A DNA stretch of 64,000 bases from Chloromonas sp. AAM2 (lineage: Eukaryota; Chlorophyta; Chlorophyceae; Chlamydomonadales; Chlamydomonadaceae). The position numbers and the translations under genes were made by a program. Below are positions 1 through 64,000 of the stretch, one piece after another. Positions within the stretch are counted from its first letter, which is position 1, and the number at the start of each line of letters is the position of its first letter. The notes below the pieces were generated by a model, which had not been told where the DNA came from, did not search any database, and saw nothing but the letters and a program-made list of their open reading frames with translations. The stretch lies in NCBI GenBank assembly GCA_004335635.1, contig QAXH01005157.1:32234-96233 (forward strand). The letters are read 5' to 3'.

Positions 1-525
1 GATTGATAAATCCGCGCCACGCCATGCTGGCCCGCTCCAAGCTCTGAGCGATTTGTACCACACTCCGATATCGTCAGCGTTCCGTACTTAGTGATCTCTC
101 ACTGACCGCCGATGATGATGATGGGAGGGAGCCGGGCCATGTGACCGAGTGCGTGAGACCAGTGAGGGACCGAACATGAGCTAGATTTCGCACAGCAGTA
201 AAGTCTCGCTCATCTCATACTTCGTTATGCCATGCTGCATATGTGGCGTGCTGTCAGCCATGCTGCCTGCCGTAGCACCAGCAGGCGCATGCCTCTACCT
301 GCCTGGAGCCCAGCCAGTGCCTGCCATGCGGAAGACGCAAGCTACTCACAGCAACCTGCATGCTTCGGTAGGTGCCATGCGCAAGCAGATACAACTCATC
401 CAGCCAGCGTCCCAAGCCTGTCCACTTGGACACTCGTCTCCCAGGTTGCAACATTAGGCACACTTGAATTTACGTCATGACAGCTACATCTACGCTCCAT
501 CACGTCATTTCGCCTGGATGTGTTG
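1..525. other. Upstream region of the CCA-adding enzyme gene, no gene seen
   Basis: I see no convincing coding exon here. Short open frames lack codon bias and splice-site context. The region probably holds the promoter and 5' leader of the + strand gene that follows, and could hide a short 5' exon, because the N-terminus of that gene is not conserved. Confidence 0.4.
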
Positions 526-3500
526 ATGCCAGGGGATGGCACATCCGAGCAAACACAAGGTGCCAGCGAGGTTTCATCCTGCTTCCATCTGAGCTGCACA
601 TCCCATCAAGTGGAGGGCTTGCACACCCGTGTCCAGCGTCTACTGCGCAGCTGGGCAGCTGCTCTGCACTCAGCCTCTATCTGCCAATTCCAAGCACCAG
701 CTCAGTTACCTAACTCACACACGGCCCCTTTCAGCTCGGACCTTCCTCACAACCTGCAGAGAATCCCCCAACGATGTCGCACCATTTGCTCCAGTCAGCT
801 TCCTCAGCGCTGCAGCAGCTTGCATCACGATAGTTACCATGGTTACCAGACAATCACATCCGCCACGTTTTGTTCAGAATTCGTCACACCGGCAGCACCA
901 GCCGTGCAAGAAGTTACCACCACTACACCACCCCAGCATGCGCAAGGCACGTCACAACGGCAGGGCCAGGGCACGAATGCTGCTGGCTCTGGCACTAGTG
1001 CAGCAGCTGCAGCTAAAGAGCCACAGCTACTCAAGAAGCTCAAGCCGTTTTCCGAGGAGCAGATTCAGCGTCGCAACCCTGGCAGCCAGGAAGAGCTGTA
1101 CGCATTCACTCTGCGGCGGTACCGCTTGCCTGAGCATGTGACAGGGCCAGAGGACGGGGAGTATTTACAATGGGCCATGCACGTAATTGCGCAGTGAGTG
1201 GTTGGACAGGGAACTTTTGCCCTATTCACGCCATAAGTTGCGGCAAAGGCACACTGGTTTGGCGTCAAAAGATGCTGTGACTTCACACTTTCATTGCATA
1301 GTTGATCTGTTTGTTGAATGTCACAAGTTGCTGTGGTTGTGCTGTTGTTGGTTGGCCAGTGGAAGCTGCAAGTTCCTTCTTCATTCCTGTCTGTCACTGT
1401 CAGCTGTAGGCATTACAAGGTGGATGCTCTTATCCTAGGATGTCCCCCCTGATTGTCCTCTGTCGTGCGAGGCACTGAACAGCTGGCATGTGACTCATCT
1501 GGCCATTCCTTGTCCGTGCAGTTTGCGTCAGGCCGGCCACTCGGCTTACTTTGCGGGTGGGTGGGTGCGGGATGCGCTGCTGGGCCGGCCGTCAGCGGAC
1601 ATTGACATCGCCACCAGCGCTAACGTGTACCAAGAGGTATGAGTCATGGGGCATGGTGGGTGCAGTGGGTGGGTGGGTGGGTTGATATGGGTGGGTGGGT
1701 GGGTTGATAAATGACTGATAGGCACCAGCACAGGCAAATGCGGGACGGCCACGGAGGTGAGGCATCGGGCATGGGACTCGGGGCAGAGTGATGGGTGGGT
1801 GCATGGACACACTGGATGCAGGGGACGGCAAGGCACCAGCACAGGCAAGTGCGGGACGGCCACGACAGGGCACAAGGAATGTGCACATGTACGCTGATTG
1901 GCTGGCAGTGCGGGAATCCTAGGCGCTGCTGAAGGCGCGACGTCAGGAGCACTCTTGGCCGTGTTCACACGGTCAAACCTGGGGTATTACTTAAAACAGG
2001 TTCCCGAACAATCAACAGGCAATGTTTTAGGAGTTGATAGATTGGAAGGCAGTACCCATGCCAAGGAATGGCATGCCCAGTGACCGGTTGCACACTCAGA
2101 AAACCCAAACGGTTGCACCCGAGTGAAGTTGCGCTACCACAGCACACACTGGCAGTAAGTTGACAGAGATATGAATCAGTGGTCACACTATTAGGAAATG
2201 AAGGGGTCATGCCAGGATCTTTATACAACACAGGGTGTGCGGGATTTGCCGCTGCTGGACCAAGTACTAGGATAGGCTTCCGCAGTCACACCAGCCTCTA
2301 CGCAAGACGGATCCTAGCATTTCTACTGTCAGCTAAGCACTGGGCTTGCAGAAGCAAGCGCCACAAGCGCTGCCCCTGGGCACTTGTGTACAACAACAAC
2401 GAGCCAGAGATAACAATCTTTAGCCAACACCCTCAGTCATAAATCTTTGACTCCCAGCCACATGGCGCACATGCATCACATGATCATGGATGTGCAGCCG
2501 GCGCCTGTTTCTTCTCCCTGATCCATACACAAAATCATGACGGTCCAGTCACACCAGACTCATACACTCTGTCCTATCGGGTATGGCCACTCCGTGTCTC
2601 TTTAGGTGCGCTTTGCTGCCGAATTTTCCCTTGCCCGGCAGCAGCTGAGCTGCATTGGGCCCCTTCTGCTCCAGCCAGCGGCACTTGTGGCCCTCCTTCC
2701 TGACAGCAGTCAGCTCAAAGAGGGCACACAACGGGCATGCATACGCACTGCGTGCGCTGGGTGCATCCCTTGCCGGGAGGAAGGCACACAACGGGCATGC
2801 ATACGCACTGCGTGCGCTGGGTGCATCCCTTGCCGGGGGGAAGGCACATAACGGGCATGCATACGCACTGCGTGCGCTGGGTGCATCCCTTGCCGGGAGG
2901 AAGGCACACAACGGGCATGCATACGCACTGCGTGCGCTGGGTGCATCCCTTGCCGGGAGGAAGGCACACAACGGGCATGCATACGCACTGCGTGCGCTGG
3001 GTGCATCCCTTGCCGGGAGGAAGGCACACAACGGGCATGCATACGCTCTGCGTGCGCTGGGTGCATCCCTTGCCGGGGGTAAGGCACATTACTCACTATC
3101 TCTGTGCTTCTGAAGCTTCAACATGACATGACAGGCGCACCCGGGCAAGCGCAGAGCTGCTAACGCCTGAGGCATGCATGCCCATCATTCCGATTTGTCA
3201 AGAGCACGCTCTGCCTCTGCTCCCACTCTGCTCCATGCAAGATGTTCATTGACCCTGCCTCCATGCTGGCATCATCGCACACCCGCTCAGTGCACGTGCT
3301 GCCCTCAGTCTGGGCTTCAAGCTTTCTTGGAATGATGTGCACACCAGCCTGACACTCCAATCATTGCATTGCATTCGGTGTCGATTTCTACAGATGTTCT
3401 CACTCCTGCCTCAACCCTTTCGTGTGCAGTTGCCGCTGTTATTCCCGGCCTACACGGTACGGCAGCTCATGCGCAGTACAGCACGTCTGGAGCGCGGTGG

Positions 3501-6500
3501 ACTTAGCCTGGAGGTCACGCAGCTGAGGGGGCCGCGCAAGGAGGCCGACATGGAGTCCCTGGCTCTGGATGCATGTGGGTGGCACTGCTGCCGCATGGGC
3601 AGCACATGCGGGTGTTGGAGATATGGCATCTGGAGCTCTACATGCTGTACACATGCAAAGGCATGCAAACATGCATTCATGCATGCTCATACAGCAGCAA
3701 CGGTGTTCAGTACGCTACAGTTGTCATGATGGTGCACGCACAGGCTTCAACGCTATAACGCCCGATTGATTGATGAATCTTTTGTGCACCGGCACCTCTT
3801 GTCCCCGCCCATGCGAGTCATGCAGGTCTGCGTGACTTTACGGTCAACTCACTATACTACGACCCCCAACAGAAGGAGGTGCTGGATTTCCTGGGCGGTG
3901 TGGAACACCTGCAAAAACAGGTCAGCAGAAGGCATGCCCTCCGCTGAACGGCTGCTCCCTTGTCGTCATAGGGCTGGGCTGAGTAGCAGTATGGCTATTT
4001 GCAGCAATATGGCTATGGGTAACACGAGGCATAGATCTTTAGGTACATCTCATTGGCAACATCAGCAGTTTTGTCCATGCTGTACGATGCAAGTGACCTA
4101 TCATTACATCATTGAGTTTGTTAATGTCGATGCTTAAAAGCAACATTGATAGTATGTTGCCAGGTTACCAGTCACAAGAAGGGAGGGCCCGTCCAACATG
4201 CTGTGAAGGGGAGTATGAAACACCGTGATAGTAGTACTGGTGGCCACCCTTCCACTACCTATCCTGACTGCAAATCCTGGGCGTCACTCTCACTCAACAC
4301 ACCACTGTGACGTGATGGACGGCAGCACACAAGACACCAGTCTCGTGTGTGCTCGGCTTCCTGCAGCGCCTGGAGTTGCCGCCCCACCCCATGCTCCCGG
4401 ACCTGCCCAGTACCGTCATCAAGGAGGATCCGCTGCGGGTGCTGAGGGCCGTGCGGTTTGCGGCTGCTCTGCAGCTCAGGCTGTCGGATGCGCTCAGAAG
4501 GGAGGTCGCGGCCATGGCGCCCCAGTGCCAGTTCGAGACAAACCCAGGTCAGCAGGAGGGAGGCAGCCGAGTGCAGGCATGTGGGAATGCAGCCTCGCTC
4601 CAGCTCCGTTTCATGCAGATCAAAACACACGCTGCACATTATGAGCTGGGAGGACCATGCCTTGTAGACTATTTGTATGCTTCGACGGGGGAAAATTGCA
4701 GGTCATTCTGGGTACTGTTCCATGTCGATTATCCTTGATACCAAATATTCTGCCATGCCGCTGTGCCGTTATCGCATCTGCTCCGTTGACGCTGATTCTG
4801 TAGCTGATCTGGAACCTGAGTTTCCTATCACACAGGCCTCAACTGCCTGTTGGTTGTCATCTTCCTGCACTTGCGAGCTTCCGCTGCATACTGCTGTGAT
4901 CAGGCACTGCTGGCGTGGGGAACCGGCGTCTGTTCCGTGAGCTGTCCAAGGTTTGCTCCCTAGGGCGCAAGGACCCCTCGGCCCTGTCCACCGCCTTCAG
5001 ACACATGGCCGCACTCAACATCACACAGGCGCTGTGCCCGGACATTGTGAGTGCTGGGTCCCAGCTATTGTAGCACAGTCAATATCTGATGTCCAAGGCT
5101 GAGCTCTCGGTTGGGAGATAAAGAAGATCTCTTCACACGCTCAGGTGCGTGGGGATGTTGCCGCCATATTCTGATGCTTGTGGAACGACACAGGTGTGAA
5201 AAGACACACACATACGCCACTAAGGGATGGCAGGTGAATGCCCTGTGCCCTTAACCATGCAGGTTGTGCCTGACCCGCCTACGTGTGCGCATCTGCAACA
5301 CGTGCTGACAGCTGCGGCCGTGAAAGCAGGTATGTAAGTGCATCTGGCAAGCAGCCAGCGGCTCAGCTTGGTCATCACAAGGCAGCCACCACTTCATTAA
5401 ACATGCATGTACTGCTGCTTTACCTCTCTCTTGAAAGCTGAAGAGTGAGAGTGTTATAGCACTGACTTGGTGGAAGCACGTAATGTGCTCTGCAATGCTG
5501 TGTATTGGGTTGGGTCTCTGCACTGCTTTTGAACCCGCTGTGTTTTGAGTGGGTCGTTGCACTTCCTCCACAGGCGGCGAGAGCGCTGGACTTGACGTGA
5601 ACAGTCTGGGCACGTGGGCGGCGGAGATGCGCCTCCTTGTGCTGATTGACCCCACACAGGGGCCGCTCTCAAGACAAACACTGGCTGCGGTGAGCAGCCG
5701 ATACCAACATTGTCTCAAATAAATAGATAGATAGACGGACCGTCTGAGACAGATTAGAATACTAGTCTTTTCCAGGAGAGATGTCATGTGTGTTTTTCTA
5801 ATGCGCCCTTGCTCTGCCGTGCAGTTGCCTTGAGCAGGCAATCGTGTGAAATATAGATCTTGCATGTTTGAACTTCTGCATTAGCCTGAACTGTGCTTGC
5901 TGATACCGGCGCAAACCCTTTGAGGCTGCTGGATGCACGTACGCAGTTGATCAGCCTCGCCTGCTCTGATCTGGGCATACATTTAAGCATCAACAGGGAC
6001 TGACTACCTCGCCTGCTCTTCAGTGCTTGTTTATACCGTATGTTAGGTCAGTCTGGTGCATGTATGTATCAATTCAACCGTCAGCCTGGCCTGCTCCATG
6101 TGTTCAGGTGAACGGTCGCATGAGTCAGCTCCTGCGTGATGTGTGGTCCGAGGGATACTTCACAGACGCCGAGGTGTTGCTGGAGCTGCACAGCGAGCTG
6201 TACAGGGAGCTAGAGCCTATGGAGGAACAGGAAGTCATTGGTAAGGGGGGCATACAGGCAGCAGTACAGGGATGCTGCCAGTACTTGTTCGAACTGGATG
6301 TTGTTGGTAATCAATACAGCGGGAGCGCAGGCAGTTTTGATCGCTGGGCTACAGGGGACGGATGATAGCACAGGATACAGCACGCACTGACACGAGTTCG
6401 TATGTCACCAGAGCCAGTACTTCAGCAGTTATGTCGGCCCAGTTTTCTCTCGCTTAGTAGCAGCAGTTGGTGCAGAGCCATGGCATGATTTCTCGGCACT

Positions 6501-7020
6501 CAGCCACCATCGGAAACAACCTTGAAGGGCTGGCCTGGATATAAAGAGCATCATCAATGGTACATGGTGATGAGCCTGATAAGCGTGGGTGGACAACATC
6601 TGGCTGACAGGCAAGCCTGTGCCCTGGCTGCAGGTGTTGGCGGTAACAATGACTTGCTGCCGCTCCTGAAGAAGCGCATTGCGCGGGATGGGCGCCTGCG
6701 GGACTGGCAGCGCGCCATGTCACTCAAGGTATAGTAGGGTCAACCATATGCTGTTCATACCTTGGTTGTGACACTTGCGGGTTACGTCTGGACAGAGTGC
6801 TTGTAGATGTCAAACTCTTGCATTGAGCTGCAAAAGGAAACCAGCAAGCTAGGGTTTGGCACGCTTGTGATTACACCTGCCGTGCACCCTGTGCTTGCAG
6901 CACTACCCCCTACTGGAGGCGTGGCTCATGGCCTGGCAGCCGGCTGAACAGCGTAAGCAGCTTCAAGGCCACATGATCGGCCTGGCAGAGCACGTGCGCT
7001 CGGCCCAGGAGTCGAACTAA
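526..7020 (+). CDS. CCA-adding tRNA nucleotidyltransferase-like protein (class II poly(A) polymerase family)
   Basis: Exons 526-1193, 1522-1636, 3430-3574, 3826-3920, 4367-4547, 4904-5046, 5263-5329, 5574-5689, 6108-6240, 6634-6728 and 6901-7020 join in phase to about 625 residues. Residues 231-252 carry the nucleotidyltransferase core, AYFAGGWVRDALLG followed by ADIDIA, whose paired Asp bind metal. Residues 312-322 (RDFTVNSLYYD) and 361-371 (EDPLRVLRAVR) are the next two signature motifs of tRNA CCA-adding enzymes and bacterial-type poly(A) polymerases. The enzyme would add or repair the 3' CCA of tRNA; a poly(A) polymerase role cannot be excluded from sequence. The first roughly 220 residues are low-complexity Ser/Thr/Gln/Ala and could include a targeting peptide. 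The start is uncertain: the ATG at 526 is the first in frame, but an upstream exon is possible. Intron 2 (1.8 kb) holds a 60-bp minisatellite. The gene ends convergently with the next one. Confidence 0.88.
1650..1865. repeat. GTGGG microsatellite and duplicated 33-bp block in intron 2
   Basis: Runs of GTGGG occur near 1660-1710 and 1793-1802. A block of about 33 bp beginning GGCACCAGCACAGGCAA is present at about 1721-1754 and again at about 1831-1863 with one or two changes. It lies wholly inside intron 2 of the CCA-adding enzyme gene, and open frames across it are repeat artefacts. Confidence 0.7.
2722..3088. repeat. 60-bp minisatellite, about six copies, in intron 2
   Basis: Six nearly identical 60-bp units follow one another; each contains the string GGGCATGCATACGCACTGCG and then a Gly/Cys-type GC-rich stretch. 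Differences are single bases. Because 60 is a multiple of three, long open frames arise in several frames on both strands, but none has splice context or resembles a protein family. Confidence 0.95.
4171..4270 (+). repeat. Dispersed repeat R1, copy a (intron 4 of the CCA-adding enzyme gene)
   Basis: About 100 bp match 10532-10642 at roughly 75-80 percent by eye. Both begin near TCACAAGA.GGGAGGG, pass through CCGTCCAAC and GTGATAGTA or GCGATAGTA, and end near GGTGGCCACCC and TATCCTGAC. No open frame is conserved, so a non-autonomous mobile element remnant is the simplest reading. Confidence 0.6.
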
Positions 7021-7805
7021 AGACTCTCTGATATTCAATGCTGATGAGAGAGTAACCATCAACACGCCCTGCGCAAGTAAAGGGGAGTGGTACCCACGCA
7101 CAGGCAACGAACTACAGGCTCAGTTAGGTTTTGGCAATCCAGACTCTGTAGACAAACTATCATTCTATGTCCGTTCATGGACTGTCGGCTTGTCAATTCA
7201 GCAGGCTGGCAGTTTACTGCCTTGTACATACAAGCTGGATGGCTTCCATTTTTGCGATTGTCTCTTCTTATTATGAGAGATTAACCATAAGCATGTCCCG
7301 CGCAAGTGAAGGGGCATCCCACCGAGTAAGCAGAGGTTGGGCGCTCCTGTGGTGGTCCCCCCCTGACGGATTTGATTTCGGAGCACATGGCTCGATAAGT
7401 ACACTCGTTGGCAGGCCGTTTGGCAGCATAGGAGTCATGATTGTACTGAAGGGAGGCCTCAGACTTGGCAAATCACACTCTAATCAGATTATCCGTCCAC
7501 TGACCCAGCACAGCCTCTGAAGTCTAGGACTAATAGACCCAAGGTTTGATCTGCAAACTATCTTCTGATTTGAAATAGCTTCAAATGGAATAAATTATTC
7601 TCAAGGAGGTCCGTTCATTGACTGTCGGTCTTCTCGCTGCGTGAGAGTTGGATGCCTTGTACACACAAGCCGGATGCAAGCCAATATAGCACTGACATCG
7701 TGTGGACTTGCACACCGAAGAGACACGTGGTATGAGATGTGCTGACAAGCCCAATAGGTACTGCTGGCGTCACGTTGTGTACTACCCCTGTGTGCGATGA
7801 AAGAT
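7021..7805. other. Convergent intergenic region with diverged internal repeats
   Basis: This is the 3' space between the CCA-adding enzyme gene (+) and the SPATA4-like gene (-). A unit containing CCGTTCATGGACTGTCGG and CCTTGTACATACAAGC at 7168-7243 recurs in diverged form at 7608-7677. A second pair, 7042-7090 and 7271-7320, shares GAGAG.TTAACC and CGCAAGT.AAGGGG. No gene is seen. Confidence 0.6.
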
Positions 7806-10800
7806 TTACATCATCCTTTGCAGTTGTGCGCGGATGGCGTCAACCTTCACTGCGTCCTCTGCGTGCTGCGCCTCGAGTAACTGCAGAGCGCTCGGTGGCG
7901 TGCCCAGCGATCCTGCGCTCCGTTTCCCTGCTGCTACTGCGCGCCCCGCTGCGCCTGCGGCCTTCGCTCCGTCAGCCCTGGCCGCGCCTGTGGGAGCCGC
8001 CGGCTTGGCACCACTGCCTACGGGGCTGCCGCCACTGTCAGGGTTAAGCGCGGGCTCAGGCTTCGGAATGTTCTTGGCAAACTGCACGGAAAACCACGCG
8101 ATGCCACTGTGATGCAAGTGACTGATGAATGTGATGAAGTTGTCGAACTGCCTCATTTTATTCAGTGTCAAGCTGGGATAGCTGTGGCAACTGCCTGTCA
8201 TGTGGCCTACACGGCGATTCTGAGACTCCTGAATTGTGACTACTTGATCAGAATGAGCCAGGGCAATAGCACCCACCTGCATAGCCTTTTCCCTTAGTGT
8301 TGGTTCCTTGGCTTGCTCCTTGCGTGGCTTGGCCGCTGAAAGAGCCGCCTTCTTCAGGTTCTCCTCTCGCACCTACATCGCAGGGTGCCAACAGGGTAGT
8401 TTGGCCAACTAAGCTGGTGCACACACACTGACGTGAATTGAGCTGCACTCCAGCTTTGCAACTGAAGCTTCAAGAGCACGGCAAGAGCCGCTGCCGTGCA
8501 GAACAGATCAAGGCAGGCAACGCCTTGTTCATTGTCAAATGATCTCTTCAGTGCAGAGCCTCCGACCCATCCTGGCCAAACTCGCAAGCTTGCGGCAATG
8601 CCACTCTCCTTCGCAAGTTCCATGTGACTCTTGCTCAAACGATCCAAAGGCGACCGATCCCTACTTGGCAGCCTACAATGTGCCCATGCGCCATGCAGCC
8701 TACCTGCGCTGCCAGCATCTTGACCCTCTCTGCCTTCTCCCTTTTGGCCTGCAGTTCCTCGGTTTCCAGGTCAGGGCCCAACCGACCCAGCTGCCAGTAG
8801 TTGCCACCCGCACGTTTCACGTTGTACGCCTTGTCCTCAAAGTCCTGGAAGTATAGCACACGCAGCACATTGAAGCAACTGCCCACGTGCCAGAGCAGGA
8901 CAATGCATCTTGAAGTGACAGACATGTCAACGCAGGACCATCAGCTTGCTCTGTTACACGATGCACAAAAGAACCTGTGAGTTTCCACATTGATAGCACA
9001 CCTGCTAGAAAACTGACGCTTGTACCAGTGGTAGCAGATACTGCCGGCTTTTAATGCACGTAATTGTTGCATGCATGCTTCATCTTCACAAGAGCGTCTT
9101 GAATTGAGTTACCAACCACGCAATTGCCGTACCTTTATGTCGTACGGTTGGTATTCCACAGGTCGTGCTTTGCTGAACGGTATGGCCGGATCTGGGGCAT
9201 CTGTCCCTGGCGACTCATCCTGCCGGTACCCGTGAGAATCGTCTGGCTGATGATAGCCATACTGTGGTGGTGACTGCGAAGCGTAGCCGCCCATGCTAGC
9301 TGCATAGCCCCCGTTGACAGCAGATTGTGCAGCATACGCGTTTGCAGGGCTACCACCGGACGGAGCGGCATAGCCCCCTGGTTGGGCGGCATGATTGCTG
9401 CAGTTGACTGCTGGTGTGGCGTAACCTGATGCTGCACCTGCGTAGCCTGCACCTGCACTTGTGCTCGCATAGCCTGTGCCTGACTGTGCCGCATAGCCTG
9501 TGTTTGGTGGGGCCGCCTGCCGGGCAGGTGCCCGGGACCCAGCGGCTTTGGCAGCACCAGCAGGAGCAGTAACCTTAGCTGGACCAGCTGCACCTGCTGG
9601 TGCCGGCCGCTGGCTGCTGACTGTGCTGTAGCCAGCTGCTCCATTGCCTGCTGGAGGTGTGTAGCCTTGGACCTGGCTGCCAGAATATACGTCCCCTGGC
9701 TGCTGTGTGTACTGAACCATGCCTGGCGGCATGCCCATGCCAGGGGCATGCCATGCGGCTGGGTACCCATAGCCCTGCTGCATGCCATAGCCCAGCTCCT
9801 GCATACCAAACGGCTGCTGCACGCCCATGCCGCCTTGCTGCATGCCTGGAGGCATGCCATACTGTATGTGTGGCTGCTGGGCTGCCTGGGGCGCTGCATG
9901 CGCCTGTTGCTGCTTGATTCCCTGGCCCGCACCTGCATGGCCCCTGGCCGCCCCTTGCTGTGCGGGGTGCATGGTGAGATTCGCCTGTGGAAAGCCGCCC
10001 TGCTGCATGATAGGCTGCTGGTAGGACGACGGACTGAAGGCAGGACCAGTGGGTCGAGGCTGGGTTGGGGCGTACATGGGTGCATGCACCGCTGCATGTT
10101 GCTGCATTGCGAAGTACCTGTCATCTGGTTGTGCTGCATGGCCATTTGCTGCTGGAGCTCCTGCCATGGCATAATCCGACCGTGGGTTTTGTGTGTATGA
10201 TGATCTGCAGTGTAAGACCCAAGGCTTGTAGCATGATGAGCGGATCTGCATTTGGGAAGTAGGCTTGCAAAGGCCATGTGGCGCACTTGCACAAGCTGTG
10301 ATGTGACTGCGTTGACACCCACCCTTGCTGCCTTTGATGTGCCTCTGCAGGCTGATTGTCATCCTGGCTGGCCCTGCACAGTGCATGGCATGTCCTGATA
10401 CACCTACAGCTGGCATCATGTCAATCAATGTGCCTTGTGCAATCGGATAGGCAACCAAATCGGCGGTCTTGATGGCTCCAGCAACTTGTCTGGGGCTAGC
10501 TGACTCAAGGGCATGACTACAGCAAACAGACGTTCACAAGAGGGGAGGGGCTCCAGCCCGTCCAACCTACAAGAGAAGGGGATTGCGACACTGCGATAGT
10601 AATGGCGGTGGCCACCCCTCGAGGTACTATCCTGACCGCAGACGTTTGCATGTGTTTTAACTGTTATGCTTAAGAAGTAGACTGTTTGAACATGTGCAAT
10701 GAATGTGCATCCAGTCGGCAAAAACAGCTGCAAAGTCAATGCTGTCCGGCTCAACTCACTGGAAAGCGGGACTGTGAATAAATTCATGCAGCTGCTGCAC

Positions 10801-11460
10801 CATGTCCACTGCAGCATCTCCTTCAGCTGCCATGACTGCATCAATCTGACTCCGCTCTACAGGAATCTGCTTCCGCTGCAATCATGTAGCAGGCATGGCA
10901 TGACATGGTGTGCATACTAGCAAGAGGTGGCAAAGGTACCATACTGGTGCGACATGATTTGCATGTGTTGGCACGCATGATGTGCGTTCATGTGGAATGA
11001 ATGGCGACAGCACCTGCTGCTGCAACTGCATGGCACCTGCAACTGCATGTTGGCTAGCTGCCAGTCTCATGGGTTGCACACCAGCTGAACACCTTGAACC
11101 AGCTTTCAAGCAATCCCACAGCATAGGTGCGTGTATCCTGGCCATGTGCATGCCCGCTGACCTTGAACAACTTCTCCAGAAGGTGCCAGTTCTGCTTCTT
11201 GCGTGTCGAGCTCGCAACATTCTCAAACGAGTGCATCTGCACGTCGCCCGGGTAGTACCTCGACAAAATCTCAGCCATCAGGAAGCCATTGGCGAAGTCC
11301 CTGGCAGCCAACAGCAAGAAGAGGCTGGTTGCATGCATGCCGTACGGCGCAAGACTGTACAAGCAGACATTTGATTTAACGCACACCTGCGCACGTTCTT
11401 TACTGGATAAGAGAGGTCCAGGCTGAGAATCCATTTTAGAGTCTCGCGAGGGATGCTCAT
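7806..11460 (-). CDS. SPATA4-like calponin-homology protein with Pro/Gln/Gly/Tyr-rich linker
   Basis: Read from high to low coordinate, exons 11387-11460, 11162-11300, 10760-10875, 9133-10204, 8704-8844, 8277-8372 and 7806-8081 join in phase to 637 residues, from an ATG at 11458-11460 to a TAA. Residues 1-109 form a CH-like domain of the SPATA4/SPEF1 type: it opens MSIPRETLKWILSLDLSYPV, continues RRDFANGFLMAEILSRYYP, and has KKQNWHLLEKLF. This family is linked to cilia, flagella and microtubules. Residues 110-467 are one large exon rich in Pro, Gln, Gly, Tyr and Ala, probably disordered. Residues about 465-515 carry a short conserved-looking block, GNYWQLGRLGPDLETEELQ, then a basic helical stretch and an Ala/Gly-rich tail. 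The LGxLGPD pattern resembles C-terminal motifs of some ciliary proteins (possibly JHY), from memory and with low certainty. Its start codon lies 340 bp from that of gene A. Confidence 0.85.
10532..10642 (+). repeat. Dispersed repeat R1, copy b (intron 3 of the SPATA4-like gene)
   Basis: Second copy of the element at 4171-4270, in the same + orientation although the host gene is on the other strand. It contains AGGGGAGGGGCTCCAGCCCG, GCGATAGTAATGGCGGTGGC and TACTATCCTGACCG. Confidence 0.6.
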
Positions 11461-11800
11461 CGCAAAGCGTTTGGTATGTCCGGAAGCCGCCCCAGCTCAC
11501 ATTCAGATATTCATTGTTCAAGATTGATGAATTTGATGAGTAGTGACGATGTAAGCAGTTGCATGTGTGTGTGTGTGTGTGTGTCACAGAAACCAGTCGA
11601 GGTTACGAGGTTGCAGGGGCGACAACTCTGGTAAATGGTAAATGGTAAATCAGCCACTAAGCCCATTATTGCAGAAGCAAAATACAATTCAGATGCAGCC
11701 AGTGAGTCACTCGAACGGTTAAACCAGGGTTTGAGAGAGCCTCAGCGCAACAGGTTTAGGACTTGCCCAGGAGGGTTTGTGGCACCAGCCAATTCAAATC
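11461..11800. promoter_or_regulatory. Divergent promoter region between the SPATA4-like gene and gene A
   Basis: Only 340 bp separate the two start codons, which face away from each other, so both promoters should lie here or overlap the 5' leaders. It includes a GT dinucleotide run at about 11566-11584. No clear TATA box is seen. Confidence 0.45.
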
Positions 11801-14800
11801 ATGGCCAGCGTGACGGCTGTCAGCTCAAACCCAGCCCGGTTTTTGAAACCCTGGTTGGGATGCCGAGTGCATCCCTTGCCTCCTCTGCCTCAGCCTGCAC
11901 CACTGAGGCTGGGAGTGCGAAGCTGCTTTGGCTCGCGTGGCCTGAGGGTTTGGGCCTTTTCATCAGAGCACGCCCGCGCTTCGGCACGATCCAATGACAG
12001 GCCGGAGGGCCAGACTGTTGAAGACTCACTCGCTGAGGAAACATTTGACTGGCGTCGGACGTCTGCAGCTGTCGTGTTGCTGGTGTGTGTGTGTGTGTTT
12101 TGTCCAATATCTGCGAAGCCCTAATGGCCCTCTTTAGTTGCCGCAGCGTCACCGCACTTGGGCTTCAGCAGTGCTGCCTCTAAATGAACAAGCGCATTGG
12201 TTGCTGCCGTCTTGTATGTGCAGGGTCTGACATGGGCTTGGGCATGCGCATGTCGCCCTGTTTGTGCGGACTCACCTTGTCTGGCGTCAGTATCCGCACC
12301 TCGCAGCACACAACAATTCAGGTCAGAATAGATACGGGACAATTGTTGCACCGCTACACAGCGATAGTTAACTCTAGGGTTTTCGCTTGACCAAGGGTCA
12401 GAGCAGATCCCATCTGGTGAGCTTGCATTGCCCTTGCTTTTCTCGCAGACGCTTTGATTCACGTCAACCAACGAAGAAGTCCGCCAGCGCCCCCAAGCGG
12501 TTTGTTTACGGGGTCTTCCGCTTCACTTGGGCTTTGATCGACGTGCCCGTTCGTGTTGTGGTGAGCAAGCAGGCGGATTCCAGCATGGACAGTCACTGCC
12601 CGCTGCTTTCAGATCTCGACGTTGTGTCGCCGGCCCGGCGCCGGCTCCCAGCGCATCAGCCGCCGCGTTGCGAACCAATGTGCCTGCCTGGTGTTGTGCA
12701 GGAGTACTTGCTGCTCGGGCCTAATCCCCTCGAGCCATACCTGTGAGTGCCGGGGTTATACATGCTGCCTGCGGAGGGCGTGGCTCAAAGTGACTGAATT
12801 CTATCAACGTAGTTTGCATCACTGATGCTGCTCTCTGCATTCAATCTTACATGATGGCGCACCTTATGTGAGCACCTGACTGACTCCACCTTACTGTTGT
12901 TGCCACGGCTCTCTGGTGCGCAGGCCTGGTCCGAATGCCTCCACGCAGCCTGCTGATGCAGCCACCTTCAGCCCAGACACATCCAATCTCAAGGCCTCTG
13001 CATTCCCCACCCCATACCAGGCTACGGACCCGGGCCATGCGACAGGTGACTTGGTGCACGCTGCGCATGCCGCCTCCACACTGCCATCAGCCAAGCCAAT
13101 GCCCACTGCAGCCGATGATGACTCTGCGAGCAGAGAGCTTAGCAACCCTGCAACTGTGTCCAGCGGTGCGAAGCCCGTGCGCATCGTTTATGTGCCTCGG
13201 CAGACACCAAACCGCACCTCCAGCCTGCCAGTGTTCGTGAAATCGCTTTACACGGATGCACTCTCCACATGGCTGCCCCGATGCACACCTACCACTGAGC
13301 TAATCACCAGTCAAGAACAGGACGAGCATTTGCACGACTGGAACTCAGAGCTCGCTTCAGATGTTGAGTACGTGGAGACACCAGTCATAACGCCCTTGCG
13401 CGTAGCCTTTTGGGTAGTGTCAACGCTGTACTTCTTTTTCTTCTTGGCCAGTGTCATCAAGAAAGCAGCCAAGCCAAGCAACGCCAAACCAGCAAAGCGT
13501 GATGCAGCAGCGGGTGTCTCGTCAAATGGCAGCCACCCAGCTCGTCCAAGGTTGCCTGCTGCACCGCTCAGCAGCCCATCCGCTAGTCACCTGGTTTGCG
13601 ATATCCCACCACCTAAGTGTGACCTCCCACCGCTGAAGTGTGACTTGCCAACCAAGTGCGACTTGCCACCACCAAAATGTGTCCTACCGCCACCCAAGTG
13701 TGACCTGGCCCCACCAAGGTATCGCTTGCCACCAGCATCAGCACCTGTCAGCTGCTCCAAGCACCTGTCAGCTCCAAAGCCGGCTCCAGTCGGTTCCCAG
13801 CCGCAGCCAGCCGCTTCCGCGGCCAGCTCCCTGGGTTGCTCTGGTAAGGCACCTGGCAAGAGGAAGGCCAGGCGCGCAGAGAAAGCCTTAAAGGCTCAGA
13901 ACACGCAGCCAGAAAAGAGTTCTGCCAGTCCTTCGCCCTTTTCCCCTCTGGGCCTGCCCTTCGCCCCTGTACCGTTCGGGGTGGATGTGTTGGAGGGCTA
14001 CCCAAACCCTCCGTTTGAGGCATGCTTGCCCACCCCGAGCAAGAAGCCATCGAAAGCTGAGGGCGCAGCAGCTGCAGCTGCTTCAGGGCAAGAGCAGGCC
14101 ACGACGGCCGCAGCTCAGCCGGTATGCAACCAGCAGACGGAGTTGAAGACTGAGGGTTCGTTGACGTTGGAGCAAGGTGTGGCTACTGCCACAGGACAGG
14201 CAGTGAACGGCCAGCAAGCTGCGTCTGGGGCTTTTGGGGTCCCAGTGCTGCAGAAGGAGGGTCCACCAGATTTAGTCGAGCTGGGCTTCGGTTTCAAGCT
14301 GGTAGACGAGTGGTCGGCTAGCCCCGTGCTGAAGGTTTCCACAGCCCCTGAGGCAACAGTGCCAGCACGCCACGACCACGAGATGGCTGATGCTGATGTG
14401 GCTGCCTTGGGGATAGAACGGAATGCAGCTGTGGCAGCGACAGAGGCACTGTCTGATCATGCAGATGGGAGCTTGAGTGAGGAGAAACTGCGGCCAGGGT
14501 CTGCCTTTGCCCTTCAAGCAGAGCCGTGCGAGGTTGATGACAACGATCCATCCCTGTTCTTTCAGCACAGACGGCGCTCGAAGTTTCCCCGACGTTTCCA
14601 GCTTTTGTTGCACACTGATGCTACACCTGCTGAGGAAGCTGCTTCAGCCACACAAGAGCCCACATCAGCGGCTGCAGCAGTTGCCGACACAGCAGTCCAA
14701 GCGGCGGCAGCAACAGCGCCACCTGTTGTTCCACCAGCAGCCACCTCAACAGGTGCTGTACTGCCAGCTGCTCCAGCAGCCACTTCCGTTGCCACACCAG

Positions 14801-17800
14801 CTGCACCGCCAACAGCCTTGTCAGGTGCTGTAGTAGCAGCAGCCTCTGCAGCTGCCGCTACTGCTGCAGCAACAGCAGCTAGCTCTGCCGCCTCTGCAGG
14901 CGCAGCCGCAACATCTGCTGTGGCTAGCTCTATGCTTGCAATGGTGGAGACTCAGCAGGTGTGTTGATTTAGCTAGCGATGATCGATATGTTGTAAGTGG
15001 TGTGTGCATGATAAGCCCGATGCTGTGGTAGCCATGCCTGCTTGAGAATTGTGTTTGAGATTCGTGGTTCGGATAGCTCGCTGTGCGCTTCAGAAGCGTT
15101 AACAGCACGCAAGCTCAGGCCAATGCCATGGTGTCACAGGATGGTGGCTGCTTGTGCTGCAGGTGTGGCGTGCCATGCATGACAACGTCCTCTCAGGGGC
15201 TGGTGACTCGAGCAATGATGAAGCTTCACCTCCGGCATGCCCTACCCAGGCCTCTGAGCTCTTCAGGAAAGGTGCCGGGGCTTGCCTGGATGCGCCCTCC
15301 GCCATCGGTGAGGTTTTGCAGCGCCAGCGAGCAGAGTACAGCAAGATGTGCTGTGCCCTGCGTGAAAACGGCCTTCTGAAGGCAGGTGGGAGCAGCCCAC
15401 CAGCGCCTGGCAGCCGCGGGCTCAGCGCCAGGTTGGACAGTGCACTGGGGACACTTGGTGTGGTTGCAACACAAACCACTTCTCCTTTGCCTGACATCCC
15501 TGAAGCTGCCATGGCTGCAGAGGAAGACACCAGAGTTGTCTCGCCGACAGCCATTGGTGAGGTGTTGTCTCAACAGCTTGAAGAATACGATGACATGCTG
15601 CACGCCTTGCAAGAGAATGGACTGCTCGGCCTTGTTGGCCTGGACCAGCCTGCCGACGCTGAATCAACGGCTGCAGCTTCACCCAGCATCGCAGCACCTG
15701 CAGCATCAGCAGCCTCCAGCAGCGATGTGGTTGCGACAGGCATTACAGACTCTGCCAGCTCGGCTGTTGACAAGCCCACGCTGTCCACCCAGGAAGCAAT
15801 TCAGAGGTTGCAGGAGCGAGGTTGGCAGGTGCAACACATGACGACCAAGCGCAAGCTGAAGCAGGGCGAGGCAGCACAGCTGTCTGTGCGATGCATCCTG
15901 CCATCAACCGCACCAACCCCATCTTCCGTCCAACTAGCAGCACCTGCTGCTGTTGCTGCTGACAGTAAGGGTGTTCAGGAGGCAGGTGTTGATGGCCCAC
16001 AGGTGCCAGCACTGAACTCCCTTGGAGCTTGCATTGCTCAAGCGGCTGCTACACACAAGTGTGGCTGCGACTCAGGCAGTGCAGCTGGTGCTGTACAGAT
16101 TGACACGGCCCAGCTAGACGATGTCACGCGGGACATCAGAACTGCATGGGGCCTGCCAGCTGATGCCACCTCAGCAACAACAGCAGCAGCAGCACAGCAG
16201 GCGCCAGCTGTGCCGGTTATTGATAGCACCAGCATTTGGGTGATGTCGGGCAGCGTGTCATGCAAAGTGCGCATTGCGCCTCCGCAGCAGAGCGGCCCTG
16301 CACAGCAAACGCAGGCACCTGACGGCCCGCCTCTGGCTATGGCCTCCCTGTGCACAGACCGTGTGGTGCCAGCCATGCTGCGGCCACGAGATGTCATGCC
16401 AGATGCATCATCTACGCCTGGGGCGCCAAGCGCAAGCACCAGACTCGCCACAACCACCGAGTCCGCTGTAGCAGACCAACAGGTGGCACCTTCAGCAGCA
16501 TCCGCAGAGCAGGCAATGCAGGCATCAGCCCCAGAGCCACTGATGGGCACTGAAGGCATCGCGAAGGTGATGACCTCAGCTGCAGCTGATGGGGCCACAG
16601 ATGAGGCAGGCGAGGGAGTGCAGCTTGGCGACAACGTGCGTGTGGATGTGAACGTGCAGCCAGGTGGCAGCGTGCAGGTCGGTGTACACACACGCCAGGC
16701 CGACAAAACCGCACAGCCCAGTAACGAGCCAGAGGCTGGAACAGTCAGCAGCAAGGCAACGGAGGCTGCGGGCGTTAAGCGGCCTGTGGTGAGCAGTCAA
16801 GTGCATAGATCTGGTCACCGCTGGGAAGCGCGTCTGACGGTGGACGGTCAGCTCGTGCACAGGGCTTCATTCAAGGACGAAGGCATGGCGCGTGACTACG
16901 AGCAGCGCACGTTCAAGAGCCAGGTGAGCTCATGTTCTCTTATGTTGCAAAGAAGCGTGGCTCAGTTAGCATGGCTTAGTTAGCGTGTCCCTGCAGCTGG
17001 ATAGGCAGTGCCAACACGAAGAGGCCCAACATAACAGCATGATAGCTAGCACCTGATTGTTTTGTTTTAGATTTTTGCCTTGCTGTTAGGCTCGTAGCCA
17101 CGGTTGCCGTCCTTGCCGCATGCACTAGAGTTTGTTTTTTTGCAATTGAGCAAAAGATCACGATAGTGTCGTTGTCTTTCATGTCGTTTGCGCAGGTCAC
17201 TGCTGATCCTGCCACTGTATCTTCCAAGGCTAGCAACCCTTCTGCCCCAGCCCCTGTTCCTGCCCTTGCCTCAAATGAGACAGCCTCCGCCAAGGAGCAG
17301 CACACGGAAAAACCGACTCAGGAGTCGTCTGCCACAGCCGCTGAAGATGCCGCTGCCGCGATTGGTGGCGCGTTTGTGAACGTTGCACCGTCTAACTCCA
17401 TGCCTGCTGATGATGGCGCAGCTGCAATCGGTGGCGTTTTTGTGAACGTCGCACCCTCCGACTTCACACATGCTGATGATGTTGCAGCCGCAATTGGTGG
17501 CGCATTTGTGAGCGTCTTGCCCGCTGAACCCATGCCAACTGAGTCTACCAAGGATCAGTCTTCAGCAACTGGGCGTGCATCTACTGCAGCTGGTGCAATC
17601 TCCGGTGCATTCATGTGCATTGCACCCACTGATGACGACTCCGATGTTGCACGATCTGCGTCTGCAATTGATGCAGCACCTTCAGCCACTGCAAATGCAT
17701 CTGCTGCGGCCGATGCCATGGCAAATGCGTTCTTATGTGTTGCGCCGACTGATGCAATGGTGCGTGGTGGTTGTGCCGCTAGTGTCCCGGAGCCTGCCGG

Positions 17801-20800
17801 CCATGCTGCGCCAACCTTGGCCGGATCTGCCACAGCAACTGGCACTGAGCCCACATCAGGTTTCCCCGCCCAAGCCGCAGATGAGCCCGCCCCTGACAAG
17901 AAGGCGTCATTGCCTCGTCCTTTCCGTCCCCCGTTCCAATCTCCCATGAGGGACCAACGCACTCACCCACTGACAGCCATACGCAAGGCGGCCGCAGCCA
18001 AGGCAGCCATGACCGCACCACCAGCGGATGCTGAATCAAGTTGGCCGAACATTCAAAAAATGGAAGAGTTCAATCAAAGGATGCGGGAAGCATGCATGGC
18101 AGCCAACGTCGCAGGCGATGTGTATGAACAGCGGCTGGCCAGGTTGGCCAGGCCTAGGATGGTCGGCCAGGATGCTGTGCCTATCCAGGCAATGCCAGCA
18201 GCTGATGGGGCAGTGAAGCCTGTTGAGGCAACGCCAGTCGTTGATGCAGTGCTGCCAGCCAAGGCGTCATCGGTTGTCAAGCCTCCCACTGAATCTGCTG
18301 AGGCAATTGCGCCTACTGAGCAGGCAGTGTCTGCCGCAGCAGCAGCAGCACCAGCCGACACACCTGTCCCGGCCAAGGCAGCTACTCAGGCAACCACTGA
18401 TGTGCTCTCTGAAGCTGCACCGGTAGCTCAGAAGGTGACGGGTACCAGCTCAAAGGACGGCACAGTGGCACAAATCACTGATGCTGGTGTTGATGCTCAA
18501 GGCGTGGGTCAGGTGGCCGAATCCATCAGGGCAGCACCTGGCAATGACGACAAGCAGAAGGTAAGGAGGCATGCATGCCACCATGGGTACGATGTCACGT
18601 CATGCAAAGGCTCGGTAGTAGCTGGCTTGCTGGTCTTCATTGGGCATGCGTGTGCAACGCGTGGGCATTTCATCCGTAAAGTCGGAGCTACATAGTCCAG
18701 CACTCCTGGAATGCTCATTGGATGATGGGCAAGGCAACCGTGAATAAAGGCTGTGTCTGCTTTTATAAAGGTGGATAATCTGCGCTTTTTGTCATGCCTG
18801 TGCATATGATGCCATTTGTCCTGATTTTGATTGGGGAGACATGCCTTCTGAAATGCCTTACAGGCCTCAGGCCCCTCTGTTGCGCAGCGTCGTGAGTACC
18901 AGCTGTACCGCCACGGAGGCCAGATGTATGTGCGGTACAGCGTAAGAGGCAGTACGTCCAAGGTGCGAGATATGCAAGATGTTTGGTACATGCAACATCT
19001 CGCGCTGGCCTCATCTGTACACAAACTGGTGCGTCTTCCCGATGTGCTGCAGCAGCACTCAATAGGTGTCGTCTGTGCTTGTACATTGTGTAAGGCCTTG
19101 CCTCTTGCAACGCAGGAGGATGCTGCTCAAGCACCTGGCAAGCCATCTCTGCCTGTCCTCGAAGTGGTCTCTCCAGGCCTGAAGGCAGAGCTGCGTGCAA
19201 CAGGTCGGTCGCATGGCTTGTTGTGGCTGTGAGGGATTGGTGCACAGGGTCTGTGAGGGATTGGTGCACAGGGTCTGTGAGGGATTGGTGCACAGGGTCT
19301 GTGAGGGATTGGTGCACAGGGTCTGTGAGGGATTGGTGCACAGGGTCTGCCATAACTGCTGCTGTATGGCCTAACGTGCTCGGTCGCTAGTTGACGCCGT
19401 CCGTATAGGCTGCCGTCCTTTCCGTAATGCCGTGACCACAAAAAGCCTTCTGCCCCTTTGTTCCTGCCGCCACATTGGATCCAGTGGCGTGCTTGGAAAC
19501 TGTCCCAGAACTGGCAAACATTTATTTTTGCTCTTTTTTTGTCCTCTGTGCAACCCAACCACATGCAACTGTCTGTGAATGTCTGACAAGCGCCAGTTGC
19601 ATCCAGACACGACACACTGAACCACATGCTCTTGTTTATGTTGGCGGGCGCAGTCAAGGGCGGCTCATCCCTGGCGAATGACATGTGTGTGCATCACAAG
19701 GCGCTGCCACAGGACGGCACGGACACCAAGGTACGACACATGCAACTTGGCTTGCTACACTTCTTACCTTTTGACGTGCGTTCAGTGCACCTACCCCTCA
19801 GACAAGCACACATATCACACAAATATCACACATGAACGTGCTGTAGACACTAGGGCACCACGTCAGTCCCAGCTCTCCAGGACTGGAATAGCCCTGCCCA
19901 AAGCCCAGCCTTGCCCAAAGCTTTGGTATGTTGATGTAGTCAGCAGGGTGTGTCCCTCCTGGCACTCTTGTAAGCGGTCGCATACTTTTACACTCCTATC
20001 TCTGCAGGCCTCAGGCCCCTCGATTGCACCACGTCGAGAGTACAAGCTGTACAGCCATGGAGGCCAGATGTACGTGCAGTACGGAAGCATCTCAAAGACC
20101 ACTGTGGACGCTGAAGGTACGTCTTGGCATCAGTCAAGATCTTATCTCACAAAACATGGCAGCGAAGATGCGTTTCTCATCATCTCAGTAGATAGGTGTC
20201 TGTTGCAACAAGGTCATTGCCCATGGCCCAGGGCAACGACATGATGCAGTGTCATTGTGTGCGTGCTATGCAACGCACATGCTGATTCTGCTGTGTGCAG
20301 CCACTCCTGTCGCCACTCCAACCATGGATGCAAACGCCACAGTTGATGTAAAGCAAGGCACATCCATGGACGCCACAGCCCACAGTACAGAGGGCCCGGT
20401 GGGTGTTCCCAGGACAGGCCTTGGTGCACAGACCAGCACTGGGTGACTGCTCATTATGTGCGTTTTCTCATCAGCATAGCGGAGTTGTATGCTTGATGCT
20501 GCGCTGTCCAGGACGTGTGTGCCATCCCTTTCTTGCCTTGTGCGTCTTGGACTGTTCCATTCCCTCTTGGGTGGCCTTTGTACTCAGTGTGGCGCTGAAC
20601 GTTTGGCTCTTGATTCCTTCGGGCAGCATCCATGCACTTGCCAATGCGTCTCAGGCAGCAATAGCAGTCACAGCATCAAGGCAGCTGCGACTAAGTGCTG
20701 TGATTGCGCGTGCTTGTGCAGGCTCCCGCTGACAGGTCCTCTTCAAGGGCAGAGAAGCAGAGGAAGGAGAAAACGCAGAAGTCGCCTGATGAGCAGGCTG

Positions 20801-23800
20801 TGTCGCCCGTCAGTGCAGGCGCAGCGGTGGTTGAGCTATGCGAGCACCACAGACTGACGGACAAGCCTCAGGTTTGTGGGCCCAACCTTTGATCATGTGC
20901 GTACTTGTGTTGCATGCATTGGCACGGTTGTAAAAAGAAGACAGTAAGCGTTGCTGGAAGCGTTGCTTTCCGTCCATGAGAGGTAGAGCCGGCTTTGCAC
21001 AGCTTTTAATGAACACCTTGCGACTTGAACTTTCTGGCTCAGCACTAGTTAGCACGGCGTTCTCTCTCATATGTTCTGCTAGTGGTTGTGCATGTGCTGA
21101 CCTGCATCGCATGGTTACCCCGCTGCCTCCTGCTGGTACCCTTGAATTGCTACTTACGTTTGCTGTTGCCGTGCAGGCATCAGGCTTGCCGGTTGCACCG
21201 CGCCGCGAGTACCAGCTGTACCGCCAAGCAGGACAGATGTACAAGCGGTACCATGAGACATGCAATCATCACATGACTGTGGATGCCGAAGGTAAGCAAC
21301 TTTCCTGCTCGTCACATGCCGTCTGAATAATACGTTTTTGAGTGTTGCTATTGATGTGCAATCCTGTGGGCAAGGCTGAGCTAGGCTCAGCGCAGAGATG
21401 GCAATGATTCGGTATGCACGTACTGATATCTGATGTCATTGCACGCAGTGGTTACCACCTTCACTCCTCCTCAGCACAAGGCTACCAAGGAAGACAGCAA
21501 GGAAGCAACCAAGGAAGTAACAACCTTTGAAGCTACTAAGGAAGCTACCAAGGACGCCAAGCAGGAGGTATCCACGAAGGCCACAGGTCAGACTGGGCAT
21601 GCGGAGGGGCCTGCAGCGACCAGTGACGACGGCCGGGCAGCCCGCATGTTCGAGTTTGTGGCCACCAACATGCTGCGCAAGAAGCCTCGCAAGGTGCGGA
21701 CTTCACGCCGTGTAACTAATACCACTTCAGCTTGAACTGCAATCGGCGTTGCTACTGCGGCTGACAACGGCAGCACGTGCATTTCGACCATTGATTTAGT
21801 AGTTGTCTGATCCACTACGATTGAATGCTCGTATTGAATGTTCATAGAGCACAAGACCATGTCACATGAACAACTGCTGCAGTGGGCTCAAACAGACTGT
21901 CAAAAACGCGTGTGTCATGTCTCATGTGAACAGGCTGATGCAGTGGCCAAGGAAATCGCTACACTGGCCATCATTGACGCTCTGGAGCCCACACCGGAGA
22001 CTGCAGGCCCAGCTGCCGACAAAGCAGCTGCTGACAAAGCAGCTGCCTCTTCTACTGAGCCCAGCACTGCCGTTGCTCAGGCACGTGCCTCATCGGATGA
22101 CGGGCATGCAGCCACCAGGGGCCGCGCTTCACAGACTGTAACATCAGACAGCCATGAGGTGAGAGGAGGCACAGAACTGATATTAACGTGCTGGTGTCTA
22201 CATCCACTCACGAGTTCAATTACTTGCACCTGATGTGTATGCGCACTCAATTTGTTCAATTCAATGCGCTTGGATTTGTGCACTTGCAGCTCGATGCGTA
22301 TGCAAACACACATGCAGCTTGAAGGCCACGAGCACATTGCAACTTGCAGGCAGTGTGATGTGATTCACCTGACAATCACCTTGTATTGCTGGGCTGCTTC
22401 TTTCCAGGCACCAGCCCCTGCTGTTGCTTCTCGGCTAGGGGGCCAAGAGCAGCCGTCTGGAGCGCAGCTGTTTGTGCGGTACGACGCCGCTAACGCCATG
22501 ATCACAATGGAGGTCTCAGGTAAGGTCAAGATGGCTGTTTGTTCTATCACTGGTTGCCATCTGACTGCCCATGCGCGCTGCAGCTCATGCATGTGTAGTC
22601 ATGTCATGAGACCGTGTACAAGGGGTCAGAAGCTGCACCACACCAAAGCTGTAGCTGTCAGCTGTGGTACATCGTGTGCTGGTTTGGCTGGCGTGCTCTG
22701 GCTTCAACTGGGACTGCCATCTGCCTTTATCCTGTGTAGGCGTAAGTACACAGCTCACACCGACCTGTGCAAGGGCCTGGATGCTACTGCCGAAGCTTTT
22801 ACCTGTGTTATGTCATGTGGCAGGATTCTCTGGTCAGCTCACACTTGATTACTAGGATGATTTGGATGTCAAGCCCCAAACGACTGGGTGTTGTCCGCTG
22901 TCACAGACCTGCCTGATCATCCGTCCTGCCTTACTGCGGGTTGCCCAGGCACTGGCAACACAAAGGCAACCGAGCAGAAGCCGGCAGGATCGGTAGCAGC
23001 AGTGACAAAAGCTATCCTGTTCTTGCTCTTATGTTTTTCCAGGCACTGGCAACACGAAGGTGAACGAGCGGGACACGGAAGCCGCAGTGAGTAAGGTCAT
23101 GTCCGGTCTGTCGCGTGGCGAGCGGCAGAGGGTGTACCGGAAGATGGCACTCGAGGCAGCAGCTGCTAACAGCGGTGCACGGAGCAGGCTGTCAACTGGC
23201 CCAGAGGCAGCTGCCAGTGGCACCGGCCAGGGCAGGCTGCCAGACAGCCCAGAACCAGCAAAGCCAGCCACGGATACCAGTAAGGTCACCAAACCGTCGG
23301 CCAGCCCTGAGCCAGCATCCAATAGTGCCAAGAGCGTCAAGCAGCAGGCACGGTCCCCTGGTGCACCTGAGGTGAACAGCCAGGCCAAGCCGGTTGGAAT
23401 AAGCAGGCGAGGCCCAGTTGCAAAGAGCCCTGAGCCCGCTGCCAGTGGCGCCAGCGGTTGTAAGCCGGCAGGCAGTCCTGCACCGGCGGCCAGCAGTGCC
23501 AGCCAGGCCAAGCCGACGGCTGATGCCAGCCGGACAAAGCCCTCCAAGAGTCCTGAGCCAACCACCACCGGCGACGGCAAGAGCAAGGCAGAGGGCGCAG
23601 GTGTCCGCAAGGCCCGTTCAGTCAGCCCTGGGCCTGCAGCAGCAAGCACGACCAAGGCTTCCCAACCAGTGAGTGCATTAGGTCTAGTTTGCATTTGAAA
23701 CGCACATGGACTGCAATTGCCTGCACTACCGGCCCCAGAACTGCACCAAACTTTGTGAATCTGCTTTTGTGCTGGAGGTTGCAAACACCCTGCCTTGCTT

Positions 23801-24717
23801 TGGTTTCAGGGTCGTGCTCGCAAGGGCAAGTCCTTTGGCGTGGCGGAAGAGATTGAGAGGCGGTGGACATTAGCGGCCGATTCCGACTACCAGGACCAAC
23901 GAGTGGGCAGCAAAAAAGAGTTCTGCATGATGGACCCCGACACCTGGGACCCTCAGGACAGGCTCGAATATGCAAGGCTCAGTGCGCTGTAAGTGCTTCA
24001 CGGGGCCGATTTGAGGGCAGAATGACCGCTATGGTGTTTATCGCTCAAATTCTGTACGGCAGCTGTAGCATTGTTAATGACCTACCATGCTCGCCGTCTA
24101 GGTTTTGTATGGCTTACAGTACATTCCCAAGAACCAAGGCCCTTGAAAGCACAGCCATGCTATGCGTTCAACGATGTAGATGCCAGGGTGTGGAATCTAC
24201 ATTTGGTTCAGACGAGGCTTTTTTGTTGGTTTTGTGGCTGCAGAGTCTTTCCACTTGAAGCGGCAGAGGAGCAGCGGAGGATGCCAAAGGTGCAGGAGGA
24301 ACGGAAGCAGACCCTCAAGGCAGAGGCACAGGCCAGGTAAGGGATTTTGTGTGGAAAAGGTGTGTGTACACTTGACCTGATCAGGCCACTTGTCAGCATG
24401 ATGTTTGACAGGCTGCAGTGGGCCTGATTTGACAGGTGCCTGGCAGCATTCACATAATTTGTAGTTCCCGTGGCATCATCATCAACATTGGATTGCGGTA
24501 CACAGATTATGCCCGGTAAACTCTCGGTATGGTGGTCAGTGATGGATCATCGTGGCGATAGTCACATGGCTAGCTGGATGTGTGTGGCAGACCCAGGTGG
24601 CTGACTAGGTGATGGCCACATGTCGTGCGATGGCGCAGGGCCTCGGCGTTTGAGGCGCGCATCAAGTCCCGGCAGGCGCAACAGGCCGAGGTGAAGAGGA
24701 ACCCGAAGCTACCATGA
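11801..24717 (+). CDS. Gene A: giant low-complexity, putative membrane-anchored protein with repeated Tyr-rich exon module
   Basis: Exons 11801-12082, 12224-12321, 12449-12560, 12702-12742, 12924-14958, 15163-16923, 17196-18560, 18864-18962, 19116-19203, 19654-19730, 20008-20116, 20301-20398, 20722-20871, 21177-21291, 21449-21693, 21934-22158, 22408-22519, 23043-23668, 23810-23988, 24244-24336 and 24639-24717 join to about 2662 residues. I do not recognise the family. Visible parts: an Arg/Ser/Ala-rich leader that could be organelle-targeting; a hydrophobic stretch at about 88-105; a second around WALIDVPVRVVEYLLLG; a strong membrane segment at about 336-356 (FWVVSTLYFFFFLASV); tandem KCDLPPP repeats at about 403-445; two copies of AIGEVLxxQxxEYxxM; a WEARLTVDG segment weakly like an AP2 fold; five AAIGGAFVNVAP-type repeats; four copies of a REYQLYRHGGQMYVRY exon; and a charged C-terminal tail. 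The first exons match gene B, which fixes the 5' end. Some 3' exon boundaries (for example 18962 versus 18941) remain uncertain, and splitting into two genes cannot be excluded. Confidence 0.65.
19229..19349. repeat. 24-bp minisatellite, about five copies, in a gene A intron
   Basis: The unit contains GAGGGATTGGTGCACAGGGT and repeats about five times without visible change between exons 19116-19203 and 19654-19730. Its reverse strand gives a spurious repeated open frame. Confidence 0.9.
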
Positions 24718-26828
24718 GAGAGAGTAGGTGAGCACGTGTGCAGTACACACAGGGCTGTCTGCCATGGATAGAAAATCACGGCGCAGTTATGAAACAATAG
24801 ATACGTTTGCTTTGGTTTGCTGCAATTAATTGGCAGCGGGCAGTCTGCTAAACAACTGTCTGCTGAACAACAGTCTGCTGAACAACTGTTGCCTGTGTTC
24901 GCTTGCTTGAAACTCACGTCTGATGGTGTGCTATGTGTGTGTTGAAATCCTTGCTTGCCTACAGGCCTGAAGCCACGTCGCCGGCACAGAATGCGGTTTG
25001 AATACCATGCGGCCACCTGTCGCTGAACTCGGCCAGTAAGCATGGCAGCGACATGTCACAGAATTCCAGGTTTGTACCATCAACCAGGCCATGTACACTA
25101 GCCAAAAAAGCATCAAGTGCGCCGAAATTTGTCAAGCTGGAGCAGGGGTGGAGCGGGATTTGTCCGTAGTATGTACCAGCCTGGAAGATATTGATTACAT
25201 TAGTTACCACCAGGTAACTAATAACCAGTCTGCTGTTATGAAGCAGAACCAAAACTGTACTGGGTTCTGCCTGCTAGCAGGCTCTTCCTGCGTTTTGTTC
25301 AGTCACCAACGGCAGTGTTTGTAGTGATGACAGTGCAGGGGCCGCCTGGCCTTTTTGGCTGTTGCTACATTAATTTGCTCGTGTATAGCAGAGTCTCAGT
25401 CACTTGTTGTATCCTTATGCATCGTGGTACCAAGCCATTATGTGTGTTGCCGTCTTCTGTATGATGTACGTAGCTTGAAACAGCATGTGTATCAGCACGT
25501 TTTTTTTGTGTTTTACGCAGGACCTTTAGCCTGTTGAATTGCACTTGTTGCAGTAGTGAATCTCTGCCCGTAGCAACCATTTCACCGCACCGTCATGTGT
25601 TTAAGCAGCGCCCAGTTGACATAGCCCAGTTGTCACCCTTGAATGCACGAGCCCTTCTGAGGACAATCAGCAGGACGACTGTTGCATAACAGTTTCTATG
25701 TGTTACCTTTTGTACCCTACTCTTATGTACTCTGCAATGCACGTGCTCGTCAGTTTGTGCTGTCTTTTGTACTGCATGTATCACCAGTAGTGGGAGCTGT
25801 ACCTTGTATCTTTACGTTTGTAGTTTTGCTATTTTTGTTGTAGATAAGGCTTTCAGGTGTTGGACAATGTACCGATGGATGGTCAGCCGCTTGATCTGCT
25901 CTTCTGGTGCTGGGGAACATGTACGTCCGCAGTGCAGAGTGCGCACCCTGATGACCATGTAGCCTTGAGCATGCGTTGCATAGTGATACTGCAAGGACAA
26001 GATGTAATGCTTCCTCGTCACGTTTGAATAGCTTCAGCCGCCAGCGGAAGCGTCAGCCTCGGCCGCCAGCTCATGAAGAGACAACTTTGGCTGATAAGCT
26101 CAACCACTTCGACAAAAGCTGGAATGTACTCCTGGTCATTGTCAGTATGCCCTGTAATGCTACAGCGCCAAACAAAAACAAACCACAACGACCACATTGC
26201 TGACACACACGCGTTGCTGAGACACACCGGTTCCAGCGTCAGTCCCAGGAATTGTCCCAGAAATGGCAAACGTTTTTTGATACAAAATACGGCCACATTG
26301 CAACAGCGCCAGCATAATAAATCCGCCAACCACATGACGCCCCGCGTTCTGATAGCAAAGATCATGATGGCAACGCCGGGTCGGAGGTCAGGCCACTCGT
26401 CCGACGAAGCAACTGATCATTGCGGCAGTCCCAGAACGGACGGCCTTTATGCGTTTGATCGTCAGGCGAATCAACTGATCATTGTGGCGCGTCACGCTCG
26501 GCTGTCTGCGGCGACTAGGGCTTTTGTTCGCTTGGTGCGCGCTTGCGTTCGTTATTGAATTGCTTTGCTTTATAAACAGCATATTCATCGCTTACCCATG
26601 CAGTTGTTGCCGGTTGTTGTTGTGGCTTGAGCATGCGTCACACGATCGAAGGTAAAAAGCTGTGACCAATCGCCAATGACATCACGGATGCCGTCGGAGG
26701 CAAACTCATCAGGCAGACAAGTGAGTAGGATCGTATCTTTACAAACGCGACCACACACGATTCACAAGTGCGGCTCGTGCGCTTGACACGATCTCGGAGT
26801 TCATCATACAAGCCTTCCGAAAGTAGCC
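24718..26828. other. Intergenic region between paralogs A and B, no gene seen
   Basis: About 2.1 kb. Open frames such as the one at 26073-26558 have no homology that I recognise and no splice context. A short direct repeat built on CTGCTGAACAACTGT occurs near 24845-24890. The last few hundred bases should hold the gene B promoter. Confidence 0.5.
26571..26576 (+). promoter_or_regulatory. Possible TATA box of gene B
   Basis: TATAAA stands 253 bp upstream of the proposed gene B start codon. Position and sequence suit a TATA element with a longish leader, but there is no other support. Confidence 0.25.
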
Positions 26829-29800
26829 ATGGCGACTACAGGCATCACAGTTATCAACCGTGGCCCATGTCGCTCCAAGCCCGGGTTCCAAGCTTCAGAG
26901 CTGCGTCCTTTGCCTCCCTGGCGCCAGCCCGCGCCATCGCGGCGACAAGCGCATCGCTACGAATGTTCGCGCGGCCTGGACGCATCCCAATCTTGTGAAT
27001 CATGCATGTCTGGGCAAGCAAATGCAAAGTCTATTGGCCCAACGATCGTCGCTGATGAGTCGATAGGCTCATGCCGTACGTTTGCCATGGTTGCGCTACT
27101 GGTAGGCCCCCATTGATTAGCAAGCGCAACAACATATATGGTCAACATATGCACCGCTGACTGAACTTGTCGTTTGGCACGCACATTATCCTGGGTAGAC
27201 AACTAAGGTGTGCCCCCAAATGAACAAGCGTATTGGTTGCTGTGGTTTTGTGCGTGCAGGGCTTGGCGTGGGCTGGCGCATGCGCAAGCCGCCCTGGTGC
27301 GGAGTTACCTTGTCTGGCGTCAGTATCCGCACCTCGCAGCACACACCAAACCAGGTGAGAAGCACTACCACCTACCGGTGCCGATGCAGCATCCGGCACA
27401 GATACAAAACTTTCTGTTGGAGGTTCGCGTTTGGTCGAAACAGAGTAAGCCTGTGTTGCCCTTGGTTTCTCACAGGCGCTCCGACTCGAGGCAACCATTG
27501 GACCAGAAGGATTCCCCAAGCACCACCAAGCGATTTGTGAATGGGGTCTTTCGCTTCACTTGGGCTTTGATCGACGTGCCCGTTCGTGTTGTGGTGAGCA
27601 AGCAGGCGAAGGCCAGCATTACCATTGTCTGCTGTTGCCAGACCCCCGACGATGTGTCGCCGGCCCGGCGCCTGCTCCCAGCGCATCAGCCCGCATCCCA
27701 GCGCCGCGTCGCGATCCAATGTGCCTGCCTGGTGTTGTGCAGGAGTACTTGCTGCTCGGGCCTAATCCCCTCGAGCCATACATGTGAGTGCCGGGATTCC
27801 TCCGTGCGCGTTGTGTGCCTGGCCTGCCCTCTGCAGAGCGTTCGTACGGTATCTATTGAATCCGTCCGCAACCTCCGCCGCTCTTTGCTTCGGTACGCAG
27901 GTCTTCTCGCGTCAGCAACAAAGCATTCAAGCAACCGGACGACGCGACAGCTCTCAGTCCCAACACATTCGCGCTCCATCCTTCCGAATTTCTCAAGATG
28001 CACGCCGCACCCTACACTGTTCCCTCAAGCAATACAACAGCTGACCTGGTGCGCGCTGCACGTACTGCAAGTTCTTCGCCCTCGGCCAACGTTAACCCTA
28101 CGTTGGTTGCCAATCAGGCGGACGACCACTTGGCCATCTGGGAGTCTGAGCTGGTTCTGGGCATACAATCCATGAAGTTGCCGTTTTGGTGGCGCTTTTC
28201 TGTCGTCCTCTCCGTGCTTCTCACCATCGCGCTGGTTGACTGTCTTGGATCATTTGCTGGCCTGCCAGCCAAGCGTCATGCAGTCAGGCCATCCAAGGAC
28301 AACCGTCAGGCTCGTTTGACGCTGGACACTGCACCGCTTAGCAGCCTGTTCGGCCCTTCAGCTGTCAGTTACCTGGTTTGCGATATCCCAGCACCTAAGT
28401 GTGACTTGCCGCTGAAGTGTAACCTGCCACCGCCAAAGTGCGACCTGCCGCTCAAATGCGACTTGTCACTACCAAAGTGTGACCTGTCACCGCAACCAGC
28501 TGCAAGGCATCTGGCAGCTCCACCACCAGCCAGTGCCAGCCAGCAGCTTCAGTCCTCACAGTCAGCTCGTGCTTCCATTCACCACTCTGCCAGGACACCA
28601 AGCTGCTTGATGATCATCGAAACCTGTTACCTGGCCCTCGAAGCCATCTCTGCCTTTGCCTTTGTTGTGGCATGCAAGGCCAGCAACGAATTGGTGGACA
28701 CCGCTACTTTGCCCAGCACTGCTGTACCTGCAGAGGGAGCCCCAGGAAATGGAGAGGTAAGAAATATCTGCACAGAATTTTCACCTGCTTCTGTGATACT
28801 GTTGTTGACTGCAAGACGAACAGCTCTCTCCTCGCACCGCAACATGCATGCCAGCTGTTGCATTGTGACGGACTCATGTGCATGCGGGACGCTCAAGCAG
28901 CAAACGTAGTGGGGCTCAGATATTTGCTTTTTAACTTGCGCAGCGACGTGTGTATCAGCTGTACCGCCGCAGCGGGTCCATGTGGGGAAGGCATACTGTT
29001 GCTGCACACCAACCTACAACGGAGACCAGAGGTGCGACTGGGTGAAACGTGCCCGTGCTGACATCTTGGAAAACAGCACCTTTTCCTAACCAGATGGCAA
29101 GCTTGGCTTCAAAGTGCGCTTGTGACACACTCTGCCTTCTGGTGTGGCACCAGAGAGCCACACATGCAGCTGCACTTGCAGCCACGAGGCAGTTTGGCTG
29201 ACCAACTCTCCTATTGCAGTTGGTTTTCTGGTCATATTTAATGTACTCAGATCAATAGATTACAGCATGACTGCAACGGTGCATCTCGGCTTATGCATGC
29301 GCAGCCAAATGTGTGCATAGTGTTCTTGTTCTGCAGGGATGCAAGGTTGCATGGGATTCTCTGCGCCGCCCAGTCGCATGGCCCTGCCAACGCAGGTCAG
29401 GGGCCCATCCGTGTCAGCACCAGCCATATTCAATAATTAACTGTGCAAAGCAGCGTCAGCGACCTCTGCCACCCGCACAGCAGCAGCTGCAACCACCGCC
29501 GCGCCGGCCCCATCACAGCAGTACAAGCAGCACTGGTCAGCCCACCATACCTACCGCTCTCAAGCCCAGGGCTCATGTGCCAAGCAGCTTCACCTGAACC
29601 CACAACACTCCTACATACTTCCTCAACCTGTTGAAGCAGCTCAACAGGGACAGCAAAGCAGCAAAGCGCATGGGTTATAGCCTCACAGCACAGTCCCGTC
29701 ATGAACTGCTCAGCTGTGCAAACAGGCAGCTGCTGGTATGCAAAGATACAGGCACGAACTGACTGCAATGGACTTCTCTTTTCTGGGTTCATCCATATCA

Positions 29801-30736
29801 CAGGCCAGCACTGCCCTGGCTGGCGCTCAGCTGGCACCACTGGCTGAGGCCACCATCTCAGCAGCCATCCACGCCCCTGCCTTGCGCACAGCGAGCATTT
29901 CCAGCTGGTCGAGTCTGTTGCATGGCCTCACCAAGGCAGGGGTGCGCTATGGTTCCCTGCGCGACCTCATGGACCATGCCCAGCGCTGCATGACACCAGA
30001 GGTCTGGCGGACAGGCACCATCAAGGGAGGCACACCTGAGCTACAGAGGGTATCCCTTCTGCTGTGGCCGTATGCATCTGCAGGCTACCAGGGCGATGTC
30101 AGTGCCTTGATCAATGGCGCCAAAATTGCCCCGGAAGCAGGCTCATTTGCTGCTGCACACGGACAAGAATGCAGTAATCTGGTGTGGGCGTTGGGCACCC
30201 TTGGGTGCACTCTGCAACAGCCTGGCACAGTAGCCGTGCTCAGGATACTGACTGACGCAGTAGCAAATGGAATCATGACAGATGCCACCACCCAGGCTTG
30301 GGCAAACCTGCTACTGGGCCTGGCCAAGTGCGGCTGCAACGTTGATGCCACGCTCACACCCTTGGATGTGCGGCCTGTGGTGGCAGCAGCAGTGAAGGCA
30401 GAGCAGCAGGGCAGCATGCGGCAGGCAAAAGCACAGGAATGGGCTAACCTGATGTGGACTCTGGCCACCATGGGTTGTCGTGCGGCCCCTGGCAGCCAGC
30501 CTGACATCAGCCCCCTGGTGGCCAGTGTGGTCAGCCATGTGCAGCAGGGCAGCATGCAGCAGGCAAAACCACAGGAATGGGCTAACCTGATGTGGGCTAT
30601 AGCCAAGATATGGGCGAGCCAGTCCACAGCACAGGAGGTCGTGCGACAGGCATTGGCAGCCTTGATGCTCCAGGCGCACCATAGCCGATGTAACGTAAAG
30701 GGCATCCGACAGATGGGTTATGCTCTTAACCACTAG
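26829..30736 (+). CDS. Gene B: OPR-repeat protein with N-terminal membrane segments, paralog of gene A
   Basis: Exons 26829-27101, 27260-27354, 27476-27593, 27743-27783, 27901-28756, 28944-29031, 29454-29535 and 29752-30736 join in phase to 845 residues. The leader shares PLPPWRQPAPSR with PLPPLPQPAPLR of gene A, and a hydrophobic segment VALLGLAWAGACA spans the first splice junction (VVLLGLTWAWACA in A). Next come KRFVNGVFRFTWALIDVPVR, a membrane segment at about 271-292, KCDLP repeats at about 336-374, one Tyr-rich exon (RRVYQLYRRSG) and an Ala/Thr linker. Residues 518-845 hold about five OPR-like repeats; the clearest are QEWANLMWTLATMGC and QEWANLMWAIAKI. Known OPR proteins of green algae bind organelle RNA and control its maturation or translation, so a membrane-tethered organellar RNA factor is the inference. 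An alternative end at 29597 through a Pro/Gln exon is less likely, because the splice to 29752 restores the OPR frame. No obvious gene B exon duplication is seen apart from the OPR repeats. Confidence 0.75.
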
Positions 30737-31061
30737 CTGGCACCGGACGACAATCTCCATAATGTTTCTTTCTTCTGTCTGTTGCTGGACCTGGTGATCA
30801 TGCTGCTGCTGATGTGCACACTCTCCGCGTGCGCAAACTCCACTCTCTCTCTGCGTGCGTACACCAGTTGTACTTCTCAGCTGTATTTGTCTCAATCAGA
30901 AGTTGCGTGTGGACCTTTCTACTAGAAAGGGAGTATCCAGTGGCTGCTAGACCTTTCTATCCAGTGGCTGCCAGAGGTAATTGGCTTGTGTTGAATGTGC
31001 GAACGTGCGTGCACTTGGACCTCACGAGTATTGCTTGTGTTTGAGCGTAAAGTATGATATG

Positions 31062-31066
31062 TGTAA
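31062..31066 (+). terminator. Candidate TGTAA poly(A) signal of gene B
   Basis: TGTAA, the usual poly(A) signal of volvocine algae, occurs 326 bp after the gene B stop codon. Confidence 0.3.
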
Positions 31067-31121
31067 TACATCTGCGATAATGACATCAGACCAGAATTTG
31101 TAGCCCTTACAGCTCCGCGCA

Positions 31122-31126
31122 TTACA
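31122..31126 (-). terminator. Candidate TGTAA poly(A) signal of the SGNH hydrolase gene
   Basis: TGTAA on the - strand lies 157 bp downstream of the SGNH stop codon; a second copy is at 31107-31111. Confidence 0.35.
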
Positions 31127-31282
31127 TGCATCGGCTATGATTTGTATAACCTGTATACATCAGCACACCATAACTGAAAACACAGGCTGCAGTCCGGGCA
31201 GCTCTGCAAAACTTAAATCACCGTATGTGATCGTCTTGAAATTACTGGTCGCATAACCGCCATCCTGCGCAACTACGTAGGC

Positions 31283-34200
31283 TCATCGCCACGTGTTTTT
31301 GATTTCAAATGACTTGTTAGGCCGGAGCCCGTCCTGTACAAAGTCCAAGGCGCCGAAGTTCTTCAGATCCTTTCCTGACTCCTCCATCTGTGCGCCTTCA
31401 TCGCTAATCATCAGCCCCGTAATCTTAACCTTCGTGCCCTGATTGGTGGTGTTCGAGCTGGTCGTGCCAAGCGCGGTTACTTGGAGAATGCACTCTTCGT
31501 GCATTGTCACTTTAACTTCAAGCAGCGCGACCAGGGAGACCTTGCGCTCGGCGAACAAACCGTCCATAATGGCCGTCTGGCACATGCAGTTCTTGATGCA
31601 TTTGACTTCCGCCTGGCCCATGCCTTCATAGCTGCGGAGGTGTGCGATCTCCACCGCTACAAGCCCGACCTGCGATGGCAGATGCAGAAAGTCAGCAGTT
31701 GACGTCCAGCAGGTTATAGTCAGCACGCTCCAACTCGTGGCATGCAGCATGTTTGCGGCGCATTACGCGTAAGCGACGCAGCACGTGAAATCTGTGGCCC
31801 AGCCCTAACCAACCCTAACACAGCTGGCTTTGGTGCCACACAACCTTTTGGCCTTTTGCAAGAGATGCGACAGAACCTCCTTCAGAGACAGCACTAACAC
31901 AACTTTCAGGGTCTGCCTCCAGGCACATGGACGCTGTGTCTGACTGGAGATCAGTTAGCACTCGCTTACCGGTGACAGAGCAGCGTATAAGTCACTCCAG
32001 GCCCGCCTATGTGACGCAGTGCGTGTGTCAATCTTGAAGCGAATGGTGGCACCCGTTTCGTTCGCCACAAAGCCCCACTTCTCCCTCCTCCCTGGCCCCT
32101 GGTCGTTCATCCACACAAAGGGAGCGCGACCTTCGTCCTCGGGCACTGGCAACACTTGCGAGTGAAGCGAGTCGCCTGCGAGTGCAAGCAAGGGCCGCAA
32201 GGAGTAACCATGAACGACTGGAGGTGGGTGGGCGGGATGCAAAGCTCCACCTGCATCTCGCTAGTCTTGTCTTGTTCAGCATCAACCACCAGGCAATGTT
32301 AATAAGATGTTGGTGGTCACAGGAGGCAAAGCCATTGGCGCTTAGAGATTCAGGCCCAGGAACAGAGGTGCTACTCACCACTGGAGGTTGGCAGCTACGG
32401 TAACTAGATCCACTCTCAGGCTGAGAATTCTCCACCACTGTTGTCCTGTGCTGCTTATCAAGGCCAGGACTTCTAAGCATACCAGCAAGGCATGTCAGAT
32501 CCCTCACGTGCGCCTATCTACACCCTGCATTGGTCATAGCGATGTTGTCAACTGACTTGCTGTGCCAGCTGCACTCACCCACGAAGCACCTGTCGCCCTT
32601 GCTCTCCCAGTTGCCCTTGACCATGGGCTCGGGCAGAGCCGACCTCACGCGCACTCGCTGAGCCTCGGTCTCGCTCCACGGCCGCCGCTGGAGACTCTGC
32701 GACGCAATGGAACACACATGGAATGGAATGGAACACACGTGCACAAAGTCTGACCACACAATCATTGCGTTCACCACTGGCATGGACAGGAACAAGACGG
32801 GTACAAGCGTAGCAATTCCACGCTAAGAGCCGTCCTGGTCCCAAACAATAAGCTCTACATCACATAATCACCTGCAGATGCAAATCCGTGAATTCCAAAC
32901 CATAGACGTTAATCACCCCGACCCACAGAGCCAAGCCATGCACCCATCAGGGCGTCACATGCACTGTGTATCGTTGCACTTGAATCAGCTTCCACCTGGC
33001 TCACCTTTTCCGCGTGCATGATGAGCTGCACCACCAGATCCGACATGACTCGGTGACCTGTCTCGCCGTCTGTGCGACAGACATGGGGGACAGCACAGAG
33101 TGCATCAGAGTGCAAACACTAGAGAGTCGGCAGTGAGAAGCGTCGCATGCGTTGAAGGTCTGCATGCGAACAAGTGCAGTACATCAGGGGCCTCAACTGT
33201 CCTGACTAGCCCTGAAAAGCAAAAACCAATGGCGTTTGAACGCCGGCCAGCTCTTACCCTTGTACTGCCCACGGTAATCAGCACATGCCCGCCCCTTGAA
33301 CTCAGCACGTCCTTCACTCTCCTTTCCCTGCCCGCCTCTGCATCCCTCCTCCTTCCCTTCTCCCTCACGACCTGCGCATCCCCTTCTACTCCGTGTGCTT
33401 CAAGTACCCTCCCAGGACTGAAGACATGTATACAACAACGACAACAACAACAACACCAGCAGCAGCAGCAGCAACAACAGCTCAGCGCTTCCCACTCACT
33501 GGGGTGCACGATATCCCAGTAGAAGGCCGAGTACCTCAGCTGCTCGTCCACCTGAGGCGGCTCGAGGGCGCCGGCCTTGTTTCCGCGCGTGCGGTTCACC
33601 TGGAACCCAGGTACGCCTGCATGCACCCATGCATCCATGCATGACGTGCATGCACACACTCCATGTCAGATCACACGTCGAGCAGCCATACACACATGTG
33701 GCAACGCCTGACCAAACATCAGGGCAAAGCGCCTTGAATCGCATCATGCAAGCCTTTGATTGCAAGCCGCCTCAGCCCCAGGCTGACGACACATCAGGGC
33801 ACTTCTATTCATCATCAAATGCACCCCAACGCGCAAACAGGATCACATCATGCAAGCCTTTGATCCCTCAGCTTCATGCTGACAACGCATCAGGGCATCT
33901 TGCCCCTCATCACAGGTGCACTGTCATCAACAGTCTGCGCCAGCCACCTATTGCGTACCTTGCTGCATGAGGCGCCAGCATGCCGCCTTGACACTGAGCA
34001 TGGGCAACTGCGGCCAGGGAACAGGCAACATCAGCGCAGACACAGCCATCTGTTGAATTCCAACCACCATGCGACAAGGTTGCATGCAAATCGCAATGTA
34101 CTTGTCACTGAGCAATTGGAATTAGAGCCATTGGATTAAGGCATAAGGGTTGAATGTCAAGATCATTTGTGGGCAGCGTTAGACGCAACTGGCTCTACTG

Positions 34201-37200
34201 GCCTTGGCCAAGTCACGGAGCATCACTGAGTTCATGCTTGCATGTGCTCCACTCCTACCTGCACTGTCTGACTTGGAATCATGGTAATCATAGCATACCA
34301 CACCATCACATATCATGACTATCATGACATAGATTTTTGCGTGTGTCTGCAGTTTCGCTGACCTGGTAGTACGTGGCAAACTCGGAGAAGTCAGCGTCGG
34401 CCCCGGTGTAGTACATGCCGTCGTGGCGGTTGAGCTGATCCACCTGAAACCAGGAGAACCTGTGTGGACAGAATGGCACTGGGCACAGCGTGCATCACTC
34501 TTCATTGGCGTGCATCACTCTTCATTGGCGTTCATCACTCTTCATTGGCGTGCATCACTGTTCATTGGCGTTCATCACTCTTCATTGGCGTTCACCACGC
34601 TTCATTGGCGTTCATCACTCTCCATTGGCGCTCATCACTCTTCATTGGCGATCATCACTCTTCATTGGCGTTCATCACTCTTCATTGGCATTCATCGCTC
34701 TTCATTGGCTTGGGGATACACTGGGCCAGGGGTGAGGGCTCGGGTTGTGTTGCGGGTTAGTGATTGGGGCCAGCTGGCAAGGCCATGCCAGAGAATGCAG
34801 GGGCCAGCAGACAGGTTTGGCAAGTGCCAGTGAATGGGATTGGAAGGGGCAGCTGAGGAGGTCTGGCAGCAAGCCCTGACTTGACAAATTTGTAGACTGG
34901 GCAGTCCTGCTATACCGCTACGTGGCATGCTCTTTCTGCTGCATTCATCACTTTTCATCTTCTTCACAGTAATTTGGCTGGACTTACATGCACCTGGCAG
35001 CAGCTAACAATCCCAAACGTGAACCATTGTGCAGCCTGTTGCAAACTCTTGCCAACATCAGCAAGCAGCTTCACTTGCATTCCCCACGTCTCCACTCACG
35101 CATTGAGTAGAATGACCGCCGGCTGCTTTGGGAATGTGAGCAGCTTCCTCAGCAGGCGCTCAAAGGCCCTCCGGACCAGATTGTCGTACTTATTGATCCC
35201 GTTGGTGAGCGTCTCCTCATCGTTGAGTGCATACTCAACAATCACAATGTCCACGTCCTGAAGAGCAGCATGGTGAAGCACTGTCTGTGTGCATATTCTG
35301 CTGCACGAGGTGGCTCATAAGATGATGAACCACGAGGGGCAACAGCGTGCTCTGGTTAAGACTATGACCACAATTGGGAATATGCAGCGCACATGAACTA
35401 AGCTTTTCTAAGGCGCCAAACTGGAGCAGCCGCTTGCCAAGCCAGCGACCCCTTACCCCAAGCCCCATCCCGTACGATCCCGAACTCAATTGTTCTAGGC
35501 ACCTGCTTTTCAGTGCCCCAGTCCGCTCACCTGGGGCACGTGCTTGTTGTAGCACACCGACATGTACCTGCACACAGGTGACAGGCGGGTGACAAGGCAG
35601 TGGGTAACTCAGTGCACTGTGCACTGCAAGCCCATCTCACGTGCTTGACACCGTGTCCGTGTCCCACACACTCCTTACAGCAACCCTTACAAGCCATACT
35701 GCACTTGAAACGCCCACACACACAGTACAAGTGCAGAGGACAATGCGGCTCCGTGCAAATCCCATCCTCTGGCTCACGGGTTATCATGCCCTAGTGAGAC
35801 AGTCACAGGGCGCAACACATCGCGCCCCGTGACCTATGATGGCTTCCGTATTGTAAACTGTCAGTTTATCAATTAATCCAGTCACAGCCAGCGTTCCTAT
35901 GTGTGGCCTTGACTCACGATGAGTATGTGCCCGGCACCGCCCCATTGGCCACCCGCACTCGCGGGTCTCCGATGGGCTCCTGCGCCACCCACCCATCCCG
36001 AGTGCCGTTGTACTCCAGACCAAGCCAGTCCTCAAACCACTCGACCCAACTGCGGGAGCAAACAGATGACACCACGGTGGGGATACACGCAGTGCATGTG
36101 ACCAGCACTGCAATGACCAGCAGTGCATGTGACCAGCACACAACTGGTGGTGACCAGCACAGCACATGGCGGCAAGCAATCAAGGTGTGTGTCAGGCCTG
36201 AAGCCAGCCAAAGCCGTCACATTATATTCACGAGAGACGTGCATCATCTATCCATTCACATACACCACTGTGTAATTGTGTGACCTTGTCCACCCACATT
36301 CTCACCAGCCATCGTCTCTTCAGTAACCACGAACTCCAACCGCAGAGGCCGCTTCCCATCTCATGGGCGCTCACCACCCACCAAACCATGTCTGTTGGGA
36401 GTTAGCTTGTACCCAGAGCAGTCACCCAGCCCATGCTGGAGCCAGCTTCTGATGAATTGTTCATCTGACCTCCACTTGACATTGCATCATTCACACCGTT
36501 TCCCACCTCTGTGGTGCGGTGATACAATTGCCAGTTTTGCTGCCTTGCTGAGCAGTCCTCCCGGGATTGAAAGCCATGTAACAACAACAACAACCAGAAC
36601 AACCACAACACCCTTTCCCACCTCTGTGAGTTGAGTGCTCCTGCGCCGGCCGATATGGACCCGCCCACCACCCCAATGGTGAGGTTGCCCGTCTCCTTGT
36701 GCCTAGCCAGCGCAGCCCTGAGCCGGCCCCAGTCGCCCGCGTAGGAAAGACCCAAGTGCCGCTCGCGCTCGGGGAGCATGAACCCAGGCCACCTGCTCAG
36801 ACAACAGAGCATGTCGACATGACGCAAGGCATGCTCAACGATGCCAGGAGAATACCAGCCCTTGGTTTAGGACTGTGAAGGCAGGTTCAGTGGTCCATGC
36901 AGGATCCGAGTATGCATGAACGCATCGGATATCAAGACGCATGGCAGAGCCCCATCATGCAAGGGCGTTACAATAGGGTGGACTGTATGAGCAGGGATGC
37001 ATACTCCAAGTAGGCTTACGAGTGTGGCAGTGGCAGTCCACCGAGCAGTCTTCTGCTGGATCCCTGCCGCTCAATTTGCATCCGTGCTGCTTGTTGCTGC
37101 TCTGGACTGCCTGGGTACCAAGGCCACAATGGCTTCTCGTCATTTGATGTCGCTGTGATGTGGCCACGAGGCACACCTCCATCTTCCGCATGCCGCTCTC

Positions 37201-37495
37201 CTCTCTCTGCCTGCTTCCGTTGCTGCTCTGCCTTGCGTTGTATGTACTGATTCAGCTTTGCTGGCCAGCCTTGGGTCATTCTCGCCCACGCTTGCTCCAC
37301 CCACGTGCTAGGTGTGGGTGCTTGATGACTAAGTGTTGCTTGTTGCCATTCTCGCTGCTGAAGGTTGTTCCCATGTCTGCTGCTTGCCACTGTACAATGT
37401 TGAGCTTGGCTGAGATACGGCTGGGATGCCAGTGCAACATTCCAGGCACACAGCAACAACCCTAAGTGAAGCGCACGGCAGCCATACTGACGCAT
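31283..37495 (-). CDS. Secreted SGNH/GDSL-type hydrolase
   Basis: Exons, from high to low: 37020-37495, 36622-36792, 35918-36049, 35531-35567, 35100-35257, 34363-34459, 33500-33599, 33005-33069, 32579-32687, 31970-32175, 31283-31669. They join to 645 residues. Residues 1-24 form a signal peptide with core LHLGLLLCAWNVALA, so the protein enters the secretory pathway. SGNH blocks are in order: GVVGGSISAGAG at 199-210 with nucleophile Ser204; NGAVPGT at 251-257; VEYALND at 279-285 with Asn284; and DIVHPNGETGH from 386, with catalytic Asp386 and His389. A C-terminal region of about 200 residues (KWGFVANETGA, LRSYEGMGQAEVKC) is the extension commonly seen in algal members of this group and may bind carbohydrate. 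It probably removes acyl or acetyl groups from wall or extracellular glycans; the substrate is not visible. Residues 25-150 are a Gln/Arg-rich stretch of unknown role. Intron 5 carries a 20-bp minisatellite. Confidence 0.9.
33406..33482 (+). repeat. Retroelement-like 3' end with CAA-rich tail, copy 1
   Basis: CCCAGGACTGAAGACATGTA is followed directly by an ACAACAACG/CAGCAG microsatellite. The junction resembles 36541-36605 and 62924-62995, which suggests a family of short elements that end in a simple-sequence tail. Confidence 0.45.
34490..34709. repeat. 20-bp minisatellite, 11 copies, in an SGNH intron
   Basis: Units of the form CATCACTCTTCATTGGCGTT repeat eleven times with a G/T change (TGCATC or TTCATC) at one site. 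The array sits in the intron between exons 34363-34459 and 35100-35257. Open frames across it are artefacts. Confidence 0.95.
36541..36605 (+). repeat. Retroelement-like 3' end with CAA tail, copy 2
   Basis: AGCAGTCCTCCCGGGATTGA is followed by AAGCCATGTAACAACAACAA and ends just before exon 36622-36792. It is very similar to the copy at 62924-62995. Confidence 0.5.
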
Positions 37496-38636
37496 GGCCT
37501 GCCTGTGACAGCGCCCAGGGCCTGTGCGTTAGTCCAACGCTTACGGGCTAGAGATTGCTGTGTATCCGGGCAGATCTGGCCGCAAAATTTTGAATGGTCA
37601 GCTTCCGGTAGCACAGTTTGGATAAAACAAGCAGCGAAGCTACTAGGTAGGCACTGGACGATATTAATTATTGAATGACATATGGTCTGACACGAGCCGA
37701 GCATGCCCCAGCTTTAGCCATCCGGACCAGAAACGTGCGAAACACCGGTTCAGTTTGCCGCCTGGGCGCATTTAAGGACACATGTAGACTGTCTATGGTA
37801 GTGGCAATGATTCACAGGTTGTTTACCGCGGCCGATGTCCGTTGCATGCTCGCAACATTTGTTGATTGGGTTGCAGCCAGGGGCCTTGCGCGGACAAGCC
37901 CCTCTGTAAGCAGTTAGAGACCGTTGGTCAGAGGCTGAGCATGTTGCTCTGTCTGTGCTTTAGATGCAGCATTCAGCGCAGCCAAACACATGCACACACA
38001 GGTACGCAGACGTACTGTGATGCTGATCTACAACTGTTGCCTGTTGCACTCATTGGTTTTGCCTTTGTTACAAACGGGGAGGCCGAGATGAGACTCTTTT
38101 AAATTCTGTAACCGAAACAGATAAATACAGATAAATACACATTCAGAGCAGCGTGGGAAGTCGTGTTGTTGATCTGCTTCAATGGCCAACTCAGCGCGTC
38201 ATTTATGGTCATGGTCAGTCAATGTCTCTTTCTGCTACAATCAAACTGCAACGTAGTTCATCCTGCGTGCTGTACTGTTTTGTAGTCTCGCCCAGTTGCA
38301 ATCTACCAATGCTATAGCTTGCCCATAATATGGCCCATAGTATGGCTTGAAAACCTATGTTCTACTTGCTACTCCGTTCCCATCAAGTCTTAGTTTATGG
38401 CTCACGGTCTATGTGTGCAGACAGTCTGTCCAATTCCTGCTGCTCAAGTCCGTGTTGAGTATCGCTCAGTGATCAATGGAATTAACACACTATACCCATT
38501 CTTGCTTTGTCCCAGCGTGCCCTGCCTATGCCTGCCTGCCCTCTCCTGCATCAGTTACATTGGCCATCCACTGCTGCCTAGATCAAACGTGTGCATTTAT
38601 CCCGGCAGACCTCCTCCCACTGCTTATTGCCATGTG
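37496..38636. other. Intergenic region between the SGNH gene and gene D
   Basis: About 1.1 kb with no gene seen. It should hold the SGNH promoter (the start codon is at 37495) and the 3' end of gene D. Confidence 0.5.
38555..38559 (-). terminator. Candidate TGTAA poly(A) signal of gene D
   Basis: TGTAA on the - strand lies 78 bp after the gene D stop codon, a typical distance. Confidence 0.4.
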
Positions 38637-41600
38637 CTAGCTGGAACCCCATGGCACCGCATGCTGCAAAAAACCATTTGCACGCCCCCCGTTTTGGATT
38701 GCGCCACCACTGGGCAGCTTGCCATTACGAGATTGGCCAACAAAGGCCTGCGATTCCAACATTGTTAGCGCAAAGGAGGACTGCAAAGCCGTGGGATGAC
38801 GTTGCAGCTGCTGTGCCAAAGGCGGTGCCTTTAAGAGCCAGCCGCCCATGTCACCGAGCGTGGCCAAGCCCGTACCATGGGCCCGTTTGTCCTTGGGCAA
38901 GCCAGCAAGGCCAGGCAAGCTGGGCAGTACAAAATCAGACTTCTGGGACGGGTTTGGCTGTTGCGCCTGCTGGTGCCATTGCGACCGTTCATTCTGCATC
39001 AGCAGCGCCTGCATCAGACTGCCGGGTTCAGGTTCTGTGGCTGTTGGCTGCTGTAAAGCGCCCGGCATCGCACCGTTGGCAGCTGACTCCCCTTGCACCC
39101 ACGGTTTCTTTACGCTATCACCGACTTTGTTCCTCCCCTCCGGCGAAATGCCGGACAGGGCATTGTGCGAGCCGTCATGCTGCGCATCCTTGGATAACGA
39201 AGGCAATGTGTGAGGCTGCTGGCTGTGTGTGGCAGGTTCAGCTGGTACTGCTGCACCAGGTTTGGTCTGCAAGGGCGTTGGCGCTGTGGCTGCAGTGCGT
39301 GAGAGCCGCACCAACTGCTCTCGCAGCCGCGCGAGTTCAGTTTGTAAAGCCATGACGTCGGCTCGGTGTTGTTGCGTCATTCTCTTGCTGCCAGGTCCAT
39401 GGCTGGCTGCAAGCTCAGCTCGCAGCGTCTGGATCTCAACTGCTTGCGACTCATACTTGCGTTCATGAGCCTGCAGACATGCCGAGGCGAAGGAAAAGTG
39501 GGATGCGACAGACAACATGGATGGCAGACAGTGACAAGGAAGGACAACAAGGTTTGCACGACAACAAGGTTTGAAGCATCACTCTACCAATTGCCTTTTG
39601 CTTGGTGTGAGACATTCTGTTTTGATGACGACACTACAATTCACTGGCCATTCCGCATGGCGGTGCACGGATACTCACGCTAATTTTGGTTGTGAGACTC
39701 TTCAGTTCCGCTGCGTGCGCCGCGGCCGCCTCAGTCGAGGCACGACTTGCGCGCACGAGACGCTGCTTCAGATGCGCCACATCGCCCTCCACCCAGGTGC
39801 GGGTTAGGCGCTCATCTGGTGCCTGGAAACAATGAGATGCGATGAGATGTGATGGGGTGAGATGATGAGATGAGATGAGATGAGAAAAGATGCTGGACGT
39901 TGGCTTGTCACAAACAGTGATTGATTTGTTACATCAGGAAAGCCGTCAAAGGACACGGGACGGGATGTCACATACAGTGCACGAGTGCCGCATCAAAGTC
40001 CTCTGGTGGAGTGCGAACATCCCCTTCGGGGACTTCTAAAGCAGGGTATGTCGGGCAAGAAGCCAGCCGTTGCCGCGGGGAGCTGTCAAGCTACCAGCCG
40101 TAGCACTTCATTTTTGGCATTTTCACCTGTTTGAAGTCGTTTACGTGGCCTTCCTTGAGGTTCCTGTCCAGCACACTCTCCGCCCTGTTGCGAGCCACGG
40201 GACGAACAGCCGACGGATCAAAGCCAGCCACACTGCTCGGGTCATCAGCACCACCCGGGCGGTAGCTTGCAGCCCGTGTCCTGCCAACACTAATCTGGCT
40301 GGCAGTGCGTTCCCTGTTCTTGTTGTTTACAGGCAGCTGTGGCAATGTGAAGACTCCATTTTCCGTAGACAGCTGTGAATCTCGCCGGGTGTTGTCCACC
40401 TGTGCAACAGTTAATTGAATTTGAATTGCTCCTGCACACGTGCAGCTGGCTAGGTCAGGCTTTGAGCAGGTGGAGATGTTGCTGTGGTGCTCCTGCGAGT
40501 CTCTGTCAGATTGTGGCTTGGTTTTGCTGCTGGGCAATACATGCAACATGCATGCATTATCTGAGTGGCCTGTCTCTTGCCCACTCACCTGCATTGCCTT
40601 CAGCAGATGCCAATCACGAGGTAGGTGTCTGAGCAGCATGAGCACACGATACACCACAGTGCTGGTCAGTACATGTAGGAAAGTACACCACGGTCCACAT
40701 GCACCGAGGAAGAATGCTAGCAAGCCAGGCAAGAGGAGTCAGGACTCAACGCTTTCAACGAGGGACAGACGGATAGGAATGCTAGGAGTTAGCTCGCCAG
40801 GACCACATGCGTAGTTTGTTGCTAAAGATCAACAGACCCTACCCGATCCACATCAGCGTAGACTAGCGTCTATGAACAGTGCGTCGACCGCAGCTACCGC
40901 ACCTTACGACTGTCAGCCAGTCAGCCGGCAAGCCCAAGGCCTGCAAGGCAAGGCAAACAGGTAGTCTTGTCGGCCATTGTGGGCTGATACCATCCAGTGA
41001 AATGAGATCATTCAACCAAACCGGCAAACATGACTCGGAGAGTACCGTTGGATTCAGAATGCGCAGGGACCCATGTTCGCTTACCTTCTGCCAGCCCTCA
41101 GGCAAGCGATCCACCAAAGTTTTGCCGGCGGAGGTCTCGCTTGTGAGGCGGCTTCTGCCGTTGCCCTCGGTGTTACCAACGGTCGTTACAACTTTGGACA
41201 CGCGCACGGCGGGCAGAAGCTCCACTTGCGTTTGCTTATCGCTGCCGTACACGTTGGGCTTGGGTTTTGCCATGGCTCGCTCGAGCCAATCTGATGGCAG
41301 CGTGCGGACGATGTCAAGCCAGCCGTGCGGCTGTAAGCCCAGCGTATGCACCCAGTGATCGGGCAGCTGCATTAGGGCCGCCAACCAGCCAGTGGGGAGC
41401 GATGAGACAGCCTGTACAAGCGCAGCGAGCAAGGCAATGCTCGGAAATGCACGCTGGTAAGGGTCACCTGTATGCCAACTTTGCAGCAGTATCATGACAC
41501 GCTGACGGTTACGCAGCCAACAGTTATCTCTCTAGTCTAAGCAACATGTATGGGTGCCTCACCTCTGGCCAGTGCTTGGAGGCTAGCGCTGCCTCCTTCT

Positions 41601-44600
41601 TACACAACTCTATGGAATCCAGCCAATCCTGTGGCAGGCCAGGACTTGACTGTGGGCCCACCACAACAGGCACCAGGCCTGGTTGGTCGGTGTTCGTTGC
41701 CACATCCACAGGCTGCCTGGACACCTTGTTGCTGTCTGGCCGACCTTTAGCGTTCTCGCTGCTCTGGAGCAGTACTGGGGTGTTGGGTTGGCGGGGTGTT
41801 GTGGTGATGTTGACGTGCAAGTCAGGGCTGGCCGTAGTGGCTGGGTCCATCAGTGTCAGTGTGCCTGGGAGGACTGGCCGGTTTTGTTTACCTGCACAAT
41901 GCAACAAGTGATCGGGGAGTAAGCTGAGCCTGTGGGGATAGGATGCAGAGCCCCATTCAGGGTTACTTATTGCCTCGCATCGTTGAAGCCATTCAAATAG
42001 AGAACCAGTCTTTCGCTATCAAACTTGAGTGCATGAACATGGCATTTAGGTTACGCCCATTCCGCATGAAGCAGGGAACATGCAGAAGGGAAGAAGGGAA
42101 GAAGAAGGGAAGGTAAGAAGGGTTGATTATTTACACCAAGCGCCACAATACAACACACGGCGTCTAGGCCGTAAAAGCACTTACCTTCACAACAGTACCT
42201 TCCTGTGTGCATGGCCATTGAACTTGACATGACCAGGCGTTGACCACTGCCATGCCTTCCGACTCACCCGCCCTGTCTCTTGCCAGCACGGCTTCATCCA
42301 CAGTTGACCTGAGCGCCGTGAGGCTCAGCTTCAGCTTCGTTAGCGCGGCCATGGTTGCGTGTGTGTCCGGCGCCTCTGTGTCCAGAAAGGAGGTTGGGGA
42401 GGTCGCCATCGCGTCAGGCAGGGAAAGCATTGAGGACAGGCCCATTAATACCTGCTCTGCCACATCGCTGGCCTGCTCTGACGACAGCAATGCAGCTGCT
42501 GGAGCAGCAGCTGCTGAAGTGTCGGCTGCTGGAGCACTGGCTGCAGATGTGCCAGGTGCTGCAGCTTTGCCTGCTGAAGCGCCAGCTGCCGGAGAAGCAG
42601 CTGCTGAAGCGTTGGCCGCTGAAGCGCAGGCTGCTGAAGCGCGGGCTGCTGAAGCGCCATCTGCAGCGTCTCGTGTAGGGTGCAAGGCGGCGGACTGTTC
42701 TGACTGGGATGCACTGTTGTCATTGCTTGTTGAATGCGTTGTGCCTGCAAGCTTGTGGGCGCTAATTTGCAACTGCTGCCATTCCTGCAAAAGAGCGACA
42801 CACTTTAAATGGGCGTTTGATGTGAGCGTTGTCTCCCCTTGTTTGATGTGAGCGTTATGTCACCTCGTACTAGCTGTACTCGCTGGCGTGAATCTCTGCC
42901 TCTTTCGGCCTACTTCGGCCTGTTTACATAGCCATGATTTTGGTGGTCGTTGGACGTGGTCGCTGGAGCGTTCGGGCATGTTGGCAACAAGTTTGGCGGG
43001 GCGAGGGGAGGCTACAGTTGTACTATCATGTCAGGGGCATCTCAATGGTCTCATTTTGACATGGCAAGAAACAACTGTCCTTCTGGAGATATCGATCCGA
43101 GTGGTATTAAGCCCACTTCACATCGGGTTTGTGATTGGCTTTGGCACATTAGCCCTTGTAAAAGACATGATGCAGGCAGACGTGACAGGGCTGACAGGGG
43201 TGTTTGTACTTCGGACTGTACGGCATAAGCGGGGGTCCGTCATAGTGCAGGCACAGCGATATATGCCATTTGGTTTCGGCTTTCCAACAAACGTCCATTA
43301 CCTGGAGCAGCGCTTGAATGAGGGCCTTGAACTCGTGCATCTGATTTCGAGGTGCTCCTTCTTGCGCTGCTTGGTACTGGCTCGCCATGTCCGCCAAGAC
43401 GTCGCTGCTGGGCGATGTGCCATCGTCAGGCGACTGCAGGGGGCCAGAGCAAAGGGCACTCGCGTAATGAATAATAAGCCTTGTATTCTATTTGGGTCAT
43501 CGTCCTTGCATTGCTGCCGCACCCAACGCCATTCTCGCTGGAACCGGAACAAGCTCGTCGGAAATAGAACAAGGTCGCTGCAATCGGAACCATGATGCGC
43601 ACCTGTTGAGCGGTAACTTTCTTGTGTAGGTGCAGCATCGACTCAACGCCCTTGACAGCGGTCCACTTGCGCCTGCACGAGGTGAGCGACACTATCAGCG
43701 TAGGTTGCACCAGGGCAGGGCCAGACCAGGCTGGGGTTGCAGCAGCTGCGTCGGCTTGCATGGTAGACGAAGTTGCGGCTGTGTTGGCGTGATGTTCAGC
43801 CTCAACGTGATCAGTGTTTGGATTGGCTTGCAAGCGCCAAGCAGCTGTCACGAGCGCCCCCACCGCACCTTATAAGCTCCAGACGGCGGCGATCCCTCAA
43901 CTCTGCAACATAGACAAGCGCAAGGAGGACACAATGAGTCAGGCATGACCTGAGTTGACTAGGCGATCTATCTATAAAGGCTAGCTTGCGGAGCCGTGAG
44001 TTAACAGACCCTGGCTTGAACGCCATCCGTACGGCAATGAGGAAGGCCAGGCCATGCTGACACTCAAAAGCGATTCTAGCATCGAGCCACTCCAACCGCA
44101 AGCAAACGCATTGCTGTTGTTGCCATTGTCAACCCTAAGAAGAGCCAAGGTATGGGCAGACACTGCCTAGTCGCCTTCAGAGCCTCAAAACTTGAGTACC
44201 ATAGCTGTGGAGGTGATTTGCAAGTGTCCCAACAGTCTGTGTAACCCGCCGCATGCGCATGTCTTGCCTACCCCTGAAGTATGGATCGAGTGGGTGCTCA
44301 TCAAGCACCACTCCGAACAAGGTGCTGATGTAGCGTGTCTTGGGCGGGCTGCCCTGCTCTTCGGCCACCCAGGCAGGGGGCAAAGGGCAGCATAGCTTCA
44401 GCTCGGCAACCTCCTGCATGCACAGTGCATTGGACATGGAGATCATGCATGCACAGTGCATTGGACACGGGAATCATGCATGCAAAGTGCATTTATGGGA
44501 TGGGGGCATTGCAGAACACCACACTGGCAAGGGGATGCTAGCGGGCAGCGGATGCAGACAGACTTAGATGTAAACGTCAGTAAGGCATGATTGCATGAGC

Positions 44601-44811
44601 TCATGGTGTATGCCCCAGTTGCACCGTGAATGATTCCTGGGAGTATCGCTGGAACCGGTGTTGTGAGTGTGCGTTGTGGGGAGCAAGTGCCAGAACGCGC
44701 TGGGCGGTTTTCCATGGGCGTTGCCGTCCACCAATTCAAAAAACGTTCCCGAAGGTTGATTGGTGAATTTATCCTGATGCCGTGACATGCCCAGAAATAT
44801 AACAGGTGTAA

Positions 44812-44849
<38 letters not shown>

Positions 44850-44871
44850 AGAAGTATAGAAATATAACAGG

Positions 44872-44908
<37 letters not shown>

Positions 44909-47040
44909 AGAAGTATAGAAATATAACAGGCTAAGGTGTAGCATGCACTTCACAAGGCCTCACAGGGTCTATCTCCAACACGTGCTGTGCTGGTACCACT
45001 GCTGTGGCATGGCACTAGGTCATGCTTGAACGTGAACGCACCTGGATGTACACGTCTTCATTAGGCAGGATTTCCAGGTACACACATTCCTTGAGCACCA
45101 CCTTGTAGTCCGGCCTCGCCTTTTGCCTGTTGGCAAGCAGCTGCCGGTAACCACCCTGAGCGGTGCAGACAGACAACCAGATAAATGAATGGCATATGCG
45201 CATTAACAATCGCAACCATGCAAGGTTCTTATCGCAAAATGGCAGCTGCCAATATGCTGTGCTGCTCTTCTGAATCCCGGTGATTGGTAAGAGCTCTTAT
45301 GCTGCGAGGTATGGCTTTTCCCTGCCGGCCTTCAGCGGCAGCCTGTGTGACCACATCAGCAGTCACTTCATGAAACTCAAATGCGATCATTGCCCTTGTC
45401 ACCTTGTCCATGAACACAGCACCACGGTAAAACCTGCAGGCAGACCAAACGCACTTTGCAGCTCAGGACTGTGTACTGCCCTGCGGTCTCACCTACTGCT
45501 CTTGATCAAACCACCCGTGGTCAGCCATGCCACCCACTCGCTTCCATGCATTTGCCGGAGTTTGCATACAGTATCACAAGATCGCCCAACGTGTATTGTT
45601 GACAGCAGACTCAAGGAAAGACACGCAAGGTTGTCCAATGGGTTCAGACCACCACCTTGCGTTAAGACCATCCCCATGCTCATCCCCATGTTTGCGTGAG
45701 AGATAATACGCTCCACTCAAACAAACGCATCAGAACTGGGAGTCACACAGGAGTTGGCGGCGACACAGGAGTTGTCACACAGGAGTTGCGTTGGATGTAA
45801 GCGGATCAATCCTCTGATGTGATAAAGCAACCGAAGTGTGCCCCACGCAGTGTGTACCCATAGCCAGGCCGCTGTGAGAAGCAGACCTTGACATCAGCTT
45901 GACAGTGCCCAGTACGCCCGGTGCACAGTCCCAAGCAATTGCACTCACTCAATCTTGGGGTGCTCCAACTGGGCTGTCACGCCATTGCTTGATGACGGTC
46001 GACGATCCACGTACACCCTGCATTGCCATGGCCGGCATTCAAAACAAGTCGATGGACCCCCAGGCCTGACCACACGCCCAGCACATTTTGCGGTGCCCTA
46101 CCGTGTGACATGAGCACCAGTCTGGACAACATGGTTGTGCAACGTTCTGAGATTTGCATGTAGAGAAGCGGCATAGCGCAAAGCCATCCTGTGACTCTCA
46201 CTTCTGGGACCCCGCTTCATGAATTGCGGTGTGGTGAAAGAAACTGATCAGCCGCAACATGTTTGAGCACCATATCTCTCATTGACATGCTAATCACACT
46301 GGCACGGAGCTGGTCTCATCAGACACACGCACCATCGATTCTTCTCGGGCTCCCAGATTGCCCCCCAATCTTTTGGCAGGGAGTCAGGCTTGAGCATGTC
46401 ATCAACCAGTCGCCACATCTTGGCGTCTCCCTGTGGCATGCAAGAGGAAAGCCCTGCATGGTTTTTGCCTGGTGGCTTAGGACTGTTGGTTAGTGCTATT
46501 GCTGTCTCTGGTGGCATTTGCAAGCTTACCAAGCACCTGCCAACTGCTACAACACCAGACACGCAATCAGTAAACCGGTTCATGTACTGTACACGCGCAG
46601 TACAATTTTGATGGTGGACTGGGCGTCGCCTGGCCTGGTCTATCCAACATATGCCTACATGTGTCCGTATCAGACAGAAGCCTGCTGGACTCAGAAAACT
46701 TGTGACATGCAGTCAAGCAGCTTCCTGCCGGTGCCGGTGGCAGCGCTGCATCCACGTTCTATCGGTACCGTGTAGCAGTGCCGCGGTTTCAAGAAGCTGG
46801 CCATCGGTATGCATGCGATACGTGTCTTGCGGGCACCGCGCATTGACTCAAGTCACCCTCAACGGATGCTCAAGGATCCGCAAACGAGATTAAGCTGAGC
46901 TGAGGAGACTGTGCCACAACAGGTCAACCCACCGATTGCACGCCTAGTTGCCTGGCTGCTGCAAGCTGCTGTGGGGTTCTTGTTGCCGAAAGGACGCCAT
47001 CCTGCCGGTTACTCTGATCGCTCGCCATCTGCTCGCCCAT
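38637..47040 (-). CDS. Gene D: large coiled-coil protein with WW-like segment and Leu-Pro-x-x-Trp repeats
   Basis: Exons, from high to low: 46933-47040, 46769-46825, 46333-46430, 46102-46188, 45949-46017, 45493-45609, 45403-45433, 45042-45155, 44272-44413, 43869-43902, 43603-43672, 43302-43433, 42199-42784, 41563-41891, 40903-41501, 40589-40661, 40127-40399, 39679-39822, 38637-39470. They join to about 1298 residues, all in phase. I do not recognise the whole protein. Residues 237-280 (PLPPAW, then DEHPLDPYFRELRDRRR) look like a WW domain of the type found in basal-body protein CEP164, but the second Trp is absent. Then come an Ala-rich spacer at about 370-440, nine Leu-Pro-x-x-Trp motifs between about 640 and 880 (LPQDWLDSI, LPTGWLAAL, LPSDWLERA, LPADWLTVV), and coiled-coil segments at about 974-1075. 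Weak points are the junction 45403/45155, where the frame could instead run to a stop at 45229 and end an upstream gene, and the start of exon 2 (46825 or 46846). A ciliary role is inference from the WW-like segment and the head-to-head STPGR gene. Confidence 0.6.
39838..39886. repeat. GATGA-type microsatellite in a gene D intron
   Basis: Imperfect repeats of GAGAT and GATGA fill about 50 bp immediately upstream of the splice acceptor of exon 39679-39822. Confidence 0.8.
42495..42665. repeat. 15-bp coding minisatellite giving the Ala-rich spacer of gene D
   Basis: On the + strand the unit GCTGCTGAAGCG plus three variable bases repeats about eleven times inside exon 42199-42784. On the coding strand it gives five-residue units rich in Ala and Ser. 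Copy number is likely to vary between strains. Confidence 0.8.
43071..43140 (-). repeat. Dispersed repeat R2, inverted copy (intron of gene D)
   Basis: The reverse complement contains GAAGTGGGCTTAATACCACT and ATATCTCCAGAAGGACAG. It matches 63285-63352 closely and 59580-59655 less closely. Confidence 0.65.
44416..44483. repeat. Short tandem repeat of about 31 bp next to a gene D exon
   Basis: GCATGCACAGTGCATTGGAC occurs twice, followed by a third partial unit, GCATGCAAAGTGCATT. It lies just upstream of the acceptor of exon 44272-44413. Confidence 0.75.
44817..44935. repeat. Duplicated TA microsatellite with 30-bp spacer in a gene D intron
   Basis: Two blocks, each made of about 29 bp of TA repeats plus GTATAGAAGTATAGAAATAT and AACAGGCTAA, stand in tandem. 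This is a recent duplication of about 59 bp. Confidence 0.9.
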
Positions 47041-47477
47041 ATTCACTATAATGCAATTTGAGTTGCGCAAAATTTGTGGTTTTGCCTGGTGTTGGGTATG
47101 GAAGGGAGGGGGAAGGGAATTGCGACCCGAAGTTGAACAGCTGGAAGTCGAAAAATTGAAGGAAGGTAGAGCAGCTGAACCAGGAGCCGCTGCTCCAGCA
47201 CGCGTGCCTGAACCACTGTGCCCAGACAGCCCTGCTCTGTTGCCGGCCAAATCGTCCTGAGATGGCCTGCCCGGGTTGACTCGTTGACCGAGAATCACTT
47301 TTTCGGGTCAAGTACGGCTCGAAGCCGTTTTCGGTACGTCAGGTTGTTGCAACTCGCGCGTGAATACTCGCAATCAAGCACAATTTTAATTGGCGCAATG
47401 TTGTTGTTCGCAGATTAGAAGCAAATCATCGCAGACACCGCTGGCCCCAGTGCTGGCTCGCACTAGGCGTTCCTAGC
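47041..47477. promoter_or_regulatory. Head-to-head promoter region of gene D and the STPGR gene
   Basis: The two proposed start codons point away from each other across 437 bp. An open frame at 47051-47260 is not supported as coding. No TATA box is obvious. A shared promoter would fit co-expressed ciliary genes, which is inference. Confidence 0.5.
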
Positions 47478-50400
47478 ATGGCATCAGCAACAGGAGGTTT
47501 TGTTTATCGTTCGGAGCGTGTTACTTTGGAGCCACAATCAACCTCCGGCCAGGTGTGACGGGTAGCAGCTACAGCGCATGGCAATCATCGGGCTGCTGAT
47601 ATGGCTGCTGCTAGTCAGCATGGATTACAGTTGCTTGCCCTTGTCCACCCCCGCATGCTCCCAAATGCTGCAGAATGTGGGTCCAGGCACGTACAACGTC
47701 GCAGCCAGCCCTTGCAGCAACAGCATGGGCACAGGCGTGGGTTCAGCGCCCGTACCCTTCATGTCAAACATGGAGCGAGTACTCATGGAAAACACTACTA
47801 CCTCTATGACCACTCCAGGACCTGGGGCATACCAGGCAGACAAGGCAAGCGTGCTCAATTGGGGTAACAGCTGTCGCTATTAAAAGCGAGTGTGCTGACG
47901 CTATGAGGACCAGGTAGCAGTCCAATACCGGCAGTGCTTGCTGTCATGTCCAGGCACGGGGTAAAGCAGGCAGCCTGTGCAAACGTGCAATGGCATGCAC
48001 TTGGCAATGGTAATGCACGCAGCTACAGCTGCAGCGTTGTCTGCAGTTCACATGCATCCAATGTAGACAGTGTATGTGGCTGGGTAGAGCTGCCATGCCC
48101 GCCTTTTGGACAATTTATTGCTGCTGGCAGCAGGAGTAAGCACAGCTCCACAGTATTTTCACGTGTCTTGTCACGCAGGCATTAGACGTAGTTCAGCGGA
48201 AGCACGCTGAGTCCATCAATTACAGTGCCCCCTTTGCCAGCTTGACAGCACGGCTGCACACGGACAAGACACACAGCGGAAAACCAGGGTGCGTGACGGG
48301 CCAGCCAGGGCTTGTGGGCCAGAGTTTCTAGGCAAACGAAAGACAATGCAATCTGCTGGTTCCACTCTCTCGTCCCTGGCATGGGAGGTTATACAACATG
48401 CATACAATGGATGCTAAGGGTACGGCACAGACGGGACAGTTCCGGGTAATTAAGGCTTTCTTATCCCTCCTCAGCATTGCCGACGCTTGCTCCATTTCGA
48501 TCACTGCACGGCTGCTCAACCTGTGCATGTCTACTTTCCCTGCATGCTCAGGCCTGGCGCATACTCCGATGGCAACGCATGGCTCAAGCACCAGCACCGC
48601 TACACCGCAGCGCCCACTGCACAGCGGGTCAACTTCTCCCGTGTGGCGTCCGCCCCCTCCATCCCGCACCGGCACCAGTGCTACGGATACGAGGAGGGGC
48701 AGCAGGGGTCGCTGGTCATGCAGCCGCCACCCGACCCGATACACACAGGAGTGGGCAGGTGGGCCATCAGGCAGGCATAGGCACTGTTCACACGAGGTCA
48801 TACAGGCAAGCAGACAGATGTAGCCAGCCAGCATGACAGGGGTACGTAGCAGTGGTGGAAGCAAAATGGTCTGCCTGATACTCTTACGCGCCATTTGCGA
48901 AAGGTCTAGGGTTAAATTCATGGCTGGGGCGCGTCGGCAAGCAGACAGGTTGCAACCAGCCAGGGTGAGGCAGAACACTGTGAAGGGACAGGCATTCAAA
49001 TCATCAGGCCAGTCAATCACAACAACACAGTAGCAAGACACGGTACATGACTGTGGTGAGTGTCCCGTCTTGTGTGAGCAAGTTTTGTGTGGCCGTGACG
49101 CCGCCAGGGACACTGTGGGTCCCGGTGCCTATGACGTGCTGCGGACTAGCGTGGACAAGCCCAGGGCGGTGCAGTTTGGCAACAGCCACACGCGGAGAGG
49201 GCTGCAAGTCACGAGTACTACACCGGGACCGGGGCAATATGATACGGGCAAGGTAGGCCACTTGGATCCAATTCCTGCCTCTTGCCTGCGCACATGTACT
49301 CAGATTGCACGGGGCTGCAAACTAATGTTGTTGCATGATGCTGGACACGATGTCGATACCAACGTCTTCTGCACCGTTGTCCGATGAACTTGGTCAAGGG
49401 ATCTGCAGTCGAGCTAAGTAAGAATTGTGGGCATGGGTAGGCATGTGTTGTCTGATGCTGGACTGAGTGCCCTCAAGGTGAGTTCCTGAATGCTGCACTG
49501 AGTCCTAGTTACATTTTTATCCAAGAGTTACTGCGGTGTGGGCCTCTGGTTGGGAGTTCATGTTGTGATTCCCTTCACCACCTGTGTGCAGGGCGGCAAG
49601 CCCAACACAAATGGCATCGTTGTGACCATTGCTGGCGTGGATGTTCAGTTTGGCGGTGCATCGGGGAGTAGTCAGTTTGCATCCAAGGTTCCAATTCCTG
49701 CCCATAAACAAGTACAGGTGAGCGCACGATCCCAACCCTTTCTGGGCCTACATATCCTGACAGCTATCCTGACAGCCCAACCCTATCTGAAATCGAGCAT
49801 CATCACGTTCTGAACATGCTCACCCCAATGTGGCCAAAAGGACTTCAACAGGAATCTGAGGAGCAGCGGCTGCTTCAGTTGTCTTTTGAACTCGAACAAG
49901 ACTTGCATAGATAGTAAACATGCGAGTGAGAACAGCAGCTGCTTGCAGTTGTTGCAGACACTTTCATTGTGTTGACTGCAGGAATGGGACCGCACGCCCG
50001 GACCTGGTGCTTACAACCTTGGCAGAACCCTAGGCAGCGCCCCGCTTCCCTCTGGGTTGCAGTTCTTCGGGAGCAGTGCACGCAGGGGGTCGGACATTGA
50101 CCCGATGCGCAGCCTGGCAGCCCCTACATTCTTCCATTCACCAGGGTGGGTCTCCCGCATGAGGTTATGGGGCCTGGCCTAGGCGTGATGATGGCTCAAC
50201 CAACACAGCACACGTGGTGAAGGTCGCTTTGATCGACTTGCAGCAGAGATGAACGAGGCTGAAGTCTATGACGCTACTTTTTGTTGTCACTTGGGAGAGG
50301 AATGGATGAGGCTCAGGTCTACGGTGCGTCTCTGTTAATTTGATGGTTTGAACCTTGGTTTTGGTATGTGACTAGGGTTGCGCCAAAAGACCCTCCGATA

Positions 50401-52539
50401 CGTATGCGTTACGTATCCGATACCCGTATTGAAATGCGTATCGAAACTTACACGTGACCGTCACTACCCCTTCCAAGTTTCCGTTTGGCCTAAAACTTTG
50501 CCAGTGATATCCTTACATGTAATGCAGATGCCCTGCCAAGTCTTGTGCAATTCTGACATGTCTGGTCACTACATTTCACCACATCATTGTCCCCAGCCCC
50601 TCCGCGGAGGGGTGCATACAAAAGGGCATGCCAGCCCCATGTCAAAACTGTTTTGGGAAAACTGAAGATGCCACACCACTCAAAACATTGTCACAAGCTC
50701 AAAACAATCGCAAACGACGAGCTGCAATGCAATGTGGTCCGTATGTCCTCACCTGACTTGGCTAGACCTGGTCTATGACACGTAACACATGTTCAGGCTT
50801 AACCTTGCTCTCACAGACTTGCACGAGGGCTGCATGAGGGCTGGCCATGCAGGCTGTGCGCACCACCCCTCACTGATTGTGATGCCTGATTGTTGGCGCA
50901 GGCCGGCTGCATACAGTGTTCCACCCCAGGGCATCCGCATCATGCAGCAGTCCATGTCCGACCCTCGCCCCTTCAACCAAACCAGCAGCCGGTTTGCGTC
51001 CAATAGCAATGCAGGACCTGGGCCAGGTGAGCCAGACAAGAGTTGCGGGCCTGAATATCTAATTATAAGCCAGACAGGTTAGCACCTGGGCGGTACAGTT
51101 CCGTTAGTTGAGGGAGGGACAACAGGATGCGGCAAAACGCCAAACGTCATCAAAATGGCTAACATGTTTGGCAGGGAATCTCAGAAGCTTCAGGTAAGAG
51201 TTGCGGTAGAGGATAGACGGCTTTCAAAACCAGCAAGGGTAGCGCCTGGGCGGTACAGATCTGATAGTTGAGGAAGGGATCACCAAGTGCAAGCTTCGGG
51301 AGCTCATGGCCTTGTGTTGGTGGTCTCACGGTGTGGCCTTTGGATGGGACCAAGTGATACCCATCAGCAGGATTGATGGCTGCAGGATTGATTCGCATTC
51401 CTTGTTATGTGTCGCACATGTACAGGTGAATACCGGCCAGACTTGAATGACAATCTTGCGAAGGCGCTGCAAGACAAGGCAGCGATCAGCAAGGGTGGTG
51501 TGTTTGGGAGTGCAGCCAACCGGTGGGGGCTCGAAGGAAGGCAGCAGGCGCAGGCAGCGAAGCTGCCCGGGCCGGGCAACTATTCGGACTACGACCCGGC
51601 CAAACCTGCACACAAAGGGAACGACTCAGTGAGTGATGAGGAGTGAGGCGGGCGCTCCCAGAGGATATCAAGAGCACCAGCAGGAACGGTGGCAATGGCT
51701 GATAGGATTGAGAAGCGGTGCGCCACGCCATGACTGCATGAAGCACACACGTGGCATAAGACTACACAGGAGCGTTGACTGAGACTACGAGAACTGTTCA
51801 GTGTTGAGCGCAACATGGCACTGCTAGGAGACGCAGGATGACATGGCTATTATGACGATTCTGGCATCTCTTTGCGGATGCAGGTGTTTGCTTCCAAGAC
51901 TAAGCGCTTCATGCCAGCCAAAGCATCACCTACTGCCGTCGACACGACGGACGCAGTCTATGTGGTGGGCGCGCCCGAGGCGAACCAGGTCCGAGGCGAC
52001 CCTGCTCGCCTTGGCCCGGGGTCGTACAGCATGCCGGACCAGTGGAAAACTAAGGTACGATAACGCCACAGCTTATCAGTGATTGCTCGCGCAGCGGGGG
52101 TTAGGCAGGCCGCACTGCGATGCGTGCACGCACCTGTCGTGGACGCGATTGAAAGGCAGGCCAGACGGCGATTTGTACGCAGAGGCTTTGGTTGCGTAAA
52201 TACGATGCGCCTTGTCTGCCTGTCACCTGCGCGCAGAACGCGCGCCATTCCCTTGCGAGCGGCGTGCCAGGCTTTGGGTCCAATGCAAACCGTTCCGAAG
52301 CCACGAAACAGAGTGGAACCGCCGCAAACAATCCAGGGCCAGGACGATACAATACCACGAAGGATCTGCAAGCCGCGCTCAAACCTTTGACAGTGCCAAG
52401 TAAGGAGAGCGTGTTCGGCTCGCAAGTCAGCCGTTTCAAAGGTCCCGGCTCCTTCACGCCAGGCCCTGGGCAGTACGCAATCGGAGCCGATCTCGGCAAG
52501 AAGACCTTCAACATTACTTACAGCGGTGTGGCGGCGTGA
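47478..52539 (+). CDS. SHIPPO/STPGR (sperm-tail PG-rich repeat) protein
   Basis: Exons 47478-47552, 47674-47844, 48179-48288, 48552-48758, 49108-49252, 49592-49717, 49982-50145, 50902-51026, 51426-51628, 51884-52054 and 52237-52539 join in phase to 599 residues. About twelve PG-rich repeats of the SHIPPO type are visible, for example VGPGTYNV, TPGPGAYQ, KPGPGAYSD, TPGPGQYDT, TPGPGAYNL, LPGPGNYSD, NPGPGRYNT and TPGPGQYAIG. Proteins with these repeats (STPG1, STPG2, ODF3 and relatives) sit on or in axonemal microtubules of cilia and flagella, some as microtubule inner proteins. Many repeats are split across splice junctions at the PG Gly codon. The second intron starts with GC (47845), because only that donor keeps the frame into exon 48179. 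The start ATG at 47478 opens a short exon (MASATGGFVYRSERV). It shares its upstream region with gene D. Confidence 0.92.
50376..50460. repeat. Palindrome-rich element with CGATACGTA repeats (STPGR intron)
   Basis: ACTAGGGTTGCGCCAAAAGA is followed by CGATACGTATGCGTTACGTA and CGATACCCGTATTG. The AGGGTTG opening and the inverted GATACGTA/TACGTATC motifs suggest one end of a hAT-like DNA transposon or MITE. No matching far end was found in the intron. Confidence 0.35.
51079..51284 (+). repeat. Direct duplication inside STPGR intron 8
   Basis: GCACCTGGGCGGTACAG.TC plus TAGTTGAGG near 51081-51122 recurs near 51242-51284 as GCGCCTGGGCGGTACAG with TAGTTGAGG. Copies are 160 bp apart and about 85 percent identical by eye. 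Confidence 0.7.
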
Positions 52540-52709
52540 GTGTCGCATGTGTCTGGTACGCCTTTGGTGCCTGGTGATTGCTTGCCACAAACGGTGACTG
52601 TTCAGGTGCAAGGCGTTGCATTCATCGCCCTTGTGCCCCATAGATTAAACGTATTAGTATGAGATCAGCGTCATGGTGATTGGCAAGTCATATTCAAATT
52701 CTTATGAAA

Positions 52710-52714
52710 TGTAA
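52710..52714 (+). terminator. Candidate TGTAA poly(A) signal of the STPGR gene
   Basis: TGTAA lies 170 bp after the STPGR stop codon. Confidence 0.4.
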
Positions 52715-52844
52715 ATTCTCTCTGCTCCGCTGTCTCAGTTAAAGACGCCTACAGGCTTTCCACAGCTTTGATACCAACATGCAGTTGTTACCGCAAAGTC
52801 AGGTTGACTCCCTGACGCTCGCATTCCTTGTGAGAGAGAGAAGC

Positions 52845-52849
52845 TTACA
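52845..52849 (-). terminator. Candidate TGTAA poly(A) signal of CCT2
   Basis: TGTAA on the - strand lies 465 bp downstream of the CCT2 stop codon. Confidence 0.25.
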
Positions 52850-53314
52850 TACTTTCATTACTGGAATCAGCAACCAGAAATCAACAAGAAGTTGAAGCAA
52901 GGGGCGCGTGTGCGAGGGAGCTGCAGCATGCCGGAAGGCGGCGTCAGGAATGCAAGCCTGTTTCATTGTGCCTATGCACTCAAGGTCACTCGTCAGCACG
53001 AGAACTGTGTCAACATAGGACAGGTAACGACGCCGGGAACACAAACAGTAACACATAAAATGGCATGCACTTCCCGTATGGAAGCAACGCAAATTGAGTC
53101 GAAACTCTAACCTCCTGCATTGAGCTCACAACCTGCTGCGTCTTCATCAATTCAGAGTAAATCCAGAAGGAAGACACCCTCGCACATACGGCCAGTCATG
53201 AGGAAAGCCAAGAATTTGTTTCGCTCGAACAACATGGACCCTATGCCTAGGACAGCATCTCTCCAGCTCGCCAGGCCAGCCTCAACCAGCCGCTTAGCTC
53301 CTGTCCAATGGCAG

Positions 53315-56300
53315 TTACCCTCTCCGACGAGGCGCTGCCTTGATGATGTCGTCTACCCTCAGAATCATCTCTGCAGCTTCAGTCGCAGATGCGACAATCT
53401 GACTCTTGACACGGAACGATTCACAAATGCCCAATTCGGCCATGTCGCCTGCCTCGCCGCGGACAACGTCAATGCCCATGCGCGAATCAGCGTCAGCAGC
53501 ATGGGCGGCACGAAGATTGGAGACGATGTCAGCACTGCAATGAGAATGGCACGCACAGCAACGATGAATCTTATCAGCATGCTGCACAAGAGCAGGATGC
53601 GACGAGCCCTACAAGGCATGCTGTGCTGCAAAGGCAACTGTGTTGCGTACCAAGCAGCATGCAGGACGAACTGGTTCGCTAAGTGCTGAATCAGCAGGCT
53701 TGCCCATTGCCGCGCACCTGTCTAGACCTGCATTGTCACAGATGACAGCTGGGAGCGACCGCAACGCCCGGGCAAACGCTGCCATCGCAAGAGACTTCTT
53801 GCCTGCGACCACCAAGCAAAGCAATTCAAGAAGGCTGCTGTACCACCACCGCAAGCGCTTCCCATAACACTCTGTGATCAATGCTACAAGAACCTCCCAT
53901 AGCAACTGTGCAGGGTGTATAGCAAGCGTTGCGTTGAGGTGTAGCGCAGGTCAGCCCGCACACAAGGGCCGCACCTGGGGTCTTAATGGCCAACTCGTCA
54001 ATGGCCTTGGCCATGCGGGTCTCGGAGCAGCCCCCACCGTACACAACGCGAGAGTCCTGCACATGCACGTAGAGACATCCAGCCATGATGCTAAGACTCT
54101 TACCTCATCTCAGCAAGCTCTGTATCTCCAACGTTGTTGACATTGCAAAGCACAGTTGACTATGGCAGCATGCGCGTGCAAAGCAACAACCAGACACTCC
54201 GTACAATCACAACCCCTTGCACACCTCACGTTCAGTGTGAAGGCCGTATTCACCTCCAAACCGTGTTGACCACACCTTGACTGTTGCCTGCAGCACGCAC
54301 AGCGCGTCATGCAGTGAGCGCTCCGCCTCGTCCAGGATGTGTGTGGAGGCGCCCCGCAGCACGATTGTGCACGCCTCGCCCAGCTCAACACCTGTGTGCA
54401 TGCGTGATAAGCAGGCCAGCATCAGTGGAACGTGGCAGAAGGCAACTGAACGCGTTCAAAGGCGCTCATCCTGTGTCAGCAACGCAGTACCATACCAAGC
54501 CTAACCCAACTTCGAAATTCAAACCTGTACTTCAGAACACATCACTCTACAGTTCGTGCTTTGCAATTGCCAATGGTTGCGATAAAACGATTGATTGCCT
54601 ACACTCTATCCCCCATCAAGACTTGCTACTGCCCTGATTTCTGCCTTCGTGCCTTGAAAGACACCTTACCAGAGAAGTGGATGAGCTTGTCCTCCCCGAT
54701 CATGATTTCCTCAATGAGCTTGCAGCTGCCCAGCTTAACTGACTTGGGGTCGTCAAATGTGGATGTGATCTCGCCGCCCAGCACAAGTGCAAGGTTCTCG
54801 ATGCCGTCAAAATCAGCATGCTCTGCAGGGCGAGTGGAGTGCATGGTATAGCTACAGGAGGGTTGTACGTGAAACAGGCATGTAGAGCTGCTGACGAGGG
54901 GCCGGATGAGGAGAGGGAGACTGCAGGTAATCCTTGCAACAACAACAACAACAACATTCAAGGGCGACTGGAGTACTTTGCCGAGCTTCCAGGGGGGTCG
55001 CAAGTTCATGCAAAAAAACATCCAAAACTGTGACGCTGTGAACAAGGGCATGGCTTGCAACAAGAACAACGAATGACAAATGATACTAGATGTTATAGCG
55101 TGCCCTCACTGCAGGCATTGGGAAAGACCGTGAAGTAACACAGCTGGAGCCACAGGCCTCCATTACTCTCGCTCTGTTCTGCATGCATGTGGGCCTGGTA
55201 TGTGGGTGGACATATGCCACATCACAGTGTATTGCTCACCAATGGCCATGATGCCTGCATCTGCAAACATCTGCTCTGGGTAGTTGTAGATCAATTGCCG
55301 GTTGATGAAGCAGTTGATGCCATGAGCAATGATCTTGTCGACTTTCTCCTTCATCTTGTTCTTCTCTGCCGCCTCGATTTCAGCCACCTGTGATCAAGCA
55401 ACATGACACCGACACACTTGTCAGTTGACAGCATCAGAATGTACATACGTCAACTCAACATGGAGGAGTAGCAACCATGCAATAGCATTCCATCCAAGTC
55501 CAAGCAGAAGCAAGTACACAACACACCACTGCGCACCGTAACATTAGCAAGTGATAGCACACACATTGGTCGATGCTGTGACGCAATCATTCAGCAAGGC
55601 CTGCACAAATTGTAAACATGGCCCTTCGACATGCTCCTTACCTTATCCAAGGCGTCCACCCTGACACGTGCGCCGTAGATCTTGATCTTGTCCGTGTCCA
55701 TTGCTGTGTTGGCGACCAGAATCTTGGCATTCTCGATGCGCTTGGGCTGCACAGAGCGCACACGTTAAACGGGCTACAGTCACGGGCTACAGCATCAATG
55801 GCGTGCAAGACTGGCAACACAATGGCCATGAAAGCTGCACATGCAGTGGATGCAGCCACCTCTGCCACCATGTGAGTGAGCCTCCCATGCAAGCAGTAAC
55901 AAGTCACATAACAACTCGCAATTTGAGTGAATTCTATTGATGCTGTTGTACCAAGGAACGTATGCTAGCATATGCATGCGTGCATTGCATGCATGCCTGT
56001 GGCCAGGGGCAGCTTCTCCTCAAGCGTGATGCGGACGCCTTGCTGTTGGTGTGCACCGTTAAAAATTGAAACCATAATATGTCCAATCCAAGCTAGCAGG
56101 TACGCATAAGAGATTGGCCATGATTCAGTCAATCCAAGCACAATCGCCCTCTGGCCTCGCGCACCCCCAAATGGACCCCAAATGGACCTTTTAGTTAGTT
56201 GGCCTTTGTTGTCGCATTGCCATGCAAGCAGTAACAACTCACATGCCATGTTCGAGCAGAAGCCCACCGAGTGCAAAAGCCCGGAGAGCCTATCCTCCAC

Positions 56301-58644
56301 CACCCTCACGCCCCAAGCAGCCCTTACCTGCCCCACGCCGATTTTCTTGTCAAGGATGTAACCCTCGTCCAGGTAGGACTCTCTCAACGCACCGCCCGCC
56401 TTCTTGATGATGTGGATGGCTTCGAGGTTGCCACTGCCTGTGGAGCACGTGGGCAAGGGCAATGTTCAAAGAATGCGCCTTGCGTACATGGAGCTTTAAA
56501 AAGCTAGCTCTTACAGCCTGTTCCAACTACAACCGAACTAAATCTGCACTTAGTCTAGTCAAGTTGATGGAGGTTCTGAGCAGACCGGTAATGCTGTGCA
56601 ATCATACTGGTTCCAAGTTTTCCTTCATATCCCAATCCCTGCCGTTCAGAACTAGCCCACTGGCCGGACTTGTCCATACGATAACTTGTATGTACTCACC
56701 CTTTAGTCGGAGAATGGCATCCACCGCCAGATTGGAGAAGTGCTCCTTGTCACCCGTAAGAATCTTGCTGCTAAGAGTGGTCTTGGCAATCTTAATCAGA
56801 TCCTGTGATGCGGACATGCAAGGGTGAATGATCACATGCCGTTCCCGGTTTGGATGGCTGACTTGCAGATGCAGTAGCGTTCTTGCAGCAGGTTCATAAT
56901 AGGCACACTCCTTGCCTTCTCAGACTCCATCCAGTCATGTGCTCCAGCTAGTCGCAAATGAGCAACCTGCCTTGACCCTGTCTGGTAACGTGGGCAACGC
57001 GTGCCTTGTTGCAACCCTGAAAGTCAATCTCGCACCTCTCTGAATAGCGACGGGTTATCCTGGTGATTGAAGGCGGAGGCGGTGAGCACAGACCGCGCCA
57101 TGTCAGCAGACTCACGGAAACCTGCATGGATACATCATGAGCCATGGACATGGCGCAGCCGTTGTATACCTTGCATGGACTAGTTGATGCACTGACAGGA
57201 CCACCATGCCGAACAACACCGCCTGACTTGCTGTCTCGGCAAGACCAGTGCGACAAGCACGGCCTCATTCATGCAGGCACTGCCCTTGCTCGCGCTATCG
57301 TGAAGCGTACGATCTTGTCCAAGGTTGGACCTTGCATGTCATGCAACCACTTGCCACTGCCATTATGCGCTGTCCATTGGCAGGCAGAGCGTTTGCTATG
57401 GCTGGCCCTGAGGCATGCTTTGCATGTCGTTGTCGGAATGCAACCCAATATTCAAACTTGGCCGGTTGTGCGCACCTGCGATGATTGTCATTGGATGCAC
57501 CTTTGCGTTGACCAGCTGCTCTGCCTCCCGCAGGAGCTCACCCGCCAGCACCACCACGCTTGTGGTCCCGTCGCCCACCTCGTCATCCTGAACCTTGCTT
57601 ATGTCTGCAGGCATTGTTACACGTGCATACGTATTCCAACCACAGTGTACACGCAGTGTCTGCCACACTTCACTGATGGACTGTGACAATTGCAAGCGAC
57701 TGTTTGCAACGCAGTCCGAGCATGCACGTGACTTACTCCAGTATAACGAATCATGGCAGCTGCCAGCTACACCGTATCGAATTCCCTTGAGATTCATCGC
57801 ACACTCACCGACTAGCACTTTAGCTGCGGGGTTGTCAATGTAGATGGCCTTGAGAATAGTGGCACCGTCGTTTGTCACTGTCACCTCCTGTCCGCGACCC
57901 ATACTTTGCAGGATCTTATCCTGCAACACCACGTTGGCCGAGCAATGGCATGGTATGTCAAACATGGTCATGGTGGAGGTGCAATTATGGTGGGTTGTCC
58001 ATCAGCACTGTCATGAAACAAAACTGCTACACGTTGGAACCTGCCGTGCACTCCACAACAAGCACAAGATTATTGATAATGTTGCAATGGCTGTGACTGC
58101 CGCGTGCCATACGTGCAGCACGTGTGCCATGGAAGCCCCTTACACATGTGCGTGTGACAAGCCAAACCAGTGGTTTCCATTTTCACCCTACTTACCATGC
58201 CCTTGGGCCCCAAAGTGGACTTGACTAAGTCTGCGATCGCCACTGCTCCCACGAACGCAGCCTGTTGTGCACAAGCAAACGCATGCATGGTGGTGGATGT
58301 GTGGGACTGCAAATCATGCAAGATCCTGCTGCTGTCAAGCTCCCTTTCTGTTGCATGTAGCTGTGACAATTGCCTGGAAGCACAGCACAAACAATGGAAC
58401 CTGCTTTGATCTGTGACACTGGCGGGCATGATGAACACCAATCCGCAAAGCGCGTCTTCCAGGCATTCCGCCACAATGTTGTCCAGTGCATTGCGTTTGT
58501 GTGCTTGAGATCCAAGCTGATAAGAAGCCTGCGACATGAGGCACCGCGTCTGCATCGCCATGTACCTACCAAGCGGGCATTCTCTCCTCTTTCTTCGTGT
58601 GCTCCTTGCTGCAGAATACTATGTTGCGCGTTCATCTGCGTCAT
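53315..58644 (-). CDS. CCT2: T-complex protein 1 subunit beta (CCT2), cytosolic chaperonin TRiC
   Basis: Exons, from high to low: 58570-58644, 58196-58261, 57809-57920, 57476-57604, 57036-57121, 56700-56802, 56328-56437, 55642-55746, 55240-55387, 54670-54822, 54276-54391, 53975-54056, 53718-53802, 53315-53534. They join in phase to 529 residues, the usual length of the family. Diagnostic blocks in order: [12 protein letters not shown] (36-47), NDGATIL (64-70), the ATP-hydrolysis motif GDGTTS (95-100), [91 protein letters not shown], and [16 protein letters not shown] at the end. These pick out the beta subunit among the eight CCT subunits. With the other subunits it forms the double-ring ATP-dependent folding machine for actin, tubulin and many WD-repeat proteins, so it matters for cilium assembly too. 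The ATG at 58642-58644 is preferred because it gives a short N-terminus (MTQMNAQHS) of normal size; the ATG at 58633-58635 is an alternative. It is divergent from the next gene. Confidence 0.97.
54937..54958. repeat. CAA microsatellite in a CCT2 intron
   Basis: Six to seven CAA units lie in the intron between exons 54670-54822 and 55240-55387. Confidence 0.8.
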
Positions 58645-59101
58645 GCAAGAGGCGCCAAGCACGTCAGACGCGGTTGGCCGATCAAGTGCAGGCCAGATCG
58701 AGAGCCGCTTCGAAGGGCGCGCGCCACCAATCCACCCTCTTCACAGCAGACAGAGAGGCGGCTGACAGGAATGCATAATGTGGCAGCTCACGTTCTGTGG
58801 CGTGTGAAGCACTGAGCAGGTAGGAAATGATCAGTCGCGAGCTGGGGTTTGCACTTGCTCCGCTATATAATCACTGCAGTTTGTCAACGTATGCAATGAT
58901 CATCACTGACAACAAGTTGTTCAGACACCGGTGCCCATGAGCTTGCATCAAGTTTTGAAATCGCACGTTTCCAACCCCCCCGTTGAGGGCCACATTCGGT
59001 CGAAGGTGTGGCAGGTACGTAAAAAAGGAAATCCTGGTCCTGGTTTGCGTCCACGTTGTCATTTTGGGAGCTGTCCGTTGAGCACCACACATCGACTCGG
59101 G
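58645..59101. promoter_or_regulatory. Divergent promoter region of CCT2 and the thioredoxin-fold gene
   Basis: The start codons are 457 bp apart and face away from each other. TATATAA at 58864-58870 could be the TATA box of the + strand gene. No clear heat-shock elements were recognised. Confidence 0.4.
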
Positions 59102-62100
59102 ATGAAGGGTTGCCACAGGAGTATCGGGCAGCAGCGCACACTGCCAGCCCTGCATATTGGAGCATCGCGAACAGCACCGCGCAGGCGCATTGTCCTACGC
59201 GCATCAGCAGGCAGTGAGCCAAGCACTATCTACGACAAGCTCAAAGGCGAGTTGAGCTGTGCAATCCCACACATTGCCTTTGCTCAAGCCAGGACAAAGC
59301 AAGGAACGACTGCATGCTCTGCTGGGTCTAAAAATTGCACGCCTGAACGAATCCCACACCGTCCACTCAGACAGCACACATCTGCACACCCTCACCCAAC
59401 AACCTGCATGCAAACATCAGGCACCCCTTCTGCTGGTATGCTGCAGATTTTACTGTTTATCGCGCTGGGTCAGGGGAACCAGTTCAACTGACCTCCTTAT
59501 GGCAGGTAGGCTGTTCACAGTACAGGCCACGTCTTTTGTTGTCTTGTTTTCTTGCGCGGGCAGACGCACTACAGACGATCATCAAAGCCAATGTACAGTG
59601 GGTTCGATACCAGTGGGTTCGGAACGATATCTCCAGAAGGACAGTTGTGTCCTGGTGGTCACACGCCAACGTAAAATGTGTTATCGAATTGCCTCATGCA
59701 GCCGCGCTCTTTTGTATGTGGATGTGCATGTAACCCCCGTTGTATGTATACAGTCCCTGCGACAAGTCTCTGCAACCAACACCGCCACAGAAGCAGCTAT
59801 ACGTTGCCTCCACACCGATATTCCATTTCAAATAAATCTAGCCTAGCAGCACGTACTCACTCATCCACACTTTCAAGGCTCATAATGAAGACCACACACA
59901 CACATCCTCCACGCCTTGCACTGCGCAAAAGGATGCCGCTGTGCTGCCTGGACGGCTTGCGACTTGCCATATGGCATGAAGAGCAGTACGATTGCACTCG
60001 GATTCAAGTCCTGGATACTCAAGATATGCTTGTGTGCCTCATTGCAGGCAACACCTGGTACGAAAGTGGTTCTACCGTTTCTGTCACACTTCGGTGACTT
60101 GACATCATGGGAGTACGGACAGAAACTGGTGAGGGCCTCTTACAACTATGTATTAGGCCTGGGCATGTCACAAACAGACAGTCAGGCAGCATCAAGCCTC
60201 TGACTCCAAGCGGAGCAGCCGCCATCTGGCCACCCATCGACTTGTTTGAATCTCTGTCCCCTGTTGCTTGTGAGAAGGGCAGGATGCACCACGGCTGATA
60301 GCTCTGCAAAGGTTGACACAGAAGCACACACCAAAGGCGTGACATTGAGCTAGGCACATCCGTACCCTTTTCTGATTACCAGCCTGCTTGCTGAACTCAG
60401 CGTGTTCGCCATAACACCAGCCAAGGGTCGACTGTGTGCTATCTGTAGGTGCGCGTCCTTCCCACCCTGGAGGCGTCCGGTGTCAAGGTCTTTGCCGTGG
60501 GGCTGGGCACACCCAGCAATGCACAGGTGAGCAGACAATGTACATGATCCTACAGCATGACAGGGCAGACACTCTAGTGCACCTAGGTCGTGGTAAACTG
60601 AGATTGTATCGTTCTTGTAAAGTGGACTTCCACATGTGTCCGGGTCAAAATCGGCATCGCTTCTCACACCTGCAGCGTATCAAGATGGGCAGAAACTACC
60701 ATCATGTTCTGTTCTCGGAGCAAGGACGTTCACATGCTTCCGTGTCCAAGCAGGCTCCACAAGCATCACTACTGACCTCTGCTCACCAGCGGCCTGGCCT
60801 GTCCCCTCGCAGGAGTTTGCCAAGAACCTGCGGTTTCCAACGGAGAACCTGTTTGCCGAGCCCTCAGGGGCCCTTTACTCGTAAGTGCAGGGGCACAGGC
60901 CTGATTCACACAACGGGAGAGGGCCACAGAGGCCTACAAGCTGGACGGCATCAGATTGTGCAGTGAAGGGCACAGTCGGCAGTGCCAGTAGTGCATGGTG
61001 TGAGACACTTGCATGCAGGGTCACAACAGCGAGCACCAGCCCTGTTGTACCAACTCCAGCAGTTTGTATCTCGCTAAACCAGCTCTGTTGGACGGACATC
61101 CATCGTTCACCCACACAGGCACTGCCGACTGAGTGTAATGTGTGCATGCTGCCTGTACTTGAAGAAGGGAAAAGAGAAAGGAAGAGAACGGCGTATGTAA
61201 GTAGGCCGAGCAGTTCAGCCAATAGCTGCCTGTGCTGTACAGGGCGCTGTCAGACAAACATCAGGCATGAACTGACAAAGGCAATAAGGCTCAATGTGGT
61301 GGGTGCATGCTGCTTGCCCTGCACAGGGCGCTTGGCTTCAACCCAGGCTTCTTGCCAGACGTCGATATGTCGCCTTACGCCAAGCTGCTGCCCATGCTGG
61401 CCGGCATCGGCAGCCCGGGAACTGTGCAGGAGGTGCTGAGGGGCTACGTGGGCGACTCAGGGGCCAAGCCCGTGTTTGACAGCCCAACACCCTTCGATAT
61501 CCTGGGCACTGGGTGGGTGAGAAGGAGTGAGGAGTAGCACATGACACATTTGATGCATGCGTGCCTTTCTGTGCCAAACTTCTGTGCCCACTTCTAATTT
61601 CTATGTGCAACCCTGTGTATAGAACTACTTTCTACGCCATGGTACAACCCTAGACATGTGTGTGCAGTCTGCTACTGCACCATGCATGTGCATCTTCATG
61701 CATAAATGCTTTGTGATGCATCTACTGTGTGCGCTGTAGCTATCATGAGCCTGTTTGCATGCCAGAGCGTAGCATGTGTGTGCCGAGCGCCCATGCAGGT
61801 ACCAGAGGCCGTTTGAGCTTGCCACTCTGAGATTATTCAACATGATCGGCGTGTTGAGACAATGTGAGTTCAAGCGCTGGGTTGCTCATGCGTAAGTTCT
61901 GTGCATGTGGATAACGCACATGAGCGACTTGCACCAGTGGGTAGTGCATGCTGGGTGGATTAGCGTTGCAAGTGTTGCACCACTTCTGATGGCACACACG
62001 TGACCTCCAGGACAGACAGGGCTGTGATCAACGCACGCCCTTGAGATGCTAGACAAGGCATGCAGCACTGGCACGTGCAAGCAGTGCAAGCAGTTAAGCA

Positions 62101-62758
62101 CTGATCCAACACCAACGTGACAATGGCACAAATTATGGCATATTTTTAATTGTTTGTGTTTCAGGGAAGGACCTGGCTCCGGGGGGCAACCTCCTGATTC
62201 AGCAGGGCGGCACGATTGCCTTTGACGGCCAGGAGGTCATCTTCAGGCACGATGACGAGGGGATCCTCAGGTAAGCCCAAAAATAAAACAAATAATCAGA
62301 ACGATAATCAAAATCAATAATAACAATGACCACTTTTGAATAGCTCATTCGAGTTCAGCATCATTGAAATAATCACTGCACTTGCTCGATAAGTTACTTC
62401 TCCTCCTGGCTGGCTCCATGTCGCCTCCTGCCCTCACCCACCATGTAGCAATGGCGCCCGTACAGACCCATCGCATGCAACGTACCCACCCGTAAGGACT
62501 TGCATGCAACGGAAGCCTGTTCTCAGCGTTCTGGGTATCCTGTGTGGACACTCAACGTGACATGCGCATGACTGGCAGATGTCTCTGGGTGGTGTCATAA
62601 ACCTAGCCTGGCCCCGGTATTTCACCTGTCTGATGTCCCTCACCGTGCCATCTGCTTGCAGGTACGCAGACGTTGACGCCCTGCTGCGAACAGTCCTGAA
62701 GGCCGAGGTGACGGACACTGTCACAGATGTCACAGTGGTGGAGGGAGGCAGCCTGTGA
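59102..62758 (+). CDS. AhpC/TSA-like thioredoxin-fold protein, probably plastid-targeted, without peroxidatic cysteine
   Basis: Exons 59102-59246, 59447-59505, 60048-60128, 60449-60526, 60813-60880, 61327-61512, 61799-61863, 62165-62270 and 62662-62758 join to 294 residues. The first 40 residues are rich in Arg, Ser and Ala with no acids (ending RRRIVLRASAG), like a chloroplast transit peptide. The mature part matches a cyanobacterial and plant group related to AhpC/TSA peroxiredoxins: FTVYRAGSGEPVQLTSLW, VLPFLSHFGDLTSWEYGQKL (76-95), VFAVGLGTPSNAQEF, AGIGSPGTVQEVLRGYVGD, YQRPFELATLRLFNMIGVL and QQGGTIAFDGQEVIFRH. Where related enzymes have a Cys-x-x-Cys or Cys, this protein has Asp85-Leu-Thr-Ser88, so peroxidase activity is unlikely. 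In phototrophs such proteins have been linked to plastid functions, but the role is unknown. Intron 1 needs a GC donor (59247) to keep the frame. The upstream in-frame extension to 58931 is open but looks non-coding. Intron 2 holds dispersed repeat R2. Confidence 0.88.
59565..59970 (+). repeat. Dispersed repeat R2, long copy (intron 2 of the thioredoxin-fold gene)
   Basis: Two blocks match the copy at 63268-63585: CTACAGACGATCATC through CGATATCTCCAGAAGGACAG at 59568-59655, and AAGGATGCCGCTGTGCTGCC at 59930-59970. GGTTCGATACC at 59608-59618 fits the consensus of a tRNA B box, so a tRNA-related SINE is possible. Confidence 0.6.
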
Positions 62759-62923
62759 GCAAGACGCGTTGGACGAGCGGGTTCTGGTTGCAGCTAGCCC
62801 TACATCAGGCGTTCGAGGTCCAGTCCAGATACGAACGATGTACAACAGTCTTTCTGGAGCCGAGTGATCAAGTATGCTCAGTTGAAGGTACTGTGTGCCA
62901 TGCTGAACAGTGCAGCACAAGTT

Positions 62924-62949
62924 AGCAGTCTCCCCGGACTGAGGGCCAT

Positions 62950-62995
<46 letters not shown>
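62924..62995 (+). repeat. Retroelement-like 3' end with CA tail, copy 3
   Basis: AGCAGTCTCCCCGGACTGAG, then GGCCATGTAACA, then about 44 bp of pure CA repeat. The join matches 36541-36605 except that the tail is CA instead of CAA. It includes a TGTAA 190 bp after the preceding stop codon, which could serve as that gene's poly(A) signal. Confidence 0.55.
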
Positions 62996-62996
<1 letters not shown>

Positions 62997-63267
62997 GTGA
63001 CTTGGCTACTGCACACGGACCTTGCCCCACAGACCGCCATCGGTGGTCGGCTGGTTTGACTGAGGGGCAAGGTCCGCCGTTCACCACTTAGGTACTGCAC
63101 ACGGGCCTTGCCCCACAGCAGTCTAAGACTGCCTTGTATCATCATCATCATCTACATCATCACCACTGCGTTTCAAAGAAAACCGAATCGGCTCAGGTGC
63201 AAGCTCGCTGGGGAGCAATCCTTATCGCTACCTAGCATTTGGGATGATGATTAAATCACACGGGCTG

Positions 63268-63585
63268 ATGCACTACAGGCGATCATTGAAGCCAATGTGA
63301 AGTGGGTTTGATACCACTCAGAACGATATCCCCAGAAGGACAGGTGTGTCTTGCCATGCCAAAATGAGACGATTGAGATGCTGGGCTTGAAAATGATCAC
63401 TCGCTTTGTTGAATGGTCACGATTGTTCCTTAAAACTGAATGCAACTCGGCCTCATAACACAGCATATACGATGTCTTTCGCTGAGATGCACCAGCTTTG
63501 AGCTGGTCCGTTGTGCAGACCGCTTCAGCCTGCGCTTCAGCACTGTGCAAGAGGATGCCGCTGTGCTGCCTGGACGTGGCTGTTA
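63268..63585 (+). repeat. Dispersed repeat R2, copy 3
   Basis: CTACAGGCGATCATTGAAGC through CGATATCCCCAGAAGGACAG at about 63276-63345 and AGGATGCCGCTGTGCTGCC at about 63551-63580 match 59565-59970 in the same order with a shorter spacer. Confidence 0.65.
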
Positions 63586-64000
63586 TTTGATACCTGACAT
63601 GTGGCCAAACCTGTGCACTTCTCCATACCATAGTAGGAATTTGGCTCTGGTGTAGATGGTAGACCGTTGAAGCGTGATGGTTTGCTTTTTGCTTTTGCCT
63701 GGCGGTGGTGTGTAAACATGGCATCACACATGTTGCGCACACAACTCTTCAGCAGCGCTGCTCATGCTCAGCAGGACAAATACACTGCGTAATGAGATAA
63801 CAGATAGAAAACAGTGCTGCAGTGCTGGTGCTTGCGATTGAGTTTTCGATGATGCTGCAGTGAGGTTTCTCAAGCGTTCTGAGGTGCGGCGATGCTCGCC
63901 CGACATGGCAGCAGTAATAATCCAATGACTATACAAAGCGAACAGCAACATATGGCCATCTCCGCACTGCGTCGCGTACGTTTCCCGTACACGTACATGT

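What the first reader, a model, noticed from the sequence alone, without database searches (positions are those of the whole stretch)
11801..30736. Tandem paralogs A and B: one OPR protein, one giant protein without OPR repeats
Seen: genes A and B share the same first five exons in order, length class and phase (A 282/98/112/41 bp, B 273/95/118/41 bp, then a large exon), a matched leader motif, a hydrophobic segment across the first splice junction, a later membrane segment, KCDLP repeats and a Tyr-rich exon. B then ends in OPR repeats; A does not and is three times longer. Inference: a local duplication followed by loss of the RNA-binding domain in one copy and expansion of a different module. 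I know of no described family with this architecture.
Basis: partly seen in the sequence, partly recalled or inferred. Interest (0 to 1): 0.8.

Follow-up and report, generated by a model that had tools for sequence, protein, structure and literature searches.

The report
Algal twin genes beside OPR domain
Two neighbouring, anciently duplicated genes of what is probably a green alga share the same first exons, and only one is followed by an RNA-binding repeat domain, which was probably added beside that copy later rather than lost from the other.

Summary
The shared anatomy is real. A is a 21-exon model (11801-24717, 2,662 aa). A's first four exons are 282/98/112/41 bp, B's 273/95/118/41 bp, in matching phases. 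The N-terminal parts align at E = 6e-48; exon 1 aligns well only in the proposed frame. The Tyr-rich exon recurs in B (E = 2.5e-6). The module was found only twice in the 74.4-Mb genome. Three protein searches found no homologue.

The inferred history is not supported. The OPR-like tail (29705-30736; predicted alpha-solenoid) has paralogues elsewhere without this leader. Its split from the nearest is younger (dS 0.85) than the A/B split (1.48). The window shows no similarity to that paralogue except after B. Gain beside B fits better than loss from A. Whether B is spliced to the OPR is open: the acceptor that keeps most of the open frame scores below all 24 model sites.

Extra: exons 2-4 with intron 3 form an island of low silent divergence (dS 0.28) in a near-saturated duplicate, probably gene conversion.

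The parts
11801..12082 (+). A exon 1 (leader)
   Evidence: frame supported
12224..12321 (+). A exon 2
12449..12560 (+). A exon 3
12702..12742 (+). A exon 4
12924..14958 (+). A exon 5: membrane segment, KCDLP repeats
15163..16923 (+). A exon 6; its last 74 codons predicted as a beta-beta-beta-alpha piece
17196..18560 (+). A exon 7 with a 66-bp repeat array
18864..18962 (+). A exon 8, Tyr-rich module 1
20008..20116 (+). A exon 11, Tyr-rich module 2
21177..21291 (+). A exon 14, Tyr-rich module 3
21449..24717 (+). A exons 15-21 to the stop codon
26829..27101 (+). B exon 1 (leader)
27260..27354 (+). B exon 2
27476..27593 (+). B exon 3
27743..27783 (+). B exon 4
27901..28756 (+). B exon 5: membrane segment, KCDLP repeats, B-specific tail
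28944..29031 (+). B exon 6, Tyr-rich module
29337..29395 (+). B exon 7 (candidate)
29705..30736 (+). OPR-like open frame; candidate last exon of B from 29714
12175..12757 (.). Island of low silent divergence, copy in A
27211..27798 (.). Island of low silent divergence, copy in B

Best explanation
A and B are an old tandem duplicate of a gene with no relative found here; it encodes a leader, a membrane segment, a KCDLP-type repeat block and Tyr-rich modules. After the duplication, a copy of an unrelated OPR gene came to lie directly downstream of the shorter copy B. Most likely B's 5' exons are spliced onto that OPR open frame, so that B lends a leader and a membrane anchor to an RNA-binding alpha-solenoid, while A stays a long, mostly disordered membrane-anchored protein. 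Shown: the duplication. Supported by dates and paralogues: the separate and later arrival of the OPR. Inferred only: the spliced fusion, organelle location, anchoring, RNA binding.
For: Duplication. Only two copies of the module found. OPR relatives without the leader: (four contigs besides the window's own). No similarity to the C2258 OPR protein elsewhere in the window. Dates: (order reversed in 0.3% of 20,000 draws from the bootstraps). The OPR frame at B is under constraint (differences at codon positions 1/2/3: 109/80/156; dN/dS 0.41-0.51 against C2258). The model has a confident helix from residue 2 of the open frame (first ten residues mean pLDDT 84), so an upstream start or exon is expected. 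Exon 7 ends in phase 0, the phase the OPR frame needs, at a good donor (8.9). TGTAA, an algal poly(A) signal by recall, occurs at 30689 and 31062 but not between exon 5 of B and the OPR; weak.
Against: The acceptor at 29714 scores below all 24 model sites; the in-frame alternatives at 29726 (2.1) and 29831 (4.6) cut into the conserved part. DNA similarity to the C2258 paralogue continues about 90 nt upstream of the open frame in another frame, as expected of an OPR gene broken at its 5' end; the protein-level test of that part is not significant (416 of 4873 random pieces score as well). Dates rest on near-saturated dS and could be disturbed by conversion between OPR copies; the direction (OPR from C2258 to B or the reverse) is not known. 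No RNA data.
Confidence: 0.5

Rival explanations
1. B and the OPR are separate: B ends soon after exon 7, and the OPR is a neighbouring gene, or the remnant of one broken at its 5' end.
For: Weak joining acceptor; stop at about 29440 when exon 7 is read on; upstream DNA similarity to C2258 in another frame with a one-base gap at the start of the open frame (0 of 1000 in each of two null sets, small margin); the C2258 relative stands alone.
Against: The frame is open over 343 codons (200 shuffles of its bases reach at most 207) and under constraint; only about 310 bp lie between exon 7 and the open frame; a stand-alone OPR would begin inside the domain with no leader.
Confidence: 0.35
2. One reading: the ancestor carried OPR repeats, and A lost them while another module grew.
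For: B carries leader and OPR in one phase-consistent model; A has expanded repeated modules.
Against: OPR relatives lack the leader; the OPR split is younger than the A/B split; no remnant near A.
Confidence: 0.1
3. The contiguity of B with the OPR is an assembly error.
For: The genome is fragmentary (2,324 contigs) and the frame changes at the start of the open frame.
Against: No ambiguous bases in the window; I saw no sign of a break there, but reads were not available.
Confidence: 0.05

Closest known systems
Octotricopeptide repeat (OPR) proteins, LWALAR type such as CCS2 (PMC5541062, passages read)
   Same: Predicted alpha-solenoid with LWALA-like motifs; best Foldseek hit is a chain of the Polytomella F-ATP synthase (6rd4_2, E 4.5e-5), and Polytomella and Chlamydomonas mitoribosome chains also match (8a22_AM E 2.9e-4; 7pkq_P E 0.02, TM 0.56). 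ASA2 is among the OPR proteins used in PMC5541062; that 6rd4_2 is ASA2 is recalled.
   Different: Motif spacing here is 40-48 residues, mostly above the 38-40 given for OPR (PMC8635915, passages); no RAP domain; six motifs in 343 aa. TPR and armadillo solenoids also appear lower, and a three-sequence profile matched a designer PPR protein at E 4.7e-5 with no single stretch passing, so the fold alone does not single out OPR.
Composite OPR-RAP/PPR proteins of Trebouxiophyceae (PMC13126933, passages read)
   Same: An OPR solenoid joined to another module in green algae, possibly by rearrangement.
   Different: There the partner is a PPR solenoid and five species have it; here the partner is an orphan membrane leader in one genome, and the join is unproven.
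AP2/ERF or double-stranded-RNA-binding mini-domains (end of A exon 6)
   Same: Predicted beta-beta-beta-alpha order (one sequence, pTM 0.48, residues 31-70 with block means 84-92). The likeness to these folds is recalled; dsRNA-binding chains appear among the weak hits.
   Different: No Pfam match, no PDB sequence match, no Foldseek match at E <= 0.001, best 0.077.

Membership tests
OPR proteins (29705-30736) | Tandem helical-pair repeats forming an alpha-solenoid | tested here: met
   19 helices in order, mean pLDDT 84.6, pTM 0.82; solenoid hits, not specific to OPR
OPR proteins (29705-30736) | Repeat length 38-40 aa | tested here: inconclusive
   Motif starts at residues 71, 119, 159, 202, 249, 295: spacings 48, 40, 43, 47, 46
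OPR proteins (29705-30736) | PPPEW or LWALAR-type consensus | tested here: inconclusive
   LLHGLT, LLWPYA, LVWALG, LLLGLA, LMWTLA, LMWAIA resemble LWALAR but were found with a pattern written from these strings; a first, more general pattern found none. PPPEW is absent from the translation
OPR proteins (29705-30736) | RAP domain (in part of the family only: 163 of 1067 candidates in PMC13126933) | tested here: not met
   No RAP match in Pfam at E <= 1; optional, so not excluding
OPR proteins (29705-30736) | Organelle targeting and RNA binding | not testable with these tools
   The leader of B looks transit-like by composition only
AP2/ERF domain (A 16702-16923) | Match to the family profile | tested here: not met
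   0 Pfam families listed at E <= 10
AP2/ERF domain (A 16702-16923) | Three-stranded sheet packed on a helix | tested here: inconclusive
   Element order predicted; no title among the 50 rows printed names AP2 or ERF

The most novel reading that the evidence does not exclude
B encodes a membrane-tethered OPR protein born by capture: an orphan leader-plus-anchor cassette placed in front of a stray OPR solenoid, giving an RNA-binding factor fixed to an organelle membrane, while conversion with A keeps the exon 2-4 cassette alike in both genes.
Probability: 0.2. Interest if true: 0.5.

Novelty: new variant of a known kind. Interest (0 to 1): 0.36.

Why it matters
If B really reads through into the OPR, an organelle RNA-binding factor has been caught gaining a new leader and membrane anchor from an unrelated tandem duplicate, with the unfused sister gene beside it as a control. 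If not, it is a caution that neighbouring exons in intron-rich algal DNA are easily read as one gene. The island of low divergence bears on how tandem duplicates keep short cassettes alike while the rest drifts to saturation.

Tried and rejected
Protein searches for relatives found none: B exons 1-5 (E <= 10, 7994 candidates scored), the OPR frame (E <= 0.001, 7998), A exon 6 (E <= 1, 7989). Each scored only the candidates sharing most words. I do not know how many algal gene models that collection holds, so this does not show absence in other algae.

Rfam: no family at gathering threshold in the window. Intron 3 as a structured RNA: both copies fold no better than shuffles (z 1.24 and -0.21); not supported as the reason for the island.

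Retained-intron coding of intron 3: from the exon ends it is 141 nt in A and 149 nt in B, so a common frame is not kept; rejected.

Tyr-rich modules as copies of the exon 6 piece: alignment scores reached by 74, 445, 548 and 360 of 1000 shuffles; rejected.

Protein-level proof that the OPR homology runs upstream of 29705: not significant (416 of 4873). Only the anchored DNA test supports it (observed 0 against null maxima of -5 and -2).

One slice (E5b) was out of frame through my slicing error and showed nothing; redone in frame (score 235, 0 of 1000). Self-comparisons of A for internal repeats printed no rows, so the repeats rest. In one search the B exon 6 module was found by profile; my first slice of it was one base off and gave a wrong translation, corrected. 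A note puts a dispersed repeat 0.6 kb from the C2258 OPR; coordinates show less than 0.1 kb. The promoter/terminator scan of the gap is for bacteria and says nothing here.

Literature: listings (25 of 71 papers shown; 15 of 57; 2 of 2); passages read in PMC8635915, PMC13126933, PMC5541062, PMC8660880. None of what I saw describes an OPR protein with such a leader; I read no paper whole.

Full report
What was checked. The window lies in contig C1419 of a 74.4-Mb, 2,324-contig genome. I take it to be a green alga because of the OPR-type genes and the intron-rich structure; the species was not identified.

Gene A. Hand modelling of GT-AG exons gave 21 exons from the ATG at 11801 to the stop at 24717, 2,662 aa, with phases meshing throughout. 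In leave-one-out scoring all 24 training donors (20 of A, 4 of B) score 4.9 or more; 23 of 24 acceptors score 4.6 or more, one -0.3. I picked the training sites myself, so this shows consistency, not expression. The protein is 18.5% Ala and rich in Ala/Pro/Ser/Thr (35-52% in ten blocks of about 266 residues) with few bulky hydrophobic residues. It has one clear membrane segment at 338-356; the other stretch over threshold (809-827) is Ala-rich. It also has KCDLP repeats and a 66-bp repeat array in exon 7 and three Tyr-rich modules. No Pfam match reached a curated cut-off. A 74-residue piece at the end of exon 6 is predicted as beta-beta-beta-alpha without a significant structural match.

Gene B. 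Exons 1-5 at 26829-28756 match A in order, phase and, for the short exons, length class. Exon 6 (28944-29031) is a Tyr-rich module: the profile built from A's three copies finds it at E = 2.5e-6, the next window hit being 1.2. It enters in phase 0 and leaves in phase 1, as A's exons 11 and 14 do. Candidate exon 7 has the best acceptor of 28.7-29.9 kb (15.1). B exon 5 has a tail with a second hydrophobic segment (about 414-436); the tail's best match in A covers 33 residues and is weak (7 of 200 shuffles as good).

Paralogy. blastp of the two N-terminal parts gives 6e-48. E1 aligns well only in the proposed frame (score 90, 0 of 1000 shuffles; other frames 30 and 36). For E2, E3 and part of E5 other frames also beat shuffles, as near-alike DNA must, with lower scores. 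Outside E2-E4, dN is 0.52 and dS 1.48, and third positions differ most in E1 and E5, so both copies have long been under coding constraint. The module was found in just two places in the genome: for the exon 5 protein, for the exon 2-4 DNA. A exon 6 and exons 18-21 have no second copy at E <= 0.001 (one weak hit of E 0.45).

The island. From 12175 to 12757 (27211-27798 in B) the copies are 76% identical over 609 aligned columns. Exon 4 is at 98%, intron 3 at 87% and the last 49 bases of intron 1 at 84%, while the rest of intron 1, intron 2 and most of intron 4 are at 44-59%. dS in E2-E4 is 0.28 (95% 0.16-0.46) against 1.48 (1.12-2.39) outside. The longest identical runs are 66, 57 and 39 columns; 1000 permutations of the columns gave at most 28. 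Protein constraint alone cannot do this, since silent and intron sites are alike. Gene conversion in two tracts is the simplest cause, because intron 2 between them is diverged. Constraint on DNA or RNA cannot be excluded: the edges lie close to splice sites, though no RNA fold supports it.

The OPR segment. The 343-aa frame 29705-30736 is predicted as an alpha-solenoid (mean pLDDT 84.6, three-sequence alignment). Five PDB chains reach E <= 0.001: a Polytomella F-ATP synthase chain, a trypanosomal RNA-editing chain, a Polytomella mitoribosome chain and two Toxoplasma mitoribosome chains. TPR and armadillo solenoids follow lower down, and a sequence profile touches a designer PPR protein (E 4.7e-5), so the fold alone is not proof of OPR. 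Six LWALA-like motifs are spaced 40-48 residues apart. It is best called OPR-like. Its relatives in the genome are on C2258 (583-codon open frame; 56% over the best stretch), C2234 (39%), and weakly C2288 and C749. In the stretches taken around these four places (L014-L017), and in L018 and L019, neither A nor B exons 1-5 matched at E <= 0.5.

Does B reach the OPR? A legal 8-exon, 850-aa model exists. The joining acceptor at 29714 scores -1.9, below all 24 model sites; 39.6% of AG sites in the window do as well. Alternatives at 29726 and 29831 are in frame but cut into the conserved part. The C2258 paralogue aligns as DNA for about 90 nt further upstream of the open frame, in another frame, with a one-base gap at its start. 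So an OPR gene probably once extended upstream here. Either an intron of a fused B now covers that part, or the OPR is a neighbour broken at its 5' end. The frame has been kept under constraint: dN/dS 0.41-0.51 against C2258. Splitting by the C2234 copy as outgroup gives about 0.42 on the B branch and 0.39 on the C2258 branch (my arithmetic, with near-saturated outgroup dS).

Gain or loss. The OPR split from C2258 (dS 0.85, 0.69-1.07) is younger than the A/B split (1.48, 1.12-2.39); in 20,000 random draws from the bootstraps the order was reversed in 0.3%. The C2258 protein matches the window at E < 1 only between 29708 and 30733. I therefore read the OPR as a later addition beside B. Which way the OPR copy travelled is unknown, and an outgroup with OPR on a single-copy orthologue would overturn the reading.

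Function, inferred. The leaders resemble organelle targeting sequences by composition (A: 1 acidic and 8 basic residues in the first 60; B: 4 and 9), followed by a moderately hydrophobic stretch and a clear membrane segment. If fused, B would tether an RNA-binding solenoid to an organelle membrane; A would be a membrane-anchored, largely disordered scaffold. None of this is tested.

Verdict. A new variant of a known kind, of moderate interest.

Noticed in passing
window 12175-12757 and 27211-27798: Exons 2-4 with intron 3 are far less diverged at silent sites than the rest of the duplicate; likely gene conversion in two tracts.
   Followed up: yes
window 16702-16923: End of A exon 6 is predicted as a beta-beta-beta-alpha mini-domain with no significant family or structure match.
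   Followed up: partly
window 19440-19580: Short dispersed repeat (core about 70 bp) inside A intron 9; 43 matches listed genome-wide, itself included, with 40 of 308 candidates scored.
   Followed up: partly
window 43000-43173, also 59557-59654 and 63258-63381: Dispersed repeat of about 160 bp, SINE- or MITE-like; 40 matches listed, itself included, with 40 of 224 candidates scored. One copy lies less than 0.1 kb beyond the 5' end of the OPR open frame on C2258.
   Followed up: partly
window 2720-3092 and 34488-34712: Two direct-repeat arrays with 60-bp period, about 90-97% alike between copies.
   Followed up: no
window 44793-44934: Cluster of direct and inverted repeats.
   Followed up: no
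window 19227-19349: Five perfect copies of a 24-bp unit in A intron 9.
   Followed up: no
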